Position numbers and translations under genes: made by a program | Shown here: piece by piece, positions 1 through 64,000 of the stretch | Layout of the letters: every line of letters starts with the position of its first letter | Numbering within the stretch: position 1 is the stretch's first letter | Notes under the pieces: generated by a model | The model's input: the letters and a program-made list of their open reading frames with translations, nothing else | Told to the model about the DNA's origin: nothing | Databases searched by the model: none | NCBI RefSeq assembly: GCF_014201825.1 | Contig: NZ_JACHFJ010000003.1 | Location: 1 to 64,000 of the forward strand | DNA from: Acidocella aromatica | GTDB lineage: Bacteria > Pseudomonadota > Alphaproteobacteria > Acetobacterales > Acetobacteraceae | Direction: 5' to 3' | DNA length: 64,000 nucleotides

Positions 1-133
1 GCATGCCCCAGGGCACATTGAAACCACCTCAACCATCAAGCATGAAGGGGAAAGACACTGCGCCTGAGCGCGAACAAAAAGGGGAGCACGTCACCGTCAA
101 ACGCGGCTGAGCCGTACAACAGGAGAGCTGACC

Positions 134-484
134 ATGATGCAAGACTGGCTGCAACTGATCGAGAACATGAACGGCGGCGTGAAGGAGCTGCGCCATGGCG
201 CGCCCGAGGTGATGAAGGGCTTTTCCGCCCTTGCCCAGGGGGCGATGGGCGGCACTGCCCTGGACAAGAAGACCAAGGAGCTGATCGCTCTGGCACTGGG
301 TGTGGCCGCGCGCTGCCAGCCCTGCATCGCCTACCATGCCGAGGCCGCCGCCAAGCATGGCGCTACGCGCGAGGAAGTGCTGGAGACCATGGGCATGGCC
401 ATTTACATGGGGGCCGGGCCTTCGGTGATGTACGCGGCGCAGGGCCTGGAAGCCTTCGACCAGCTCAAAGCCGCGCAGGGTTGA
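134..484 (+). CDS. Carboxymuconolactone decarboxylase/AhpD-like family protein
   Basis: A 116-residue protein of the small, all-helical CMD/AhpD fold. The core motif CQPCIAYH (near residues 60-67) has the CxxC plus downstream histidine typical of AhpD-like disulfide or alkylhydroperoxidase members, so a peroxide or thiol redox role is more likely than a true decarboxylase. The length matches the family. The start is one of two adjacent ATGs behind AGGAGAG. It stands alone on the plus strand and ends before a strong hairpin terminator that separates it from the convergent cytochrome bd operon. The substrate cannot be read from sequence. Confidence 0.85.
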   Translation: MMQDWLQLIENMNGGVKELRHGAPEVMKGFSALAQGAMGGTALDKKTKELIALALGVAARCQPCIAYHAEAAAKHGATREEVLETMGMAIYMGAGPSVMYAAQGLEAFDQLKAAQG

Positions 485-519
485 ACGCCCCTTAAGTCCC
501 TGTTCAAGCCAATAAAAAA

Positions 520-557
520 CCCGCGGCGGATTGTCTCCGCCGCGGGTCGTTTTGTTT
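520..557. terminator. Bidirectional rho-independent terminator
   Basis: A perfect 11-bp stem (520-530 with 536-546) with a 5-base loop is flanked by a T-rich tract on the right and by an A6 run on the left, which reads as T6 on the minus strand. It lies between the convergent CMD gene and the end of the cydABX operon, so it can stop transcription from both sides. Confidence 0.9.
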
Positions 558-570
558 CAGGCCGCTTCGC

Positions 571-669
571 TTACGGGAACTTGTTGCGGGTGGCGAGATA
601 CGCCACCCCAAGGACACCCAGGTAAATGAAGGGGATGAAGATGATGAAGCCCTCGAGATCTCCGAGCAT
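571..669 (-). CDS. 32-residue single-TM microprotein at end of cyd operon
   Basis: A short gene giving 32 residues that begins MLGDLEGFIIFIPFIYLG and ends ATRNKFP: one hydrophobic helix with a basic C-terminus. Its ATG follows the stop of the CydX-like gene after two bases. AAGGTG inside the end of that gene supplies a ribosome binding site, so it is translationally linked to the oxidase operon. In E. coli cytochrome bd carries small single-helix subunits (CydX, and CydH of 29 residues). This protein could be an analogous accessory subunit, but I see no clear sequence match to CydH or YbgE. It precedes the operon terminator. Confidence 0.65.
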   Translation of the reverse strand: MLGDLEGFIIFIPFIYLGVLGVAYLATRNKFP

Positions 670-671
670 GG

Positions 672-863
672 TTACACCTTACCGTTTGAGTTGGCTTCCT
701 GCGCGTCGAACATCACCGCGCCGGCTGCGGCGATGAGCACGATCATCGTCGTGCCCACCAGCCAAGCGAAGTACCAGGGGCCGTAATCGCCAGCGATCAC
801 TGCCAGAAACAGGGCCAGGGCCAGGGCAGCCGCCAGACCGATAAACTTGAAGAGTTTACCCAT
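672..863 (-). CDS. cydX: CydX-like small subunit of cytochrome bd with extra N-terminal helix
   Basis: A 63-residue membrane protein. The segment WYFAWLVGTT followed by a hydrophobic helix and an acidic tail resembles E. coli CydX, whose 37-residue chain starts MWYFAWILGT. Here that motif is preceded by about 30 residues forming an additional hydrophobic segment (residues 8-26), which normal CydX lacks. ATG at 863 is chosen because AAGGAG lies 8 bases upstream; an in-frame TTG at 869 is too close to it. The gene follows cydB by 12 bases and is presumably co-transcribed. Its likely role is stabilising the hemes of the bd oxidase. The extension is visible; its role is unknown. Confidence 0.75.
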   Translation of the reverse strand: MGKLFKFIGLAAALALALFLAVIAGDYGPWYFAWLVGTTMIVLIAAAGAVMFDAQEANSNGKV

Positions 864-875
864 AATCAAGTCTCC

Positions 876-2012
876 TTAGTAGCTGTGGCTGTCGTCGGTG
901 ATGGAGCTGAGCTTCACCTTGCCGCGCATCACGTAATAGCACCAGGAGGTGTAGGCGATGATGGCGGGGGTGAAGACCAGGGCGAAGAACAGCATCCAGC
1001 CGAGATTGTACGCGGAACCGGTGGCGTTCCACACGGTCAGGCTCTGGTTCGGGTTGGTGGAGGACGGCATCAGGAAGGGGAACATGCTGGCACCGGTCGT
1101 GAAGATCACGCCGATCCACGCCAGAGCGCCCGACCACCAGGCCACAACCGGCTTACCCGCGGCGTTCATCAGCAGGTTACCCAGCATGCCGACGAAGCCG
1201 AGGATCGGCAGCGCCCACAGCAGCGGGTAGGTGTGGTAGTTGTTCATCCACGCGCCGGCCTGCACGGCCACGGTCTGGCCGGTCAGCGGGGTGGCGGGCA
1301 TGTTCGGGTCGACCGGAGCGGTGAAGGCGAAGCCGTTCAGGTGGGAGACCCACAGGCCGCCGACAGCGAACAGGATGATCGCCACGATCGAGCCGCCGAG
1401 GGCCGCCTTACGGGCACGGCCATAGATCGGCTCCTCACCGCGCAGCATCAGCATGGTGCCGCCCTGGGCGATCGACATGCTCAGCGCGAGCACGCCGCAC
1501 ATCACCGCGAAGGGGTTCAGCAGGTAGCTGAGGAACGACTCGTCCTGGAAGTACTGGCCGGTCCAGCTGTAGTGGTAGCCGACGCCTTCCATCACGTTGC
1601 CGAAGGCCGCGCCGTACACGATCATCGGCACGGCGCCGGAGATCAGGAAGCCGATGTCCCAGATGCCGCGCCAGGAGCCAGCAGCCTTGGAGCGGTACTC
1701 GAAGGCCACGGGGCGCATGATCATGCTGAACAGCAGCAGGATCATGACGACGTAGAACACCGAGAAGGAGGTGGCGTACAGGGTGGGGAAGGCGGCGAAG
1801 ATCGCGCCGCCGCCCAGGATGAACCACACCTGGTTACCGTCCCAGTGCGGGCCGATGATGTTGAGCGCCACGCGGCGTTCCTTGTCGTTTTTGCCGACAA
1901 AGTTCAGCAGCGTGCCGACACCCATATCCATGCCGACCATGACGGCCAGGCCGCAGAACAGCACCCCTAAGAGCACCGCCCAGATCACTTTAAGAACGAC
2001 GTAGAGTTCCAT
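876..2012 (-). CDS. cydB: Cytochrome bd ubiquinol oxidase subunit II
   Basis: A 378-residue multi-pass inner-membrane protein, the standard CydB length. The N-terminal region has GMDMGVGTLL and later GPHWDGNQVW, both characteristic CydB stretches. CydB pairs with CydA to form the quinol oxidase that reduces oxygen without pumping protons. The start ATG lies 27 bases after the cydA stop, behind an AGGAG site, and the gene is followed by the cydX-like gene. The layout cydA-cydB-cydX matches that of enterobacteria. Confidence 0.97.
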   Translation of the reverse strand: MELYVVLKVIWAVLLGVLFCGLAVMVGMDMGVGTLLNFVGKNDKERRVALNIIGPHWDGNQVWFILGGGAIFAAFPTLYATSFSVFYVVMILLLFSMIMRPVAFEYRSKAAGSWRGIWDIGFLISGAVPMIVYGAAFGNVMEGVGYHYSWTGQYFQDESFLSYLLNPFAVMCGVLALSMSIAQGGTMLMLRGEEPIYGRARKAALGGSIVAIILFAVGGLWVSHLNGFAFTAPVDPNMPATPLTGQTVAVQAGAWMNNYHTYPLLWALPILGFVGMLGNLLMNAAGKPVVAWWSGALAWIGVIFTTGASMFPFLMPSSTNPNQSLTVWNATGSAYNLGWMLFFALVFTPAIIAYTSWCYYVMRGKVKLSSITDDSHSY

Positions 2013-2039
2013 TGAAAAATTCTCCTGAGAGGCGCGGCG

Positions 2040-3668
2040 TTATTGCCAGGACTTGTCGGCCAGCTGCGGCTTGCCGAACATGGTGGCGCCACCGCCCACG
2101 GTCGGTTCCGCATGATGGTCCTGCGGGCCGAGACGGGCGAACTTGAACATTAGGTACAGCTCGGCGGCGATGAAGGCGCTGTACAGCGCGGCAAAGCCGA
2201 TGAGCGAGAACACCATGTACCCGACCGGGTGGCTGGAGGCGGCCTGGAAGGTCGGCAGCCAGCCATAGACGGACCAGGGCTGACGGCCAGCCTCGGCGGT
2301 GATCCAGCCGAACTCGCAGGCCAGGATCGGCAGCGGGATGGACCACAGCGCGGCTTTCAGCAGCAGCGGGTGCTTCTCCAGCTCGTTACGCAGCGAGTAG
2401 TAGGCCGCGAAGGCGAACAGGGCGACGAAGTAGAAGCCCAGGAACATCATGATGCGGAAGGCCCAGAAGGTGACGAACACGTTGGGGATCGTGTCCTTCT
2501 CGGTCTGCGCCACGATGGCGTCCTGGTTCGCCGGGGTGATCTGGGTCAGATCCTGGTTCGGCGCGTTCTTCTGGGCCAGGAAGCCATAGCCCATGTCGTT
2601 TTCGTACTGCTTGAAGGTGGCCAGCGACGCGGCGTCATGCGTCACGCCATATTGCTGCAGGGCGTTGATCGCCTTGATGCCATTGAGGATGCGCGGACCA
2701 GCCTGCTGCTCCAGGGAGAGCAGACCCGGGATCGGGGTGTCCATGGAGTGCGTGATCAGCGGGGTCAGCACATAGGGAACGCCGATCTCAGCCGCGTTGG
2801 TCTGGGTCGCGTCGTTCGGCAGGGCGAAGAGCAGCCAGGGCGCGGACGTGGCGGAGCCATGCGCGTTGCTGTCTTCCCACAGGCCCTCGATGGCCGCGAT
2901 CTTGGTCGGCTGCACAAGGTAGTCCAGACGGCCAAGGGCGTCGCCCAGGGTGACCACCGCGAGGGAGGAGATGATGCCGAACAGCGCAGCCACGCGGAAG
3001 GAGCGCGCGGCCAGGGCCATGTGCTGCTTGCGCAGGATGTAGAAGGCGGAGATGCCCATCACGAACAGAGCCCCGGTAACGAAACCGGCGATCGAGGTGT
3101 GAACGAACTTCGCCTGCGCGTCCTCGCTGAACACGAGGCTCACGAAGGAGTTGAACTGCATGCGCATCGTGTCGGCGTCGAACGAGGCACCCTGCGGGTT
3201 CTGCATGAAGCCGTTGGCCACCAGAATCCACAGCGCGGACAGGTTGGAGCCCAGCGCGGTGAGGTAGGTGACAGCCAAGTGACCCGGCCTGGAGAGGCGG
3301 TCCCAGCCGAAGAACATCAGGCCGATGAAGGTGGACTCCATGAAGAACGCCATCAGGCCTTCGATGGCCAGCGGGGTGCCGAACACGTCGCCCACGAAGT
3401 GCGAGTACATGGACCAGTTGGTGCCGAACTCGAACTCCATGGTGAGGCCGGTGGCCACGCCGATGGCGAAGTTGATGCCAAAGAGCTTGCCCCAGAAATG
3501 GGTCATCTCCTTGTAAATCTCCTTGCCGGTGATGACGTAGGTCGTCTCCATCGCGCAAAGCAGGAAGGTCATGCCGAGCGTGAGGGGTACGAACAGAAAG
3601 TGGTAAAGCGCGGTAAGCGCGAATTGAAGTCGTGATAAGTCTACGACACTAGGATCGATTAACGGCAT
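2040..3668 (-). CDS. cydA: Cytochrome bd ubiquinol oxidase subunit I
   Basis: A 542-residue heme-bearing, quinol-oxidising subunit. The expected ligands are visible: H23 in LSRLQFALTALYHFLF (heme b595), H190 in KFVHTSIAGF and M407 in FWAFRIMMFLGF (heme b558). Conserved acidic residues lie in the LTMEFEFGTNW segment. The chain is slightly longer than the E. coli protein (522), and the region around residues 250-395 fits the long Q-loop type. The start follows AGGAG by about 10 bases. An FNR-type palindrome lies 77-90 bases upstream, so induction under low oxygen is likely. It heads the cydABX operon. Confidence 0.98.
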   Translation of the reverse strand: MPLIDPSVVDLSRLQFALTALYHFLFVPLTLGMTFLLCAMETTYVITGKEIYKEMTHFWGKLFGINFAIGVATGLTMEFEFGTNWSMYSHFVGDVFGTPLAIEGLMAFFMESTFIGLMFFGWDRLSRPGHLAVTYLTALGSNLSALWILVANGFMQNPQGASFDADTMRMQFNSFVSLVFSEDAQAKFVHTSIAGFVTGALFVMGISAFYILRKQHMALAARSFRVAALFGIISSLAVVTLGDALGRLDYLVQPTKIAAIEGLWEDSNAHGSATSAPWLLFALPNDATQTNAAEIGVPYVLTPLITHSMDTPIPGLLSLEQQAGPRILNGIKAINALQQYGVTHDAASLATFKQYENDMGYGFLAQKNAPNQDLTQITPANQDAIVAQTEKDTIPNVFVTFWAFRIMMFLGFYFVALFAFAAYYSLRNELEKHPLLLKAALWSIPLPILACEFGWITAEAGRQPWSVYGWLPTFQAASSHPVGYMVFSLIGFAALYSAFIAAELYLMFKFARLGPQDHHAEPTVGGGATMFGKPQLADKSWQ

Positions 3669-3709
3669 GCCCGTGAGCTCCTGCTGTTTAGAAAAGCCTT
3701 TTATAAGTA

Positions 3710-3758
3710 GCCCCGGCTATAGAAGCATTCCGCATCTAGTGTAGTTGATTTAGATCAA
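3710..3758 (-). promoter_or_regulatory. FNR-type (anaerobox) promoter upstream of cydA
   Basis: A perfect FNR/FixK-type palindrome TTGAT-N4-ATCAA occupies 3745-3758. Reading the minus strand, a TATAG-like -10 element lies at about 3717-3722. This puts the palindrome centre near -41.5 of a start site around 3710, the class II activator geometry. cydA begins at 3668. The site is seen in sequence; binding by an FNR or FixK homologue is inferred. Confidence 0.75.
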
Positions 3759-3791
3759 GCCCAGCCGGGATCGGGCCGTTTCTGCCTTGTA

Positions 3792-5465
3792 TTAAGCGGC
3801 AATCTGCCCCGATTTGAGCGCATGCACATTGTCCATCAGCGCCAGGCCAGCCGGGCGGTGGGTGATGTAGAGCACGGTTTTGCCCGTGAGCAGCGGGGCG
3901 AGATCGGCCAGGAATTCGCGCTCCGTGGCGGCGTCCAGCCCTTCGGTCGGCTCGTCCAGCACCAGCCAGGGGGTGTCCTTCAGCACCGCGCGCGCCAATG
4001 CCACGCGCCGCGCCTGCCCGCCGGAAAGCCGGATTCCCGCCTCGCCGACCAGCGTGTCCAGCCCGTCCTTCTGTGTGCGAACGAAATCGGCGAGCTGTGC
4101 GACTTCCAGCGCGCGCCACAGCTCGGGTTCGGCGGCATCGGCCTTGGCCAGCAGCAGATTGTCGCGGATGCTGGTGTGGAACAGATAGCTGCGCTGGGAA
4201 ATCACGGTAATGTGAGAGGCGAGATCCTCGCTGCCATAGGCGCGCAGATCATGCCCGCCAAAGCACGCCTCGCCTTCCTGGAACTCATGAAAGCGCAGCA
4301 GCAGGTTGATCAGCGTGGTCTTGCCAGCCCCGGTGGCGCCGGTGATGCCGACATGTTCACCTTCGGCCACGCGCAGATTCAGGTGGCGCAGCGCCCAGGG
4401 GGCGTCCGGTGTGTACCGCAATGAGACATTCTTCAGCTCCAGCGCATAGCCCCGCGGAGCAGGAGCCGGGGCGGCGGGGGGCGCGATGGCGGGCTTGGTG
4501 TCGGCCAGAGCGAAAATCCGACGCGCCGCGCTGGAAATCTGCCCTAGATACTGGAAGGCCAGCGGCAGCGGCGCCACGGCCTCGAACGCCGCCATGCTGC
4601 CCAGGGCCAGCAAAGCGAGGTCCGCTGGGTAGAGACGCAGCGCCGTCACCTTGGCTCCGCCCGCGATGACCACGCCCAGCATGGTGAAATTGGTGGCGAG
4701 GCTGGCGGCCGCCGCACTAAAGCCGGTGACGCGCGCCATCTGCCCCTGAGCGGCGATCAGCTCCGCCTGCAAGGCGGCTGCCCGCGCCTGCAAGGCCGGG
4801 GCCGCGCCATAGGTGAGCAGCTCGCCCATGCCCTGCATGGCGTCCACATATTCCGCGCGCAGGCTGGCATTCACGCGCACCATCCCGGCGCCAGCCTTGC
4901 GCCCGGCCAAGCCGGTGAGGCCCGGCACGCCCACCCCGGTGGCGAGCAGCCCCGCCGCCAGCACGAAGGCGGCGGGCCAGGAGAAGATGGCGAAGAACAG
5001 CACCATCACCAGCGTGGTGAGCGCCGCCGTGAGCAGCGGCACATAGACGCGCAGATAGAACAGGTTCAGCGTGTCGATATCCGCGACGATGCGCGAGAGC
5101 AGGTCCGCCGTGCGGTAGCCCTGTAGCGCCGCCGGGGCCAGCGGCTCCAGCTTGGTGTAGAACCACACGCGCAGATCGGCGAGCAGGCGGAAGGTCGCCT
5201 CATGCGTCAGCAGCCGCTCGAAATAGCGCGAAGCCACGCGCAGCGTGGCGAAAAACCGCACCATGGCCGCCGGGGTGAAGAAGTTGAACTCGTTCTGCAC
5301 CGCATAACTGGCAAGGCCGGTGAGCGCCGTGGCGGCCAGGAACCAGCCCGAGAGCGTCATCAGCCCGAAATTGGACAGGATGGTGACACAGGCGAGCGCC
5401 AGCCCGCCGCGCATCCAGCTGCCTTGCGGTTTGAACAAACGGTGCAGCCGGATCAGATCGCGCAT
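3792..5465 (-). CDS. cydC: Thiol reductant ABC exporter subunit CydC
   Basis: A 557-residue fused membrane/ATPase half-transporter. An N-terminal six-helix domain (about residues 15-310) precedes an ABC domain with Walker A GATGAGKTT, signature LSGGQ and Walker B WLVLDEPTEG. CydDC exports cysteine and glutathione to the periplasm and is needed for cytochrome bd assembly. The gene overlaps the end of cydD by 13 bases and lies directly upstream of cydA, supporting this role. A separate FNR-type promoter sits in the gap before cydA. Confidence 0.95.
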   Translation of the reverse strand: MRDLIRLHRLFKPQGSWMRGGLALACVTILSNFGLMTLSGWFLAATALTGLASYAVQNEFNFFTPAAMVRFFATLRVASRYFERLLTHEATFRLLADLRVWFYTKLEPLAPAALQGYRTADLLSRIVADIDTLNLFYLRVYVPLLTAALTTLVMVLFFAIFSWPAAFVLAAGLLATGVGVPGLTGLAGRKAGAGMVRVNASLRAEYVDAMQGMGELLTYGAAPALQARAAALQAELIAAQGQMARVTGFSAAAASLATNFTMLGVVIAGGAKVTALRLYPADLALLALGSMAAFEAVAPLPLAFQYLGQISSAARRIFALADTKPAIAPPAAPAPAPRGYALELKNVSLRYTPDAPWALRHLNLRVAEGEHVGITGATGAGKTTLINLLLRFHEFQEGEACFGGHDLRAYGSEDLASHITVISQRSYLFHTSIRDNLLLAKADAAEPELWRALEVAQLADFVRTQKDGLDTLVGEAGIRLSGGQARRVALARAVLKDTPWLVLDEPTEGLDAATEREFLADLAPLLTGKTVLYITHRPAGLALMDNVHALKSGQIAA

Positions 5466-7195
5466 GGCACGGCCTCCTCGCCCTCATAGGCGCGCAGCAG
5501 CTCGCGGTATGGCCCCTCCTGCGCCGCCAGGATGTGCGGCGGCCCGGCTTGGGCAATCCGCCCATCCTTCAGCACCAACACCTGATCGGCCCGTGCCGCC
5601 ATGGCGAGGCGGTGGGCGATGACGATGACCGTGCGGCCCTGCGCCACCTCTTCGATGGCATCCAGCACCAGGGTTTCGCTCTCCATGTCCAGATTCGCGG
5701 TGGCTTCGTCGAGGATCAGCAGGCGCGGGTTCTTCAGGTAAGCCCGCGCCAGGGCCAGACGCTGGATCTGCCCGCCCGAGAGTTTGCCGCCAGCCTCGCC
5801 GACATCCGCATCGAATTTCCCGGGCAATGCCTCAATGAAGTCCAGAGCCTTGGCTCGTGCCGCGGCATCGCGCAGGGCGGCGTCATTGGCCCCCGGCGCG
5901 CCGAGGCGCAGATTATCCGCGATGCTGCCCGTAAACAGGCGCGGGTTCTGCGGCACCCAGGCCAGGGCCTTCCACCACTCTTCCTGCGCAATCCGCGCGA
6001 GGTCTTCGCCATTTACGGAGATCCGCCCCGCCTGCGGGCGGATAAAGCCCAGCAGCGCGCGCGCCAGCGTGGTCTTGCCCGCCCCGCTCTCACCCACGAT
6101 GGCGGTGATCTTCCCGGCCGGGAAGCGTGCGTTCAGCCCGTCCAGCACTGGCGCGTCATTGTAGGAAAAGCGCAGCTCTTCGCAGGAGATTTCAAGGGCG
6201 CCTTGCGGCACCGCGCCAGCTCCGGCTTCCGGCACGGGGGCATCGAGCAGCGCGAAAATACGCTTGGCGGCGGCGATGGCCGTCATCCGCGCATGGTAAT
6301 GCACCGAAAGCCCGCGCAGCGGCACGAAATATTCCGGGGCCAGCAGCAGCACGAGAAAGGCCGGGTAAAAATCGATGCGCGCATGGAGCAGCCTTGCGCC
6401 GAACAGTACCGCCACCAGCGCGATCGCCACCGAGGCGAAAAACTCCAGCACCGCGCTGGTAAGAAACGCGACGCGCAGCCCCGCCATGGTGGTGCGGCGG
6501 TAATCGTCGGTGATGCGCGCGACGATCTCGATCTCGTCCCGCGCCCGGCCGAACAGCTTCAGCGTCGTCAGGCCTTGCAACATGTCGAGAAAATGCGTGC
6601 TCATCAGCAGCAATTTCTCCCATTGGCGCTGGTTGATCGCCTCCGCCCGGTAGCCGACGAAGACCATGAACACCGGCACCAGCGGTCCGGCGACGAGCAG
6701 GATCAGCCCGGAATAAAGATCGAGCGGAAACACCAGCGCCAGAATGGCCAGCGGCACCGCCACGCACAGGGCCATCTGCGGCATATAGCGCGAGAAATAC
6801 GGCTCCAGAGACTCGATGCCCTCGATCATCGTGGCCGCGACATCCGCACTCGCCTCATCCGCTGCCCCCACCGGGCCGCGTTGGAGCAGCCGCGCCAGCA
6901 GTTCGGCGCGCAACCCGGTCTTGATCTGCGCCGCGGCTTTGAAGGCGGTGATCTCGGCGGCATAGGTGAGCGCCCCGCGCAGCAGGAACAGCCCGCCCAG
7001 CCCCCAGAGGAACGGCGCCACCCCGGCGAGCGAGGCGTGATGGAAGGAGATGCGGGTAATGACCTGCGCCAGCAGCACGGCCTGGGCGATGATCAACCAG
7101 CCCGAGACCAGCCCCAGCCCGATACTGGCCCGCAGCGCGCCGCGCGTGCGCCGACCTTCCTTCATCAGCCGTGGGTCGATACGGGTGGTGCTCAT
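5453..7195 (-). CDS. cydD: Thiol reductant ABC exporter subunit CydD
   Basis: A 580-residue half-transporter partner of CydC. It has an N-terminal transmembrane domain followed by an ABC ATPase domain with Walker A GESGAGKTT, signature LSGGQIQR and Walker B LLILDEATANLD. The ATG at 7195 (MSTTRIDPRLMKEG) was preferred over an upstream in-frame start because the extra 14 residues look untranslated and CydD proteins usually begin shortly before the first helix. It forms a two-gene unit with cydC, placed ahead of the cydABX operon on the same strand. Confidence 0.93.
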   Translation of the reverse strand: MSTTRIDPRLMKEGRRTRGALRASIGLGLVSGWLIIAQAVLLAQVITRISFHHASLAGVAPFLWGLGGLFLLRGALTYAAEITAFKAAAQIKTGLRAELLARLLQRGPVGAADEASADVAATMIEGIESLEPYFSRYMPQMALCVAVPLAILALVFPLDLYSGLILLVAGPLVPVFMVFVGYRAEAINQRQWEKLLLMSTHFLDMLQGLTTLKLFGRARDEIEIVARITDDYRRTTMAGLRVAFLTSAVLEFFASVAIALVAVLFGARLLHARIDFYPAFLVLLLAPEYFVPLRGLSVHYHARMTAIAAAKRIFALLDAPVPEAGAGAVPQGALEISCEELRFSYNDAPVLDGLNARFPAGKITAIVGESGAGKTTLARALLGFIRPQAGRISVNGEDLARIAQEEWWKALAWVPQNPRLFTGSIADNLRLGAPGANDAALRDAAARAKALDFIEALPGKFDADVGEAGGKLSGGQIQRLALARAYLKNPRLLILDEATANLDMESETLVLDAIEEVAQGRTVIVIAHRLAMAARADQVLVLKDGRIAQAGPPHILAAQEGPYRELLRAYEGEEAVPCAI

Positions 7196-7273
7196 GCTAG
7201 AAAACCGCGCTCCAAATGCGTGTCGCGGTCCAGGCACTAACCGCCTAGCGGCGTCAGGACAAGCACTGGCGGC

Positions 7274-7465
7274 TTAATGCCCGAGATGGGCGAGCACGAG
7301 CAGGCTGAGGATCAGCGCGATTAGCAGCGGCGGGACAAGCCCGGTTTTCTCGTGGCTATCGTCGGGGTGCGAATACATTTCCGTATCGCCCGGACCGGGG
7401 ATGAAACCCGAACCGAGATGCTTGGCACTCCGATCCCGCAGGAATTTTGCAAATAGGTTCATCAT
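7274..7465 (-). CDS. Small hypothetical membrane protein
   Basis: An open frame of 63 residues starting at one of two adjacent ATGs (MMNLFAKFLRD). It has a polar N-terminal half with a GPGDTEMYSHPDDSHE stretch and a C-terminal hydrophobic helix (GLVPPLLIALILSLLVLAHLGH, given as positions 41-62). It lies 78 bases upstream of cydD on the same strand, so co-transcription is possible. I do not recognise a family. The ribosome site is weak, but the clear tail anchor argues that it is a real protein. A 6-bp inverted repeat (7519-7533) lies upstream and may be regulatory. Confidence 0.5.
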   Translation of the reverse strand: MMNLFAKFLRDRSAKHLGSGFIPGPGDTEMYSHPDDSHEKTGLVPPLLIALILSLLVLAHLGH

Positions 7466-7604
7466 GACACTCACATAAGTGTAATACCGGGAAAATCCAA
7501 AATTTGCACTAACATTTGCGGGCATATTGCCCGTTAATGGGAATAAAACGCCCGATTTCTTGAGAATGTTGCTGTTTTGGCACGTTCCGGCTTGGGGCTG
7601 GGCC

Positions 7605-8378
7605 TTAAGCTGCCGCCGTCCAGGCGAAGTCTCCCGGCCCGGGGCTGGGGCATAGGTATTCCGCCCCTGTCCAGCCCTCATAGGGCAGATTTCGGATGGC
7701 GCGGAACAGGCGGGGGAAGTTCAGTTCCCCCGTTCCCGGCGCGCCCCGGCCCGGATAATCCGAGAATTGGATATGCCCGATCCGCATCAGCCGTTTGGTC
7801 AGCCCTTCTAACACATCCTCGCCCCCGGCGTGGGCGTGGTAGGTGTCGTATTGCAGGGTCAGGTTATCCTTGCCCACGGCGGTCAGCAGCGCGTCCGCAT
7901 CTGGGTAGCCGTTTAGGATGAAGCGCGGATTATCCGCCCGGTTCAGCGGCTCCACCAGCAATTGCACGCCGCGAACGGTCAGCATGTCGGCGGCGAGGCG
8001 GAGGTTTTCCACCAGCACGTCCCAGCACTGCTCCGGCGTTTCGCCCTCGGGCAGGTTGCCCGCCAAACAGTTCACGCGCGGGCAGCCGAGGGTGTTGGCA
8101 TAATCCCCGGCCAGACGCACCCCGCGCAGAAACTCCGCCTCCCGCCCTGGCAGGCAGGCGATGCCCCGCTCCCCGCCCGCGAAATCCCCGGCGGGGATGT
8201 TGATGAGCACGAACTCCACCCCTGCCTTGTGGGCAGCCTCGCGCAGCGTGGCGGCGGGCAGGTCGTAGGGAAACTGCATCTCCACCGCCTTGAACCCAGC
8301 CCTAGCGGCGGCCTGGATGCGCTCCGCCACCGGCAGAGCGGTGAACAGCGTGCTGATATTGGCGGAGAAGCGCAGCAT
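7605..8378 (-). CDS. hyi: Hydroxypyruvate isomerase family TIM-barrel protein
   Basis: A 257-residue single-domain xylose-isomerase-like TIM barrel. Landmarks are MLRFSANISTLF at the start, a metal-site glutamate in LLVEPLN, the YDTYHA strand (about residue 177) and the HIQFSDYPGRGAPGTGE segment typical of Hyi/OtnI. The family converts hydroxypyruvate to tartronate semialdehyde, or isomerises 2-oxo-tetronates. It is two bases downstream of an SDR gene on the same strand, suggesting joint metabolism of small oxo-acids. The C-terminus (GPGDFAWTAAA) is of normal length. Exact substrate unproven. Confidence 0.85.
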   Translation of the reverse strand: MLRFSANISTLFTALPVAERIQAAARAGFKAVEMQFPYDLPAATLREAAHKAGVEFVLINIPAGDFAGGERGIACLPGREAEFLRGVRLAGDYANTLGCPRVNCLAGNLPEGETPEQCWDVLVENLRLAADMLTVRGVQLLVEPLNRADNPRFILNGYPDADALLTAVGKDNLTLQYDTYHAHAGGEDVLEGLTKRLMRIGHIQFSDYPGRGAPGTGELNFPRLFRAIRNLPYEGWTGAEYLCPSPGPGDFAWTAAA

Positions 8379-8380
8379 GG

Positions 8381-9118
8381 TTATCCCCTCCCGATATACG
8401 GCATGGCGGTGGCCATCACCGTCATGAACTGCACATTGGCGGAAAGCGGCATGCTGGCCATGTGCAGCACCGAGGCCGCGGCATGCTCCACATCCATCAT
8501 CGGCTCGGGGGCGATATGCCCATCCGCCTGCATGGAGCCGCGCGCGATCCCGGCGGTCAGATCCGTGGCGGCGTTGCCGATGTCGATCTGCCCGCAGGCG
8601 ATATCATGGGTCCGCCCCTCCAGGGAGAGCGCGCGGGTCAGTCCCGTTACGGCGTGCTTGGAGACGGTATAAGCCACGGCCTGCGGGCGTGGCACATGCG
8701 CCGAGATCGAGCCGTTATTGATGATCCGCCCGCCCTGGGGCGATTGCGCGGCCATCACCCGGAAGGCGGCACGGGCGCATAGGAACATCCCGGTCACGTT
8801 CACCGCCAGGGCGGCGGAGAAGTCGGCCAACGCCACCTCGGGCAGCGGGGTAGGGCGGGAAAAGCTCCCGGCATTGTTGAAAAGCAGGTCCACCCGGCCG
8901 AAACGCGCCACGGTCTCGCTGAACAGACGGTCAACGGCGGCCTCGTCGGTCACATCGGCCACCATCGGCACCACAGCGGGATGTGCCGAAGCCGCGTCCA
9001 CCAGCATTTCCGCCCGCCGCCCGGCCAGCACCACCTGCCACCCCGCCTCGGCCAGCTTGCGCCCGGCGGCACGGCCGATGCCGCTGCCCCCGCCCGTGAT
9101 CACCGCCACCTGCGTCAT
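8381..9118 (-). CDS. SDR-family NAD(P)-dependent oxidoreductase
   Basis: A 245-residue classical short-chain dehydrogenase. It has the cofactor motif TGGGSGIGRA (residues 8-17), NNAG (near 85) and the catalytic Ser/Tyr/Lys set with YTVSKHAVTG. Start ATG 9118 is preceded by AGGAGAG at 8 bases; longer in-frame starts run into the neighbouring gene. It forms a unit with the hydroxypyruvate isomerase gene downstream, so it may reduce a related oxo-acid. It is not the usual tartronate semialdehyde reductase, which belongs to the beta-hydroxyacid dehydrogenase family. Confidence 0.9.
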   Translation of the reverse strand: MTQVAVITGGGSGIGRAAGRKLAEAGWQVVLAGRRAEMLVDAASAHPAVVPMVADVTDEAAVDRLFSETVARFGRVDLLFNNAGSFSRPTPLPEVALADFSAALAVNVTGMFLCARAAFRVMAAQSPQGGRIINNGSISAHVPRPQAVAYTVSKHAVTGLTRALSLEGRTHDIACGQIDIGNAATDLTAGIARGSMQADGHIAPEPMMDVEHAAASVLHMASMPLSANVQFMTVMATAMPYIGRG

Positions 9119-9131
9119 GTTCAGTCTCTCC

Positions 9132-9845
9132 TTACTGCCCGGCATCCACCAGCACACGCCGCCCCGGCGCCCTCTGGCGGACGGGCATGATGCCATGCAG
9201 TTCCTTGGTCGCTTCAACGATGGTCAGCCCCGCCAGTTGCGGCGCCAGCAGCCGGCCGGCGCGTTCGCACAGGGCAAAGCCGCGCAGCATAGGGCTCCAG
9301 CCGCAGGGCGGGGCGAACAGCGCGGGCACATGGGTTTGCACATGCAGGAACAGATTGCCCATCAGCCGGTTGAGCTGGCTCTCGGAATAAGGCTGCCCGT
9401 GGCCGAAGGGCGTGCTCTCGGCATGCGCCCAGATGCCGTGCCGGTTCGGCACCACCACGATCATCCGCCCGTCATCCTTCAGCAGCCGCCAAGCCTCGCG
9501 CAGTATGCGCCTGGCATTGTCCGCCTGCTCCAGCCCATGCACGAGCAGGATGCGGTCGAACATCAGGTCGGGGAAGGGCAGGCCTTCCTCCTCTGCCACG
9601 CAGGCCAACGAGGCCCGCCCCGCTGGCCAGGGGGCTGGTCCCATGTCGCGCGTCGAGGCGGCGATGCAGCGTTCCGCCTGCGTGCGCCACAGCTCCAGAT
9701 ATGGCCCGGTAAATCCCAGCCCAAGCACCGCGCGCCCAGTGCAATCCGGCCAGAGTGCGGCCAGTTTCTGCCGCAGCAATGCGGCGGTCAGCCGTCCCAG
9801 CGGGGTTGCATAAAATCCAGCCGCATCTCGCGCATCGATCGCCAT
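9132..9845 (-). CDS. SAM-dependent methyltransferase (class I-like)
   Basis: A 237-residue protein with a methyltransferase-like arrangement: VLGLGFTGPYLE in the motif I position (a degenerate glycine loop), FDRILLVHGLE at the motif II/III region and LLKDDGRMIVVVPN, which matches the post-motif strand of Methyltransf_11 proteins. The start MAIDARDAAGFY at 9845 gives a 40-base divergent gap to gloB; longer starts would run into the gloB coding region. Proteins of this type commonly sit beside gloB in alphaproteobacteria. The substrate is unknown. Confidence 0.75.
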   Translation of the reverse strand: MAIDARDAAGFYATPLGRLTAALLRQKLAALWPDCTGRAVLGLGFTGPYLELWRTQAERCIAASTRDMGPAPWPAGRASLACVAEEEGLPFPDLMFDRILLVHGLEQADNARRILREAWRLLKDDGRMIVVVPNRHGIWAHAESTPFGHGQPYSESQLNRLMGNLFLHVQTHVPALFAPPCGWSPMLRGFALCERAGRLLAPQLAGLTIVEATKELHGIMPVRQRAPGRRVLVDAGQ

Positions 9846-9885
9846 TGCCCTTATATAGCGCGGCAGACGGAAAGGAGCGACAGAC

Positions 9886-10611
9886 ATGGCGGTGACGGTA
9901 CAGGCGATCCCGATGCTTTCGGACAATTATTCCTGGCTGCTGCACGAGCCGGTGATGGGCAAGACCGCCATCGTGGACCCGGCCGAGGCCGAACCCGCCA
10001 TCGCGGCGCTGGAAAAAGCCGAGCTGCCCCTGGATTTCATCTTCCTCACCCATCACCATGACGATCATATCGGCGGGGTGCCGGAGCTGGTCGCCCGCTA
10101 TGGCGCCAAGGTGGTGGGCAATGGCGCGGATGCCGCGCGCCTGCCCAAGCTGGACATCGCGGTGCATGAGGGCTCAATGGTGGATTTCGGCGCTGCCAAG
10201 CTGCGGGTCATCGAGGTGCCGGGCCACACGCTCGGGCACATCGCTTATTACATCGCCGATGGCGGCGTCTTGCTCCCAGGCGACACGCTGTTCAGCCTGG
10301 GCTGCGGCCGCCTGTTCGAGGGCACGCCCGCGCAGATGTTCGCCTCGCTGGCCAAGTTCGCCGATCTGCCGGATGCCACGCTGGTCTGCTGCGCGCATGA
10401 ATACACGGCTTCCAACGCCAAGTTCGCGCTCACCGTGGAGCCGGATAACGAGGCGCTGCTCGTCCGCGCGGCGGAGGTGGCGGCGCTGCGCGAGAAGGGG
10501 CAGCCGACCCTGCCGGTGACGCTGGGGCAGGAACGCGCGACCAACCCCTTCCTGCGCGCCAAGACGGTGGAGGAATTCACCGCCCGGCGTGCGGCGAAGG
10601 ATAAGTTCTAA
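9886..10611 (+). CDS. gloB: Hydroxyacylglutathione hydrolase (glyoxalase II)
   Basis: A 241-residue metallo-beta-lactamase-fold enzyme. The metal-binding motif THHHDDHIGG (about residues 50-59) is followed by GHTLGHIAY, GDTLFSLGCGR and the late CAHEYT histidine, all typical of glyoxalase II, which hydrolyses S-lactoylglutathione. AAGGAG lies upstream of the ATG. The C-terminal RATNPFLRAK segment is the usual family signature. It is divergent from the methyltransferase gene and shares its stop region with rdgB on the opposite strand. Confidence 0.95.
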   Translation: MAVTVQAIPMLSDNYSWLLHEPVMGKTAIVDPAEAEPAIAALEKAELPLDFIFLTHHHDDHIGGVPELVARYGAKVVGNGADAARLPKLDIAVHEGSMVDFGAAKLRVIEVPGHTLGHIAYYIADGGVLLPGDTLFSLGCGRLFEGTPAQMFASLAKFADLPDATLVCCAHEYTASNAKFALTVEPDNEALLVRAAEVAALREKGQPTLPVTLGQERATNPFLRAKTVEEFTARRAAKDKF

Positions 10612-11192
10612 AAGTTTTTTGACGCTTCCAGCGCGGCCTTGAGCTGCGCGATGGCCTGGGCGCGGTGGCTGATCTTCTCTTTCACCGCGCCGCCCAGCTC
10701 GGCATAGCTCTGCTCGTAGCCATCGGGGATGAACAGCGGGTCGTAGCCGAACCCGCCTGCCCCACGTGGAGCAGTAGCGATCCGCCCGTAAGCTTGGCCG
10801 ATATAGGTGGCGGTGGTGCCGTCCGGCTGGGCGAGGCAGAGCGCGCAGGTGAACCAGGCGCGCCAGTCATTGGCGGCCTCGGCGGCGGCGATGATCCGCG
10901 CGAACGCGCCCGGATAATCCCCGCCTGCGTAACGCGCCGAGAATACGCCCGGCCCGCCGCCAAGTGCCGCCACCGAAAGCCCGGAATCGTCGGCCAGCGC
11001 GGGCAGGCCGGAGGCCTGGGCCGCCGCCAGCGCCTTGATCCGCGCATTGCCGGGGAAGGTGGTGGCGGTTTCCTCCGGCTCGGGCAGGCCAAGCTCGCCG
11101 GCCGAGGTCAGAGAATAGCCGAGCGGCGCCAGCAGGGGGCCGAATTCCTTCAGCTTGCCGGGGTTATGGGTGGCAATGACGAGCTGCTTCAT
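10608..11192 (-). CDS. rdgB: RdgB/HAM1 family non-canonical purine NTP pyrophosphatase
   Basis: A 194-residue protein beginning MKQLVIATHNPGKLKEF, the hallmark nucleotide-binding start of the RdgB/HAM1 family, with ADDSGLSV and GFGYDPLF further along. It removes dITP and XTP from the nucleotide pool. The start is placed at 11192, forming an ATGA overlap with the upstream yqgE gene. Its TAG stop overlaps the gloB TAA stop in a CTAA tetramer. Length and motifs are complete. Confidence 0.96.
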   Translation of the reverse strand: MKQLVIATHNPGKLKEFGPLLAPLGYSLTSAGELGLPEPEETATTFPGNARIKALAAAQASGLPALADDSGLSVAALGGGPGVFSARYAGGDYPGAFARIIAAAEAANDWRAWFTCALCLAQPDGTTATYIGQAYGRIATAPRGAGGFGYDPLFIPDGYEQSYAELGGAVKEKISHRAQAIAQLKAALEASKNF

Positions 11193-11776
11193 GCCCGCCC
11201 CGCCGCGCCGGAGAGCATGCCGGGGTCGATGCCCAGCTTGCGCAGGGCCCGCTGCCATTTGGTGTTGTAGGAGGTGTCGAAGATGATGGCATCATCCGCC
11301 GCCACGCTCAGCCAGGAGTTCTGGCGCATCTCCTGGTCCAGCTGCCCGGCGCCCCAGCCGGTATAGCCCAGCAGCAGCACGGCTTTTTCCGGCCCGCCGC
11401 CCCCGGCCACGGCCTGGAGAATATCGAGATTGGCGCTGAGCGCGCGGGTATCGTCCACTTGCAGGCTGGCATCCGAGAGCCAGTCCGTGCTGTGCAGCAC
11501 GAAGCCGCGCGTCTCATCCACCGGACCGCCCACGCCCAGCGCCAGCTCTCGCTTTGGCGGGCTGGGCTCCACATTGAGCTGGCTCATCAGATCGGCGAAT
11601 TTCGGCGCACGCAGCGGCTGGTTGAGGACAACGCCCATCGCCCCCTCCTCGGTATGCGAGCAGATGAAAATCACGCTCTGCGCGAAACGTGAGTCCCCCA
11701 TCGCGGGCATTGCGATCAGAAGTTGCCCTGTCAGCCAGTCGGGCGGGTTCGCCCGGGAAAATTTTGCCTCCGCCAT
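11189..11776 (-). CDS. yqgE: YqgE/AlgH family protein
   Basis: A 195-residue protein with the family core LTGQLLIAMPAMGD near residues 15-28, ICSHTEEGAMGVVLNQP, and later LGYTGWGAGQLDQEM. The family fold is known but its biochemical role is not settled (AlgH-like regulation has been proposed). The ATG at 11776 is chosen because upstream in-frame sequence crosses the divergent peroxiredoxin promoter region. It is translationally coupled to rdgB by an ATGA overlap. Confidence 0.93.
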   Translation of the reverse strand: MAEAKFSRANPPDWLTGQLLIAMPAMGDSRFAQSVIFICSHTEEGAMGVVLNQPLRAPKFADLMSQLNVEPSPPKRELALGVGGPVDETRGFVLHSTDWLSDASLQVDDTRALSANLDILQAVAGGGGPEKAVLLLGYTGWGAGQLDQEMRQNSWLSVAADDAIIFDTSYNTKWQRALRKLGIDPGMLSGAAGRA

Positions 11777-11890
11777 TGCTCCAGTATATTCTTCGCTGTC
11801 AGCCGGGACCAGCCCTGCCTGGCGCGCTCTCTTCACGGGCCAGGGCAGTTCGTATACGTAGCGGCATCTGCCGAAGGAAGGACCGACAGC

Positions 11891-12370
11891 ATGATTAAGG
11901 TAGGCGACAAGATTCCGGCCATGAAGCTCATGGTGGCAACCGCGGAAGGCCCGCGCGAGGCCGACACCACCGAGCTTCTGGGGCAGGGCAAGGTCGTGCT
12001 GTTCGCGGTGCCGGGGGCTTTCACCCCCACCTGTTCGGCCAAGCATCTGCCGGGCTTCGTCAAGCACGCGGCGGAGTTCAAGGCCAAGGGCGTGGACAGG
12101 ATCGTCTGCATGGCGGTGAATGACGCGTTTGTGATGGGCGCCTGGGGCAAGGACCATAAGGCGCTGGACAACGTGGTGATGCTGGCCGACGGTTCCGCCA
12201 CCTTCACCAAGGCGCTAGGCCTGGAGCTGGACCTGCTGGCCCGCGGCATGGGCGTGCGCAGCCAGCGCTTCGCCCTGGTGGCCGAGGATGGCGTGGTCAC
12301 GCAGCTTTTTGTCGAGGAGCCGGGCGGTTTCGAAGTCAGCCGCGCCGAGGCCGTGCTCGAATCCCTTTAA
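11891..12370 (+). CDS. Peroxiredoxin, Prx5/redoxin type
   Basis: A 159-residue thioredoxin-fold peroxidase. The peroxidatic cysteine is C48 in VPGAFTPTCSAKHLPGF, the diagnostic Prx5/PMP20 sequence; a second cysteine is C73 in IVCMAVND. It reduces hydroperoxides in the cytoplasm with a thiol donor (glutaredoxin or glutathione in the family). AAGGAAGGA precedes the ATG by about 9 bases. It is divergent from yqgE and followed within six bases by a glycosyltransferase gene, probably by read-through rather than function. Confidence 0.94.
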   Translation: MIKVGDKIPAMKLMVATAEGPREADTTELLGQGKVVLFAVPGAFTPTCSAKHLPGFVKHAAEFKAKGVDRIVCMAVNDAFVMGAWGKDHKALDNVVMLADGSATFTKALGLELDLLARGMGVRSQRFALVAEDGVVTQLFVEEPGGFEVSRAEAVLESL

Positions 12371-12376
12371 CCCGCA

Positions 12377-13459
12377 GTGTCTTACACCCTCACGGTCGTC
12401 GTGCCGTGCTACAACGAGCGCGCCAATGTCGCGCCGATGGTGGCAGCCCTCAACAACGCGCTTACCGGCATCGACTGGGAGGTCGTCTTCGTCGATGACG
12501 ACAGCCCGGACGGCACTTCCACCGCCGTGCGGGCCTTGGCGCGCGAGGATGTCCGCGTGCGTTGCATCCGCCGTGTCGGGCGGCGCGGGCTCTCCTCCGC
12601 CGTCATCGAGGGGGCTTTGTCCTCCTCCGCCGATTATGTCGCGGTCATCGATGGCGACATGCAGCACGACGAGACCCGCCTGCCGCTGATGCTGCAAGCC
12701 GTGCAGATCGGCGCGGACATGGCGGTAGGCAGCCGGCATGTCGAGGGCGGGGATTCCGCTGGGCTTTCCTCGCCGCTGCGGGTTAAGCTCTCCGAGACTG
12801 GCATCCGCGTGGCGCAGGCGCTCACCCATACCAGCATCAACGACCCGATGAGCGGGTTCTTCCTGCTCCGGCGGGACCTGTTCGAGCAACTCGCCGGGCG
12901 GCTCACCGGCCAGGGCTTCAAGATTCTGCTGGACCTGATCCTCGCCTCGCCGCGGCGGCTCACCATCGCCGAGATCCCCTACAAGTTCCGCCCCCGCCAG
13001 GCGGGCGAGAGCAAGCTCGACGTGCTGGTGCTGGCGCAATTCGCCGGGCTGCTGATGGACAAGGCCCTGCGGGGGACCGTGCCGCTGCGCTTCATCTCCT
13101 TCGCCCTGGTCGGCGCGTTCGGTGTGTTGGTGAACATCCTGGTGTTGCAGGCTGCGCGCTCGCTCGGCATCGGCTTCGGCACGGCGCAGACCATCGGCAC
13201 CGTGGTGGCGATGATCGCCAATTTCGAGCTGAACAACCAGCTCACCTACCGCGCCCAGAAACTGAAGGGGCCGCGCGCCTGGCGCGGGCTGGTGCTGTTC
13301 CTGGCCGTGTGCAGCCTGGGCGCCTATGCCAATATAGGTATCGCCAAGGCGCTGTACGCCGAGAACGGGCATGGCCTGCTCGCGGGCGCGGCTGGTGCGG
13401 CCGTGGGTGTGGTGTGGAACTACGCCGTCTCCGCCACGCTGGTCTGGCGCGTGCGGTAG
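12377..13459 (+). CDS. Family 2 glycosyltransferase with C-terminal GtrA domain
   Basis: A 360-residue membrane protein. Residues 1-235 form a GT-A domain of the dolichol-phosphate mannosyltransferase type with VVVPCYNERANV, DDDSPDGT and DGDMQHDE. Residues about 240-360 form a GtrA-like four-helix domain. Such fusions transfer a sugar from a nucleotide donor to polyprenyl phosphate and may assist its flipping. It begins with GTG six bases after the peroxiredoxin stop. The next gene, a GT39/ArnT-like transferase that would use a polyprenyl-linked sugar, starts two bases after its stop, so the two probably form one glycan-modifying pathway. Confidence 0.92.
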   Translation: MSYTLTVVVPCYNERANVAPMVAALNNALTGIDWEVVFVDDDSPDGTSTAVRALAREDVRVRCIRRVGRRGLSSAVIEGALSSSADYVAVIDGDMQHDETRLPLMLQAVQIGADMAVGSRHVEGGDSAGLSSPLRVKLSETGIRVAQALTHTSINDPMSGFFLLRRDLFEQLAGRLTGQGFKILLDLILASPRRLTIAEIPYKFRPRQAGESKLDVLVLAQFAGLLMDKALRGTVPLRFISFALVGAFGVLVNILVLQAARSLGIGFGTAQTIGTVVAMIANFELNNQLTYRAQKLKGPRAWRGLVLFLAVCSLGAYANIGIAKALYAENGHGLLAGAAGAAVGVVWNYAVSATLVWRVR

Positions 13460-13460
13460 C

Positions 13461-14846
13461 ATGCGCCTCGGACTCGCGGCGCTGCTGGTCCTCACGGCGC
13501 TGCGCTTGGCGCTGGCGGCGCGCCTGCCTTTGGTGCCGGACGAAGCCTATTACTTCCTCTGGTCCACGCATCTCCAGCCGGGCTATTTCGACCATCCGCC
13601 GATGGTGGCGCTGTGGATCAGGGCCGGGACCGCGCTGTTCGGCCCCTCGCCGTTGGGGGTGAGGCTGCTCGGCCCGCTCTCCACCTTGGCAGGATCGTTG
13701 TTGCTCTGGGACGCGGCTGAGCGGCTCTTCCCTGGCCGCCGGGCCGGACTGACCGCCGCCGCCTGCCTCAACGCCACGCTGCTGTTCGGCGCCGGCGCGG
13801 TGCTGATGACGCCAGATACCCCGCTGCTGTTCTTTTGGAGCGCGGGGATCTGGGCCATGGCGCGGCTGATCTCTTCGGGCAAACCGGGCTGGTGGCTGGC
13901 GGCGGGGCTGGCGGCGGGGCTGGCGCTGCTTTCCAAATATACCGGGCTGTTGTTCATCCTCGCCGTGTTCGGCTGGGTGCTGGCGGGGCGGCGGGAACGC
14001 CGGTGGCTGCGCACCCCCTGGCCCTGGGCCGCCGCCGTGCTGGCGGTGCTGGTCTTTGCGCCGGACATTGCCTGGAACGCCGCCAATGGCTGGGTCAGCT
14101 ATCTCAAGCAGGGCGGGCGCGAGGCTGGGTTTCAGCCAGGGCGGGCGCTGGGGTTCGTCGCCAGCCTGCTGGGCAGCCAGTTCTTCCTGTTCACCCCCGT
14201 TATCGCCGTGCTGGCGGTGCGCGGCGTATGGGGGCTGCGGCACGATGACACGCCAGGGTCGCGCCTGCTGCTCTGGCTGACGCTGCTGCCCGGTGCGGTG
14301 CTGCTGGAGCATGTCCTGTCCCAGCGCGTGGAGGGCAACTGGGTCGCGGTGCTGTATCCGTCCGCCTGCATCGCTATAGGCACATTGCCCGCGGCCCTCC
14401 TGGCGCGCTGGCGTAAACCGGCCGTGGTGTTGGGCTTTGGCATTACCGGGCTGGTCTATGTGCAGGCTTTGGCCGCGCCCTTGCCCATTCCGCCGCGCAT
14501 GGACACCGCCGCCCTGCAAATGGCCGGCTGGCCCCAGTTCGGCGCGCAGCTTGCCGCCCTGCACCCCGATTTCATCGTGGCTGACGATTATGCCACCGCC
14601 GCCGCCCTGGCCTATTACGCCCCGCCCGGGCTGCGCGTGGTGGGGTTTGAGCCGCGCTGGAGCTATTTCGACTGGCAGCCCGCATCGCTGTACGGGGAGG
14701 CAGGCATCATGATCACGCACCGCCCGCACGCGCCTTGCGAGCAGATCGGCACGCTGACCCGCGAGCGGGACGGCAAGCCCGTGCAGACTTACCGGCTATG
14801 CAAATACATCGCGCTATTGCCCGGCACATGGCTGCCGCGCCCATGA
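13461..14846 (+). CDS. ArnT/PMT-like (GT39/GT83-type) membrane glycosyltransferase
   Basis: A 461-residue multi-pass protein. The N-terminal loop PDEAYYFLWSTHL and GYFDHPPMVALWI after the first helix are the signature of undecaprenyl-phosphate-sugar-using transferases (ArnT/RgtA type), with the catalytic acidic residue in DEAYY. The start ATG at 13461 follows the preceding gene by one base. The most likely function is adding a sugar to lipid A, a polysaccharide or a protein in the periplasm, using the lipid-linked sugar made by the upstream GT2-GtrA enzyme. The acceptor is unknown. Confidence 0.9.
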   Translation: MRLGLAALLVLTALRLALAARLPLVPDEAYYFLWSTHLQPGYFDHPPMVALWIRAGTALFGPSPLGVRLLGPLSTLAGSLLLWDAAERLFPGRRAGLTAAACLNATLLFGAGAVLMTPDTPLLFFWSAGIWAMARLISSGKPGWWLAAGLAAGLALLSKYTGLLFILAVFGWVLAGRRERRWLRTPWPWAAAVLAVLVFAPDIAWNAANGWVSYLKQGGREAGFQPGRALGFVASLLGSQFFLFTPVIAVLAVRGVWGLRHDDTPGSRLLLWLTLLPGAVLLEHVLSQRVEGNWVAVLYPSACIAIGTLPAALLARWRKPAVVLGFGITGLVYVQALAAPLPIPPRMDTAALQMAGWPQFGAQLAALHPDFIVADDYATAAALAYYAPPGLRVVGFEPRWSYFDWQPASLYGEAGIMITHRPHAPCEQIGTLTRERDGKPVQTYRLCKYIALLPGTWLPRP

Positions 14847-15787
14847 GCGTGACACCGGCTTCCGTCCGCGCGGCGGCAGAGCGCATCAAGGGGCTGATTG
14901 CGCGTACCCCCATGTTGCGCAACGCGGCGCTGGACCGCGCCGTGGGGGCGGCTGTGCTGGTGAAACCCGAGATGCTGCAACGCACCGGCAGCTTCAAGCT
15001 GCGCGGCGCCACCAACGCCCTGCTTTCGCTGGCCCCGGATGTGCGGGTCGCTGGGGTGGTGGCTTATTCCTCGGGTAATCACGGTCAGGCGGTGGCCTGC
15101 GCGGCGTCGGCCTTGGGCGTGCCCGCGACCATCGTGATGCCCGCCGATGCCCCCGCCATCAAGCGCGACTCCACCGCCTTCTGGGGGGCTGAGGTGGTGC
15201 TGTACGACCGCGAAAGCGGCAACCGCGAGGCCATCGCGGCGGAAATCGTGGCCCGCACCGGGGCGTCACTGATCCCGCCTTACGATCATGTGGATGTAAT
15301 GGCCGGGCAGGGCACGCTGGCGCTGGAGTTGGCCGAGGATGCCGCTGGCGAGGGGCTGACCATGGATGCCTTCCTCTCTCCCGCCGGGGGCGGCGGGCTG
15401 ATGGCTGGTTGCGCCCTGGCGCTGTCCGAGGCCTCGCCGGGCACAAAATGTTTCACCGCCGAGCCGGAAGACTGGGATGATACCGCTCGCTCCCTGGCTT
15501 TGGGCGAGCGCGTACGCAACGATATGCGCGGCAGCAAATTCTGCGACGCGCTGCTGACCCCAACACCGGGCAAGCAGACCTTCCCCATCAACCAGAGGCT
15601 GGTGACGGCCGGGTTCGTGGCCAGCGACGACGAGGTGCGCGCGGCGATGCGCTTTGCCGCGCGGAATCTGAAGCTGGTGGTGGAGCCGGGCGGTGCTGTC
15701 GCGTTGGCGGCGCTGCTGTCTGGCAAGGCCAAGTTTCCGGGACAGGTGGTGGGCGTGGTGCTCTCGGGTGGCAACGCCGAGGTTTAG
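14843..15787 (+). CDS. Threonine/serine dehydratase (serine racemase-like), PLP fold type II
   Basis: A 314-residue enzyme. The PLP lysine is K52 in TGSFKLRGA, with SSGNHGQAVACAA (substrate loop) and the phosphate-binding glycine loop PAGGGGLMAG (about residue 175). It lacks a C-terminal ACT domain, so it is the catabolic or racemase-like short form rather than the allosteric IlvA. Start 14843 gives an ATGA overlap with the preceding glycosyltransferase; an ATG five codons earlier is possible. A strong hairpin follows the stop. Confidence 0.9.
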   Translation: MSVTPASVRAAAERIKGLIARTPMLRNAALDRAVGAAVLVKPEMLQRTGSFKLRGATNALLSLAPDVRVAGVVAYSSGNHGQAVACAASALGVPATIVMPADAPAIKRDSTAFWGAEVVLYDRESGNREAIAAEIVARTGASLIPPYDHVDVMAGQGTLALELAEDAAGEGLTMDAFLSPAGGGGLMAGCALALSEASPGTKCFTAEPEDWDDTARSLALGERVRNDMRGSKFCDALLTPTPGKQTFPINQRLVTAGFVASDDEVRAAMRFAARNLKLVVEPGGAVALAALLSGKAKFPGQVVGVVLSGGNAEV

Positions 15788-15805
15788 CAAGCTTCGCAAA
15801 AAGAA

Positions 15806-15833
15806 TGCCGCCTTTTTTGTAAAAAAGGCGGCA
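15806..15833. terminator. Bidirectional terminator between dehydratase and ilvE
   Basis: A 13-bp perfect inverted repeat (15806-15818 and 15821-15833) whose arms end in T6 and A6 in the centre, with A-rich flanks on both sides that read as T-runs on the opposite strand. It lies between two convergent genes, so it can serve both. Confidence 0.85.
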
Positions 15834-15864
15834 CCCAAAAAACTTCCGTAAATATATTTGCGTT

Positions 15865-16764
15865 TTACGCGGCCCGCTTCTCCACCTCTTCCGGCGACAT
15901 CAGCACCAGCGCTTCGTAGTCGGATTTGAGTGTCTCGGTGATGGTGCTCGGCTCGAAGTGCAGCTCGCCGATCTGGCGCACCGGGGTGATCTCGGCGGCG
16001 GTGCCGGTCACGAAGGCCTCGCCGAAATTCGGCAGCTCCTCGGGCAGGATATGGCGCTCGACCACCTCGATCCCGCGCGCCTTGGCCAGCTGGATCACCG
16101 TCTTGCGGGTGATGCCGTCCAGGAAGCAGTCCGGCTTGGGGGTGTGCAGCTTGCCGTCCAGCACGAAGAAGATGTTCGCGCCGGTGACCTCGCCCACGAA
16201 CCCGTCCCAGGTGTACATCAGCGCGTCGTTGAAGCCCTCGGCCTCGGCCTTATGCTTCGACATGGTGCCGATCATATACAGCCCCGCGGCCTTGGCGGCG
16301 GTGGGGGCGGTTTGCGGGTGCGGGCGGCGCCAATCGGCGAGGCCAAGGCGCACGCCCTTCATGCGGTCAGCCCCGAACAGGTTCGGCCATTCCCAGCACG
16401 CCACCATCAGGTGGATCTTGGTCTGCTGCGCGGAAACCGAGAGCTGCTCCGCGCCGCGCCAAGCCAGCGGGCGCAGATACGCGTCCGTCAGGTTGTTGGC
16501 CTTCAGCACGTCGACGCAGGCCTGGTTGATCTGCTCGCGGGTGAAGGGGATCTCGAAGCCGAGGATGCGGCCGGACTCGATCAGGCGGTCCGTATGCGCG
16601 TCCAGCTTGAAGATGTTGCCACCATAGGAGCGCTCGCCCTCAAACACGGCAGAAGCGTAGTGCAACCCATGGCTGAGTACGTGCAGCTTCGCCTCACGCC
16701 AGGGGATGAGCTTGCCATCCCACCAGATGAAGCCGTCACGATCGTCAAAAGGAACCAGCGCCAT
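15865..16764 (-). CDS. ilvE: Branched-chain amino-acid aminotransferase
   Basis: A 299-residue PLP fold type IV enzyme that transfers the amino group for leucine, isoleucine and valine. Features include FIWWDGKLIPWREAK at the start, HGLHYASAVFEGERSY, the lysine region MSKHKAEAEGFNDAL and GEVTGANIFFV. The ATG at 16764 is preceded by GGAG at 10 bases; a TTG two codons earlier is less likely. It is divergent from the MarR-type regulator gene. The same ilvE-petP-petR neighbourhood is, from memory, common in alphaproteobacteria. Confidence 0.96.
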   Translation of the reverse strand: MALVPFDDRDGFIWWDGKLIPWREAKLHVLSHGLHYASAVFEGERSYGGNIFKLDAHTDRLIESGRILGFEIPFTREQINQACVDVLKANNLTDAYLRPLAWRGAEQLSVSAQQTKIHLMVACWEWPNLFGADRMKGVRLGLADWRRPHPQTAPTAAKAAGLYMIGTMSKHKAEAEGFNDALMYTWDGFVGEVTGANIFFVLDGKLHTPKPDCFLDGITRKTVIQLAKARGIEVVERHILPEELPNFGEAFVTGTAAEITPVRQIGELHFEPSTITETLKSDYEALVLMSPEEVEKRAA

Positions 16765-16830
16765 GGTCAAAAATCTCCGTTTGCGCTACTCTAACAAGAC
16801 AGGAAAGAATAGTATATTAGTCAGCCGTAC

Positions 16831-16850
16831 TGCCCTGCCAGCGCAGGGCA
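16831..16850. repeat. Perfect 8-bp inverted repeat in ilvE/petP intergenic region
   Basis: TGCCCTGC and GCAGGGCA are separated by four bases, 24 bases upstream of the MarR-type gene start and within the divergent ilvE promoter region. A TATATT element lies just left of it. It may be an operator for the MarR-type protein or a leader hairpin. Only the palindrome itself is seen. Confidence 0.5.
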
Positions 16851-16874
16851 TACCCCTCAGACCAAGAAATTGCC

Positions 16875-17450
16875 ATGCCAGACCCTTCTACTCAACCCTT
16901 CCCGGCCACGAAACGCGAAACCCAGCCCGGCACCGCGCACACCGCTCCCGGTGTGGGGTTGTTGTTTTTGCGCGAGGATGAGCTTCGTCTGGCGCAGGAT
17001 ATGATGTTTTTCGCGCATCGCGACCTTACCGAGGCGCCGGATGCAATTCTGGGAGAGCTTGGCTATGGCCGGGCGCATCACCGCTGCCTGCACTGGATCG
17101 CCCGCCGCCCCGGCCTGACCGTGGGTGAGTTGCTGACCATCCTGGGCATTACCAAGCAGAGCCTGACTCGCGTGCTCGGCCCGCTGATCCGCGAGGGCTA
17201 CGTGGCCCAGGCCCCTGGCGCGCAGGACCGCCGCCAGCGCTTGCTGACGCTGACCGAGAAAGGGACCGCGCTGGAGCGCAAGCTGTTCGATGCGCAGCGC
17301 GAGAGGCTGGTTAGCGCGTACCGCGAGGCCGGCGGCCCGGCGGTGGACGGCTTCAAGCGCGTGCTGCGCGGGGTGATGAACCAGCAGGGGCGCGATTATA
17401 TCGACGGCCAGGACCCGCATCGCGGCAAGGGGCAGCGGAGCGGCTCCTAA
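16875..17450 (+). CDS. petP: MarR-family transcriptional regulator (PetP-like)
   Basis: A 191-residue winged-helix regulator. The HTH runs through GLTVGELLTILGITKQSLTR (about residues 90-109), followed by the wing region LIREGYVAQ and the conserved RRQRLLTLTEKG. A 30-residue N-terminal extension precedes the usual MarR domain, and the C-terminus is basic. It is followed three bases later by an OmpR-type response regulator. A MarR gene directly before a response regulator is the Rhodobacter petP-petR arrangement, which is the reason for the name; the actual targets here are unknown. Confidence 0.8.
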   Translation: MPDPSTQPFPATKRETQPGTAHTAPGVGLLFLREDELRLAQDMMFFAHRDLTEAPDAILGELGYGRAHHRCLHWIARRPGLTVGELLTILGITKQSLTRVLGPLIREGYVAQAPGAQDRRQRLLTLTEKGTALERKLFDAQRERLVSAYREAGGPAVDGFKRVLRGVMNQQGRDYIDGQDPHRGKGQRSGS

Positions 17451-17453
17451 GGC

Positions 17454-18149
17454 ATGAGCGGCGACGCCCCGCATATCTTGCTGGTGGATGACGATACCCG
17501 GCTGAGCCAGCTCGCCGCGCGTTTTCTCGCCGAGCAGGGTTTCCGCGTGACCCTGGCGGGATCCGCCGCCGAGGCGCGGGACAAGCTGCGTTTCCTGGAT
17601 TTCGACCTGATGGTGCTGGACGTGATGATGCCCGGCGAGACTGGGCTGGAGCTGACCAGCGGCCTGCGCGCCGAACGCGCGCCGGAAATGCCGATCCTGC
17701 TGCTCACCGCGCGGGACACGCCCGAGGATATCGTTGCCGGGTTCGAGGCCGGGGCGGATGACTATCTAGGCAAGCCGTTCGACCCGCGCGTGCTGGTGGC
17801 GCGTATCCGCGCCATGCTGCGCCGCGCCCAGCCCGCCGCCGTGCCCGCTGCCCCGCTGCAGCTTGGCCCGGCGACATTCGACCCCGCCCGTGGCGAGCTG
17901 GTCTCGGCCAATGCGCGTATCCGGCTCACCGGCGCGGAGTTGGCGCTGCTCGCCGCTTTGGCCGCACGGCCGCATGAGATCCTCTCGCGCGAGGTCTTGG
18001 CCGTGGCGCTGGGGCTGGACGACGTGAATGAGCGGGCCATCGACGTGCAGGTGACCCGGCTGCGCCGCAAGATCGAGCCCGACCCGCGCGAGCCGCGCTT
18101 CCTGCACACGGTGCGTGGCAAGGGCTACACGCTGAAGCCGGGGCCGTGA
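17454..18149 (+). CDS. petR: OmpR-family response regulator (PetR-like)
   Basis: A 231-residue two-domain regulator. The receiver (residues 1-125) has acidic pocket D12-D14, phospho-acceptor D56 in LMVLDVMMPG, T85 in LLLTARD and K107 in LGKPFD. The C-terminal winged helix (about 135-230) has the OmpR-type RLRRKIEPDP recognition region and a terminal VRGKGYTL hairpin. Its stop overlaps the GTG start of the histidine kinase (GTGA), so the two are translationally coupled. Confidence 0.9.
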   Translation: MSGDAPHILLVDDDTRLSQLAARFLAEQGFRVTLAGSAAEARDKLRFLDFDLMVLDVMMPGETGLELTSGLRAERAPEMPILLLTARDTPEDIVAGFEAGADDYLGKPFDPRVLVARIRAMLRRAQPAAVPAAPLQLGPATFDPARGELVSANARIRLTGAELALLAALAARPHEILSREVLAVALGLDDVNERAIDVQVTRLRRKIEPDPREPRFLHTVRGKGYTLKPGP

Positions 18150-19468
18150 AGTTTGAGGATTTCGGCGCCGAACGCGCCGTCCGCAAGGTCCTGCCGCGTG
18201 GGTTGCTCGGGCGTTCGCTGCTGATCGTGCTGATCCCGATGGTGCTGCTTCAGGCGGTGGCGTTACAGATCTTCTACGGCAACCACCTCAGCGAGCTGTC
18301 CCGCCGTCTGGCTGGTGGGGTGGCCGGTGAGGTGGGGCTGATGGTCGGCGAGATTGACGCCGCGCCAAGCAGCCGCGCCGCCATCACCCAGCAGGCCGAC
18401 CAGCATTTCCAGTTCGCCACCAGCTTTCTCCCCGGAGAGGTGCTGCGCCAACTCCCGCGCCCCGATGTTCCCGGCCCGGTGGACAAGGATCTCGCCCACG
18501 CGCTCACCGTCCAACTGCACCGGCCCTTCAACGTGGCCTGGAATGCCCTACCCGGCACCATCGTCATCAACGTGCAGATGCCCAATGGCGTGCTCGACAT
18601 CCATGTGCCGCGCAAGCGCCTGTATATCGGTACGTTCTACCTGTTCCTGATCTGGGTGATCGGCAGCGCCGCGCTGCTGTTCGGCGTGGCGGCGCTGTTC
18701 CTGCGCACCCAGGTGCGGGGCATACGCCGTTTGGCCGCCGCCGCTGAGGCCTTCGGCACGGGGCGCGATGAAGGGCCGATCCGCCCGGAAGGGGCCATCG
18801 AGGTGCGCCGCGCCGCCACCGCCTTCAACCGCATGCGCGAGCGCCTACGCCGCTTCCTCGTGCAGCGCACCACCATGCTGGCCGGGGTCTCGCACGATCT
18901 GCGCACGCCGCTCACCCGGTTGCGACTGGCCTTGGCGATGCAGCCGCAAATCCCGGCGCAGGACCTCGCCGACATGACCGGCGACATCGAGGAGATGGAG
19001 CGGCTCATTGCCGTCTACCTCAACTTCGCCCGTGGCGAGGGCAGCGAGCAGCCCGTACCCTCCGACATCGCGGTGCTGCTCGACGATGTCTGCACCGCCG
19101 CTCGCCGTGCCGGGGCGAAGGTCAGCCTGGACGCCTTGCCGGGCCTGACCGCCACGCTCCGCCCTGAGGCGATGCGCCGTGCGCTGACCAATCTCATCGA
19201 CAACGCCCGTCGCCACGCCACCCGCATCTGGGTCAGCGCCCGCCTCATCGGCCCGCGTGAGCTGCAAATCCTCATCGACGATGATGGCCCCGGCATTCCC
19301 GCCATCAAGCGCGAAACCCTGCTCCGGCCTTTCGAGAGCGAGGACCCCGCCGGTACCGGCCTTGGGCTCACCATCGCCAGCGATATCGTCATCGCCCATG
19401 GCGGCGCCATCCGCCTGCTCGACCGCCCCGGCGGCGGCCTTCGTATCGCCATCAATCTGCCGGTGTAA
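18146..19468 (+). CDS. EnvZ-like sensor histidine kinase
   Basis: A 440-residue inner-membrane kinase. Transmembrane helices lie at about 22-44 and 162-186 and enclose a periplasmic domain of roughly 115 residues. A HAMP domain (about 187-240) leads to the HisKA box with H250 in GVSHDLRTPLTR. The ATPase domain has the N box (N353 in LTNLIDNARRH), G1 DDDGPGIP and G2 GTGLGLTIA. GTG start overlaps the regulator stop. It is the expected partner of the preceding response regulator. The sensed signal cannot be deduced. Confidence 0.93.
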   Translation: MKFEDFGAERAVRKVLPRGLLGRSLLIVLIPMVLLQAVALQIFYGNHLSELSRRLAGGVAGEVGLMVGEIDAAPSSRAAITQQADQHFQFATSFLPGEVLRQLPRPDVPGPVDKDLAHALTVQLHRPFNVAWNALPGTIVINVQMPNGVLDIHVPRKRLYIGTFYLFLIWVIGSAALLFGVAALFLRTQVRGIRRLAAAAEAFGTGRDEGPIRPEGAIEVRRAATAFNRMRERLRRFLVQRTTMLAGVSHDLRTPLTRLRLALAMQPQIPAQDLADMTGDIEEMERLIAVYLNFARGEGSEQPVPSDIAVLLDDVCTAARRAGAKVSLDALPGLTATLRPEAMRRALTNLIDNARRHATRIWVSARLIGPRELQILIDDDGPGIPAIKRETLLRPFESEDPAGTGLGLTIASDIVIAHGGAIRLLDRPGGGLRIAINLPV

Positions 19469-19496
19469 GTGTCTGTATTGGGAACTATCGAGTTGT

Positions 19497-20615
19497 CTAA
19501 ATGGCCACAAAATCTGGTAGCGACTTCGCCTTCCTCGACATCCGGGCTGCGCTGCGCAATTCCGCACAGAAGTGTGGATTTTGCAATCGCGGGTCGGCGG
19601 TGGAACCCTTCCTGTAGATTAGCGCTTCGAGCATTTCACCTGATTTAGGTGGCAGCCTGTCCAACCGAATTTCTTCTTCAGCCCACAGACGAATATGCGC
19701 GCGAAGTTGATCGGGTTGCATCAATCTTTCCATGAAGTTGACCTGATCAAGACAGGTCGTAAGGAAGAATTTCGTAAACGACGTAAGACTATCTTCGCTG
19801 AGATTGCCTCTGCCATCGAGATTGTTGCGTCGCTTTAGATCGCATGCCGCGAGGTGGCTTTTTTAGGAATTGACGTTGCGCGCAAGCCCGCACGCAACCG
19901 GCCATACTGTGCCGGTGTCGATTGAATCCAGCAGCATCGCATGCGAGAGCAATCGTGCTACGCGGCCGTTGCCGTCGACAAAGGGGTGAATCCAGGCCAA
20001 GCGGTGATGCGCGGCCGCCGTCGCTAACACCGTTTCGGCCTTACCTAGCTGTGAATAGACTTTCTCATAGCGTTTTAGAAAACGAGGTATGGCAGGTGCA
20101 CTGACAGGAATATGGCGACCGACAGCAACATCACTGTGGCGGAAGCGACCGGGGATGACCTTGATCTTCTCCTTCGTTACAGGGGCTTCCACCCAAAGGA
20201 GATCATCTGGCAACGCTGTGCAAAAGCGGTGATGAATTTCGGTGATTGACTCGACCGTGGTCGTGCGTCCCTTAATGCCCCCGCCGTTGATCCATTGTTG
20301 AACGGTTATGTGGGCCTTGGCCTCAAGCTGAAGATTACGCTTCCTGGCGTCTTGACTGTAGTCGTCCTTAAGCGCGCGCTCGATGTCGATCGGATGAATG
20401 TCGTGACCTTCGATTAGGTTGCTGTAATAGCAATTCATTGCCAATACGAGATTGGCAAGCGATGCGAGGAGGTGTTCTGGAAGGGAACGGCGGAAGCCGG
20501 CGCTTTTGGCAGCCAGGTCCAGCGCAAGATCGGTTAGTTCGTGACGACGTTTCGACGTCTTCCCAATCAGCAATGGCTGCATAAGGGAGGTGTTCTCGCC
20601 GCGATCACCGACCAC
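19497..20615 (-). pseudogene. Fic-family protein interrupted by in-frame TAA
   Basis: A 250-residue segment (start GTG 20615) contains the Fic AMP-transferase motif HPFVDGNGR and an N-terminal inhibitory-type (T/S)xxxE(G/N)-like region around NLIEGHD. It stops at TAA 19863-19865. Translation in the same frame then continues without a break (KSHLAACDLKRRNNLDGRG through MERLMQPDQLRAH and LPPKSGEMLEALIY) to a TAG at 19497, exactly the sequence expected for the C-terminal half of a ~370-residue Fic protein. After about 19614 the resemblance ends and the winged-helix tail is missing. The gene is therefore probably inactive or expressed as a truncated catalytic fragment. No ATG exists at the expected N-terminus. 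Confidence 0.85.
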
Positions 20616-20988
20616 TTTAGTGTCCGCTTTGGCGTCCGATTTTTTGCTTACAAAATTGGTTATATATCAATGAATTAAAATAATCTATTTTGATTTTTCG
20701 CCCCGTAAAAGACCGGTTTTATGTCCGAGTTAAGTGAGGCGTTCGCGGCATCGTCTTGCGCGAAGACGGTGAAGGGGTTCGGATGCAGCCCTGGCAGGGC
20801 TGGAGGTGCATCGAGGAGGGGGGCGTTTGAAAGCCGCCCATGTACGAACCTGCGGGGCTGGCTGGGTTATGGGGTTTTGGTCAATTTTCTGAGCTTTGCG
20901 GTGGGCCGGGCAGGCAATTTTGGCCCTGATGGTCTACACAGGGTCACAACCTATCTTGCCTCCGAATTTCAGGCACATCTCGTTCCTT
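20616..20988. other. Gene-free stretch upstream of the Fic pseudogene
   Basis: An AT-rich block (about 20640-20700, containing TATATATCAATG and AAAATAATC) is the likely old promoter area of the Fic gene. It is followed by about 280 bases of GC-rich sequence. An open frame of 121 codons on the plus strand (20721-21086) has arginine- and proline-rich translation, no motif and runs over the degraded DUF2442-like gene, so I do not call it. Confidence 0.4.
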
Positions 20989-21144
20989 TTAGTTCCGTAG
21001 CGCCAGACTGCGAACCCCCCCGGCATCGGGCGAGTGCACCAGCGCCCGCATATCCACGATGCCCTAGGTGCCGTCGTAGAACCTGACTTTCAGCCGGTAC
21101 TCGGGCAGCGCCGTGGCCGGGGCGGCGGTTTGTGGCTCTGACAT
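20989..21144 (-). pseudogene. Degraded DUF2442-like gene with in-frame TAG
   Basis: ATG at 21144 opens a frame reading MSEPQTAAPATALPEY then RLKVRFYDGT, a TAG at 21064-21066, then GIVDMRALVHSPDAG in the same frame. The parts on both sides of the TAG resemble the N-terminal half of DUF2442 proteins, often found with toxin-antitoxin-like genes. After the DAG a run of seven G bases is followed by sequence that fits no family in any frame, so the 3' half is lost or frameshifted. It lies 27 bases downstream of the small hypothetical gene at 21172-21447. Confidence 0.6.
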
Positions 21145-21171
21145 CTTGGCCCCCGAGTCAGGCAAAGCTGC

Positions 21172-21447
21172 TCAATCAGCTGAAGCGCTGGAGGTCCCTT
21201 CCGGGCTCTCTGCAGTGGGAAGCTCGTCTGTTGCGTCGATCAAGCCGAGCTGGACGGCGAGGGGGCGGGGAATGTTCAACGTCACGCCCAGCCGGCCCGG
21301 TTCCGCCAAGGCCTGGAAAGACACGCCATCGAGGCGAAGATGCACCACATCCGCGCCCGCGCATTCATCCAGCCAGTCGTCATAAAGTTCAAAGCTGCCG
21401 CCGCTGTTCGGATCGGTGCCGCGCTTCAACGGGGTTTTGGTGCTCAT
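21172..21447 (-). CDS. Small hypothetical protein next to toxin-antitoxin pair
   Basis: A 91-residue acidic protein starting MSTKTPLKRGTDPN, with ELYDDWLDECAGADVVHL and VTLNIPRPLAVQLGLID as its most ordered parts, and a Ser/Thr/Glu-rich tail. GGAG lies 9 bases before the ATG. It sits between the PIN toxin gene (35 bases upstream) and the DUF2442-like remnant on the same strand, so it was probably part of the same mobile stress cassette. I do not recognise a family. Confidence 0.5.
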   Translation of the reverse strand: MSTKTPLKRGTDPNSGGSFELYDDWLDECAGADVVHLRLDGVSFQALAEPGRLGVTLNIPRPLAVQLGLIDATDELPTAESPEGTSSASAD

Positions 21448-21482
21448 GGGCAAGGGCTCCACATCATAACGGGTGGCTGGCG

Positions 21483-21875
21483 CTAGCCGACCAGGGTGAC
21501 AAGTTCGGAATAAGGCGGAAGCACAGGATCGGCGGTGTAGAAACGCACCGGCTCGCTCATCGCCTGTGCGATCAGCAGGCGGTCGAAGGGATCGCGGTGA
21601 TGCGGCGGCAGCTTGGCCACCAGAATGGCGGCATCAGCATGGACGGGAAGCTCAACAAAGCCGGTATCCAGGGCCGCGCACAGGATCTGCCGCGGCTCGA
21701 AGGCAAAGTCGGGCCGGCCGAGCCCGGCCTTGATGGCGATTTCCCAGAGGCTGGCGGCGCTGAACAGCACTTCGTTGCCGGCATCCTCCAGCGCCGTCCG
21801 GGTGGTGGCGTCAAGGCGGTCAGGCTCGGCCAAGGCCCAGAGCAGCAAATGGGTATCGAGCAGCAGGCGCATCAA
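21483..21875 (-). CDS. PIN-domain toxin (VapC-like)
   Basis: A 130-residue PIN nuclease. Metal-binding acidic positions are visible: D in RLLLDTHLLLWAL (residue 7), E in SLWEIAIK, D in HHRDPFDRLL and the final FYTADP. VapC-type toxins cleave RNA, often tRNA, and are neutralised by a partner antitoxin. The start overlaps the antitoxin stop (ATGA); a second in-frame ATG is one codon on. All core motifs are intact, unlike the neighbouring genes in this segment. Confidence 0.9.
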   Translation of the reverse strand: MMRLLLDTHLLLWALAEPDRLDATTRTALEDAGNEVLFSAASLWEIAIKAGLGRPDFAFEPRQILCAALDTGFVELPVHADAAILVAKLPPHHRDPFDRLLIAQAMSEPVRFYTADPVLPPYSELVTLVG

Positions 21876-22114
21876 CGACCCTCGAAGCTGCCGAGGATGT
21901 CTTCCGACAATGGCGCATCGAAATCTTCCGGCACCGTGATCTGCCCGGCCAGCAGGCCCAGGCGGCGGCGCGGGGGCACCGCTTGGCCCTGCAACGGCAC
22001 TAGCCGGGCGATGGGCCGGCCGGCGCGGGCGATCAGGATTTCCTCGCCGCCGGCAACAGCATCGAGCAGGCGGGACAGATGGGTTTTGGCGGCGTGGATG
22101 TTGACGGTCTGCAT
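21872..22114 (-). CDS. Phd/YefM-family antitoxin
   Basis: An 80-residue antitoxin. The N-terminal DNA-binding fold starts MQTVNIHAAKTHLSRLLD and continues with GGEEILIARAGRPIARL, the classic Phd/YefM pattern. The C-terminal part (LLAGQITVPEDFDAPLSED) would wrap the PIN toxin. It precedes and overlaps the toxin gene. A perfect palindrome lies 26-60 bases upstream of the start and is the likely autoregulatory operator. A decayed second copy lies at 22674-22876. Confidence 0.9.
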   Translation of the reverse strand: MQTVNIHAAKTHLSRLLDAVAGGEEILIARAGRPIARLVPLQGQAVPPRRRLGLLAGQITVPEDFDAPLSEDILGSFEGR

Positions 22115-22140
22115 GAATGGTCTCCGATAGCCGCCAAGTA

Positions 22141-22175
22141 ATAAATTAAACCAGACTTAGTCCAGTTTAATTTAT
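22141..22175. promoter_or_regulatory. Palindromic operator of the Phd/PIN toxin-antitoxin pair
   Basis: Perfect 11-bp inverted arms, ATAAATTAAAC and GTTTAATTTAT, are separated by 13 bases, just upstream of the antitoxin start at 22114. The AT-rich arms also contain promoter-like sequence. The position and symmetry fit binding by an antitoxin dimer or toxin-antitoxin complex. The palindrome is seen; the binding is inferred. Confidence 0.75.
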
Positions 22176-22673
22176 GCAATGTGATTGGCGTATTGACTGT
22201 TGAGGTCATACAAAGCCCATCCCCCGTGGTCTTGGGCGCCGCTGTCCTTAGCCGCCGTCTGGTCACGCCTGAGGTGTGGGATATGGTGAGGCCGGAGCGC
22301 GATGACAGCCAGGAGTTGGCGGCTGTACCGGCAGGGCCATCCTGACTGCCGCTATGCAACGGCCAAGCACGTGCTGAAGCGCAGGAAGTGCGGCGATCCG
22401 GGGGCGGAATTTACCACCGCAGGATGAACTGCTGCTACCCATGACCACGAGCGATGCGATTTGCATGACCCGAACGGTTAGTCCGCCGGTCATGTTGCGC
22501 AGGTTGAGCTAAACTTAGAGGCCCGTTCAAAACTCCCCACGAGGCCCGCCTAGCGTCACATTGTCGCGCTCCGGTGACTTGAAAATGGCTCCATCTGGGT
22601 CAGCCCGACGGGGTTTTGAAAGGAGCTCTTAGTCAAGTTGAACCTGTTACTTTGCGGGTGCCGGAGATCTTTC
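22176..22673. other. Gene-poor accessory sequence with weak coding remnants
   Basis: No convincing gene. A GTG-started frame at 22181-22345 (plus strand, 54 codons) contains SRRLVTPEVWDMVRPERD, which looks protein-like and may be the tail of a lost gene. An imperfect inverted repeat pairs TTCAAAACTCCCC (22526-22538) with GGGGTTTTGAA (22610-22620). No transposase is seen between or near these. Confidence 0.35.
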
Positions 22674-22876
22674 ATGCAGACCGTTAACATCCACGCCGCC
22701 AAAACCCATTTTTTTATTTCCTCGCCGCCGTCGCCGGCGGCGAGGAAATTCTGGTCGCCCGCGCCGGTCGGCTAGTCGCCGGGCAGGTGCTGCTGCAGTG
22801 CTATATGGCACCTATGCGCGTCGCCAAGTCCGGTTGGCCGGACAAGTCAGAGTGCCAAATGATTTCGACGTCCCCA
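22674..22876 (+). pseudogene. Frameshifted relic of a second Phd/YefM antitoxin
   Basis: ATG at 22674 begins MQTVNIHAAKTH, identical over 12 residues to the intact antitoxin start on the other strand. A run of seven T bases then shifts the frame; the next frame reads LAAVAGGEEILVARAGR. After a deleted middle part, a third frame gives RLAGQVRVPNDFDVP, the counterpart of LLAGQITVPEDFDAP. The relic ends against the stop codon of accC. No toxin gene accompanies it. Confidence 0.85.
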
Positions 22877-22878
22877 CT

Positions 22879-24216
22879 TTACCCGGCGACGAAGCGTTCC
22901 AGCCAGTGGATGGTGTAATCGCCCGCGACGAAATCCGGCGCTTCGAGGATGCGCTGGTGCAGCGGGATGGTGGTCTTGATGCCGCTGATGACGAACTCGT
23001 GCAGCGCGCGCTTCATGCGGGCGATGGCTTCCTCGCGCGTCTTGCCATAGGTGATCAGCTTGGCGATCAGGCTGTCGTAATGCGGCGGCACGCGGTACCC
23101 CGCGTAGAGGGCGCTATCCACACGCACGCCCAGACCGCCCGGTGGATGGAACACTTCCACGCGCCCCGGCGAGGGGGCGAAGGTTTCCGGGTCCTCTGCG
23201 GTGATGCGGCATTCGATGGCATGGCCGGAGAGGACGACATCGTCCTGGGTGTAGCCCAAAGGCTGCCCGGCGGCGATGCGGATCTGCTCGCGTACCAGAT
23301 CGATGCCCGAGATCGCCTCCGAGACCGGATGCTCCACCTGCAGGCGGGTGTTCATCTCGATGAAGGCGAACTGCCCGTCCTGGTACAGGAATTCCAGCGT
23401 TCCCGCGTTGCGGTAGCCGATCTTCTTCAGCGCGGTGGTCACGGTCTTGCCCAAAGCGTCGCGCTGCTCGGGGCTGATGACCGGGGAGCCAGCCTCTTCC
23501 AGCACCTTCTGGTGGCGGCGCTGGAGCGAGCAGTCACGCTCGCCGATATGCACCACTTCGCCATGGTTGTCGGCCAGGATCTGCAGCTCGATGTGCCGGG
23601 GCTTGTCGAGATACTTTTCCATATACACGGCGTTGTTGCCGAAGGCGGCACCGGCTTCCGCGCGGGCCTCGCGCCAAGCGGCTTCCAGCTCGTCCGCCGC
23701 GCGGGCGACCTTCATGCCGCGCCCGCCGCCACCGGCGGCAGCCTTGATCAGCACAGGGTACATGATCCGCTCTGCGACTTCGCGGGCCTCATCCAGCGAG
23801 GCCAGCTCGCCCGGCGAGCCAGGGACCAGCGGCACGCCAAGCTCCGCCATGGTGGTCTTGGCGGTGATCTTGTCGCCCATCATGCGGATATGCTGCGCGG
23901 TGGGGCCGATGAACACGAGGTTATGCGCCTCAACCATCTCGGCAAAGGCGGCGTTCTCGGAGAGGAAGCCATAGCCCGGATGGATCGCTTCGGCGCCGGT
24001 GATGAGGGCGGCCGAGATGATGGCGGGCATGTTAAGGTAGGAATCGCGCGCCAGCGGCGGGCCGATGCACACGCTCTCATCCGCGAGGCGCACATGCATG
24101 GCGTCGGCATCGGCGGTGGAGTGCACCGCGACCGAGGCGATTCCCAATTCGCGGCAGGCGCGCAGCACGCGCAGCGCGATTTCGCCACGATTGGCGATGA
24201 GGATCTTTTTGAACAT
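22879..24216 (-). CDS. accC: Acetyl-CoA carboxylase biotin carboxylase subunit
   Basis: A 445-residue ATP-grasp enzyme that carboxylates the biotin on AccB, the first step of fatty acid synthesis. It begins [17 protein letters not shown]. The flexible glycine loop GGGGRGMK, the catalytic [10 protein letters not shown] and the central HIELQILAD are intact. The C-terminal WLERFVAG is complete even though the antitoxin relic abuts the stop codon. It follows accB after one base. Start 24216 matches the standard N-terminus. Confidence 0.97.
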
Positions 24217-24217
24217 C

Positions 24218-24676
24218 TTATTCGATGATGACCAGCGGCTCGTCGAACTCCACCGGCGCACCGGAGGTGACCAGGACCTGCTTCACCACGCCCGCGCGCG
24301 GGGCCTTGATCTGGTTGAAGGTCTTCATCGCCTCGATGAGCAGCAGGGTGGCGCCGGCCTCGACGGTCTGGCCCACGCTCACATAAGCGGGTGCGCCGGG
24401 CTCGGCGGAGAGATAGGCCACACCGACCATCGGGCTCTTCACCAGGCCGGGATGCTTGGAGAGGTCGGCAGCGACAGGAGCGGCGGCGGGCACGGCGGTA
24501 GGCGCCGGGGCGGCGGCAACGGCCACCGGGGCGGGGGCGGCAACGGCCACCTGGGTGATGGCGCGGGCCAGCCGCACCTTGCGGTCGCCCTCGGCCAGTT
24601 CGATCTCAGAGAGGCCTGTCTCGTTCAGCAGGGCTGCGAGTTCGGCCAGGGTCTTGGGGTCGAATGTAAGGCTCAT
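24218..24676 (-). CDS. accB: Biotin carboxyl carrier protein of acetyl-CoA carboxylase
   Basis: A 152-residue carrier. A helical N-terminal region is followed by an Ala/Pro-rich linker (residues 44-72) and a biotinyl domain whose modified lysine is K118 in LIEAMKTFN. The carrier moves carboxylated biotin to the transferase subunits. Its ATG overlaps the aroQ stop (ATGA) and accC follows immediately, giving the common aroQ-accB-accC order. Confidence 0.97.
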
Positions 24677-25128
24677 TGGTCGTCTTCTTCTTCCAGGATG
24701 TCGGAGAGGGCAATCAGCGCCAGCCTATAGCCCGCAAATCCCAGCCCGCAAATCACCCCCGTGGCCGCGTGGGACACATAAGAGTGGTGGCGGAAGGATT
24801 CGCGCTTGTGGATGTTGGACAGATGCACCTCGATGACCGGGATCTCGAGCGCGGAAATCGCGTCCATCAGCGCAACCGAGGTATGCGAATACCCGGCCGG
24901 ATTGATGACGACACCCGCGGCGCGTTCGCGTGCTTCCTGCACCCAGGTGATCAGCTCGCCCTCCAGGTTGGTCTGGCGGCATTCGATGGCTAAACCCAGG
25001 CCTTCCGCGGTTTCCGCGCAGAGGGTCTCGAGGTCGTCCAGCGTCGCGGTGCCGTAGATCTCCGGCTCGCGCGTGCCCAGGAGGTTCAGGTTCGGCCCGT
25101 TGAGGACCAAAATAAGTGGTGCTGCCAT
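24673..25128 (-). CDS. aroQ: 3-dehydroquinate dehydratase, type II
   Basis: A 151-residue enzyme of the shikimate pathway. [17 protein letters not shown] holds the catalytic tyrosine; [14 protein letters not shown] and [12 protein letters not shown] (with the catalytic histidine region) follow. Length and motifs match the dodecameric type II family. ATG 25128 was preferred because it begins [13 protein letters not shown]; longer starts have poor codons. It heads the accB-accC unit and is divergent from thiS. Confidence 0.95.
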
Positions 25129-25251
25129 GATGGAGGAACCCGCTAGCATAGGGGCATCGCGCTGGCCAAATGTTTAAGCGCCCCTTGCGGGGGGACGCAA
25201 ATTTTTGACCGCCTCTTGCGGGGACGAGGGGGCATCCCGATAATGCGGCGC

Positions 25252-25473
25252 ATGAATAATACGGTTGAGATGCTGGCGTTTACGGTGAATGGCGAGGCCA
25301 TGGAGCTGCCGCGCGGCACCAGCGTGGCGGGGCTGCTCGCACTCATGGAGCTGGACCGCCGCAAGGTGGCGGTGGAGCGTAATCTGGAGATCGTGCCGCG
25401 CTCGCTCTATGAGTCCACGCTGCTGGACACGAGGGACGCAATCGAGATCGTGCATTTCGTCGGGGGTGGCTGA
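25252..25473 (+). CDS. thiS: Sulfur carrier protein ThiS
   Basis: A 73-residue ubiquitin-fold carrier. It shows [18 protein letters not shown] at the N-terminus, [12 protein letters not shown] in the middle, and ends EIVHFVGGG, so it has the terminal di-glycine needed for thiocarboxylate formation. It donates sulfur for the thiazole ring of thiamine. It is two bases upstream of thiG. No TPP riboswitch-like element was recognised in the short leader. Confidence 0.93.
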
Positions 25474-25475
25474 AC

Positions 25476-26270
25476 ATGGATGGCAGCGTGCAGCAGGGCG
25501 GCGATGTCTGGACCGTCGCCGGGCGGAGCTTCTCTTCCCGTCTGGTGGTGGGTACCGGCAAATATAAGGATCTGGAGACCACCGCCGCGGCCATCGAGGC
25601 CTCCGGCGCCGAGATGGTGACGGTGGCGGTGCGGCGCGTGAACCTCTCGGACCGTAACGCGCCGATGCTGCAGGATTACGTGAGCCCCAAGCGCTACACC
25701 TATCTGCCCAACACCGCCGGGTGCTTCACCGCCGATGAAGCCGTGCGCACGCTGCGCCTGGCGCGCGAGGCGGGGGGGTGGAATCTGGTGAAGCTGGAAG
25801 TGCTCGGCCCGCCGCCGCTGCTCTACCCGGACATGGCCGCCACCCTGCTCGCCGCCGAGGCGCTGGTGAAGGACGGGTTCGAGGTGATGGTGTACTGCGC
25901 CGATGACCCGGTGGCGGCGAAGAAGCTTGAGGACATGGGCTGTGTCGCCATCATGCCGCTGGGCGCGCCCATCGGTTCGGGGCTTGGTGTGCAGAATCCG
26001 CTGATGATCCAGAGCATTATCGAGACCGTGAAGGTGCCGGTGCTGGTGGATGCCGGCGTGGGCACCGCCTGGGATGCCGCCTTCGCCATGGAGCTGGGTT
26101 GCGACGCGGTGCTGGTGAATTCCGCCATCGCCTTGGCCGAAGACCCGGTGCTGATGGCCCAGGCCATGAAGCATGGCGTGGAGGCTGGGCGCCTTGCCTT
26201 CCGCGCCGGGCGCATTCCGCGCAAGGGCTTCGCCACGGCGTCCTCGCCGATGTCGGGGCTGATCCGCTGA
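25476..26270 (+). CDS. thiG: Thiazole synthase
   Basis: A 264-residue TIM-barrel enzyme that makes the thiamine thiazole from deoxyxylulose phosphate, dehydroglycine and ThiS thiocarboxylate. [28 protein letters not shown], the Schiff-base lysine region NLVKLEVLG and [11 protein letters not shown] are all present. It ends [13 protein letters not shown]. Its TGA stop is part of a CTGA tetramer that appears to start the next gene. Confidence 0.97.
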
Positions 26271-26920
26271 AGGGCATCCTCTCCGCCGGTCCCGAAATTG
26301 CCGTCAATTTCATCGCTCCCTACCTCGTGTACGAGGCATTGGACGATGCCTATGGCGATAGCTGGGCGCTGATTGTCTCCGCCGTGCCGCCCTTGCTGTG
26401 GAGTACGGTGGAGCTGGCCCGCACGAAGCGGATCGACGCGATTTCACTGATCGTGGTGGCGAGCATCCTGTTCACCGTGGTGGCCACGGCGATGGGCGGC
26501 TCGCCCAGGCTGATCCAGATCCGCGACGCGATGGTGACCGGCGTGGTCGGGCTGACGTTTTTAGCCTCGCTGCTGCTCAAGCGCCCGCTCATCTTTTACC
26601 TGGCGCGCGCCGCCATGTCCCGCAACACGGTCGCGGGGTTCGAGGCTTATGAGTCCCTTTGGGCCCGGCCCGGCGTGCCGGCGGCGTTCCGCTGGCTCAC
26701 CGTGGTGTGGGGCATGGGGCTGGTGGCGCAGACCGGCGCCATGTGCTGGCTGGCCTGGATCTGGCCGATCCCGCGCTATCTGCTGGTCTCGCCGGTGATC
26801 TCGGCGGCCATGTTCGGCGGGCTGATGATGGCCAGCCTCGCCTATATCGCGCGCAATCCGGCGGTGCGGCCGATCCTGCGCGGCGCGATCACCTGGCCGG
26901 GCGTATCAGGCAATCGCTAG
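26267..26920 (+). CDS. VC0807-type multi-pass membrane protein, probable CTG start
   Basis: About 217 residues with several hydrophobic segments. [43 protein letters not shown], and [13 protein letters not shown] match the VC0807 family of unknown function. No ATG, GTG or TTG lies in frame near the expected N-terminus; the first canonical codon would cut the first helix. CTG at 26267 overlaps the thiG stop as CTGA, the same geometry as the ATGA overlaps elsewhere here, and is the most likely start. The last 32 bases overlap the convergent DUF2147 gene. Confidence 0.7.
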
Positions 26921-27398
26921 GCGTGGGCTGGGTGTAAGGGTACCAGACCTGCGTCTCGCCAAGGAGTGGCAGGCCCACATAGCCGCGCATATGCAGGTTG
27001 TTCTGCGCATCGAACCAGACCGAAGCGCTGTACCTGTTGCCGTTGCGCGGGTCGGTCACGGTGCCGGTCCAGGTGATCGAGCCGTTGTCATGCGGATGCG
27101 GGGAGACTTGGAAGATGATGTCGTGGCATTGCAGCTGGCCGCGCCAGTCGATCGGGGCGGGGTCGGTCGGGTGGTCCAGCACCATGCCCGAGATGCGCGC
27201 GCACAGATCTGTCCCGCATTGGGCGACGCTGATCACGGTCCCGCTATTGTTGGTAACCCAGCTCCCCGAGGGATAGGTGATGGCGGCAGGCGAGGCGTCG
27301 GCGGCCTGCGCCAAAGCGAGGCCGGAGCTTAACCACAAGGCGGAAAACCAGCGGCTAAACAAGGCAAGGGCTCCCAGACGGTGCCTGTTTTTGTGCAA
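26889..27398 (-). CDS. DUF2147-family secreted protein
   Basis: A 169-residue protein with a signal peptide (basic start, hydrophobic LALFSRWFSALWLSSGLALA, cleavage near AQA at residue 30). The mature part has the DUF2147 pattern: GSWVTNNSGTVISVAQCG, LCARISGMV, WTGTVTDPRNGNRYSASVW, and the closing LLGETQVWYPY. Family function is unknown. It appears to start at TTG (27398), since no in-frame ATG precedes the signal peptide. Its 3' end overlaps the convergent VC0807-type gene. Confidence 0.85.
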   Translation of the reverse strand: MHKNRHRLGALALFSRWFSALWLSSGLALAQAADASPAAITYPSGSWVTNNSGTVISVAQCGTDLCARISGMVLDHPTDPAPIDWRGQLQCHDIIFQVSPHPHDNGSITWTGTVTDPRNGNRYSASVWFDAQNNLHMRGYVGLPLLGETQVWYPYTQPTPSDCLIRPAR

Positions 27399-27589
27399 TC
27401 CGTCGCGATTTTGTTAACAACAGCATGCGTGAGCGAGCCAGCGGAAAACCGGTGCCGGGCGGAATTTCCGGGGCGCTGTGGCAGAAAAGCCGCATTTCTG
27501 GAATGGTTCGGGCCATTGCGTGTTGTTCCGGCGGTTTATCTGGCTCTCAGTTGGCCCGGATACGCGGGCGGAACAACCGGAAAATACTC

Positions 27590-29530
27590 CTAGCTGAGTT
27601 GCACGGCGTAGCGTGTGTAGCCGTCGCCCGAATCGCCCTGGCTGGTGATGCCCAGCGGCAGCAGCGCTTTTGCGGCTTCCGGTGCGCTCTCGAACACCGC
27701 CGTGACCGGGCTGCCGAGGGGGACGAAGCGCCAGATTTCCGGCGTGGCCATGTTCACCTGCCGTTGCGCCATGATGTAGCGGACGATCACATCCTGCGTC
27801 TTGTCCGGCGCGCGCAGCACTACATCCGCCGGGTCGTGCACGATGCCCCCGCTATCGGCGCGGTAATTGTTGGTGACGACGACGAACTCTTGCGCGTCGT
27901 CCACCGGCGCGCCCTGGTAGCGGAGATTGACGATGCGCCGCGCATTGGGGTGCTGCAGCCCGTGCGCGCCGTAGCGGTTGGGTTGGGTGAGGTCGATCTC
28001 GTAGGTCACGCCTGCGATGACGTCGAAGATATAAGAGGGGATGCGCGGGCGCAGCAGAGCCTGGGGGGCGGGGTTATCCGGGTCGATGCGGTTGAAGATG
28101 CCCGCCGAACGCTCCAGCCATTCGCGCAGTGTGACGCCCTTCACCCGCAGCGCCGCCACGGTGTTGGGGTAGCTGTAGAGATCCGCCACATCCCGGATGG
28201 CGATGCCGCCGGCGGGGAGGTCCACGTAATTCTCGGGGGACTGGTAGCCCTCCTTGAAGGGGGCGGCGGCGGAGAGTACCGGCAGGCCCTGCACCGAGAC
28301 CGGGAGCAGCGGCGTGGCGTACCAAGCTTGCGCCGCGTTCACCAAAGCGAGGGAGCTGTCCGCCCCGTTCACCAGCGCCAGATAGGAGTTCACCGGGCGG
28401 GTGAGCTGGCCGATGGGTTGGCGAATCCAGGCCAGGGTCTTTTGGTGCTCGGGGGCCACGGCGGCATCTACCGTCGCGTTGTTGGCGGCCAGCGAGATCA
28501 CGTCCCGGTCCTGGCGCTGGCAGATGGGCAGGGTGGTGCAGGTGAAATCGCTGACCACCCATTTGCCGCCGGATCGGGTGAGGGTCAGGTCGATCTGTCC
28601 CAGCTCCCCGCCCCAGAAGCCCGGCATCACGGCGGGGATGCCGTTCAGCGTGCCGCGCGTGGCGTCCACCCCGTCCATCCCGGCGTAGTCGGGGCTTGGG
28701 AAGGTGCGGTGGGAATGGCCGGTGAAGATGACGTCGATGCCCGGCACCTGGGAGAGGTACAGGCTGGCGTTTTCCTCGCCGCCCTGGCGCGGGGCGGCGG
28801 AGATGCCGGAATGGGAGAGCGCGATGACGAGATCCGCCTGGGCGCGCAGGGCGGGCACATGGGTCTGCGCCGCTTCCACAATGTCGCGCGTGCGGACCTG
28901 CCCGCCCAGATGGTCGCGGTCCCAATGTGTGATCTGCGGCGGGAGGAAGCCGATGACGCCGATTTTCAGCTTGTGCTTGCCGCCATCCTCGGCGGTGAAT
29001 TCGCGCTCCAGCAGCAGGGTGGGGGGCAGGCAGGGGGAGCCGTCGGCGTGTAGGTAATTGGCCGAGCAGAAGGGGAATTTTGTCCCGGCCAGGGTCTTGT
29101 TCAGCAGGTCAAGCCCGTAATTGAACTCGTGGTTGCCGAGCGTGGCGGCATCGTAGCCCATGGTGTTCATGGCGCGGATGGTGGGGTGGATGCCATCGGC
29201 GGGGAAATTGCCGGGCAGGGCCACGTAATCGGCCAGTGGGGTGCCCTGGATGATGTCGCCGTTGTCGAACAGCATGGAATTGGGCGCCCCGGCCCGCGCG
29301 GCGGCGGCCAGGGTGGCAACTTTGGTCAGCCCGACGCTCTCGTCAGGCTCGTCGCGGAAATAGTCGTAATCCTCGACGAAGCTGTGCAGGTCCGAGGTTT
29401 CCAGCAGGCGCAGCCGGATGACCGGGGCTGCATCCGCCAGGGCGGCGGCGGGGGCCAGGGCGGCGGTTTGCAGCAAAGCGCGGCGGGTCAGGGTGGAATG
29501 GTTCGTTAACAAATTGTTGATCTGCCTCAT
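27590..29530 (-). CDS. cpdB: Periplasmic 5'-nucleotidase / 2',3'-cyclic-nucleotide phosphodiesterase
   Basis: A 646-residue exported hydrolase. The N-terminus TRRALLQTAALAPAAALA has a twin arginine and looks like a Tat signal. The metallophosphatase domain has LLETSDLHS, FDNGDIIQGTP, TLGNHEFNYG and FTGHSHR in the expected order; the C-terminal 5'-nucleotidase domain follows from about residue 370 with GADSSLAL and YSYPNTVAALRVKG. It releases nucleosides and phosphate from nucleotides in the periplasm. ATG 29530 gives a proper signal peptide. It is divergent from the Hint-domain gene. Confidence 0.93.
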   Translation of the reverse strand: MRQINNLLTNHSTLTRRALLQTAALAPAAALADAAPVIRLRLLETSDLHSFVEDYDYFRDEPDESVGLTKVATLAAAARAGAPNSMLFDNGDIIQGTPLADYVALPGNFPADGIHPTIRAMNTMGYDAATLGNHEFNYGLDLLNKTLAGTKFPFCSANYLHADGSPCLPPTLLLEREFTAEDGGKHKLKIGVIGFLPPQITHWDRDHLGGQVRTRDIVEAAQTHVPALRAQADLVIALSHSGISAAPRQGGEENASLYLSQVPGIDVIFTGHSHRTFPSPDYAGMDGVDATRGTLNGIPAVMPGFWGGELGQIDLTLTRSGGKWVVSDFTCTTLPICQRQDRDVISLAANNATVDAAVAPEHQKTLAWIRQPIGQLTRPVNSYLALVNGADSSLALVNAAQAWYATPLLPVSVQGLPVLSAAAPFKEGYQSPENYVDLPAGGIAIRDVADLYSYPNTVAALRVKGVTLREWLERSAGIFNRIDPDNPAPQALLRPRIPSYIFDVIAGVTYEIDLTQPNRYGAHGLQHPNARRIVNLRYQGAPVDDAQEFVVVTNNYRADSGGIVHDPADVVLRAPDKTQDVIVRYIMAQRQVNMATPEIWRFVPLGSPVTAVFESAPEAAKALLPLGITSQGDSGDGYTRYAVQLS

Positions 29531-29599
29531 GGCGAACGAATCCCCGCTGCTTGTACCGGAAAGATAATTATCAACACTTCGCTTCAAACAGGGGCATTG

Positions 29600-31957
29600 A
29601 TGACGACTTTTAATGGTACGTATACTTCCGAGGTCACTCTGTCAGCCGGCACGGCGAATGCGACCCTCGGAACTACCGGCGTCATCAATGCCTATGGTCC
29701 GGCGGGGGTTGGTACCATCAATATCAACGGCACGTTAACGCCCGAGATTCTTTCCGCGGCTCTGTTCGCACCTGCCAGCATCACCGCCAACATCACCAAT
29801 CTGGGCACGATTGAGAGCCACGGCACCAATGCCAGTAATTGGTTTGACGCCGGCATTGTGCTCGGCGCGCCGGGCACTGTGATCAATGCCGGGCTGATCG
29901 AGAGCGCGGCGGGCATTTTCGTTGGCGGCGGGCAGGGCTCCACGGGCGCTATGGTCATGAACACCGGGGCGGTCGAGGGTACGGTGTCGGTTGGCATCAT
30001 TCTCACCGGGGCGGGCACGGTGCTCAATGCCGGGAGCATCAGCGGCGTGATGGGCGCGGTGCTGGAGCAGGGCACCAACGCGTCCTATCTCGGCAACGAC
30101 GTAACCGGCGTCATCACGACTTCGGTGGGCGGGGCGCAGGCTGGTTACGCCGTGCAGATGGATGGCGGCGGCACGCTGATGAATGCCGGTATGATCGCGG
30201 GTTATTCGGGCGGTGCGGAACTGCGCGCGCGCAATACCGTCACCGTGTTCAACGCGGGCACGATCGCCAGCACGGGCACAGCTTCCGGCAGTGGGGCGGC
30301 GCTTAGCGTGGGCGAGGACACCATCGCCAATGCCGGGGCCATCATCGTCAATAACGCCGGGGGCGTGATCAGCGGCCAATACGGCATCGAGATCTACCAG
30401 CGCGGCACCTCAGCCAGCCCGGGCACGATGGTGAACACCATCGGCAATGCCGGATTGGTTCAGGGCACGAGGGGAGCAGCCATTGCCGACTGGTCCGGCA
30501 CAGCTGTGCTGGGCAATAGCGGCACCATCCTGTCAACTGGCAGCATCGGCGTGGATCTGCAGAATGGCGGCACGGTATTCGATTCCGGTGTAATCCAGGG
30601 CGCGACCACGGCGCTGTATATGGGCGGTGGCGGAAGCGACCGGCTGGTGCTGGGGGCCGGGGCGTCCTTCGGGGGCAGCATCGCCGTTAATGCCGCCGCC
30701 AATGCCACGCTGGAGCTGGCTTCCAGCAGCTCCGCCGGCACGTTCGACATGGGCGGCACGGTCACCGGGTTCGACAATATCGTGTTCGACACCGCCAGCA
30801 CCTGGACGCTGGAGGGCAATCTTGCCGAACTCGGCGGCGGGGAGATGATCAGCGGCTTCAGCGGCGCCGACACGCTGGTGCTGGAAGGCTTCACCGCCAC
30901 CTCGGACCAGCTGATTCAGCTTGGCGGCACCGATACCTACGCGCTCGACCTCTCCAACGGCTCAAGCACGGTGCAGCTCGACCTTGTTGGCAGCTTCACC
31001 GCCAATGAAATCACCTTCAGCGCCGTTGGGGCGGGGACGGAGATCCATCTCTGCTATCTGCGCGGCACGAACATCCTCACGCCGGAAGGCGAGCGCCTGG
31101 TGGAAAGCTTGCGCGCGGGCGACGAGGTGCTGACCCGCTATGCCGGACCCCAGCGGATCAAATGGATCGGGCGGCAGGATTATGCCGGGCGGTTTATCGC
31201 CGCCAACCCGGAGAAGATCCCCGTGCGCATCCTGGCCGGGGCGTTGGGCGAGGGGCTGCCGGTGCGTGATCTGTCGCTCTCGCCCGGCCATGCGGTGTTG
31301 CTGGAGGAGACGCTGGTGCTGGCGCAGAGCCTCGTCAATGGCGTTACCGTATTGCAGGATGAAGCGCCGGAGTTGGTGGCGTATTATGCCATCGAGCTGG
31401 AGACGCATGACTGCGTGATCGCCGAGGGCGTGCAGGCCGAGAGCTTTGCCGACGGCCCGGGCCTGCGGAACCAGTTCCATAACCTCGCCGAATTCCACGC
31501 TTTGTTCCCCGGTTATGTGGAGCCGGATGAGATCGCCCTCTGCGCCCCGCGCCCCGAGCGTGGCCCGGCGCTGGATGCCGTGTTGCGGTCCGTGGTGGCT
31601 CGCGCGGCGGCGCGCGCGGCGCCGGGGGTGTTGCGAGGCTTTGTGGATCTGGTCGAGGAGGATGGGCTGGTTGAGGGCTGGGCGCAGGACATGGCCAACC
31701 CCGAATTGCCGGTGCTGCTGGAGATCCGGCACGGGGACGAGGTGCTGGGCACCGTGCTGGCCTGCGATCTGCGCGAGGATCTGGCCGCGGCGGGTATTGG
31801 CAAGGGGCGGGCGATGTTCAGCTTCCGCGTGCCCGGCGGGCTGGCGGGCGAGGCGCGCCAGACGATCTCGGTGCACCGCGCAAGCGATGGCGCGATAGTG
31901 CCGCTCTCGGGCGATTGCCGGGCGAGGATCGGTCTTGAGGAAACCCGCGCCGCATAA
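29600..31957 (+). CDS. Hint-domain protein with N-terminal beta-helix repeats
   Basis: A 785-residue protein with three parts. Residues 1-about 470 are Gly/Ala/Asn/Thr-rich with repeated units such as NAGLIESAAGIFV, NTGAVEGTVSVGI, NAGSISGVMG, NAGMIAGYSGG and NAGTIASTG, expected to form a beta-solenoid. At C485 a Hint domain begins (CYLRGTNILTPEGE, then SLSPGHAVLLEE and ETHDCVIAEGV). From about 660 comes a small domain (GWAQDMANPELPVLLEI, REDLAAAGIGKGRAMFSF) that also occurs at 60937-61611. There is no signal peptide, suggesting export by a type I-like or other route. ATG 29600 follows AGGGG; TTG is one codon earlier. Confidence 0.85.
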   Translation: MTTFNGTYTSEVTLSAGTANATLGTTGVINAYGPAGVGTININGTLTPEILSAALFAPASITANITNLGTIESHGTNASNWFDAGIVLGAPGTVINAGLIESAAGIFVGGGQGSTGAMVMNTGAVEGTVSVGIILTGAGTVLNAGSISGVMGAVLEQGTNASYLGNDVTGVITTSVGGAQAGYAVQMDGGGTLMNAGMIAGYSGGAELRARNTVTVFNAGTIASTGTASGSGAALSVGEDTIANAGAIIVNNAGGVISGQYGIEIYQRGTSASPGTMVNTIGNAGLVQGTRGAAIADWSGTAVLGNSGTILSTGSIGVDLQNGGTVFDSGVIQGATTALYMGGGGSDRLVLGAGASFGGSIAVNAAANATLELASSSSAGTFDMGGTVTGFDNIVFDTASTWTLEGNLAELGGGEMISGFSGADTLVLEGFTATSDQLIQLGGTDTYALDLSNGSSTVQLDLVGSFTANEITFSAVGAGTEIHLCYLRGTNILTPEGERLVESLRAGDEVLTRYAGPQRIKWIGRQDYAGRFIAANPEKIPVRILAGALGEGLPVRDLSLSPGHAVLLEETLVLAQSLVNGVTVLQDEAPELVAYYAIELETHDCVIAEGVQAESFADGPGLRNQFHNLAEFHALFPGYVEPDEIALCAPRPERGPALDAVLRSVVARAAARAAPGVLRGFVDLVEEDGLVEGWAQDMANPELPVLLEIRHGDEVLGTVLACDLREDLAAAGIGKGRAMFSFRVPGGLAGEARQTISVHRASDGAIVPLSGDCRARIGLEETRAA

Positions 31958-31977
31958 GCGGCACGGGCGATCCGCCT

Positions 31978-32592
31978 TTACGGGGCGGCGTTGGGGTGGG
32001 CGGCGGCGTAGGCCAGCTGGTCGGGCGTCATCTCGAAGCCGAGCAGGATCTGCAGCTGCTCCGAATCCGGCACGTTCGGCACCTCGATCTTCACCGCCTT
32101 GCCGGTGGCGGTCGTGGTGGTGGCGTTGCCGTTGAACTTCAGCGTGACGTTGTAGTCGGATTTGGAGAGGATGTTGTTGCCATTGGTGATGGCGGCGAAC
32201 CAGGTGAGGGTGAGCGGCTTGCCGTTATTCGCCGGGCCGTTATCGGCCAGGAAGCTCGGTTTGATGTGCAGCAGCACGGCATGCTTCTCCTTCTCCAGCA
32301 CGCAATCGCCGGTGAAGCTGGTGAGCTGCGCGGTGGTGAGCTGGGCCGCCACGTCCGACCGGCCAGGAAGGAAGGCGCTCAGCGTCTGCGCCTGTTGCAG
32401 CACGGCGACTTGCGGACAGTGTAGTGGGATGGTGTGCACGAGCAGCGGGCCGGCGTTGCTGGTGCCGAACAGCGTGTCCGGGCGGTCATGCGCGGCGGTG
32501 GCGGCCTTCTGCGAGGAATCGCCGCCGCCGCATCCGGCCAGGGCGGTGAGGCTGAGCAGGGCGGCAAGGGCAAGGGCGCGGGATTCTTTCAT
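31978..32592 (-). CDS. Hypothetical lipoprotein
   Basis: A 204-residue protein with a lipoprotein signal (ALAALLSLTALAGC, lipobox cysteine at about residue 21). The mature part has a conserved-looking HCPQVAVLQQAQTLSAFLPG, a second cysteine (GDCVLEKEKHAVL), and a predicted beta-rich domain ending in EVPNVPDSEQLQILLGFEMT. I cannot assign a named family. It is divergent from thrB with 44 bases between starts and convergent with the Hint-domain gene. Outer-membrane or periplasmic location is expected. Confidence 0.75.
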   Translation of the reverse strand: MKESRALALAALLSLTALAGCGGGDSSQKAATAAHDRPDTLFGTSNAGPLLVHTIPLHCPQVAVLQQAQTLSAFLPGRSDVAAQLTTAQLTSFTGDCVLEKEKHAVLLHIKPSFLADNGPANNGKPLTLTWFAAITNGNNILSKSDYNVTLKFNGNATTTTATGKAVKIEVPNVPDSEQLQILLGFEMTPDQLAYAAAHPNAAP

Positions 32593-32636
32593 GCCCCCTC
32601 CCTTGCCAGAATTTTCACGCCCGGTCATCTACGGGC

Positions 32637-33593
32637 ATGGCAGTTTATACGGAAGTCACGGACGAGGCGCTGACGGCGTTTTTGGAGCGCTATGAGATCG
32701 GCACGCTGCTCGCGTATCGCGGCATCGCCGAGGGCGTGGAGAACAGCAATTACGCGCTGAAAACCACGCAGGGCGATTTCATCCTCACCTTGTACGAGAA
32801 GCGGGTGAACCCCGAGGACCTGCCCTGGTTCCTGGGGCTTATGGAGCATCTGGCCGCCAACGGGCTCACCTGCCCGCTGCCGGTGCGCGCCAAGGATGGC
32901 CAGAACCTCAACCCGCTGGCCGGGAAGATCGCCGCCATCACCACCTTCTTGCCGGGGGTGTGGCCGCGCCGCGTGGGCATCGAGCATTGCGAGCCGCTGG
33001 GGGCCGCGCTGGCCAAGCTGCATCTGGCGGGCCAGGGCTTTGCCGCCACGCGCAAGAACGGGCTGGGGCCCGATGCCTGGGGGCCGCTGCTGGCCAAGTG
33101 CGAGGGAGCGGACAGCGTGCAGCCCGGCTTGGCGGCGGAGCTGGAAGGCTGGCTGGGTCAGATCACCGCCGCGTGGCCCAAGGATTTGCCTGTGGGGCAT
33201 ATCCATGCCGATCTGTTCCCGGACAACGTGTTCTTTCTGAACGGCGAGATCTCGGGGTTGATCGATTTCTATTTCGCCTGCACGGATATCTACGCCTACG
33301 ACGTGGCGATCTGCCTGAACGCCTGGTGCTTCGAGCGGGATTTCTCGTTCAATGCCACCAAGTCCCGCGCCTTGCTGCGAGGCTATATGGCGCACCGGGA
33401 GCTTTCGGCCGCCGAGCAGGCGGCCATGCCGGTGCTGGCCCAGGGGGCGGCGATGCGCTTTTTACTGACGCGGCTCTACGACTGGCTGAACACCCCGGCG
33501 GGTGCGCTCGTCACGCCCAAGGACCCGATGGATTATTACCGCCGCCTGCGCTTCCACCTCGCGGCCAAGGATGCTTCCGCCTATGGCCTCTGA
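32637..33593 (+). CDS. thrB: Homoserine kinase (type II, APH-fold)
   Basis: A 318-residue enzyme of the aminoglycoside-phosphotransferase fold that phosphorylates homoserine in threonine synthesis. MAVYTEVTDEALTAFLERY at the start, GVENSNYALKT, and the catalytic HIHADLFPDNVFF loop with GLIDFYFACTD (metal-binding Asp) match the proteobacterial type II ThrB. It overlaps the start of rnhA by 11 bases, the usual thrB-rnhA pair of alphaproteobacteria. Confidence 0.95.
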   Translation: MAVYTEVTDEALTAFLERYEIGTLLAYRGIAEGVENSNYALKTTQGDFILTLYEKRVNPEDLPWFLGLMEHLAANGLTCPLPVRAKDGQNLNPLAGKIAAITTFLPGVWPRRVGIEHCEPLGAALAKLHLAGQGFAATRKNGLGPDAWGPLLAKCEGADSVQPGLAAELEGWLGQITAAWPKDLPVGHIHADLFPDNVFFLNGEISGLIDFYFACTDIYAYDVAICLNAWCFERDFSFNATKSRALLRGYMAHRELSAAEQAAMPVLAQGAAMRFLLTRLYDWLNTPAGALVTPKDPMDYYRRLRFHLAAKDASAYGL

Positions 33594-34044
33594 GACCGTG
33601 GAAAACATCGTCGAGATCTGGACCGATGGCGGCTGCAAGCCGAATCCGGGGCCGGGCGGGTGGGGCGCGATCCTGAAGTTCAAGGGCAATGTGAGGGAGC
33701 TTTCGGGCGCCGACCCGGAGACCACCAATAACCGCATGGAGCTGACCGCCGCCGCCGAGGCGCTGAGCGCGTTGACCCGGCCCTGCAAGGTGGTGCTGCA
33801 TACCGACAGCGAGTACCTGAAGAACGGCATCACACGCTGGCATACCGGTTGGGTGCGCAAGAACTGGCGCAGCTCCACGGGCGACCCGGTGAAGAACATG
33901 GACCTTTGGCAGCGCGTGCTGGCGGCGGCGAAACCGCATGAGATCGACTGGCGCTGGGTGCGCGGGCATTCGGGCGACGTGATGAACGACCGCGCGGACG
34001 CGCTGGCGACGGCGGCGCGCGAGGATCTGGTGCGGGCGGGTTAG
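33583..34044 (+). CDS. rnhA: Ribonuclease HI
   Basis: A 153-residue RNase H. The four catalytic acidic positions are visible: D15 in IWTDGGCKPNPGPGG, E53 in NNRMELTAA, D75 in LHTDSEYLK and the late Asp in GHSGDVMNDRAD. It cuts RNA in RNA-DNA hybrids. The start inside the end of thrB implies translational coupling. Its TAG stop overlaps the TAA stop of the opposite PAP2 gene in a TTAG tetramer. Confidence 0.97.
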   Translation: MASETVENIVEIWTDGGCKPNPGPGGWGAILKFKGNVRELSGADPETTNNRMELTAAAEALSALTRPCKVVLHTDSEYLKNGITRWHTGWVRKNWRSSTGDPVKNMDLWQRVLAAAKPHEIDWRWVRGHSGDVMNDRADALATAAREDLVRAG

Positions 34045-34643
34045 GCTTCCCGCCCCAGCAGCACCAGCGTACCCCAGGCGCAGGCCGTGCCGGTGATCAG
34101 CCCGGCCAGAACGTCCGAGATGAAATGGTAATCCGCGCCGACCAGCCCGGTCATCACCGCCAGGATGAGCGCCGCGTAAAGCGGACGCCAGCGTGGGTGC
34201 AGCACCCACAGCACCCCTAGCGGCGCCGAGATATAGGCGGTGTGGCCCGAGGGAAACCCGCCGCACAGGGCAGAGTCGGTGAGCGGGTGGAAGCCGTACA
34301 TCCCGTATTTCAGCCAGGAGCCGGGCCAAGTGCGGCCGAACAGCCATTTCAGCTCGTCCTTGGCGGCGGTGGCAGCCAGAATGGCGAGGCTGACGCGCAA
34401 GGCCAGCGGGTTGAGCCGGGCAGCGTCGCGCAGCTTTTGTGCCAGCGCCCAGAGCAGAAACAGCCCAGCGAAGGGCAGCGCGAACACCGAGGGCACGGCG
34501 CAGGCCTGAAAGAGCGGGCGCAGGCCGTTATGCGTGGAGAAGAACAGGGCGACGGGCTGGTCCAGCCACAGGATGCCGAGAACCGTGCCGCAGGCGAGCG
34601 CCGCCCAGAACGCGGCCAGAGAGAGGGGAAGGGCCGGTCTCAG
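34041..34643 (-). CDS. PAP2-family membrane phosphatase, probable CTG start
   Basis: A PAP2 phosphatase with motif 1 KWLFGRTWP, motif 2 PSGHT and motif 3-like GADYHFISDV. The canonical in-frame start nearest these (GTG 34496) would give 151 residues and remove a clear first transmembrane helix (SLAAFWAALACGTVLGILWL), although the frame is open and protein-like up to 34643. At 34643 a CTG overlaps the upstream qor stop as CTGA. A CTG start giving 200 residues is therefore likely. Substrates may be undecaprenyl pyrophosphate, phosphatidic acid or a related lipid. The final HxxxD is intact. Confidence 0.8.
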   Translation of the reverse strand: MRPALPLSLAAFWAALACGTVLGILWLDQPVALFFSTHNGLRPLFQACAVPSVFALPFAGLFLLWALAQKLRDAARLNPLALRVSLAILAATAAKDELKWLFGRTWPGSWLKYGMYGFHPLTDSALCGGFPSGHTAYISAPLGVLWVLHPRWRPLYAALILAVMTGLVGADYHFISDVLAGLITGTACAWGTLVLLGREA

Positions 34644-35611
34644 GGGATGAGGACGGTGCTGCCGGTGGTCTGGCGGGCTTCCAGCGCCGCGTGGGCGGCG
34701 GCGGCCTCGGCCAGTTTGAAGGTCTGGTTGACCTGCACCTTCACCGCGCCGGAGCCGATGGCCTCGAATAGGCTCTGGGCCGAAGCTTCGAGATCCGCCG
34801 GGTTGGCGGTGTAGGTGGCGAAGCCGGGGCGGGTGAGATACAGGCTGCCCTTGGCCCCGAGGGTGAGCAGGTCCACTGGCGGTACGGGGCCGGAGGCATT
34901 GCCGAACGAGACCATCAGCCCGAGCGGGGCGAGGCAGTCCAGGCTGGCGTTGAACGTGTCCTTGCCCACGCCGTCATACACCACCGGCACCATTGCGCCG
35001 CCGGTGATGCGCTTGACCTCCGCCGCCAGATTGGCGTGGCCGATGATGGTGTGTGCGGCGCCGTTGGCATGGGCCAGCTCGGCCTTCTCGGCGGTGGAGA
35101 CCACGCCGATGACATTGGCCCCGAGATGCGCCGCCCATTGGCACATGATGAGCCCCACCCCGCCCGCCGCCGCGTGGACCAGTATGGTCTGGCCCTTTTG
35201 CACCTTGAACGTGCGGTGCAGCAGGAAATGCGCGGTGATGCCCTGGAGCATGGCGGCCGCGGCGGTCTGGAAGCTGATGCTTTCGGGTAGTTTCACCAGC
35301 CGGTCGGCGGGGATCAGGCGTTCCGTGGCATAGGCGCCCAGCGGCCCGCCGGCATAGGCCACGCGGTCGCCGGGGGCGACGTTGGTTACCGCCTCACCCA
35401 CGGCCAACACCACGCCGGCACCTTCCATGCCGATGGTGGCGGGCAGCGGCGCTTTATACAGCCCGGTGCGGAAATACACGTCGATAAAGTTCAGCCCCAC
35501 CGCCTCATGGCGTATCAGCGCGTCGTGCGGGCCGGGCTGGGGGGTGGGAACCTGCTCCCATTTGAGGACGTCCGGGCCGCCGGTGGCGTGGATACGGATG
35601 GCATGGGTCAT
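34640..35611 (-). CDS. qor: NADPH:quinone reductase, zinc-independent MDR family
   Basis: A 323-residue medium-chain reductase. GLNFIDVYFRTGLY near residue 40, GMEGAGVV, and the cofactor loop HAAAGGVGLIMCQWA (about 150) are the QOR signature; no structural zinc cysteines are seen. It reduces quinones with NADPH in the cytoplasm. It lies two bases after the alkylguanine methyltransferase stop and appears coupled to the PAP2 gene. Confidence 0.93.
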   Translation of the reverse strand: MTHAIRIHATGGPDVLKWEQVPTPQPGPHDALIRHEAVGLNFIDVYFRTGLYKAPLPATIGMEGAGVVLAVGEAVTNVAPGDRVAYAGGPLGAYATERLIPADRLVKLPESISFQTAAAAMLQGITAHFLLHRTFKVQKGQTILVHAAAGGVGLIMCQWAAHLGANVIGVVSTAEKAELAHANGAAHTIIGHANLAAEVKRITGGAMVPVVYDGVGKDTFNASLDCLAPLGLMVSFGNASGPVPPVDLLTLGAKGSLYLTRPGFATYTANPADLEASAQSLFEAIGSGAVKVQVNQTFKLAEAAAAHAALEARQTTGSTVLIP

Positions 35612-35613
35612 CG

Positions 35614-36069
35614 TTATCGGGCCCTGATTCGTTGTTCGAGGTCTAGGAGAATACGTTTGGTGGCGAGCCCATCGCCACCGGAATAGCCGCCCATGCCGGA
35701 GCTGCCGAGCACGCGGTGGCAGGGGATGAGAATGGGGATGGGGTTGGCGGCATTGGCGCCGCCCACCGCGCGGGCCGAGCCGCCCGCAACCGCCGCGATC
35801 TCGGCATAGGAGCGTGTTTCGCCCAGCGGGATCTGCCGCAGCGCGGCCCAGACCTTCTGCCGGTAGGCGGTGCCATGGGGGTTCAGTGGCAGGTCGTCGG
35901 GCAGGGGGGCGTCTTCGTCGAAATACGCGTCCAGCGCGGCCTTGGCGCGCAGCAGCAGGGGCGAGGGATCCTGGAAGCTACCCCAGCCCCATTCGAGCGC
36001 GACAATGGCGTCATCCTCCGCGAACAGCGTGAGGTCGCCGACCGGGGAGTGCATGGAGAGAGCGGGCAT
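35614..36069 (-). CDS. ogt: Methylated-DNA--[protein]-cysteine S-methyltransferase
   Basis: A 151-residue DNA repair protein. The alkyl acceptor motif IPCHRVLG is intact, with the helix-turn-helix region QIPLGETRSYAEIA and the arginine finger in SARAVGGANAANP. It transfers alkyl groups from O6-guanine to its own cysteine. ATG 36069 is favoured; longer in-frame sequence upstream overlaps the divergent CHAP-domain gene region and is not family-like. Confidence 0.94.
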   Translation of the reverse strand: MPALSMHSPVGDLTLFAEDDAIVALEWGWGSFQDPSPLLLRAKAALDAYFDEDAPLPDDLPLNPHGTAYRQKVWAALRQIPLGETRSYAEIAAVAGGSARAVGGANAANPIPILIPCHRVLGSSGMGGYSGGDGLATKRILLDLEQRIRAR

Positions 36070-36151
36070 GGGGCGCAGGCTAGTCGGAGCCAGGGGCAGG
36101 ATCAAGCGGGGGATTGCGGCGCGGCTTGTTCCTGCCCAGAAATGCAAGAAG

Positions 36152-36616
36152 ATGCCGCGTTTCCGCCTCGCCCTCCTGCCTTGCCTCGCTTTGGCCGCTT
36201 GTGCCGGGCCGCGCCTGGAATCGCCCAGCCATTTTGGCACCTCCACGCGTCTGAGCTGCGTGCCCTATGCGCGGGAGGTCTCGGGCATCGACCTGCAGGG
36301 CAATGCCTATGAGTGGTGGGACGAGGCGGAGGGCGTGTATCCGCGCAGCCAGGTGCCGAGCCGGGGGGCGGTGTTGGTGTTCGCCCCGCACGGGAACATG
36401 AGCGTGGGGCATCTGGCGGTGGTGACGAGGCTGGACAGCTCGCGCGAGATCCGCGTGACCCAGGCCAACTGGCTGCCGCACCGCATCGAGCGAAATCAGC
36501 CGGTGGTGGATGTCTCCCCCTGCAACGACTGGACGGCGGTGCGCGTGTGGTACGAGCCAGCGCATGCGCTGGGGGCGAGCGTGTACCCCACCTATGGGTT
36601 TATCCGGCCTAATTAA
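36152..36616 (+). CDS. CHAP-domain lipoprotein
   Basis: A 154-residue protein. The N-terminus MPRFRLALLPCLALAACAG is a lipoprotein signal with lipobox cysteine C17. The CHAP amidase/peptidase core follows with catalytic C36 in RLSCVPYAREVSG, H87 in SVGHLAVV and TQANW. Such proteins cleave peptidoglycan amide bonds and usually act in cell-wall turnover or separation. It is divergent from ogt and 18 bases upstream of murJ, a peptidoglycan precursor flippase, which fits a cell-envelope role. Confidence 0.87.
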   Translation: MPRFRLALLPCLALAACAGPRLESPSHFGTSTRLSCVPYAREVSGIDLQGNAYEWWDEAEGVYPRSQVPSRGAVLVFAPHGNMSVGHLAVVTRLDSSREIRVTQANWLPHRIERNQPVVDVSPCNDWTAVRVWYEPAHALGASVYPTYGFIRPN

Positions 36617-36634
36617 TCCTCTAAGCCACGGCGC

Positions 36635-38176
36635 ATGATACGCGGCGCGTTTACCGTTGGGGCCTGGACGATGGCGAGCCGCATCCTCGGCTTCGTCCGC
36701 GATATCATGATCGCTTTCGTGCTCGGCACCGGACCGGTGGCCGATGCCTTCTTCGTGGCGCTGCGCCTGCCCAATCTGTTCCGCCGTCTGTTCGGCGAGG
36801 GCGCGTTCAACGCCGCCTTCGTGCCTTCCATCGCCACCGTGCTGCACCAGGAGGGCATGGAAGCCGCCACCAATTTCGCCGAGGAGGCGACAGCGGTGAT
36901 GGCCTTCTGGCTTGGGGGCATCACCATATTGGGCGAAATTTTCATGCCCTGGGTGCTGTATGTGCTGGCGCCGGGCTTCACGGGGAATGGCGGCAGGTTC
37001 GACCTCGCCGTCGCGCTGACGCGCATCATGTTTCCGTATTTGTTCTTCGTCTGTCTCACCGCCCTGTTCTCGGGCGTGCTGAACGCGATGAGCCGGTTCG
37101 CGGCGGCGGCGGCGGCGCCCGTGCTGTTCAACGTGTTCTCCATCGCCTCCATGCTGTGGCTCGCACCTTACACCGCCAATCCGGGCTTTGCGCTGGCCTG
37201 GGGTGTTACCGTCTCGGGCATCGCGCAGCTGGCGCTGGTGGTGTGGGCCATCCGCCGGGCGGGGATGCGCTTCACCATGCCGCGCCTGCGCTTTACCCCG
37301 CGCATCCGCACGTTGTTCCGGCGCATGGCTCCGGCGTTGGTGGGGGCGGGGGTGACGCAGCTCAACGTCTCCATCGACATCATCATCGGCACGCTGCTGC
37401 CCGCGGGCTCGGTGTCCATCCTGTACTACGCCGACCGCGTGAATCAGCTGCCGCTGGGGGTGATCGCCACCGCAGCCGGCACGGCGCTGTTGCCCGCCGT
37501 GACCAAGCATATCGCGCTTGGGCAGACGGAGGAGGCCAACACCGCGCTCAACCGGGCGCTGGAATCCGTGCTGATGCTGACCCTGCCCGCGGCCATCGGG
37601 CTGGCCGTGGCGGGCAAGCCGGTGATGGATGTGCTGTTCGTGCGCGGAGCGTTTACCGAGCATAACGCCATTCTGGCCGCGCATTCTTTGGCGGCGTTCG
37701 CCATCGGGTTGCCGGTGTTCGCGCTGATCAAGGTGTTTACCCCCGGTTTTTACGCGAGGGGCGATACGGTGACGCCGCTGAAGATCGGCGTGGCGGCGGT
37801 GGCGCTGAATTTGGGGCTGAACCTGTTGTTCATGCATCCGCTGAAGGCGGTGGGGCCGGCGCTGGCCACCTCGCTGTCTTCGGCCTTCAACGCCACGCTG
37901 CTGGTGTGGCTGCTGCGCCGGCGCGCGCATTTCGGGCTGGACGCGCTCTCGCGTCACCGGGTGCCACGCATTCTGCTCGCGGGCGCGGTGATGGCCGCCG
38001 CACTTTATGCCACCGGGCGCTGGGTGCTGCCGGCCGGCAAGAGCAATATCCCTGAGTTTTTGCTCCTGGTGCTGGTGGGGGGCGTGTTCTACTTCGGTCC
38101 AGGCATTTTGCTGCGGGCCTTCGAGCTGGATGAGATCCTGCGCATTTTGCGCCGCCGCCGAGCCAAGGCGGCCTGA
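36635..38176 (+). CDS. murJ: Lipid II flippase MurJ
   Basis: A 513-residue membrane protein of the MOP superfamily with about 14 helices. The start MIRGAFTVGAWTMASRILGF and the motif LPNLFRRLFGEGAFNAAFVP are diagnostic. It moves lipid II across the inner membrane for peptidoglycan synthesis and is expected to be essential. Start ATG at 36635 is supported by the fixed N-terminus. It follows the CHAP lipoprotein gene closely. Confidence 0.97.
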   Translation: MIRGAFTVGAWTMASRILGFVRDIMIAFVLGTGPVADAFFVALRLPNLFRRLFGEGAFNAAFVPSIATVLHQEGMEAATNFAEEATAVMAFWLGGITILGEIFMPWVLYVLAPGFTGNGGRFDLAVALTRIMFPYLFFVCLTALFSGVLNAMSRFAAAAAAPVLFNVFSIASMLWLAPYTANPGFALAWGVTVSGIAQLALVVWAIRRAGMRFTMPRLRFTPRIRTLFRRMAPALVGAGVTQLNVSIDIIIGTLLPAGSVSILYYADRVNQLPLGVIATAAGTALLPAVTKHIALGQTEEANTALNRALESVLMLTLPAAIGLAVAGKPVMDVLFVRGAFTEHNAILAAHSLAAFAIGLPVFALIKVFTPGFYARGDTVTPLKIGVAAVALNLGLNLLFMHPLKAVGPALATSLSSAFNATLLVWLLRRRAHFGLDALSRHRVPRILLAGAVMAAALYATGRWVLPAGKSNIPEFLLLVLVGGVFYFGPGILLRAFELDEILRILRRRRAKAA

Positions 38177-38243
38177 CCAGCCCAAGGGGTTGCACGGCCC
38201 GGGTGGCGCCACAAGATTAGGGGGCATCATACGGGAGTTACGC

Positions 38244-38921
38244 ATGAAGATTCTGATCGTTCTCACCTCGCACGACCAACTCGGCAATACCGGCCACAAA
38301 ACCGGGTTCTGGCTCGAGGAGTTGGCAGCTCCCTATTATGTATTCCACGATGCGGGGGCGGAGCTTGTCCTGGCCTCTCCGCATGGCGGGCCGCCGCCGC
38401 TCGACCCCAAGAGCGACCTGCCGGAATTCCAGACCGCGCTGACCCATCGCTTCAAGGCCGATCCGGCGGCGCAGCAGGCCCTGGCCAACACCGTGCGGCT
38501 GGACAGTGTGCGCGCCGAGGATTTCGACGCCGTGTTCTACCCCGGCGGGCATGGTCCGCTGTGGGATTTGGCGGAATCGCCGGCCTCCATCGCGCTCATC
38601 GAGGCGTTCGACCGCGCGGGCAAGCCGTACGGGCTGGTCTGCCACGCCCCTGGCGCGCTGCGCCACGTGAAGGCCGCGAATGGCCATCCGCTGGTCGAGG
38701 GACGGCGCGTGACCGGCTTCTCCAACAGCGAGGAGGACGCCGTGCAGCTCACAGATGTGGTGCCCTTCCTGGTCGAGACCGAGTTCAAGCGCCTGGGCGC
38801 CCATTATCAGAAGGGGCCGGATTGGGGGGCTTTCGTTATTGAGGATGGCAGGCTGATCTCCGGCCAGAACCCCGCCAGCTCCGAGGGCGTGGCCAAGGCG
38901 ATACTGGCCCAGCTGGCCTGA
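38244..38921 (+). CDS. DJ-1/PfpI-superfamily (HchA-like) protein
   Basis: A 225-residue class I glutamine-amidotransferase-like protein. The nucleophile is C133 in GLVCHAPGAL. GHKTGFWLEELAAPYYVF near the start and FYPGGHGPLWD (about residues 98-108) match the type 1 amidotransferase-like group that includes HchA-type glyoxalase III/deglycase enzymes. A role in handling methylglyoxal or glycated products is likely but not proven. GGGAG lies six bases before the ATG. Confidence 0.88.
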   Translation: MKILIVLTSHDQLGNTGHKTGFWLEELAAPYYVFHDAGAELVLASPHGGPPPLDPKSDLPEFQTALTHRFKADPAAQQALANTVRLDSVRAEDFDAVFYPGGHGPLWDLAESPASIALIEAFDRAGKPYGLVCHAPGALRHVKAANGHPLVEGRRVTGFSNSEEDAVQLTDVVPFLVETEFKRLGAHYQKGPDWGAFVIEDGRLISGQNPASSEGVAKAILAQLA

Positions 38922-38996
38922 CGCCCTTCCCCGCCCCCGCAGAAAGCGGGGCGGCGGTTGACCGGCGCATAAAACACGGCGAAACCATGCGCCATC

Positions 38997-39998
38997 ATGG
39001 CACGCATCTTCTCTGGCATTCAGCCCACCGGCATCGCGACTCTTGGCAATTATCTCGGCGCGCTGCGCAACTGGGTGGCATTGCAGCAGGGCGATGACGA
39101 GTGCGTCTATTGCCTCGTCGATCTGCACGCCATCACCACTTTCCAGGAGCCTGCCGCCCTGCGCGAGCAGACCCGCCAGATGGCCGCCCTGCTGCTGGCC
39201 TGCGGGATCGATACCGAGCGCAGCATCCTGTTCCACCAATCGGCGGTTTCGGCCCATGCGCGGCTGGCCTGGATCTTCAACTGCGTGGCCCGCATGGGCT
39301 GGCTCAAGCGCATGACGCAGTTCAAGGACAAGGCGGGCAAGCATCAGGAGGAAGTCTCCACCGGGCTGTTCACCTACCCCAACCTGATGGCCGCCGACAT
39401 CCACGCCTACCATGCCACGCGCGTGCCGGTGGGGGATGACCAGCTCCAGCATATCGAGCTGGCGAACGACATCGCCGAGAAGTTCAACCATGATTTCGGT
39501 GTGGCGTTCTTCCCGCGCATCGAGCCGCTGGTGCTGAAGGAGTCGGCGCGGGTGATGAGCCTGCGCGATGGCACCAAGAAGATGTCCAAATCCGATCCCT
39601 CGGACATGTCGCGCATCAACATGACCGACACGGCCGATGTGATCGCGCAGAAGATCCGTAAGGCCAAGACCGACCCGGAGCCGCTGCCCGAGCATGTGCA
39701 TGATCTTGATGCCCGGCCCGAGGCGCGGAATTTGGTGGGCATCTACGCCGCCATCACCGGGCATAAGGTGAGCGAGGTGCTGCACCGCTTTGCCGGGTCC
39801 GGCTTCGGCCCGTTCAAGGAGGCGCTGGCCGAGGCGCTGATCGCGCATATCGAGCCGATCGGTAATCGTACCCGCGAATATCTGAAGGACCCGACGGCGC
39901 TGGACCGCATTTTGCAAGAGGGTGCGCGCAAGGCCGAGGCCATCGCCGAGCCGATTGTGGCCGAGGCGGAGCGGCTGGTCGGGTTCCTGCCGCGCTAA
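38997..39998 (+). CDS. trpS: Tryptophanyl-tRNA synthetase
   Basis: A 333-residue class I synthetase. The HIGH-equivalent SGIQPTGIATLGNYLGAL is at the N-terminus and KKMSKSDPSD (about residues 197-206) is the KMSKS loop. It charges tRNA-Trp. Length is normal. Its TAA stop overlaps the TAG stop of the opposite sulfotransferase gene in a CTAA tetramer. A weak GC-rich hairpin (38935-38951) lies between it and the preceding gene. Confidence 0.97.
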   Translation: MARIFSGIQPTGIATLGNYLGALRNWVALQQGDDECVYCLVDLHAITTFQEPAALREQTRQMAALLLACGIDTERSILFHQSAVSAHARLAWIFNCVARMGWLKRMTQFKDKAGKHQEEVSTGLFTYPNLMAADIHAYHATRVPVGDDQLQHIELANDIAEKFNHDFGVAFFPRIEPLVLKESARVMSLRDGTKKMSKSDPSDMSRINMTDTADVIAQKIRKAKTDPEPLPEHVHDLDARPEARNLVGIYAAITGHKVSEVLHRFAGSGFGPFKEALAEALIAHIEPIGNRTREYLKDPTALDRILQEGARKAEAIAEPIVAEAERLVGFLPR

Positions 39999-40801
39999 AG
40001 GTATCCCAGCTTTTGCATCACCTCGCCATGTGCGGCGGTGATGCGCTGGACCTGCGCGGGCGTTAGGCGCTCGCGCCATTGCCCGGCCTTGCCCTGGCGG
40101 AAGAATTTTTCTCCCTTGCCGCCCGCCTTGTAGCCCTCGGCCGTCTCCTGCGCCGAGAGGCTCTTGAAGCTGCTGAACTCGATGGCGAGGGCGAGGCGTT
40201 GTTGATCCACTTCCCCAGTGCCGATGAACCGGATGATACGCGCGAAATAGCGCTCCGGCTCGGCCACCAGATCCTCGTAGCGCGTGAGCAGCCGCCGAGG
40301 CGCGCCCACCCAGGAGCGAACATGCGCCGACCAGGAGGAGAGCAGTTCGAAGACTTGCAGATCGTCGCTGGCATTGGCGGCGCCGGGGTTGGCCATTACC
40401 TCGATGATCTCATCCACGCTCCGCTGCGCGAAGGCGGCGAAGGAGAGGGCGACGTCGCGCGGGTCGCGCACGATATACACCGCCCCCGCCGTATGCTCGG
40501 GGGTGCAGAGCGGAATGCCATGCACGGCGAGATTGGCGTTGTGCGTCTTCACGAAGACGAGGTCCGGGTGCAGCTTCGTCAGCTGCTCGTGTACGCCGGG
40601 GCGCAGGGCCTGCACCTGCTCGATGGTGAGCGTCTCGCCCGGCTGGCGGAAGAACGGGGCGGCGCATTCGGCGACGGAGAAATCCGTCAGCCGGTTGATG
40701 CTGTGCGCCGCCTCGGGCCGGGTGATGTAATTGTGCAGAAACGCCCGGACCCAGGTGTTCCCCGATTTGGGGTAAGATGCCAGCCAGACGATTTTGCCCA
40801 T
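39995..40801 (-). CDS. PAPS-dependent sulfotransferase-domain protein
   Basis: A 268-residue cytosolic-type sulfotransferase. The 5'-phosphosulfate loop is ASYPKSGNTWVRAF (residues 7-20), and the 3'-phosphate region is YIVRDPRDVALSF. KTHNANL supplies the catalytic histidine position. It transfers sulfate from PAPS to an unknown acceptor. The ATG follows the helicase stop after a single base (TGAGATG), so the genes are translationally linked; no functional connection is obvious. It might modify an exported glycan or small molecule. Confidence 0.88.
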   Translation of the reverse strand: MGKIVWLASYPKSGNTWVRAFLHNYITRPEAAHSINRLTDFSVAECAAPFFRQPGETLTIEQVQALRPGVHEQLTKLHPDLVFVKTHNANLAVHGIPLCTPEHTAGAVYIVRDPRDVALSFAAFAQRSVDEIIEVMANPGAANASDDLQVFELLSSWSAHVRSWVGAPRRLLTRYEDLVAEPERYFARIIRFIGTGEVDQQRLALAIEFSSFKSLSAQETAEGYKAGGKGEKFFRQGKAGQWRERLTPAQVQRITAAHGEVMQKLGYL

Positions 40802-40802
40802 C

Positions 40803-43520
40803 TCAGGCCGCTTCCGCCTCCGGGTCGCGGTCCGAGCCGAAGAGGAAGTCGATATCGTCGGCATTGAAGGCCATGCCACCGCCATCCTCGAAGGCGATGC
40901 TGGCCAGCTCCGCCTTGCGCTGCTGCAGCTCAAGGATGCGCTCTTCCACCGTGTCGGTCGCGATGAGCTTGTAGACGAACACCGACTTGGTCTGGCCGAT
41001 ACGGTGCGCGCGGTCGGAAGCCTGGGCCTCGATGGCCGGGTTCCACCACGGGTCGTAATGGATCACCGTATCCGCCGAGGTCAGGTTCAGTCCGCGCCCG
41101 CCCGCCTTCAGCGAGATCAGGAAGAGCGGCACTTCGCTGGCCTCGAAGCGCTGCACCGGGGTGGCGCGGTCGCGCGTGTCGCCGCGCAGCTCGACGAACG
41201 GGATGCCCGCCTCGGCCAGACGCGGCTTCATCAGGTCGAGCATGGAGGTGAACTGCGAGAACACCAGGATGCGCCGTCCCTCGGGGATCAGCTCGTTCAG
41301 CATCTCCATCAGGTCGTCCAGCTTGGCCGAGCTTTCCACGCCGGTGGCGTTGCCGATGCGCACGAGGCGCGGGTCGCAGCAGGCCTGGCGCAGCTTCAGC
41401 AGCGCGTCGAGCACGATGACGCGGCTCTGCGCCAGCGTGCGTTCGGCCATCTGTTCCTTCACGGTCTCGTACAGCGTGCCGCGGATGGTCTCGTACAGCT
41501 CGCGCTGGTCCGGGGCGAGGCTGATGCGGCGCAGGATGATGTGCTTGGGCGGCAGTTCGGTCGCCACCTCCTGCTTGGTGCGGCGCATGATGAAGGGCTG
41601 GATGCGCGCGACAAGCTGGGCGCGCACCACCGGGTCGCCGTTTTTCTCGATGGGCGTGCGGAAGCGCTTGGTGAAGCCCCGGCGGTCGCCCAGCAGGCCG
41701 GGCATGAGGAAGGCGAACTGCGACCACAACTCGTCGAGATTGTTCTCGATGGGCGTGCCGGAGAGGCAGATCTTGTTGGTGGTCTTGAGCTGGCAGACCG
41801 AGCGCGTGGCCCGCGCCTCTGGGCTCTTGATGGCCTGCGCCTCGTCCAGCACCACGAGATGCCAGGGCAGGATCTTCATCTCCTCAATATCGCGCGTCAG
41901 CACGGTGTAGGTGGTCACCACCACATGCACGTCATCCAGCTGCTCGCGCTTCTCGTGACGTTCCAGCCCGTGCAGCACCACCACCTTCAGATGCGGGGCG
42001 AATTTGCCGAGCTCGGCTGTCCAGTTGGCGACCAGCGAGGTGGGCACGACGATGAGGGCGGGCGAGGTGAGCCGCCCGGCGGCGTATTCCACGCAGATAT
42101 TGGCGATGGTCTGCGCGGTTTTGCCCAGGCCCATATCGTCGGCCAGGAAGCCGCCGAGGCCGTAGCTGGCCAGATGCTGGAGCCAGTCGACGCCATGCTG
42201 CTGGTAGGGGCGCAGGCTGGCCTTGAACTCGGGCGGGATCTCGACCGGGATGATGTCCGGCTCGCCACGGAAGCGCTCGACATAAGCCTCGATATCCGCC
42301 GCGTTCTGCCAGGAGGTGGTGAGCACGTCCTCGAGTTCGAGCACCGTGGCGGCGGCGCCCACCGGCAGCACCAGCCCCTTCTCGGTGGTGCGCCCGGCGG
42401 ATTCGATGAGGTCGCCCATCACCGCCAGCAGGCGCCGGATGCGGTCCGCCGGGAGCTTGACCACGCGGCCATCCTCCAGGCTGGTGATGATCTCGCCCTC
42501 GACGATCTGCGCCGCGTCGATGCCGCCCTTGTTGAGCAGGTTCTCCAGGATGGGCAGCAGGGGGATGCGTTCGCCATCCACCTCCACGCCGAATTCCAGG
42601 CTGAAGGTGCCGGCTTCGCCGTCCTCCACCCGCACGTCCAGATTGCCGACATTCTCGGCCAGCTGCGGGCCGAAATTGGCGTCGATATGGCTGAGCCAGC
42701 CCTGGGCGGTGAGCTCGGGCACGCGCACGGCGACGAAATGGTGCCATTTCGCCGCGGCTTCCTGGCCGCGATAGACCAGCACACGCTGGCCACGGGCGGA
42801 CTTGCCGTCGGCCACGCGCATCTGCACGAAATTGTCCTGGCGGAGTTGGTCCAGCGCCTCGGCTTCAGCGGCGATGTCGCGGCGGATGAAGGAGATCTGC
42901 CCGCCGGAGCGGACGCGGATGAATTGCTGCTCGTCGGCACCGTCCACCCGCACGCCGCCATAGTCGAAGTCCAGCGTCAGCACGTCGATCATGCGCTGGC
43001 GGTTTTGCTCATCCGGCCCGTGCACGCGGCGCAGGCGCAGCACCGGGGTGGCCTTGCGTTCCAGGATGGTGGCGCCGGGCTCCGGAGCGTCGGGCAATGT
43101 GGGCAGCAGGATGTTGGCGGCCTTGGGGCGGCGCCCGGTGGCGCGGATGCGCGGCGGCGAGGGCGGGCCGGGCGGGCGCTCGCCGGCAGGGATGATGGTG
43201 TCGATCAGCTGCTTGGGCGCTTGTTTGCGCAGCTGCGGGAACTTGCCCAGCGCCGCCAGGGCGGTAGCGGCAAGGTGACGGCAACCGCGCTCGCCGCAGG
43301 AGCATTCGCGCTCGGCGAAGGAAATGCGGCTGCCTTTTTTCTCGGGGGTGATGGAGGTGGTGCGGCGGGTGCCGTCCATGTCCTCGACGAGGCCGTCGAT
43401 GGTCTCGCCGTGCAGGGTCACGTCCTTCACGAAACCCAGCGCGATGAGGCTTTGCGCCCGGCGAATCACGGAAGAGTCGAAGACCCGGTCAAAATCCTCG
43501 GCGGAAAAAGTCACCGGCAT
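40803..43520 (-). CDS. SWIM zinc-finger SNF2-family helicase
   Basis: A 905-residue protein. A SWIM zinc-binding motif CSCGERGCRH (C-x-C-x4-C-x-H, about residues 73-82) is near the N-terminus, followed by a ~350-residue accessory region. The SNF2 ATPase core starts around residue 425, with Walker A LADDMGLGKTAQT, DEAQ box LDEAQAIK, SGTPIENN and the C-terminal helicase domain ending in AHRIGQTKSVFVYKL. It resembles HepA/RapA-like remodellers of protein-DNA complexes. The true partner in bacteria is unclear. It is upstream of and coupled to the sulfotransferase. Confidence 0.92.
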   Translation of the reverse strand: MPVTFSAEDFDRVFDSSVIRRAQSLIALGFVKDVTLHGETIDGLVEDMDGTRRTTSITPEKKGSRISFAERECSCGERGCRHLAATALAALGKFPQLRKQAPKQLIDTIIPAGERPPGPPSPPRIRATGRRPKAANILLPTLPDAPEPGATILERKATPVLRLRRVHGPDEQNRQRMIDVLTLDFDYGGVRVDGADEQQFIRVRSGGQISFIRRDIAAEAEALDQLRQDNFVQMRVADGKSARGQRVLVYRGQEAAAKWHHFVAVRVPELTAQGWLSHIDANFGPQLAENVGNLDVRVEDGEAGTFSLEFGVEVDGERIPLLPILENLLNKGGIDAAQIVEGEIITSLEDGRVVKLPADRIRRLLAVMGDLIESAGRTTEKGLVLPVGAAATVLELEDVLTTSWQNAADIEAYVERFRGEPDIIPVEIPPEFKASLRPYQQHGVDWLQHLASYGLGGFLADDMGLGKTAQTIANICVEYAAGRLTSPALIVVPTSLVANWTAELGKFAPHLKVVVLHGLERHEKREQLDDVHVVVTTYTVLTRDIEEMKILPWHLVVLDEAQAIKSPEARATRSVCQLKTTNKICLSGTPIENNLDELWSQFAFLMPGLLGDRRGFTKRFRTPIEKNGDPVVRAQLVARIQPFIMRRTKQEVATELPPKHIILRRISLAPDQRELYETIRGTLYETVKEQMAERTLAQSRVIVLDALLKLRQACCDPRLVRIGNATGVESSAKLDDLMEMLNELIPEGRRILVFSQFTSMLDLMKPRLAEAGIPFVELRGDTRDRATPVQRFEASEVPLFLISLKAGGRGLNLTSADTVIHYDPWWNPAIEAQASDRAHRIGQTKSVFVYKLIATDTVEERILELQQRKAELASIAFEDGGGMAFNADDIDFLFGSDRDPEAEAA

Positions 43521-43603
43521 CGGCTGTTGCTACTCCCCAGTTACGCGCTGGGCGGCGGGGCCCAGCCAAAGGGGCTTAATAGCCGGTTCGCCGGAAAAGG
43601 CCA

Positions 43604-43628
43604 GAGCCCGAAGACGAATTTCGGGCTC
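43604..43628 (-). terminator. Hairpin downstream of nadE
   Basis: A perfect 9-bp stem (GAGCCCGAA with TTCGGGCTC) and a 7-base loop lie 17 bases beyond the nadE stop. On the minus strand it is followed by TGGCCTTTTCC, a weak T tract. A terminator is likely but not strong. Confidence 0.6.
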
Positions 43629-43644
43629 CGTTGCAGCAAGGCTG

Positions 43645-45309
43645 CTATTTCATCAGGTTGGTGAAACCGTTGGTGAGCGGGTAGCGCCGGTCGCGGCCAA
43701 AGGCGCGGGAGGTGATCTTCACTCCCGGCGTGGCTTGGCGGCGCTTGTATTCGGCACGGTCCAGCAGGCGCACCACTTTCAGCACCGTCGCGCGGTCGTA
43801 GCCATCGGCCACGATGTCGTCCACCGCGTGCTCACCCTCGATCAGATGGGTCAGGATCCCGTCCAGAATATCATAGGGCGGGAGCGAGTCCTGATCCTTC
43901 TGGTTGGGGCGCAGCTCGGCCGAGGGCGGCTTGGTGATGATGCGCTCGGGCATGGCCGGGCCGGGGGCGGTGAGGGCACCCGTGGGGTGGTTCTCGTTGC
44001 GCCAGCGGGAAAGCTCGAACACCGTGGTCTTGTAGATGTCCTTCAGCACCGAGTAGCCGCCGCACATATCGCCGTACAGTGTGGCATAGCCTACCGACAT
44101 TTCGGATTTGTTGCCCGTGGTGAGCAGCATGGGGCCGAATTTGTTGGAGATGGCCATGAGGATCAGCCCGCGCGAACGGGACTGGATGTTCTCCTCGGTG
44201 AGGTCCGGCGCGCGCCCGGCGAAGGCCGGGGCTAGGGCGGCGGTGAAGGCGTCCATCGCCCCGGTGATGGGGATGGTCTCATAGGGCACGCCGAGCATCT
44301 CGGCGCAGCTTGCCGCGTCCTCCAGGCTTTCGGGCGAGGTGTAGGGGCTGGGCAGCATGACCGCGCGCACGCGCTGCGGGCCCAGAGCGTCGGCGGCCAC
44401 GGCGGCGGAGATGGCGGAGTCGATGCCACCGGAGAGGCCGAGCACCACGCCGGGGAAGCCGTTCTTGTTCACGTAGTCGCGCAGGCCGAGCATCATCGCC
44501 TGGTAGATCAGCTCCAGCCGGTCCGGTTCCGGGGCGATAGGGTGCGGCGCACAGGTGAGGCCCTGCGGCGTGCGGGTCCAGTGGGTGAGCGTCACCGTCT
44601 CGGCGAATTGGGGGAGCTGGACGGCGAGTTCGGCATCGGCGTTGAGGACGAAGGAACCGCCGTCGAACACCACCTCATCCTGGCCGCAGACCAGGGCGGC
44701 GAAGATGTAGGGCAGCCCGGTCTCGCGCACGCGCTGGGCGGCGAGATGCACGCGGCGGGGCTGCTTGCCGTCCTCGAAGGGCGAGCCGTTGACGGTGAGC
44801 AGCAGTTCGGCACCTTCCTCGGTGAGGCGGGCCGAGACATTGGGCAGCCACCAATCCTCGCAGATCATCAGCCCCAGGCGGAAGCCGCGGAACATCACCG
44901 GGCCGGTGGGCTCGCCCGCCACGAAGACGCGCTTTTCATCGAACACACCGTAATTGGGCAGCTCCACCTTGGCGCGGCGGGCGGCGATGATGCCGCCATC
45001 GAGCAAAAAGGCGGCGTTGTGCAGGCGCCCGGCATTGTTCCAGGGCGTGCCGATGATGACCGCCGGGCCGCCGTCCGCTGTCTCCTGGGCCAACTCCTCC
45101 GCCGCCGCCTCGCAGGCTTCGACGAAGGCGGGCTTGAGCACCAGATCCTCGGGCGGGTAGCCGGAGATGGAGAGTTCGGGCGTGACGAGGAGATCCGCCC
45201 CCAGTTCGGCGGCCTTGGCGCGCGCGGCGCGGATGGCGGCGAGGTTCTTGTCGATGGCGCCAACCTGCAGGTTGATCTGCGCCAGCGCGATGTTCAGCGT
45301 ATCAGCCAT
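43645..45309 (-). CDS. nadE: NAD+ synthase, glutamine-hydrolysing
   Basis: A 554-residue two-domain enzyme. The nitrilase-type glutaminase domain (1-about 255) has the Glu-Lys-Cys triad in TPELSISGYPP, KVELPNYGVFDE and MICEDWW. The synthetase domain has P-loop GLSGGIDSA (about residue 287) and LLTTGNKSEMSVGYAT. It amidates nicotinate adenine dinucleotide to NAD+. Its start overlaps the pncB stop by eight bases, linking two steps of the Preiss-Handler pathway. Confidence 0.96.
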   Translation of the reverse strand: MADTLNIALAQINLQVGAIDKNLAAIRAARAKAAELGADLLVTPELSISGYPPEDLVLKPAFVEACEAAAEELAQETADGGPAVIIGTPWNNAGRLHNAAFLLDGGIIAARRAKVELPNYGVFDEKRVFVAGEPTGPVMFRGFRLGLMICEDWWLPNVSARLTEEGAELLLTVNGSPFEDGKQPRRVHLAAQRVRETGLPYIFAALVCGQDEVVFDGGSFVLNADAELAVQLPQFAETVTLTHWTRTPQGLTCAPHPIAPEPDRLELIYQAMMLGLRDYVNKNGFPGVVLGLSGGIDSAISAAVAADALGPQRVRAVMLPSPYTSPESLEDAASCAEMLGVPYETIPITGAMDAFTAALAPAFAGRAPDLTEENIQSRSRGLILMAISNKFGPMLLTTGNKSEMSVGYATLYGDMCGGYSVLKDIYKTTVFELSRWRNENHPTGALTAPGPAMPERIITKPPSAELRPNQKDQDSLPPYDILDGILTHLIEGEHAVDDIVADGYDRATVLKVVRLLDRAEYKRRQATPGVKITSRAFGRDRRYPLTNGFTNLMK

Positions 45310-46438
45310 GTTTGCCCGCGCGGAGCAGGAACTCGCGCCCCACCTTCACCATCGGTTTACCGTCATAGGCCACGATATCGGCGGTGGCGTAGGTCTCGCT
45401 CCAGATCTCGGGGATGAAGCTGCCGGTGCCGACCACGTCGATGGGCGCTTTGGCGTCCGCCATCACCGAGCATTTCTCTACCCCGAAGCCCGAGGAGGCG
45501 ACGATGCGCACCGCGTGGAAGCCCTCATGGTTCAGCGCCTCGCGCATCCGCCAGATGGCGGCGGCGGAGACGCCGGTGCCGATGAGGTAGCGCAGCTCCG
45601 ACTGGCTGCGGTAGCGGCGTAGCGCGCCGGGGGCGTTGCGCTCCAGCACGGCGTAGCTCTCCTGCGGGTCCAGCCCTTCGAGGAAGCGCCCGCCATGGGT
45701 GTCCAGCCGCACGGAGAGCTTGCCGCCATGCGCCATCTCGGGGAAGCGGCGGCAGACCGCCAGCGCGTCCGTCACCTCGCGGCCGAAATAATCCACCAGC
45801 ACGGTCAGAGGCTCGCCGGGGAAGGTTTCCACGAACATCTCGGCGGCGCGCAGCGTGGAGCCGGCATAGCCGATGAGGGCGTGGGGCATGGTGCCGTAGC
45901 CGAACGGGGCGTTGAAGTAATGGGCCGTCCAGTCATTGGCGCAGCCGACGAAGCCGCGCGCGCCCTCGGCCTGTGCGGCGCGGGAACCGACGGCGGCGGC
46001 ATAGGCCATGATCTCCTGCATTTCGGCCCCGGCGCAGTGCCGCGCCTCCATGGCCAGGAAGGCCGCCCCCGGCAGGGCCACGCTCATCTGGTAGGCGTTG
46101 TGCGCGGCCACGCAGGCGGCGCCGATCTTCTGCAGCGCGATGGTCTCGAGGTCCGACAGCGCGACGAAGCTGCCGGTGATGTAGACTAGCGGCTCACCCG
46201 CGCCGACCCACTCGCCCTCTTTGTGCAGCAGTTCGATATCGAAGGTTTCGCCCCGCTCGCGCGCCACCGCCTCCAGCCAGTCCACCATCAGCGCCGGGGC
46301 GGAGACCACCGGGCGGCGAAGGAAGATGGCGTAGGTGACGCGGGCATCTCCGAAGCGGGCGACGATCTTGCGCGTGCGGCTGAAGTAGGAGTCCGTATGC
46401 GCGGTGATGTCCGCGTCGGAGAGCGGGGCGGGGATCAC
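45302..46438 (-). CDS. pncB: Nicotinate phosphoribosyltransferase
   Basis: A 378-residue enzyme that makes nicotinate mononucleotide from nicotinate and [17 protein letters not shown] near the start, [13 protein letters not shown], and [13 protein letters not shown] with the later [12 protein letters not shown] phosphate-binding region fit the nicotinate/quinolinate PRTase fold. The chain is slightly shorter than E. coli PncB (400). Its ATG overlaps the DAHP synthase stop and its stop overlaps nadE, so NAD salvage enzymes are coupled. Confidence 0.92.
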
Positions 46439-47826
46439 GCCGTGAACCTTGTCGCGCGGCGGGATTTAAGTTCCTCGGCCAAGTAGAAGGCCAGCTCCAG
46501 CGACTGTTCGGCATTGAGCCGCGGGTCGCAGAAGGTCTCGTAACGCTCGCCGAGATCGGTCTCGGAGAGGCCGCGCGCGCCGCCAACGCATTCGGTGACG
46601 TTGCGCCCGGTCATCTCCATGTGCGCGCCGCCCGCGATGGTGCCTTCGGCCTCATGCGCGGCGAAGAAGCCTTTCAGCTCGGCCAGGATATCGTCGAACC
46701 GGCGAGTCTTCACCTTGGCGGCGGTGGTGATGCCGTTGCCGTGCATCGCGTCGCACAGCCAGACCGGGCTGCGCCCGGCGCGCTTCACGGCGCGCAGCAG
46801 GGGGGGCAGCTTCTCGGCCACCTTGCCAGCGCCCATGCGGGCGATCAGCGTCAGGCGGCCCGGCTCGTTCTCGGGGTCCAGGACGTCCATGATGCGGAGC
46901 AGGTCGTCTTCTTCCATCGAGGGGCCGACCTTCATGCCGATCGGGTTGCGGATGCCGCGCATGAACTCGACATGGGCGCCGTCCAGCTGGCGGGTGCGGT
47001 CGCCGATCCAGAGGAAATGCGCCGAGCAGGCGTAATGCTCGCCGGTGGTGGAATCCACGCGGGTCAGGGCTTCCTCGTAGGGCAGGAGCAGCGCCTCGTG
47101 GCTGGTGTAGAAATCCGTCTCGCGGATTTGCGGCGTGGCGGCGCTGGTCAGGCCACAGGCGGCCATGAAGCCCAGCGTCTCGTCGATGCGCGCGGCGAGG
47201 TCGCGGTAGCGCCCGGCCAGGGGCGAGTTCTCGACGAATTCGAGGTTCCAGCGATGTACCTGATGCAAATCGGCATAGCCGCCCGAGGCGAAGGCACGCA
47301 GCAGGTTCAGCGTGCCGGCGGACTGGAAATAGCCGAACTCCATGCGGGCGGGGTCGGGGATGCGGGCCTCGGCGGTGAATTCGGGGCCGTTGATGATGTC
47401 GCCCCGGTAGGAGGGGAGGGTGACATCGCCGATGGTCTCGGTGTCCGAGGAACGGGGCTTGGCGAACTGCCCGGCCATGCGGCCGAGCTTAACCACCGGC
47501 ATGCGCCCGCCGAAGGTGAGCACCACGGCCATTTGCAGCAGCACGCGGAAGGTGTCGCGGATGACATTCGCGGTGAAGTCGCCGAAGCTCTCGGCGCAGT
47601 CGCCCCCTTGCAGCACGAAGGCCTTGCCCTGGGAGGCCAGGGCCAGATGCGCCTTCAGGTTCCGGGCCTCGCCGGCGAAGACCAGCGGCGGATATTTGGC
47701 GAGACGCGCCTCCATGGCCGCGAGTTGCGCGGGGTCCGGGTAGCTCGGCACCTGCTTGATCGGGCAGTTGCGCCAGCTATGCGGGGTCCAGCCATTGGCG
47801 AGCGGGGCTGGGGTGATGGTGTCCAT
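46435..47826 (-). CDS. 3-deoxy-7-phosphoheptulonate synthase, class II
   Basis: A 463-residue plant-type (class II) DAHP synthase, first enzyme of the aromatic pathway. [15 protein letters not shown] at the start and [14 protein letters not shown] (metal-binding cysteine, PEP site) are diagnostic, as are [16 protein letters not shown] and CDAMHGNG. The start is at 47826; longer frames upstream include a poor, shifting sequence. It heads the unit that continues with pncB and nadE through an ATGA overlap, an unusual mix of aromatic and NAD synthesis. Confidence 0.95.
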
Positions 47827-47884
47827 GGTCTCTCCGGTGGGCGTTCCTGTTTCGCCCCATATAGACGGTAAATGTAGCGCGGCG

Positions 47885-49255
47885 CTACTTGGTGCCAAGA
47901 TCGGGGCCGGCAACCCTGGTCTGTGTCCGCATGGTCACAAATTCCTCGGCCGCCGTGGGGTGGATGCCGATGGTGCGGTCGAAATCCGCCTTCGTCGCCC
48001 CGGCGGTGATGGCGATGCCGATGCCCTGCATGATCTCGGGCGCGTCCTCGCCCAGCATATGTGCGCCGAGGACCTTGTTTGTGGCCTTGTCCACCACCAA
48101 CTTCATCAGTGTCTTGCGCTCGCGCCCAGTGAGGGTATGACGCATCGGTGTGAAACGGGAGAGGAAGATTGTGACTTCCCCCCGTTTCGCGGCTTCCTCT
48201 TCAGTCAGCCCCACGGTGGCGATGGGCGGGATGGAAAACACCGCCGTCGGCACGTTTTCCAGGCTCACGCCGCGCGGGCGGTTGCCGAACAGAGTGTCGG
48301 CCAGCGCATGGCCCTCGGCCGTGGCAACGGGGGTGAGGTTGAGACGGTCGGTGACATCGCCTAGCGCGTAGATGTGCGGGATCGAGGTGCGGAAAGCCGT
48401 ATCCACCAGGATTTCCCCGCGCGCACCGGTCCGCACCCCGGCGGCTTCCAGGTTCAGCCCCTTGGTGTTGGCCGCGCGGCCGGTGGCGAAGAACACCAGA
48501 TCCACATCAAGCTTTGTGCCGTTATTTAAGGTGAGTTGCTTGCCTCCGCCTTGCAGGGCAATGGCGGTGGGCAGGGTCTCGGGGTGCAGGGTGACGCCGT
48601 TGCCCGCCAGGGTTCCGGCCAGGGCGGCGCGGATGTCGCCGTCGAACCCGCGCAGGGGGAGGGGCTGGCGGTAGATCAGGTGCGTCTCGGCCCCCAGCCC
48701 GGCGAACACGCCCGCGAACTCCACCGCGATATAGCCGCTGCCGACGATGGCGACGCGTTTCGGGCGCTCGGGCAGGTAGAAGGCGTCATCCGAGACGATG
48801 GCGTGTTCCGCGCCGGGGATACCCAGCCCCGTGGGGTGGCCGCCCGTGGCGATGACGATGCGCTCCGCCGTGATCCGCTGGCCACCGACATCCAGGGTAT
48901 GGGCATCGATGAAGCTGGCCTTGGCGTCGAAGATCTTGGCGCCGGAATTGTCCAGCAGGCGGCGGTAGATGCCGTTGAGCCGGGCGATTTCCTTGTCCTT
49001 GGCGGCGATCAGGGCGGACCAGTCGTGGCCTTTGGTCTCGACATCCCAGCCGAAGCCCCGCGCATCCTCGGCCGCCGCGCCGTATTCCGCCGCCATGACC
49101 AGGAATTTCTTGGGCACGCAGCCGATATTGACGCAGGTGCCGCCCCAGAAGCGGCTCTCAGCCACGCCCACGCGCGCGCCATGCCCTGCCGCGATGCGCG
49201 CGCACCGTACGCCCGCCGAGCCGCCGCCAATGACGAAAAGGTCAAAATCCATCAT
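47885..49255 (-). CDS. gor: Glutathione-disulfide reductase
   Basis: A 456-residue flavoenzyme. FAD-binding [14 protein letters not shown] is at the N-terminus, followed by the redox disulfide [18 protein letters not shown]-binding [20 protein letters not shown] and the C-terminal catalytic HPTAAEEF. It keeps glutathione reduced. Start is ATG 49255 behind GGAAAG; the GTG two codons upstream is less suitable. Together with gloB, the peroxiredoxin and cydDC it indicates active glutathione metabolism. Confidence 0.95.
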
Positions 49256-49366
49256 ACTCACTTTCCAGTCTTCGCCGTTTACGTAGCACGGCGGCGGCGG
49301 TGTACCAGCCCTGAGGGCAGCCGGTGGCTGGGCGGCATCTAAGGTCAGGGCTTCCCGAGTTCGCCC

Positions 49367-50725
49367 TTAAGGGCGTCTGTGCAGCAGTTGCCAGATCTCG
49401 GGGTCGCGGTTGTAGAAATCAGGGCGGAATTGCAACGTTCCATTGGTATCCAAAAATGCGGTCTGGTAGACCACGAATACTGGCACGGGTATTGGCAGAT
49501 TGCTTCGGCTGGTGCTGCCCTCCGCGATCTCTTGATTGATCGTATTGATCGATTGCTTTGTCAGCAAGGCGGCAAGCTCGCGGGGATGCTGTACCCGGAT
49601 GCATCCATGGCTGATGCGGCGATTATCGCGGTTGAAGATGTATCTATCCGGGGTATCGTGCAGGTAAACTTCGAACCGGTTTGGCATGTCGAACATGATC
49701 AGTCCGAGCCCCGCATCTGGCCCGGGCAGTTGCTCTACCTCGCCATTTGCCAGCATTACCATTTTATTCTGCGCCAGGTAATTCGGGTCGTGGCTGATCT
49801 CCGGCAGGATTTCCGCCTTGGCGATGTCGCTCGGGATAACCCATGGAGGATTGAAAAAACTTGCGTCGATCATGGTGCGAAACTCTGGGCTCTGCTTGCC
49901 CTCGACATCTTCGCCAACAACGACTCGCGTAGAGAAAACCGGCTGATCGGCGCGATAAAATATCAGTCGTTCATCGGCAACGTTGACCCAGACGCGCTCC
50001 TTCGGCAGCGGCCTTGGCAACCAACGTTGGCGTTCAAGGTTTACCACAATCTTGCGCAAGCGGTCCGTCGAGAATATGTTTCCAGATCGATACATTTGCA
50101 AGGCTTGGCGCAGCGCCTGATAGGTTGGCGTCGTCGGCGCCAGCGCCTCGATTACTACCGCGGGATTGGAGCTGCCGATAGCGGCATCGAGCACAGCAGC
50201 CACATCGATTGGCTCAGGCGTTAGAGTCTCGTCATCTTTTCGGAGCTCAACCGGCACGGCGCCACGGGCCAGAGCGTCGGCATATGACAGGAAGGCGTCC
50301 GACAGCAACAATTCACGATCAAGCGGCGCCAACATCTCTCTGCGCTCCAGCAGGTTGGCGTGAAACAGCTCAGGGTCGAGACCTTGAGTGTCGGCGCGAA
50401 ACACCGCGTTCACCAGGGCGTTCACCTGCGCTTGCCGGGTCGTCCATACGGGCTCGAAGCTATGACGTACGTAGAAACGCCGCAACAATTCGGCATTCAG
50501 ATGTTCGCCGGAGACCTCTAATTCGGGCGTGCCGTTGATCAGGTTGCCGAGTTCGGTATTGGCAGGCTGCGCTCGCATGGAGGCCACATCTGGCTTTGGA
50601 TCCGCCTGGCACCCCGCAAGCGCGCATGCCGCGGCGAGAGAGAGCGTGCCGCCCGTGATTGTCGCGCGTCGGGATAATCGCGCCCGAGCTGAAGTTGATA
50701 GCTCTTGGCGATTAAGCCGGAACAT
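49367..50725 (-). CDS. L,D-transpeptidase (YcbB-like, YkuD domain)
   Basis: A 452-residue envelope enzyme. The N-terminus has an arginine pair and a hydrophobic stretch ending in ACALAGC, a lipobox-type signal. An N-terminal scaffold region, a peptidoglycan-binding-like region (TYQALRQALQMYRSGN), and the YkuD catalytic domain with ISHGCIRVQHP (catalytic cysteine) follow. It forms 3-3 cross-links or attaches proteins to peptidoglycan. Start MFRLNRQEL at 50725; longer in-frame starts run into the divergent promoter. Confidence 0.92.
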   Translation of the reverse strand: MFRLNRQELSTSARARLSRRATITGGTLSLAAACALAGCQADPKPDVASMRAQPANTELGNLINGTPELEVSGEHLNAELLRRFYVRHSFEPVWTTRQAQVNALVNAVFRADTQGLDPELFHANLLERREMLAPLDRELLLSDAFLSYADALARGAVPVELRKDDETLTPEPIDVAAVLDAAIGSSNPAVVIEALAPTTPTYQALRQALQMYRSGNIFSTDRLRKIVVNLERQRWLPRPLPKERVWVNVADERLIFYRADQPVFSTRVVVGEDVEGKQSPEFRTMIDASFFNPPWVIPSDIAKAEILPEISHDPNYLAQNKMVMLANGEVEQLPGPDAGLGLIMFDMPNRFEVYLHDTPDRYIFNRDNRRISHGCIRVQHPRELAALLTKQSINTINQEIAEGSTSRSNLPIPVPVFVVYQTAFLDTNGTLQFRPDFYNRDPEIWQLLHRRP

Positions 50726-50787
50726 GTGCCATGGCGAGCCCACTAGTACCACATCCTTAATAATTGCCAAATCATGCAAATAGTTGT

Positions 50788-50815
50788 TTGCCTTTTAGGC
50801 AAGAAGAGCTACTAT
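50788..50815 (+). promoter_or_regulatory. Candidate sigma70-type promoter of the mini-lipoprotein gene
   Basis: TTGCCT (50788-50793) and TACTAT (50810-50815) are spaced by 16 bases, about 45 bases before the ATG at 50860. The -35 region also forms a small TTGCC/GGCAA palindrome. The elements are recognised by eye only. Confidence 0.45.
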
Positions 50816-50859
50816 GTTTTACCCTATTTACGAGAAATTCAACAACGAGGGGGTAACAG

Positions 50860-51063
50860 ATGTTCACTAGTTTCGACACAGTGGTCCGCTACAGGTTAGC
50901 CCGTAGTGCTGCAATGCTTGCCGTCGTGGTTCCCGTAACGCTGCTCGCGGCATGTTCTTCCGAGCCGACGCCCCCGCCGCAACCGGCGTACGAGCCGGCG
51001 CCACAACCGGCCCCGCCGCCTCCGGCCCAGCCCGCGCCTCAGGTTCCGGCGGCGCGAGGTTGA
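50860..51063 (+). CDS. Proline-rich mini-lipoprotein
   Basis: A 67-residue protein. A long signal peptide ends in the lipobox LLAACSS (cysteine about residue 32), leaving a mature peptide of about 36 residues that is almost entirely Pro, Ala, Gln and Glu (repeated PAPQPAP-like units). GAGGGGG lies seven bases before the ATG, and a strong terminator follows 57 bases after the stop, so it is a monocistronic gene. A surface-anchored spacer peptide is likely. It is divergent from the L,D-transpeptidase, hinting at a cell-wall link. The family is not recognised. Confidence 0.7.
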   Translation: MFTSFDTVVRYRLARSAAMLAVVVPVTLLAACSSEPTPPPQPAYEPAPQPAPPPPAQPAPQVPAARG

Positions 51064-51120
51064 TCAGCGAGGCGCGGTAAGGCGCAAAGCTATCGGTTAA
51101 GGCCGAAGAACGAAACGCCT

Positions 51121-51148
51121 AAAGGCGGGGAGTAATCCCCGCCTTTTT
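51121..51148 (+). terminator. Strong rho-independent terminator after mini-lipoprotein
   Basis: An 11-bp perfect stem (51121-51131 with 51136-51146) with a 4-base GTAA loop, running into a five-T tract. An A-tract flanks the left arm, so it may also act on the minus strand. Confidence 0.9.
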
Positions 51149-51273
51149 CAGTAAGTCGCGAATCCGTTACGTCTTGAAGATTAAAAACGATCACCTTGTG
51201 AATGGCAGGCAAGTCTGGTTGCGATGCCATCGTTGCCGCGCCGTGATCTGGTTAAGGTGAGTGTTGGTTCGTC

Positions 51274-52488
51274 TTATAGCCAAGTACCACCCTGCCGTTC
51301 GCTGGGCACTTGCGTGGCGGGGTCGAATTCATGAATCCAACCAAGATGGTGCACGATCTCCTTCCGCTTCGCCAAGCGGGCGTTGCGCTGCTCGGCTGCA
51401 GGGCCGTCAGGCAGGTGCAGCACATCGGCGGTGGAGATCGAGGCGAACTGGACCTTGCGCGTGCGCCCGCGGCGCAGCCTCTCGTAATGCTCGAGCCCCT
51501 CGGCGAAGCGGCCCATGCCATGCTGCGCGAGGCTGGCGGCCAGCACCACCGCATCCTCGATGGACTGGTTGGCGCCCTGGCCATGATGCGGCACCAGCGC
51601 ATGCGCGGCATCGCCCAGCAGGGTTACGCGCCCGCGCGTCCAGCTTCCCAACGGCGGACGGTGGAACAGCGCCCAGCGCTGGCTGGTTGGCACGGCGGTA
51701 ATCATTTGCACTACCGCCGGATGCCAATTGGCGAAATGGCGCAGCTGCTCGCCTTGTTCGGCGCTGGTCACCCAGTCGCGCACCGGCCATGGCGAGGGAT
51801 GGCGCTCGACCAGCAGGAAGTTATGGTCGCCATTGCCAATTGGGTAGTGCAGCAGATGCCCGCCGGGACCGACCCAGAACTGAATGGCGTCGCGGTCCGG
51901 CAACAGGCTCAATAGCTCTGGCGCCACGATCCCGCGGAAGCCCGAACAGCCGGAATAGAGTGAGTCGTCGTAACCGAGCATCCAGCGTCGCACCAGCGAG
52001 CGTGCGCCATCCGCGCCGATCACCAGATCCGCCTTCGCGGTGCTGCCATCCTCGAAGGAGAGGATCACCTCGCGCCCTTCATCCTTTAGGTCGGCGAGGC
52101 GCTTGTTCAGGTGGATGTGCTCCATGCCCACGGCCTTGGAGAGGATGGCCTGCAGATGCGCCCGGTGAATGCCCCAGTAGCAGGCGCCGAACTGTTCCTC
52201 ATAGCTGGGCTCGCCGCTATGTCGTCCGATGACCCGGCCATCGCGCCCGTCGCGGTAGATCAGCGTCGAGATCGGGAAGCACAGTTTGTCGAATTCTTCG
52301 CGCATGCCGATGCGATCGTAGAAGCGTGTGGCATTGGCCGAGAGCGCGACCGCTGCGCCAACCTCCCGCAGCTCGGCGGTCTGCTCGTACAGCTCCGCCG
52401 CGATGCCCTGCTGGCGCAGGGCCAAAGCCAGCGTCAATCCGCCGATGCCGGCGCCGACGATGGCGATTTTCCAGTCTCCGATGCTCAT
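51274..52488 (-). CDS. FAD-dependent aromatic monooxygenase (salicylate/3-hydroxybenzoate hydroxylase type)
   Basis: A 404-residue flavoprotein hydroxylase. The FAD motif AIVGAGIGGLTLA (residues about 8-20), the DG motif VIGADGARSLVRR, and GDAAHALVPHHGQGANQSIEDA near residue 285 identify the class A monooxygenase group. YRDGRDGRVIGRHSG resembles salicylate and 3-hydroxybenzoate hydroxylases. Start ATG 52488 follows GGAG by five bases. A LysR-type regulator gene lies upstream on the same strand with a palindrome between them. Substrate is not proven. Confidence 0.88.
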   Translation of the reverse strand: MSIGDWKIAIVGAGIGGLTLALALRQQGIAAELYEQTAELREVGAAVALSANATRFYDRIGMREEFDKLCFPISTLIYRDGRDGRVIGRHSGEPSYEEQFGACYWGIHRAHLQAILSKAVGMEHIHLNKRLADLKDEGREVILSFEDGSTAKADLVIGADGARSLVRRWMLGYDDSLYSGCSGFRGIVAPELLSLLPDRDAIQFWVGPGGHLLHYPIGNGDHNFLLVERHPSPWPVRDWVTSAEQGEQLRHFANWHPAVVQMITAVPTSQRWALFHRPPLGSWTRGRVTLLGDAAHALVPHHGQGANQSIEDAVVLAASLAQHGMGRFAEGLEHYERLRRGRTRKVQFASISTADVLHLPDGPAAEQRNARLAKRKEIVHHLGWIHEFDPATQVPSERQGGTWL

Positions 52489-52594
52489 GGACACTCCGTG
52501 GTTTTTGTTTGCTCATGGGACGGGGCTGCCCCCGACGGAGACAAGGTGTAATTCACCCCCACAAAGGCTCAATGCATTGGCGGTAAAGATAACC

Positions 52595-52609
52595 ATAACC
52601 AGTGGTTAT
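52595..52609. promoter_or_regulatory. Palindrome between LysR gene and monooxygenase
   Basis: ATAACCA-G-TGGTTAT is a perfect 7-bp palindrome centred about 114 bases upstream of the monooxygenase start, in the 155-base gap after the LysR gene. It fits the symmetric recognition site that LysR-type regulators use to control a neighbouring catabolic gene. Binding is inferred. Confidence 0.55.
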
Positions 52610-52643
52610 AGTTGCAGATTAAGTAATTACCGTGGAGCATGCT

Positions 52644-53567
52644 TCAGCGCAGAGGCTCGATGGCGGGTAAGGCACATCGGACGGCGATGACATTGCGCAA
52701 CCATTCATTGGCCGGGTCGCGATGGAAGCGGGCGTGCCAGAATTCTTCGATGGGCAGCCGTGGCAGGCTCACGGGATGCCGTGCATAGCTAAGAGTCAAA
52801 GGAGAAAAATTGGTCTGAACCAAGGCTTCCGGGACGGTCGCGATCATCTCCGAGCCCTGAAGCAGGCGTTCAAGGCTGGCATAATTTGGGATCCTCAACT
52901 TCACTTTGCGTTTTATGCCCTGTGCCTCGATCAGTTCGTCGATACGGGCATGACCCGTGCCCGCGGCGGTGACGACGGCGTGCTCGGCCCTTTCGAAATC
53001 CTCCAGCGTCAGAGGTTTTCCCGCAAGGGGATGGTCGGGGCGGAAGACGCAGACATAGCCTTGCTTGAAGATTTGGCGGCGAAAAAAGCCTGCCTCCAGG
53101 GTCTCGATCAAACCGATGGCGAGATCGACTTGTCCCGTCTCCATATCCGTTTTCAGCGTTTCATTGTTGCCCCGGATGATCGTGATTGATACGCCGGGTG
53201 CCTCCCGGCTGAGATGCTGCAACAAACGCGGCAGAATCATGAGTTCGCCGATATCCGTCATCCGGATTGTAAAATTCCGGCTGCTTGTTTTGGGGTCGAA
53301 CTGGAACTTCTGGTTGATCGCGTTGTGCAATGCATCGAGCACGGCGCGGACGGTCGCGGCCAAATGTTCGGCATAGGCCGTTGGTTCCATGCCGGTGGCG
53401 GTGCGGTGGAACAACTCGTCGCCCAGCAGCGCCCGCAAGCGCTTGAGCGAGCGGCTGATGGCGGGCTGCGTCACCCCCAGCGCTTCCGCCACGCGGGAGA
53501 CCCTCTTTTTCTTCAACATCTGGTCGAACACCAGGAGCAGATTGAGATCGAAGTCTTGCAGATCCAT
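52644..53567 (-). CDS. LysR-family transcriptional regulator (NahR/LinR-like)
   Basis: A 307-residue regulator. It begins MDLQDFDLNLLLVFDQML, then the HTH RVAEALGVTQPAISRSLKRLR and LGDELFHRTATGMEPT, typical of NahR/DntR/LinR regulators that respond to aromatic inducers. The effector domain (about 90-300) is complete. It lies upstream of the FAD monooxygenase on the same strand, supporting control of aromatic degradation. ATG 53567 gives the standard N-terminus. Confidence 0.93.
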   Translation of the reverse strand: MDLQDFDLNLLLVFDQMLKKKRVSRVAEALGVTQPAISRSLKRLRALLGDELFHRTATGMEPTAYAEHLAATVRAVLDALHNAINQKFQFDPKTSSRNFTIRMTDIGELMILPRLLQHLSREAPGVSITIIRGNNETLKTDMETGQVDLAIGLIETLEAGFFRRQIFKQGYVCVFRPDHPLAGKPLTLEDFERAEHAVVTAAGTGHARIDELIEAQGIKRKVKLRIPNYASLERLLQGSEMIATVPEALVQTNFSPLTLSYARHPVSLPRLPIEEFWHARFHRDPANEWLRNVIAVRCALPAIEPLR

Positions 53568-53736
53568 GGGCAATCCAGGTGAGTGAGTGGCGAACCCGGC
53601 TATTCTGGCCTTAACCAGGGACAAAACGCCACCTGTCTGGGGAAGTCAGTCTATAAGACGTTGCATATTCGGATCTAGATGGGCTTGATCAGGGATTTCC
53701 TGGTTGGCCGTGACGATGGCTACGGCGTGCCAGACC

Positions 53737-54075
53737 TCAATGTTGGCTGCTGACCGTGCCGTTACTGCTGACTACACCAGTGCGGCTGACGCCAATAGTG
53801 AACAACTGACCGCTTGGCCCAGTGTACGTTGTAGTTTTGCCGTTGACTGTCGCGCTGCCCTTGCAATTGCTGTCGCAGCTGCTCGTAATCTGGGTCACCT
53901 GACAGCCGGCACCGCTGCAATTGCTAATGGAACTAATATTGCTGGCACTGCTACTGTAACCGCTTGTGGTTATGGAAGTCGTGACACTATCCAAAATTTG
54001 ATTGGCGGCTGTGGATTGCGCGAATGCAATTGAACCAAGCACAGAAAACACAGCCGTCAAAAAAAGCTGCTTCAT
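53737..54075 (-). CDS. Small secreted protein with four cysteines
   Basis: A 112-residue protein with a signal peptide cleaved after IAFA (residue 19). The mature part is Ser/Thr-rich with four cysteines, C53, C58, C67 and C71, spaced as two pairs (NCSGAGCQV, SSCDSNCKG), expected to form disulfides. A Gly/Thr/Tyr-rich tail follows. AGGAGG six bases before the ATG is a near-perfect ribosome site, so it is well translated. No neighbours suggest a role; I do not recognise the family. Confidence 0.7.
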   Translation of the reverse strand: MKQLFLTAVFSVLGSIAFAQSTAANQILDSVTTSITTSGYSSSASNISSISNCSGAGCQVTQITSSCDSNCKGSATVNGKTTTYTGPSGQLFTIGVSRTGVVSSNGTVSSQH

Positions 54076-54580
54076 GGCAACCTCCTTTACGAGTTGTCTT
54101 AAACTTATCTCCATACCGTTCTGTTTTTTGGGCTGAACGCTTCCGTTTTGAACGGCAATGTTAAGGATTGGTAATGGAAGATGAGCTTGAAGAAACGGAA
54201 GTATTGTACTCCTTGCCTTTAGGCGAGACAATCGGCATTTATCCTCATCGGGCCAGCGCTTTGTTCGGCCTCATGGGCAGCGCCTCTTCAACAGACAGCG
54301 CCATGGGGGCGGCAGGGGGCTGCAAATCCAGTTTGAAAATTGCTCCACCGGCCGTCTGGCCGTTATCGCCCCGTTTGCTGAAGCAAGGTCCTGCCAGAAA
54401 AGAGGCGCAGTTGGCTCCTATGGGGACGGACATAATCATAAGATTCGTTGAACAGGTTCATTCACGATCCCTTCCCCATCAGTGACGGATTGCAGGTCGC
54501 GGTCTGTTTCCAAGCGCGTTCGCGGATGTAAAATGTCTCGATCTGCTGCCGTATGTGGCGCGGCAGCAGATTACCCAGCA
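54076..54580. other. Intergenic region with only weak open frames
   Basis: Two mutually overlapping frames exist: plus-strand 54174-54485 (103 residues, AAGGA before the ATG, starting MEDELEETEVLYS) and minus-strand 54245-54439 (64 residues, starting MIMSVPIGANCASF). Neither has a recognisable domain, and at most one can be real. The plus-strand frame has the better ribosome site. Confidence 0.3.
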
Positions 54581-55687
54581 TCAGGCTTTGATGAAGAGGT
54601 CGCGGCTGTGGTGGGGCTGACTGCGCAGGTACTGGCTCGGCGCCTTGACCCGTGCCCCAAGGTGCGCCGCCGCGTGCCATGGCCAGCGCGGATCGTACAG
54701 AATGGTGCGGGCGAGCGCGATCATGTCCGCGTCACCTGTGCCGATGATCGCCTCGGCCTGGTTGTAATCCGTAATCAGCCCCACAGCGACAACCGGCATG
54801 GAGACGGCCTGCTTGACCGCCCGGGCCAGCGGCACCTGGTAGCTCGGCCCGACCGGGATCTGCTGACGCGGGTCGAGCCCGCCGCTTGAAACGTGGATCG
54901 CCGTGCAACCGCGGGCTTCCAGCGCCTGCGCGAAGGCAATGGTTTGCTGGGTATCCCAGCCGCCTTCCACCCAGTCGGTACCTGAAACGCGCACCGCTAC
55001 CGGGTGAGCGGCCGGAAAGGCGGCGCGTACCGCGTCGAACACCTCCAGCGGGAAACGCATGCGGTTTTCAAGGCTACCGCCATATTCATCCTCGCGCCGG
55101 TTGGAGAGCGGCGAGAGGAACTGGTGCAGCAGATAGCCATGCGCCGCGTGGATCTGCACCGCGTCCAGTCCCAGACGCCCGGCCCGGCGCGCGGCCTTGG
55201 CAAAGGCGTCTCGGATCCGGTCCATTTCCCCGCGGTCGAGAGCTGTGGGCGCATTCTCGCCTTCGGCAAACGGCAGTGCGGAAGGCGCGGTAGTCTGCCA
55301 GCCGTTCTTGTGCGTGGGCGCGATTTGCGCGCCACCTAGCCAGGGCAGGTCGGTGGAGGCTTTGCGCCCGGCATGGGCGAGTTGGACCGCGATCGGCATG
55401 TTCGACCAGCGGCGGATGCTTGCCAGCGTGCGTGCCATTGCAGCCTCGGTTGCGTCGTCCCAAAGGCCGACATCGGCATAGGAGATGCGGCCTTCAGGCA
55501 CCACCGCGGTCGCTTCGATTGTCAGCAGCGCCGCACCCGACTGGGCGAGCTGGCCAAGATGGATCAGGTGCCAGTCGCTCATGCACCCGTCCACCGCTGA
55601 ATATTGGCACATGGGCGCGATCACGATGCGGTTGATGAGCTGCAGGTTGCCCACGGACAGGGGCTCGAACAGTTTGGGGGACGACAT
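54581..55687 (-). CDS. Old Yellow Enzyme family NADH:flavin oxidoreductase (YqjM-like)
   Basis: A 368-residue FMN-dependent TIM barrel. IVIAPMCQYSAVDG with the cysteine that tunes FMN is typical of the thermophilic-like YqjM/XenA subgroup, as is the HAAHGYLLHQFLSPLSNRR pair of substrate-binding residues and DEYGGSLENRMRFPLEV. It reduces activated C=C bonds of enones, quinones or nitro-compounds. The monocistronic gene is divergent from HdeD. Confidence 0.95.
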   Translation of the reverse strand: MSSPKLFEPLSVGNLQLINRIVIAPMCQYSAVDGCMSDWHLIHLGQLAQSGAALLTIEATAVVPEGRISYADVGLWDDATEAAMARTLASIRRWSNMPIAVQLAHAGRKASTDLPWLGGAQIAPTHKNGWQTTAPSALPFAEGENAPTALDRGEMDRIRDAFAKAARRAGRLGLDAVQIHAAHGYLLHQFLSPLSNRREDEYGGSLENRMRFPLEVFDAVRAAFPAAHPVAVRVSGTDWVEGGWDTQQTIAFAQALEARGCTAIHVSSGGLDPRQQIPVGPSYQVPLARAVKQAVSMPVVAVGLITDYNQAEAIIGTGDADMIALARTILYDPRWPWHAAAHLGARVKAPSQYLRSQPHHSRDLFIKA

Positions 55688-55953
55688 GGGGCGGCTCTCC
55701 TCTTGTTACCGGCTGTCGGTGTTCAACATTAACGCCCAGGGTTCGACGGACAATAGCCACCGCCGAGTTCGTTCGAGAGGTCGCAAGCGAGTGGACGAAG
55801 GCCATATAGCCCTCTCGCGGGGGCTGCTGATGGTCATCTCCAGCCGTTCGGTGCGACAAGAGCATGGCGAGGAGACCGCCGCCTCTGTACGACCGCGGAT
55901 AGCCGCATAAATTCGATCATGCCGGGCCCGTCCGGCAGCAACCTATAACCGAT

Positions 55954-56520
55954 ATGGTGCAACCAATGGCCACGCCCTCCGAAAACCCGAGTTTCTTTCA
56001 TCACAGGCTGCACACTGCGTCCTCCCGCCTATTCTGGCTTGGCCTCCTCATGGTGTTGCTAGGCGTGGCCGCCGTGGTCTTCCCCGTCTTCAGCACGCTG
56101 GCCGCAACTCTTTTCGTGGGCTGGATGCTGCTCATTTCCGGCATTGCCCTTTTTATGAGTTCCTTCTGGATCCACGGGACCGGTCCGTTCTTCGCCGCCA
56201 ACCTCGTTGGCCTGCTCTTCGCCGCGGCCGGGGTGTTCCTGGCCTTCAACCCATTGGCCGGTGCCGTGACGCTGACATTGATTCTCGGCATCATGTTCAT
56301 TTTCCAGGGAGCGGCAGAACTCGTATTCTCCCTGGAGGCGCGGCCTGCCCCAGGATGGGTTGGCATGTTGCTCTCCGGCATAGCCAGCATCGCGCTGGCG
56401 ATCATCATCGCCGCCGGTTGGCCGGGGATCTCGTTGATCGCCCTGGGTCTTCTCCTGGGCATCAACTTCATCTCGACCGGGCTGGGCTATATCCTCCTGT
56501 CCCGGTCCTTCAAAGGCTGA
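55954..56520 (+). CDS. HdeD-family (DUF308) membrane protein
   Basis: A 188-residue protein with six hydrophobic segments and the internal duplication of three-helix DUF308 units (WLGLLMVLLGVAAVVFPVFS and later GMLLSGIASIALAIIIAAGW). HdeD is tied to acid resistance in E. coli, which fits an acid-tolerant lifestyle, but homologues are widespread. Start is the first of two ATGs (55954, 55966). A hairpin follows the stop. Confidence 0.88.
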   Translation: MVQPMATPSENPSFFHHRLHTASSRLFWLGLLMVLLGVAAVVFPVFSTLAATLFVGWMLLISGIALFMSSFWIHGTGPFFAANLVGLLFAAAGVFLAFNPLAGAVTLTLILGIMFIFQGAAELVFSLEARPAPGWVGMLLSGIASIALAIIIAAGWPGISLIALGLLLGINFISTGLGYILLSRSFKG

Positions 56521-56547
56521 CACAGCCGACGATGCGGACTGCCACTT

Positions 56548-56578
56548 GCCCCCTGAGTTCAATATGAACCCAGGGGGC
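56548..56578. terminator. Hairpin between hdeD and APC permease
   Basis: A 14-bp stem with one mismatch (56548-56561 with 56565-56578) and a 3-base loop lies between two convergent genes, 28 bases past the HdeD stop and 12 bases past the permease stop. It lacks a long T tract, so it may be a bidirectional hairpin rather than a strong terminator. Confidence 0.65.
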
Positions 56579-56589
56579 AGACATACAGA

Positions 56590-58191
56590 TCAGATGGTGC
56601 TTTCCATGCGGATCATCATCTCGGCGGTCTCCTCCGCGGGCAGCGCCGCGCGCAGGGCCAGAGAGATCACGATCAGGCTCCAAACCGCCGTCAGCGCCAC
56701 GCCTGTCCAGAACCCGATCAGGCCATAGCCGCCGCCGACAGTGCTGAGCGCCGAAATCACCCAATCGCCGCCGAACCAGGGCAGCAGCCAGGCAATATAG
56801 CGCCAACCGAAATCCGCCGCCGGCTTCTTGGCAACGACATGATGCTGCACGGCATAAAGCGCGAAGCCGATGCCGATGACCAGGAACAGAACGGTGTCGG
56901 TCCTGAAGCCGGTCCAGTAGATGATCCAGTTGCTGCACACGAAGGCCAGCGGGGCGAGGAGCCCCGCCGCCTTCAGGCGGAACGGCCTTGCCAGCCCCGG
57001 CTGGCTGCGGCGCAGCACCAGCAGCACGACCGGGCCGAGCCCATAGGTCAACACGTTGACGGAGGTGATATACCCCACCATCAGCTGCCAGGCCGGAAAC
57101 GGCAGTAGGAACAGCACGCCCACCGCCCACATGACCAGCACCGACAGCCAGGGCGCCTGCACCTTGTTGAGCGCCATGAGCCAGCGCGGGCCGGCATTGG
57201 TCTCGCCCATGGCAAACAGGATGCGGGAACCAGCAGTCAGATACATCAGCCCGGTGCCGCCGGGGGAGATATAGGCGTCGATATAGAGCAGCGTCGCCAT
57301 CCAGCCGATGCCCAGCGTCGCGGCCAAACCAGCGAAGGGGCCAGCCTGCCCGCTGAAGCTGAGATGATCCCAGCCATTGGCGAGGTCTCCGGGGCTCAAC
57401 GCGGCCAGGAACGCCACCTGCAGCAGGGCGTAGAGGATGCCCGCGAGCAGCACCGAGCCGATCACCGCCAGGGGAATATTGCGGCCGGGGTTGGAGCTTT
57501 CGCCGCCAAGGTCGATGGCCGTGCGGAAGCCGAGGAAGCTGAAGATGACACCCGCCGTCGGCAGGGCGGTGAAGATGCCGTCGAAATTGTAGCTGCCCGG
57601 CGCGGCGGCCGCGACGTTCCAACGCGAACTGGCGGCGATCAGCACGATGACGGTGAGCAGCGGCACCGCGATCTTCCATAAGGTGACGGCGGAATTGACC
57701 CGTAGCAGCAGCCGCACGGCCAGCAGGTTGAGCGCCGCAAACAGCCCCAGCAGCAGTGCGCAGACGATAAAACCGGCCACAGTCAGCAACCCATTGCTGC
57801 CAGGCTGGATGAAATACGGCACATAATTATTGGCGTAGGTAACGACGGCCTCGCCCTCGACAGCCGGAACGGGAACATAGGCCAGGAACAGCATCCAGCC
57901 CCAGATGCGCCCCAGCCCCTCGCCATGGCTGGCGTGGCTCATATGCACCAGTGCTCCACTGCGCGGAAACAGCGCCGCGAGCTCGGCGAAGCATAGCGCG
58001 ATCAGCATGATGATCACGGCGCCGACCACCCAGCTCCAGATGCTCAGCGGCCCGGCAATCCGGGCGGCGTGGTAGGCGCCGAACAGCCAGCCCGAGCCCA
58101 CAATGCTGGTCGTGCTGGCAAAAAGCAGACCGGATAAATGCACATCGCGTTTCAGCTTGCTAGACACGACCGATCCGAGCGATTGATTCAT
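56590..58191 (-). CDS. APC-family amino acid permease
   Basis: A 533-residue transporter with about 12 helices. The first helix carries the SIVGSGWLFGAYHAARIAGP stretch with the GSG substrate loop of APC transporters, and CFAELAALFPRSGALVHMSH follows. The layout resembles aspartate/proton symporters of the YveA type. It probably imports an amino acid or derivative with protons. It has its own upstream region and no coupled gene. Confidence 0.9.
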   Translation of the reverse strand: MNQSLGSVVSSKLKRDVHLSGLLFASTTSIVGSGWLFGAYHAARIAGPLSIWSWVVGAVIIMLIALCFAELAALFPRSGALVHMSHASHGEGLGRIWGWMLFLAYVPVPAVEGEAVVTYANNYVPYFIQPGSNGLLTVAGFIVCALLLGLFAALNLLAVRLLLRVNSAVTLWKIAVPLLTVIVLIAASSRWNVAAAAPGSYNFDGIFTALPTAGVIFSFLGFRTAIDLGGESSNPGRNIPLAVIGSVLLAGILYALLQVAFLAALSPGDLANGWDHLSFSGQAGPFAGLAATLGIGWMATLLYIDAYISPGGTGLMYLTAGSRILFAMGETNAGPRWLMALNKVQAPWLSVLVMWAVGVLFLLPFPAWQLMVGYITSVNVLTYGLGPVVLLVLRRSQPGLARPFRLKAAGLLAPLAFVCSNWIIYWTGFRTDTVLFLVIGIGFALYAVQHHVVAKKPAADFGWRYIAWLLPWFGGDWVISALSTVGGGYGLIGFWTGVALTAVWSLIVISLALRAALPAEETAEMMIRMESTI

Positions 58192-59081
58192 CGTCTTGAT
58201 TCCTTAGGATTTCACGTGAGTTCGAGAGCAACCGATCACCGGGAGTATTAAAGTGACATTTAAAAGTATGGGCTTGAACGGTATCATGGTGGGAGTGTGA
58301 TTGATCTGCCTTGTCATGCCAACCCGCCATAATTGACGATAATTTGCCAGTTCCATCTGCCCTGAGGCTCGAAGAACAGGGAGTGGCGGTATCAGGCAGA
58401 AAGAGGCCAGACCGCTCTCGTGGAGAGTTTTTGACGCCGAAAACCTCCGAGAGACAAAGCTGCGGGCCAGAGGCTGCGGCTATAGGGATTTGATATTTTC
58501 GAGGAAGCTGGCTGGCACCGGATCATGGTTTTTGGGTTTGGGATTTGTCCGTTTATTTTGATTTTGTTGCGTCTGGCGTGGTGTCTTGAAGGGGATTGAT
58601 GGGGTGATGAGGCAGGTTCGCCGTCACGAGCAAGGTCAGTGGCCACATGAGCGTGAGGCTGGGGGTGGTCAGCTGCGAAACTGCCGGGGCATTGGGTGGG
58701 CGCGGGCGGTTCCAGGTCACGATACCCATCTCCCGGCTGGTCTTGGCGCTGGTGGCGGGGCCCAGGGTGAATGGTCCGGGGCAGTCTCGCCCGTTGGGGC
58801 TTTCTGCATGGCCGCCTGGGGCACGGCGAGCCGTTGGCGGACGCGGTGGCAGCCTTGGGGCAGCGCAGGTAATGGAAAGCGGCGGATGCATTCCGCCGGT
58901 GCCAGTGTCATGGTCTGGGATGTGTTGCCGTTAGTCGGCTTCAATGGCATGAAATGCTGATTTTACCGATCTGCTGCGTGAATTCGCTTTAAAATAGGCG
59001 GGGGTATAACTCTGGCCTTACGTCAGATATTGGCTACATTGGCGTTCAGAGCGCCATGACACAGGGTAAGTATACAACAGC
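58192..59081. other. 890-base region without a convincing gene
   Basis: It begins with an AT-richer tract (to about 58300), then has mixed sequence and, at 58560-58960, GC-rich sequence with several short overlapping frames on both strands (for example minus 58553-58891 and plus 58586-58960). Their translations are rich in Pro, Arg, Gly and Trp without motifs, and none has a ribosome site. It may hold decayed genes, a regulatory RNA or the upstream control region of the next cluster; I see no defined element. Confidence 0.4.
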
Positions 59082-60878
59082 ATGCCTTCTTTAATTGATC
59101 CGCTGGTCTTGCGGGTGCCGGCGGAGCTTGAGATCACGGCGCTAACGCCGCGGCGGGCGCTGATTATCGGTTCCTGCCTGTCGGAAGCCCTTGCTCTGCG
59201 GATGAAAAGCTTGCCCGAGCCGTGCGAGAGCGATTTGTTCCTGCAGGGCACGCCCTTACCGGAACAGCCGCCGCAGCCGGTGGAGGCATATGATTTCCAG
59301 CTGGTGCAGCTTGGCCTGCGTTTCGCCCTGCCTGATTCGGCCTTTGCCCGGCTGGGGCAGATGGATGTTGAAGGCCATGAGCGCCTGTTCGATTTGGCCC
59401 TGGCCAATATGCGCCGCGCTTTTGCCGAGGTGATGCGCTGGAATCAGAAATTCGGCATTCTTACCTTTGTCATCCCCTATCTGGTGCCGATGGCCAATGC
59501 TGTGGGGCGGCTCTTGCCGCGCTACGACCTGCGCAACCCGGTTTATTTCGTCGAGAAGCTGAACGAGGCGATGGCCCGCGAAATGGCGGCCTACAAGAAC
59601 GCCTATTGGTTTGACCTCAACGAGATTCACAGCTTCTACGGCCGCCGCTTTGTGCAGGAGGATGTCTATTCGGCCCTTAACCATGGCAGCTTCATCAGCG
59701 ATTTCGATTACGAGTTCGACCAGAATCGGCTGGAGCCATCGCTGAAGGCGACCGAAATCTACGAGGAAAAGGGGGGTGATCTGTTCGGTGCCGCTTGGCG
59801 GGAACTGGTCGCCATGCTGCGCAGCGTCCGCCAGCAGGACGCCGTCAAGCTCGTTGCCGTGGACCTGGACGATACGCTGTGGCGCGGCATCGCGGGGGAA
59901 ACGGACAATGATGCGATGCCTACCACGGAGGGCTGGCCGAAAGGGCTGTGGGAGGCGCTGCTGTTCCTCAAGCGCCGGGGTATTCTGCTCGCCATCATCA
60001 GCAAGGCGGAAGAGAGCGTGACGCGCGCTGCCTGGGAGCGGATCGTTGGCCGCAACCTGAAGCTTGAGGATTTCGCCGCGTGGCGGATCAACTGGAACCC
60101 CAAGCCGCAGAGCCTCGCAGAGATCATGGCCGAGGTGAATGTGCTGCCAGGCAATGTCCTCTATGTCGATGACAGTCCGGTCGAACGCGCGGCTATCAAG
60201 GCGGCCTTCCCCGAGGTGCGGGTACTGGGCGGCACGCCGCTCACTTGGCGTCGCCTGCTGTTGTGGGCGGCGGAAACCCAGCGCGCCGAGGTGACGGCGG
60301 AATCGGCCCAGCGCACGGAGATGGTGCAGGCCCAGATTCAGCGTGAGCAGCAACGCCAAGCGATGACGCGGGATGAGTTCCTCGCGTCGCTCAAGCTGCA
60401 CATGAAACTGTTCACGATCAGCGATGTCTCACACCCGCGTTTCTCCCGCGCCCTGGAGCTGATTAACAAGACCAACCAGTTCAACACCACCGGCAAGCGC
60501 TGGACGCTGGAGGAGGCCGCTTCCGCTTTTGCCGCGGGGAGCGTGTTTCATGTTTTTGAGCTTGCGGACATTTATACCGATTACGGGCTGGTGGGTGTCC
60601 TGATCACTACGGGGAACCGCATTGGACAGTTCGTGATGAGCTGCCGCGTGCTGGGGCTGGGGGCCGAGGTGGCGGCGGTCGCGGAAGTGGTTGGCTGGTT
60701 GCGCCGTCAGGCGGAACAGGACGTTTTCGCGGATATGGAGGAGACCCCCCGCAACCTGCCCTGCCGGCATGTTTATGCGGGGCTTGGCTTCAGCGCTGCG
60801 CCCGGTGGCTGGGTGCTGGCAAATGCCAATATACCGGCCGTGCCGGCGCATATCCAATTCGTTCAGGATGAGGCGTAG
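59082..60878 (+). CDS. HAD-IIIC (FkbH-like) phosphatase domain protein
   Basis: A 598-residue protein. An N-terminal SGNH-like region (1-about 250) precedes a HAD domain with nucleophile D261 in AVDLDDTLWRGIAGE, LAIISKAEESV and LYVDDSPVERAAIKA. A C-terminal GNAT-like part runs from about residue 430 (RFSRALELINKTNQFNTTGKR). FkbH-like enzymes load glyceryl or other groups onto carriers or sugars in polyketide and surface-glycan pathways. No carrier protein is nearby, so a glycan-modifying role in this cluster is more likely. Confidence 0.85.
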   Translation: MPSLIDPLVLRVPAELEITALTPRRALIIGSCLSEALALRMKSLPEPCESDLFLQGTPLPEQPPQPVEAYDFQLVQLGLRFALPDSAFARLGQMDVEGHERLFDLALANMRRAFAEVMRWNQKFGILTFVIPYLVPMANAVGRLLPRYDLRNPVYFVEKLNEAMAREMAAYKNAYWFDLNEIHSFYGRRFVQEDVYSALNHGSFISDFDYEFDQNRLEPSLKATEIYEEKGGDLFGAAWRELVAMLRSVRQQDAVKLVAVDLDDTLWRGIAGETDNDAMPTTEGWPKGLWEALLFLKRRGILLAIISKAEESVTRAAWERIVGRNLKLEDFAAWRINWNPKPQSLAEIMAEVNVLPGNVLYVDDSPVERAAIKAAFPEVRVLGGTPLTWRRLLLWAAETQRAEVTAESAQRTEMVQAQIQREQQRQAMTRDEFLASLKLHMKLFTISDVSHPRFSRALELINKTNQFNTTGKRWTLEEAASAFAAGSVFHVFELADIYTDYGLVGVLITTGNRIGQFVMSCRVLGLGAEVAAVAEVVGWLRRQAEQDVFADMEETPRNLPCRHVYAGLGFSAAPGGWVLANANIPAVPAHIQFVQDEA

Positions 60879-60936
60879 GCGCTAGCCCGCGCCTTGCCTG
60901 GCCGAGGTGATTTGATTAGCGTGACGTGACGCGGCC

Positions 60937-61611
60937 ATGCGTGACGCTGGCGGACGGGAGCTGGATAAGACCGTGAATTTACGTGGCCACCTCGACGTGC
61001 TGCTCTCGTCGGGATTCATAAATAGCTGGGCTTGTGACAATGACCGGCCATTGCAGCCTTTGACCATTGCCGTGCTGAGCGGTGGCACCGAAATAGCCTT
61101 CGCCATTGCCAATCATTATCGCCCCGACCTTGCCGATGCCGGATGCGGCACGGGCTGGTGCGCGTTCCGCGGGCGGCTTGTGGTTCCCGTTAGCCAGCTG
61201 CGGGGGATGCCGCTCTCGCTCCACGAGGTCGGTACCGGACAGGTGTTGCATAATGTGCCGGAGCTGCCCGAACTTGACATGCCCGTTCCTCCCGCCAGCA
61301 CGGTCGGGGACATTATCGCCCAGGACCCTACGCTGCTCGGCGATATCAGCCGCTTGAAAGGTTGCGGCCGGGTGCTCGACGCTTTTATCCGCCAGCACGG
61401 CGTGGAGGAGTTTGTCGGCGCCGCCTTCCTTTATGTACTCAATCGACCGGTCGACCACCCTGCGCTGACCGCCTATACGAACCTCATCCGCCAGGGGCAC
61501 CAGGAACCGTTGAATGTGCTGCGCGAGCTGGCGGACAGCGCGGAGTACCGGGCGAAGCCGGGAACCCTGGTAGCGCCGTGCCATCCATCTTTTCCGTTCC
61601 GGGACAGCTGA
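60937..61611 (+). CDS. DUF4214-like protein with surface-glycan-type domain
   Basis: A 224-residue protein. Residues 25-75 (INSWACDNDRPLQPLTIAV, then YRPDLADAGCGTGWCAF) match the C-terminal domain of the Hint protein at 29600-31957. The second half (FLYVLNRPVDHPALTAYTNL, RELADSAEYR) resembles DUF4214, a helical repeat in surface and glycan-related proteins. The start could be ATG 60937 or GTG 60973. It follows the FkbH-like gene and is three bases before the next gene. Confidence 0.7.
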   Translation: MRDAGGRELDKTVNLRGHLDVLLSSGFINSWACDNDRPLQPLTIAVLSGGTEIAFAIANHYRPDLADAGCGTGWCAFRGRLVVPVSQLRGMPLSLHEVGTGQVLHNVPELPELDMPVPPASTVGDIIAQDPTLLGDISRLKGCGRVLDAFIRQHGVEEFVGAAFLYVLNRPVDHPALTAYTNLIRQGHQEPLNVLRELADSAEYRAKPGTLVAPCHPSFPFRDS

Positions 61612-61614
61612 GCC

Positions 61615-62712
61615 GTGCTGTTCGACAAAGGGCTTGCCGTTTCCCTGCCTGCTCGTGAATTGGCTGAGGCCACGCCCGAAGGCGCGCTGCTGGATGCCGA
61701 GGCGGTGCTGCGCCAGCGTCTCTCCAGTGGGTTGCGCGCAGCGGTGCAGTTGCTGCGCGACCATGTCGAGGCGGTGGGAGGACGGCTCGTCTTCATCCTG
61801 CGGTCTGAGATCTTTACTCACGGCGAGGCGCTGGCCTGGCTCAATGCCCGGCTGGGGGAGGTCGAGGATCATCTCAGCCTCTCCGATGGCGTGGTCGTGC
61901 ATCTGTTGCCTGGTCGGCGAAACCATTTGTTCTTCTACCGGAGCAGCCAAGCCGAGGCGGTGGCGGCGCTCAGGCGCCTTGCCATGCGCGCGCCGGAGTT
62001 GGCGCCGCAACTGGTGTCGCAGGTCAATAGCTGCCTCGGCTTTGGTGAAGGTAAGGCGAAATACACGCCGCGCCCGGTTCTGCTGCAAGCCACCGGTCAG
62101 GCTTTTGCAGGCATGGCGTCTTTCCGCGAGTTCTACTTCAACGATTGCGGCATCGAGGACAGCGTGGCCCGCAACGAGCTGGCGGGCGACCTGCCAGCGG
62201 ATAAACTCGCCCTGTATGGCGAGGTCACCTACATTCCGGTCACGGGCGTGGCGGCGGCCGACCCGGCGTTCAATCTCTATGTGGCCCAGCGCATCCGCGC
62301 GGTGCTGCGCACGCCTGAGCGGTTGCTGTTGCTTGGCGCGCCGCTGGCCGCAGGCAAGGAAGACACGGTGCCCCGCATGCTGACCCGCTTGCTGCGCGGG
62401 CTGCTGGAGCATGGCGGCGTGTTGCCGCGCGCGGTTCTGGGCAACGTCATCATCGCCACCGCGCTGCTGGCCCCCGCCGATCTGCCTGACGCCAAGCTCG
62501 AGTTGGTAATCCCAGAGGGATTCGAGTTCTGGCGTCTGCCGCGTGCCTATTACAGCCGTTTCTCTCGGATTTCGGTGACGGTCCCCCGCCATCGCGCCAT
62601 GCCGCCGGAGTTGCAGGCGATGCTGACAACGGCCTTCGGGGCCCGCCCCCAGATCGAGCGGCTTGATCCGCCGCCCCGCAGCGCCCGCGCCGGGAGTGAC
62701 GGGGATGAGTAA
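61615..62712 (+). CDS. Unrecognised protein in glycan-type cluster
   Basis: A 365-residue protein starting with GTG three bases after the preceding stop. It has no signal peptide or membrane segment. Segments such as LSDGVVVHLLPGRRNHLFFY, VNSCLGFGEGKAKYTPRP, and the C-terminal EGFEFWRLPRAYYSRFS look well ordered, but I recognise no family. The C-terminal ~20 residues are Pro/Arg/Asp-rich and overlap the glycosyltransferase start by eight bases. Position between a DUF4214-like protein and a GT4 enzyme suggests a role in polysaccharide or glycoprotein assembly. Confidence 0.6.
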   Translation: MLFDKGLAVSLPARELAEATPEGALLDAEAVLRQRLSSGLRAAVQLLRDHVEAVGGRLVFILRSEIFTHGEALAWLNARLGEVEDHLSLSDGVVVHLLPGRRNHLFFYRSSQAEAVAALRRLAMRAPELAPQLVSQVNSCLGFGEGKAKYTPRPVLLQATGQAFAGMASFREFYFNDCGIEDSVARNELAGDLPADKLALYGEVTYIPVTGVAAADPAFNLYVAQRIRAVLRTPERLLLLGAPLAAGKEDTVPRMLTRLLRGLLEHGGVLPRAVLGNVIIATALLAPADLPDAKLELVIPEGFEFWRLPRAYYSRFSRISVTVPRHRAMPPELQAMLTTAFGARPQIERLDPPPRSARAGSDGDE

Positions 62713-63835
62713 AACCAAGCGCCGCACGTTGAAAACGCCCGCTATTGCCCGTGGCGCGAAGCCCAGGCTCACCGTGGATGTGGGGCCGCTGCTGGAGACG
62801 TTCTGGACCGGCATTCCGGTGTTCACCCGCCGTCTGGTGCAGGCTTTGCTGGCCGATGGCCGGGTCGATCTCTCCTACTGCTTCAACCTGACCGAGTTGC
62901 CCGCCGCCAAGGTGCATGCCGCGCTGACGATGGGCACCGGGGCCTTCCTGCGCAATCATTATGAGGCGCATGCCTATGCCTCGTATCGCCCGGCCGATAC
63001 CAGTGCGCCGCTGCTCTACCCTTCTAACAAGAAGGTGGCGGGTGTCTCGCCGCGCGAGGCCAGCGTGGTGCACGACATCAGCACGCTGGTGATGCCTGAG
63101 AACCACGAGACTGCGAATGTTGACCACCATATGGACAGTCTGGCCCAGGAGCTGGCCTCCGACGAACTGGTACTTTGTGCCTCCGAGGCGACACAGGCGG
63201 CGCTGACCACTTATTTCCCCTCTGTCGCGGCCAAAACGAGGATCATGTACCAGTATGTGGACTGGCCAGAGGGCTTCGCGCTCATGGACCACAACCTGCC
63301 GCGCCCGGAGCTGGGGCGTTATGCGGTGGTGGTGGGAACGATCGAGCCGCGCAAGAATCTCTCCATCCTGCTGCATGCGTTGAGTTTGCCGGAGTTGCGG
63401 GAGTCGGATCTTAAGTTCGTGATCATCGGCAAGGTGGGCTGGCTGGTTGAGGGTTTCCTTGAAGCGCTCACCCTGGCCCAGCGCGAGCGGCTGATCTTTA
63501 CCGGCTTCGTCTCGGAATTCGTCAAATACCGGCTGATTGCCCATGCCGAATTCATGGTGTTCCCCTCGTTGTACGAGGGGTTTGGCATCCCGGCGCTGGA
63601 GGCGTTGAGCCTGGGCAAGCCCGTGTTGGCGGCGCGGACTTCGAGCTTTCCCGAGGTGATTGGTAAGGCGGGAGTGTATTTCGATCCGCTCTCGGTTACC
63701 GAATTCGCTGCGGCGCTGGCCGAGATCGAGGCGCCAGCGCGGTTGGTGGAGTTGACGACGCATACGCGCGTGCAGGCGGCCCAATTTACACCGGCGCGTA
63801 TGGCTTCGCCGGTGTTGGAGTGGCTTGTGGCATGA
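62705..63835 (+). CDS. GT4-family glycosyltransferase
   Basis: A 376-residue GT-B enzyme. The basic N-terminus precedes VDVGPLLETFWTGIPVFTRR; the C-terminal Rossmann domain has VVVGTIEPRKNLSILL (about residue 205), FTGFVSEF and the nucleotide-sugar site VFPSLYEGFGIPALEAL. It transfers a sugar with retention onto a growing glycan. It starts inside the preceding gene and overlaps the following one through ATGA, so the cluster is one operon. Confidence 0.92.
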   Translation: MSKTKRRTLKTPAIARGAKPRLTVDVGPLLETFWTGIPVFTRRLVQALLADGRVDLSYCFNLTELPAAKVHAALTMGTGAFLRNHYEAHAYASYRPADTSAPLLYPSNKKVAGVSPREASVVHDISTLVMPENHETANVDHHMDSLAQELASDELVLCASEATQAALTTYFPSVAAKTRIMYQYVDWPEGFALMDHNLPRPELGRYAVVVGTIEPRKNLSILLHALSLPELRESDLKFVIIGKVGWLVEGFLEALTLAQRERLIFTGFVSEFVKYRLIAHAEFMVFPSLYEGFGIPALEALSLGKPVLAARTSSFPEVIGKAGVYFDPLSVTEFAAALAEIEAPARLVELTTHTRVQAAQFTPARMASPVLEWLVA

Positions 63836-64000
63836 GCAACGATGTGAAGCCGGCGGCGGAGGCGTTGGAGCGTCAAGTGCAGGCGGAGCAGATTCTGGCT
63901 TCTGAGCCGGCGAATGTCGGGGCGTTGGTGGAGCTTGGCCGCTCGGCCAATGCCCAAGGCGACCATGGAGCCGCGCTACGGGCTTTTGCCGCCGCTGCCG
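63832..64000 (+). CDS. TPR-like protein, start of gene cut by window edge
   Basis: ATG overlaps the glycosyltransferase stop (ATGA). The 56 residues visible (MSNDVKPAAEALERQVQAE, ILASEPANVGALVELGRSA, QGDHGAALRAFAAAA) show the alternating helix pattern of a tetratricopeptide repeat. Such proteins often accompany glycosyltransferases in O-glycosylation clusters. The rest lies beyond the window. Confidence 0.6.
   Translation, partial: MSNDVKPAAEALERQVQAEQILASEPANVGALVELGRSANAQGDHGAALRAFAAAA

What the first reader, a model, noticed from the sequence alone, without database searches (positions are those of the whole stretch)
61615..62712. Unrecognised 365-residue protein inside a tight glycan operon
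It lies between a DUF4214-like protein and a GT4 enzyme with overlapping starts and stops, is soluble, and has no recognisable family. It is the strongest candidate here for a new function in glycan or glycoprotein assembly.
Basis: inference. Interest (0 to 1): 0.6.

Follow-up and report, generated by a model that had tools for sequence, protein, structure and literature searches.

The report
Odd partner of a sugar-transfer enzyme
A protein with no known family turns out to be the middle member of a tightly kept three-gene set, and its predicted shape looks like a sugar-transferring enzyme that may have lost its own activity and now serves the true enzyme encoded next to it.

Summary
The 365-aa ORF at 61615-62712 is a real gene with no Pfam or NCBIfam match. 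It belongs to a family found sparsely in Acetobacteraceae. In 17 of 17 homologous cassettes (16 named contigs) it sits, same order and strand, between a small DUF4214-type protein and a GT4 glycosyltransferase. A confident AlphaFold2 model (pLDDT 86, pTM 0.85) remotely resembles two-domain GT-B glycosyltransferases. Strict conservation lies almost wholly in the N-terminal (acceptor-side) domain. The C-terminal (donor-side) domain is less conserved, the reverse of three active GT-B families used as controls. The GT4-type E-x7-E/GxP donor motif is in 18 of 18 GT4 partners and 0 of 18 targets. A second, divergent layout (DUF4214-type, unknown middle protein, GT4) was complete in 17 of 19 loci examined; relatives of its middle protein occur in 22 of 299 family genomes, three of them borderline, and it may be a very distant relative of the target. 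Best reading: a non-catalytic GT-B-like subunit serving the adjacent GT4, working like GtfB with GtfA, plus a third scaffold or targeting subunit. An active enzyme of a new GT-B family remains a strong rival. The acceptor is unknown.

The parts
60937..61611 (+). DUF4214-type protein, 224 aa: N-terminal beta-sandwich (residues about 15-107) plus C-terminal helical DUF4214 / phycobilisome-linker-like domain. The true start may be GTG 60973 (inference from where the homologues begin).
   Evidence: DUF4214 16.1 bits, below cut-off; 18 of 18 members match DUF4214 at E<=1; profile hits phycobilisome linker chains, best 7.8e-11; model pLDDT 92.5, pTM 0.82.
61615..62712 (+). The finding: 365-aa protein of a family without a model, predicted GT-B-like fold, N-domain about 1-150, C-domain about 201-352.
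62705..63835 (+). GT4 glycosyltransferase, 376 aa, with intact EPRK and E-x7-E motifs; overlaps the target gene by 8 bases.
   Evidence: PF00534 5e-26; R216, K217, E291, E299 invariant in 18 rows; E-x7-E with GxP in 18 of 18.
63832..64000 (+). Start of the next gene (runs beyond the window; 946 aa in L009 counted from an earlier start codon): TPR repeats plus a Gly_transf_sug domain; 4-base overlap with the GT4. A relative lies near the cassette in 1 of the 16 named contigs (L018), so it is not part of the core module.
59082..60878 (+). FkbH-type HAD-IIIC protein, upstream neighbour; no relative in the flanks held for the 16 named contigs, so context only.
   Evidence: TIGR01686 204.7 bits; no FkbH hit in L017-L032 at E<=1e-4; flanks up to 10 kb, shorter in some.

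Best explanation
The protein is the GT-B-like accessory subunit of a three-protein glycosyltransferase module. Shown: the three genes are kept together in fixed order in all 17 type I cassettes examined, and the predicted model's best structural matches are two-domain GT-B proteins. Inferred: the neighbouring GT4 does the chemistry with a nucleotide sugar. The 365-aa protein pairs with it and uses its highly conserved N-terminal domain (the acceptor side in GT-B enzymes) to hold or present the acceptor, while its own donor-side C-domain has lost sugar-nucleotide chemistry. The DUF4214-type protein (beta-sandwich plus phycobilisome-linker-like helices) acts as scaffold or targeting subunit. It works like GtfB with GtfA of Gram-positive adhesin glycosylation, without being a member of that family. 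The acceptor (surface polysaccharide, lipid-linked glycan or a protein) is not known.
For: Fixed cassette DUF4214-type / target / GT4 in 17 of 17 homologous cassettes in 16 named contigs. The GT4 subfamily at E<=1e-80 occurs in 6 of 200 family genomes: five carry the target family, and the sixth, G128, carries the type II module. That second, divergent arrangement keeps the same three parts in 17 of 19 loci examined, the other two being cut by contig ends. Model pLDDT 86.4, pTM 0.85. The first 20 Foldseek PDB rows are glycosyltransferases of GT-B type, best 4.6e-5. VIA Z 9.9 to a UDP-GlcNAc 2-epimerase over 251 residues (rmsd 5.8) and 9.3 to Asp1 over 262 residues (rmsd 4.7), rows spanning model residues 4-354. 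Of 18 invariant columns 17 lie in residues 1-150 (M1, the start codon, among them) and one in the C-domain; without the early-ending L031 row 18 against 2. The C/N ratio of mean conservation is 0.80 against 1.08 (MurG), 1.09 (GT9) and 1.13 (the GT4 partner). E-x7-E followed by GxP: 18 of 18 GT4 partners, 0 of 18 targets. Known precedent: GtfA is a GT4 enzyme and GtfB a catalytically inactive, acceptor-binding partner (PMC12809243 passages; PMC6973325 passages).
Against: With the L031 row set aside the C-half keeps some polar positions: T/S210 (17 of 17), D/E216 (17 of 17), R272 (16 of 17), W306 (17 of 17), and H at position 300 in 14 of 17 (the window has P), which could form an unusual donor site. 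Plain E-x7-E spacing without the GxP does occur in the C-half of 8 of 18 targets, the window included (E296/E304), but at scattered places shared only by the near-identical pair L024/L032. The middle protein of the second module, a possible distant relative, has many conserved polar C-half residues, as an enzyme would. MurG, an active enzyme, also has more invariants in its N-domain (7.1 vs 2.5), so only the mean-conservation ratio separates it. E-x7-E is a mark of retaining GT4-like enzymes, and many active GT-B families lack it (recalled). Foldseek TM-scores are low (0.29-0.40 in the first 20 rows), so the fold match is remote. No complex was modelled and no acceptor was found.
Confidence: 0.45

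Rival explanations
1. It is an active glycosyltransferase of a new GT-B family. It and the GT4 add two sugars in turn, and the DUF4214-type protein is a scaffold or the acceptor. The conserved N-domain residues (R63, E65, H86, D91, H104, E128, Q136, N138) include the catalytic base of an inverting enzyme.
For: GT-B-like fold; a set of conserved charged and polar residues in the N-domain; conserved R272, D216 and W306 in the C-half; other glycosyltransferase or sugar-metabolism genes near some cassettes.
Against: Donor-side domain less conserved than the acceptor-side one, the reverse of three active controls; no E-x7-E with GxP; one-to-one pairing with one GT4 in every type I cassette examined.
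Confidence: 0.37
2. It is a GT-B-fold enzyme that is not a glycosyltransferase, such as a sugar-nucleotide 2-epimerase-like enzyme that makes the donor for the GT4.
For: The best VIA row is a non-hydrolysing UDP-GlcNAc 2-epimerase, Z 9.9.
Against: Rows within Z 1 are tied and include many transferases and Asp1. No Pfam or NCBIfam epimerase model matches any of 18 members.
Confidence: 0.08
3. The C-terminal half is a decayed EAL (cyclic-di-GMP) domain, and the protein is a regulator of the glycan locus.
For: One of 18 members matches the EAL model at E 0.018; it is L020, 14.9 bits against a cut-off of 31.3, residues 217-281 (10 of the 18 members scanned again). One of 18 matches CsrD at E 0.11.
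Against: Scores of this size are expected by chance in 18 searches (about 0.3 hits at E 0.018). The model's best structural matches are GT-B folds spanning both domains.
Confidence: 0.03

Closest known systems
GtfB of the GtfA/GtfB O-GlcNAc transferase (accessory Sec systems of Gram-positive bacteria)
   Same: Gene pair of a catalytic GT4 with a second partner protein; the target's model is GT-B-like; the partner's proposed job (acceptor binding without chemistry) fits the conservation pattern.
   Different: No Pfam or NCBIfam model for GtfB or DUF1975 matches any member; a DUF4214-type gene is part of every type I cassette examined; alphaproteobacterial; no accessory Sec gene among the neighbours that were scanned (a part of the flanks).
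Asp1 (accessory secretion protein 1, PDB 5vaf)
   Same: Third-ranked structural match, Z 9.3, rmsd 4.7, 262 residues. Recalled, from no call: Asp1 is a GT-B-like protein without transferase activity.
   Different: 8% identity; no Asp1 sequence model matches; no SecA2/Asp2/Asp3 seen among the neighbours that were scanned.
GT4 glycosyltransferases (the adjacent gene)
   Same: GT-B-like two-domain arrangement.
   Different: No sequence relation by profile comparison (hhalign probability 0.1); E-x7-E with GxP absent.
EryCII/EryCIII (activator plus glycosyltransferase)
   Same: A glycosyltransferase that needs a partner protein which is not itself a transferase (abstract of PMC3391682).
   Different: EryCII is a P450 homologue, not a GT-B protein.

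Membership tests
GT-B fold superfamily | Predicted model whose best structural matches are two-domain GT-B proteins over both domains | tested here: met
   AF2 model pLDDT 86.4, pTM 0.85; the 50 VIA rows shown are proteins I recognise as GT-B folds, Z 9.9 to 7.9, spanning 4-354; Foldseek best 4.6e-5 but TM only 0.29-0.40 in the first 20 rows. Remote, predicted, not solved.
GT4 family | Sequence match to GT4 models (PF00534, PF13692) | tested here: not met
   0 of 18 members match at E<=10; hhalign against the GT4 partners gives probability 0.1.
GT4 family | E-x7-E donor motif followed by GxP | tested here: not met
   0 of 18 targets; 18 of 18 GT4 partners.
GtfB (partner of GtfA) | Encoded next to a catalytic GT4 | tested here: met
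   17 of 17 cassettes plus the window.
GtfB (partner of GtfA) | DUF1975 domain and GtfB sequence model | tested here: not met
   No such match in 18 members at E<=10. That the libraries hold these models is recalled. DUF1975 as a feature is taken from PMC6973325.
GtfB (partner of GtfA) | Accessory Sec locus with a serine-rich repeat adhesin | tested here: inconclusive
   Not seen among the neighbours scanned by Pfam, which are only part of the flanks; SecA2 and Asp genes were not searched for by themselves.
GtfB (partner of GtfA) | Binds the acceptor and lacks transferase activity | not testable with these tools
   Needs protein biochemistry.
DUF4214 (upstream protein) | Match to PF13946 | tested here: met
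   18 of 18 family members at E<=1, best 6.2e-8; the window's own copy is below the curated cut-off (16.1 vs 23.2 bits).
Anti-phage defence systems | Match to a PADLOC model | tested here: not met
   None of the three window proteins matches at E<=0.01.
EAL domain proteins | Match to PF00563 over its cut-off | tested here: not met
   One of 18 members at E 0.018, 14.9 bits against 31.3.

The most novel reading that the evidence does not exclude
Acetobacteraceae carry a self-contained three-subunit glycosylation machine, in two gene arrangements: a GT4 enzyme, a decayed GT-B protein that presents the acceptor, and a DUF4214 scaffold. It arose independently of the Gram-positive GtfA/GtfB system and glycosylates a still unknown protein or surface acceptor in the cytoplasm.
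Probability: 0.25. Interest if true: 0.75.

Novelty: new variant of a known kind. Interest (0 to 1): 0.52.

Why it matters
Glycosyltransferase partner proteins that have a GT-B shape but no chemistry are known from few systems (recalled), and why an active enzyme needs one is not settled. A second, unrelated lineage of such a pair, with a DUF4214 protein and in two genetic arrangements, would give an independent test of what the partner does. It would also give DUF4214, a domain of unknown function by its Pfam name, a concrete context. If instead the protein is active, it founds a new glycosyltransferase family.

Tried and rejected
Sequence searches that led nowhere: Pfam and NCBIfam for the target and for 18 members (10 members again), PDB sequences by single protein and profile, PADLOC, plasmids by tblastn (no match), first scan of genome contigs with the single protein (none). 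A phylum-wide draw with the profile found only the window's own genome (1 of 299).

Considered and rejected: recent duplicate of the adjacent GT4 (hhalign probability 0.1); defence system (the PF20706 'GT4-conflict' match of the GT4, 27.5 bits, just passes its cut-off of 26 but is far below PF00534 with 91.7); EAL regulator; RTX-type adhesin acceptor beside the cassettes (one repeat pattern, three or more per frame: none in the cassette loci of both types; three scattered over 22 kb in the window).

The conservation argument was weakened by its own control. Mean number of columns at 94% or more, N against C: target 18.7/3.3, MurG 7.1/2.5, GT9 8.1/17.0, GT4 partner 42.0/54.5; mean ratios C/N 0.80, 1.08, 1.09, 1.13. 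So MurG's invariants lean to the N-domain too; only the mean ratio separates it. In that of 18 target rows were usable (the L031 row, whose frame ends early, fell out), 30 of 30 MurG loci (of 56 matching genomes), 23 of 30 GT9 loci (of 40 matching genomes) and 18 of 18 GT4 rows; domain borders were approximate and the families differ in overall divergence (mean identity 0.41, 0.32, 0.43, 0.63). The L031 row lowers C-domain counts; one search repeats them without it (18 N, 2 C invariants).

The link between the target family and the type II middle protein is suggestive only: hhalign probability 3.8%, P 0.011; score 28.3 reached by 0 of 100 column shuffles but by 2 of 100 block shuffles. For that alignment 16 of 19 type II loci were used; L152 (gene split), L157 (partial) and L164 (contig end) were left out. 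The three borderline genomes (G070, G235, G280) were not fetched.

Literature: no paper in the held library joined DUF4214 with glycosyltransferase (0 papers), and four papers mention DUF4214 at all (listing only). Searches gave, among others, the GtfA/GtfB, Asp and EryCII papers. Passages were read of PMC7948813, PMC12809243, PMC5578698 and PMC6973325, and the abstract and outline of PMC3391682. This does not show that the family is undescribed elsewhere.

Full report
THE OBSERVATION. No Pfam or NCBIfam family matches it even at E<=10, nothing credible in the PDB by sequence (best E 0.81), and no transmembrane segment is evident (maximum 19-residue hydropathy 1.73). The gene order is FkbH-type (59082-60878), DUF4214-type (60937-61611), target, GT4 (62705-63835), then a TPR-plus-Gly_transf_sug protein that starts at 63832 and runs out of the window. 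The target overlaps the GT4 by 8 bases and the GT4 overlaps the next gene by 4, but the DUF4214-type gene ends 3 bases before the target starts; the claim of overlap on both sides is half right. Further downstream lie two GT4-type genes and a GDP-mannose pyrophosphorylase-type gene, a heptosyltransferase-type GT9 gene and an LptF/LptG gene: glycan context.

IT IS A REAL FAMILY. With the protein, 7 of 299 genomes of the window's family match at E<=0.001, the window's own included; 1 of 38 in its genus, itself; with profile A1, 7 of 299 in the order, one of them a fragment at a contig end, and 1 of 299 in the phylum, itself. A profile-guided scan of named genomes gave 16 contigs: 15 are labelled Acetobacteraceae, Rhodospirillales, Roseomonas, Falsiroseomonas, Pararoseomonas or Roseococcus, and one is a MAG labelled Acidobacteriia. 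One contig (L018) holds two copies, so there are 17 homologues. The 18 proteins align with 18 invariant columns. The sparse occurrence within the genus suggests gain by transfer or repeated loss (inference).

A FIXED THREE-GENE CASSETTE. In 17 of 17 homologous cassettes the order is DUF4214-type, target, GT4, all on one strand. Pairwise distances of the three proteins run closely together (r 0.94-0.96; linked genes share history, so this is no proof of contact). The GT4 subfamily at E<=1e-80 occurs in 6 of 200 family genomes. Five of these have the target. The sixth, G128, led to a second arrangement: a DUF4214-type gene on the opposite strand, then a 413-aa unknown protein and the GT4, the last two overlapping. 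The DUF4214-type match there is clear (hhalign 1.8e-17). Relatives of the 413-aa protein occur in 22 of 299 family genomes, three of them borderline at E 4e-4 to 6.4e-4. Of the 19 such loci examined (G128 and 18 others), 17 hold all three parts in the divergent layout; the other two end at contig borders. No genome is on both the and the list of matches. Is the 413-aa protein related to the target? The profile comparison is weak (probability 3.8%, P 0.011) but collinear over the N-domain (SxP, PE-I/M/L-F, H, G/K-x-x-N), above 100 of 100 column shuffles and 98 of 100 block shuffles; the target profile against the GT4 and DUF4214-type profiles scores 15.1 and 17.1, in the range of the shuffles. 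With the shared position I take distant homology as more likely than not, not shown.

FOLD. AlphaFold2 on the 18-sequence alignment gave pLDDT 86.4 and pTM 0.85. Foldseek against the PDB: the first 20 rows are GT-B-type glycosyltransferases, best 4.6e-5, with low TM-scores of 0.29-0.40, perhaps because the two domains do not superpose together (inference); from row 21 on other folds are mixed in. The VIA second look gave Z 9.9 to 7.9 for the 50 rows shown, all proteins that I recognise as GT-B folds, including UDP-GlcNAc 2-epimerases, Asp1 (Z 9.3, rmsd 4.7, 262 residues), SenB, BshA and trehalose synthases, spanning model residues 4-354. The tool's own note puts the usual best Z of unmatched models at 7-8, so this is moderate support made stronger by its uniformity. 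The viral library lists glycosyltransferases among its first rows. The DUF4214-type protein models as a beta-sandwich plus helices (pLDDT 92.5); no PDB fold match for it stands out, but its helical half matches phycobilisome linker chains by profile (best 7.8e-11).

WHERE THE CONSERVATION LIES. Of 18 invariant columns 17 are in residues 1-150 (one is the start codon) and one in 201-352; near-invariant polar residues are S10, R63, E65, T68, H86, D91, H104, E128, S135, Q136, N138 against D216 and W306 (position 64, mostly proline, is serine in the window). Without the early-ending L031 row the count is 18 against 2 (P271, W306), and columns at 94% or more are 27 against 9. The ratio of mean conservation, C-domain over N-domain, is 0.80 for the target and 1.08, 1.09 and 1.13 for MurG, GT9 and the GT4 partner. 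The E-x7-E motif followed by GxP is in 18 of 18 GT4 partners and in 15 of 16 type II GT4 stretches examined (16 of the 18 type II loci with a GT4), but in 0 of 18 targets and 0 of 16 type II middle proteins. Plain E-x7-E spacing without GxP occurs in 8 of 18 targets at scattered places, 296/304 in the window. In GT-B enzymes the C-domain binds the sugar nucleotide and the N-domain the acceptor (stated for GtfC in PMC12809243).

MECHANISM. The best reading is a GT-B-like subunit that no longer handles the donor but keeps an acceptor-side surface, paired with the GT4. The precedent is GtfA (GT4) with GtfB, described as a catalytically inactive chaperone and as the acceptor-binding component (PMC12809243 passages; PMC6973325 passages). 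The DUF4214-type protein would be scaffold or targeting subunit (inference from its linker-like domain). Steps shown: cassette, fold prediction, conservation asymmetry, absence of the GT4 motif. Steps inferred: physical pairing, acceptor binding, lack of activity, role of the third protein.

AGAINST THIS. R272 (16 of 17), D/E216 (17 of 17), T/S210 (17 of 17), W306 (17 of 17) and an H at position 300 in 14 of 17 (not in the window) remain in the C-half, and the type II middle protein keeps many polar C-half residues. MurG's invariants also lean to its N-domain (7.1 vs 2.5). E-x7-E is not needed by all GT-B enzymes (recalled). So an active enzyme of a new GT-B family is a serious rival; I put 0.45 on the partner model and 0.37 on the active enzyme.

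MEMBERSHIP. Not a GT4, not GtfB by its defining sequence domain (DUF1975), not Asp1 by any sequence model, not a PADLOC defence protein, not an EAL protein. It may work like GtfB; it is not filed as one.

NOVELTY. No sequence model searched here and no paper found in the held library describes it. I rate it a new variant of a known kind: a GT4 with a GT-B-shaped companion, but a new lineage with an extra constant subunit and two gene layouts.

Noticed in passing
window 29597-31957 (+); also L042, L043, L044, L047, L048, L050, L053, L059: The N-terminal beta-sandwich of the DUF4214-type protein also occurs behind the Hint_2 domain (PF13403) of self-processing proteins, two of them with a GH5 cellulase domain; all 9 proteins scanned, out of more than 100 matches listed, carried Hint_2. 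Its role there is unknown.
   Followed up: partly
L126, L147-L164: A second module in Acetobacteraceae: divergent DUF4214-type gene, unknown 400-500 aa protein with conserved motifs (PE-x-F, HPF, PWN, W(V/L)(E/D)), and a GT4. The one middle protein scanned has no Pfam match over its cut-off.
   Followed up: partly
L152 about 5979-13396: In genome G062 the type II middle gene is split by about 7.4 kb of other DNA, apparently an insertion.
   Followed up: no
L027 (CAIRSA010000062.1): A contig binned as Acidobacteriia carries the whole cassette, with the target least like the window's (24% identical); transfer between phyla or a binning error.
   Followed up: no
L022 5418-9141, L024 7884-9032 and relatives (cluster c3): 11 proteins in 7 loci lie upstream of the DUF4214-type gene; the three scanned have no Pfam match. 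The sequence looks like a GT-A enzyme of the GNT-I kind (recalled, not tested).
   Followed up: no
L009 9768-12675 (window contig position 66768-69675): ORFs just downstream of the TPR-glycosyltransferase gene have much lower third-position GC (0.36-0.42 against about 0.7-0.8 around), as in recently acquired DNA.
   Followed up: no
L031 about 10831: The target gene of Roseomonas nepalensis S9.3B ends its frame early, with the C-terminal part missing; a broken copy or a sequencing error.
   Followed up: no
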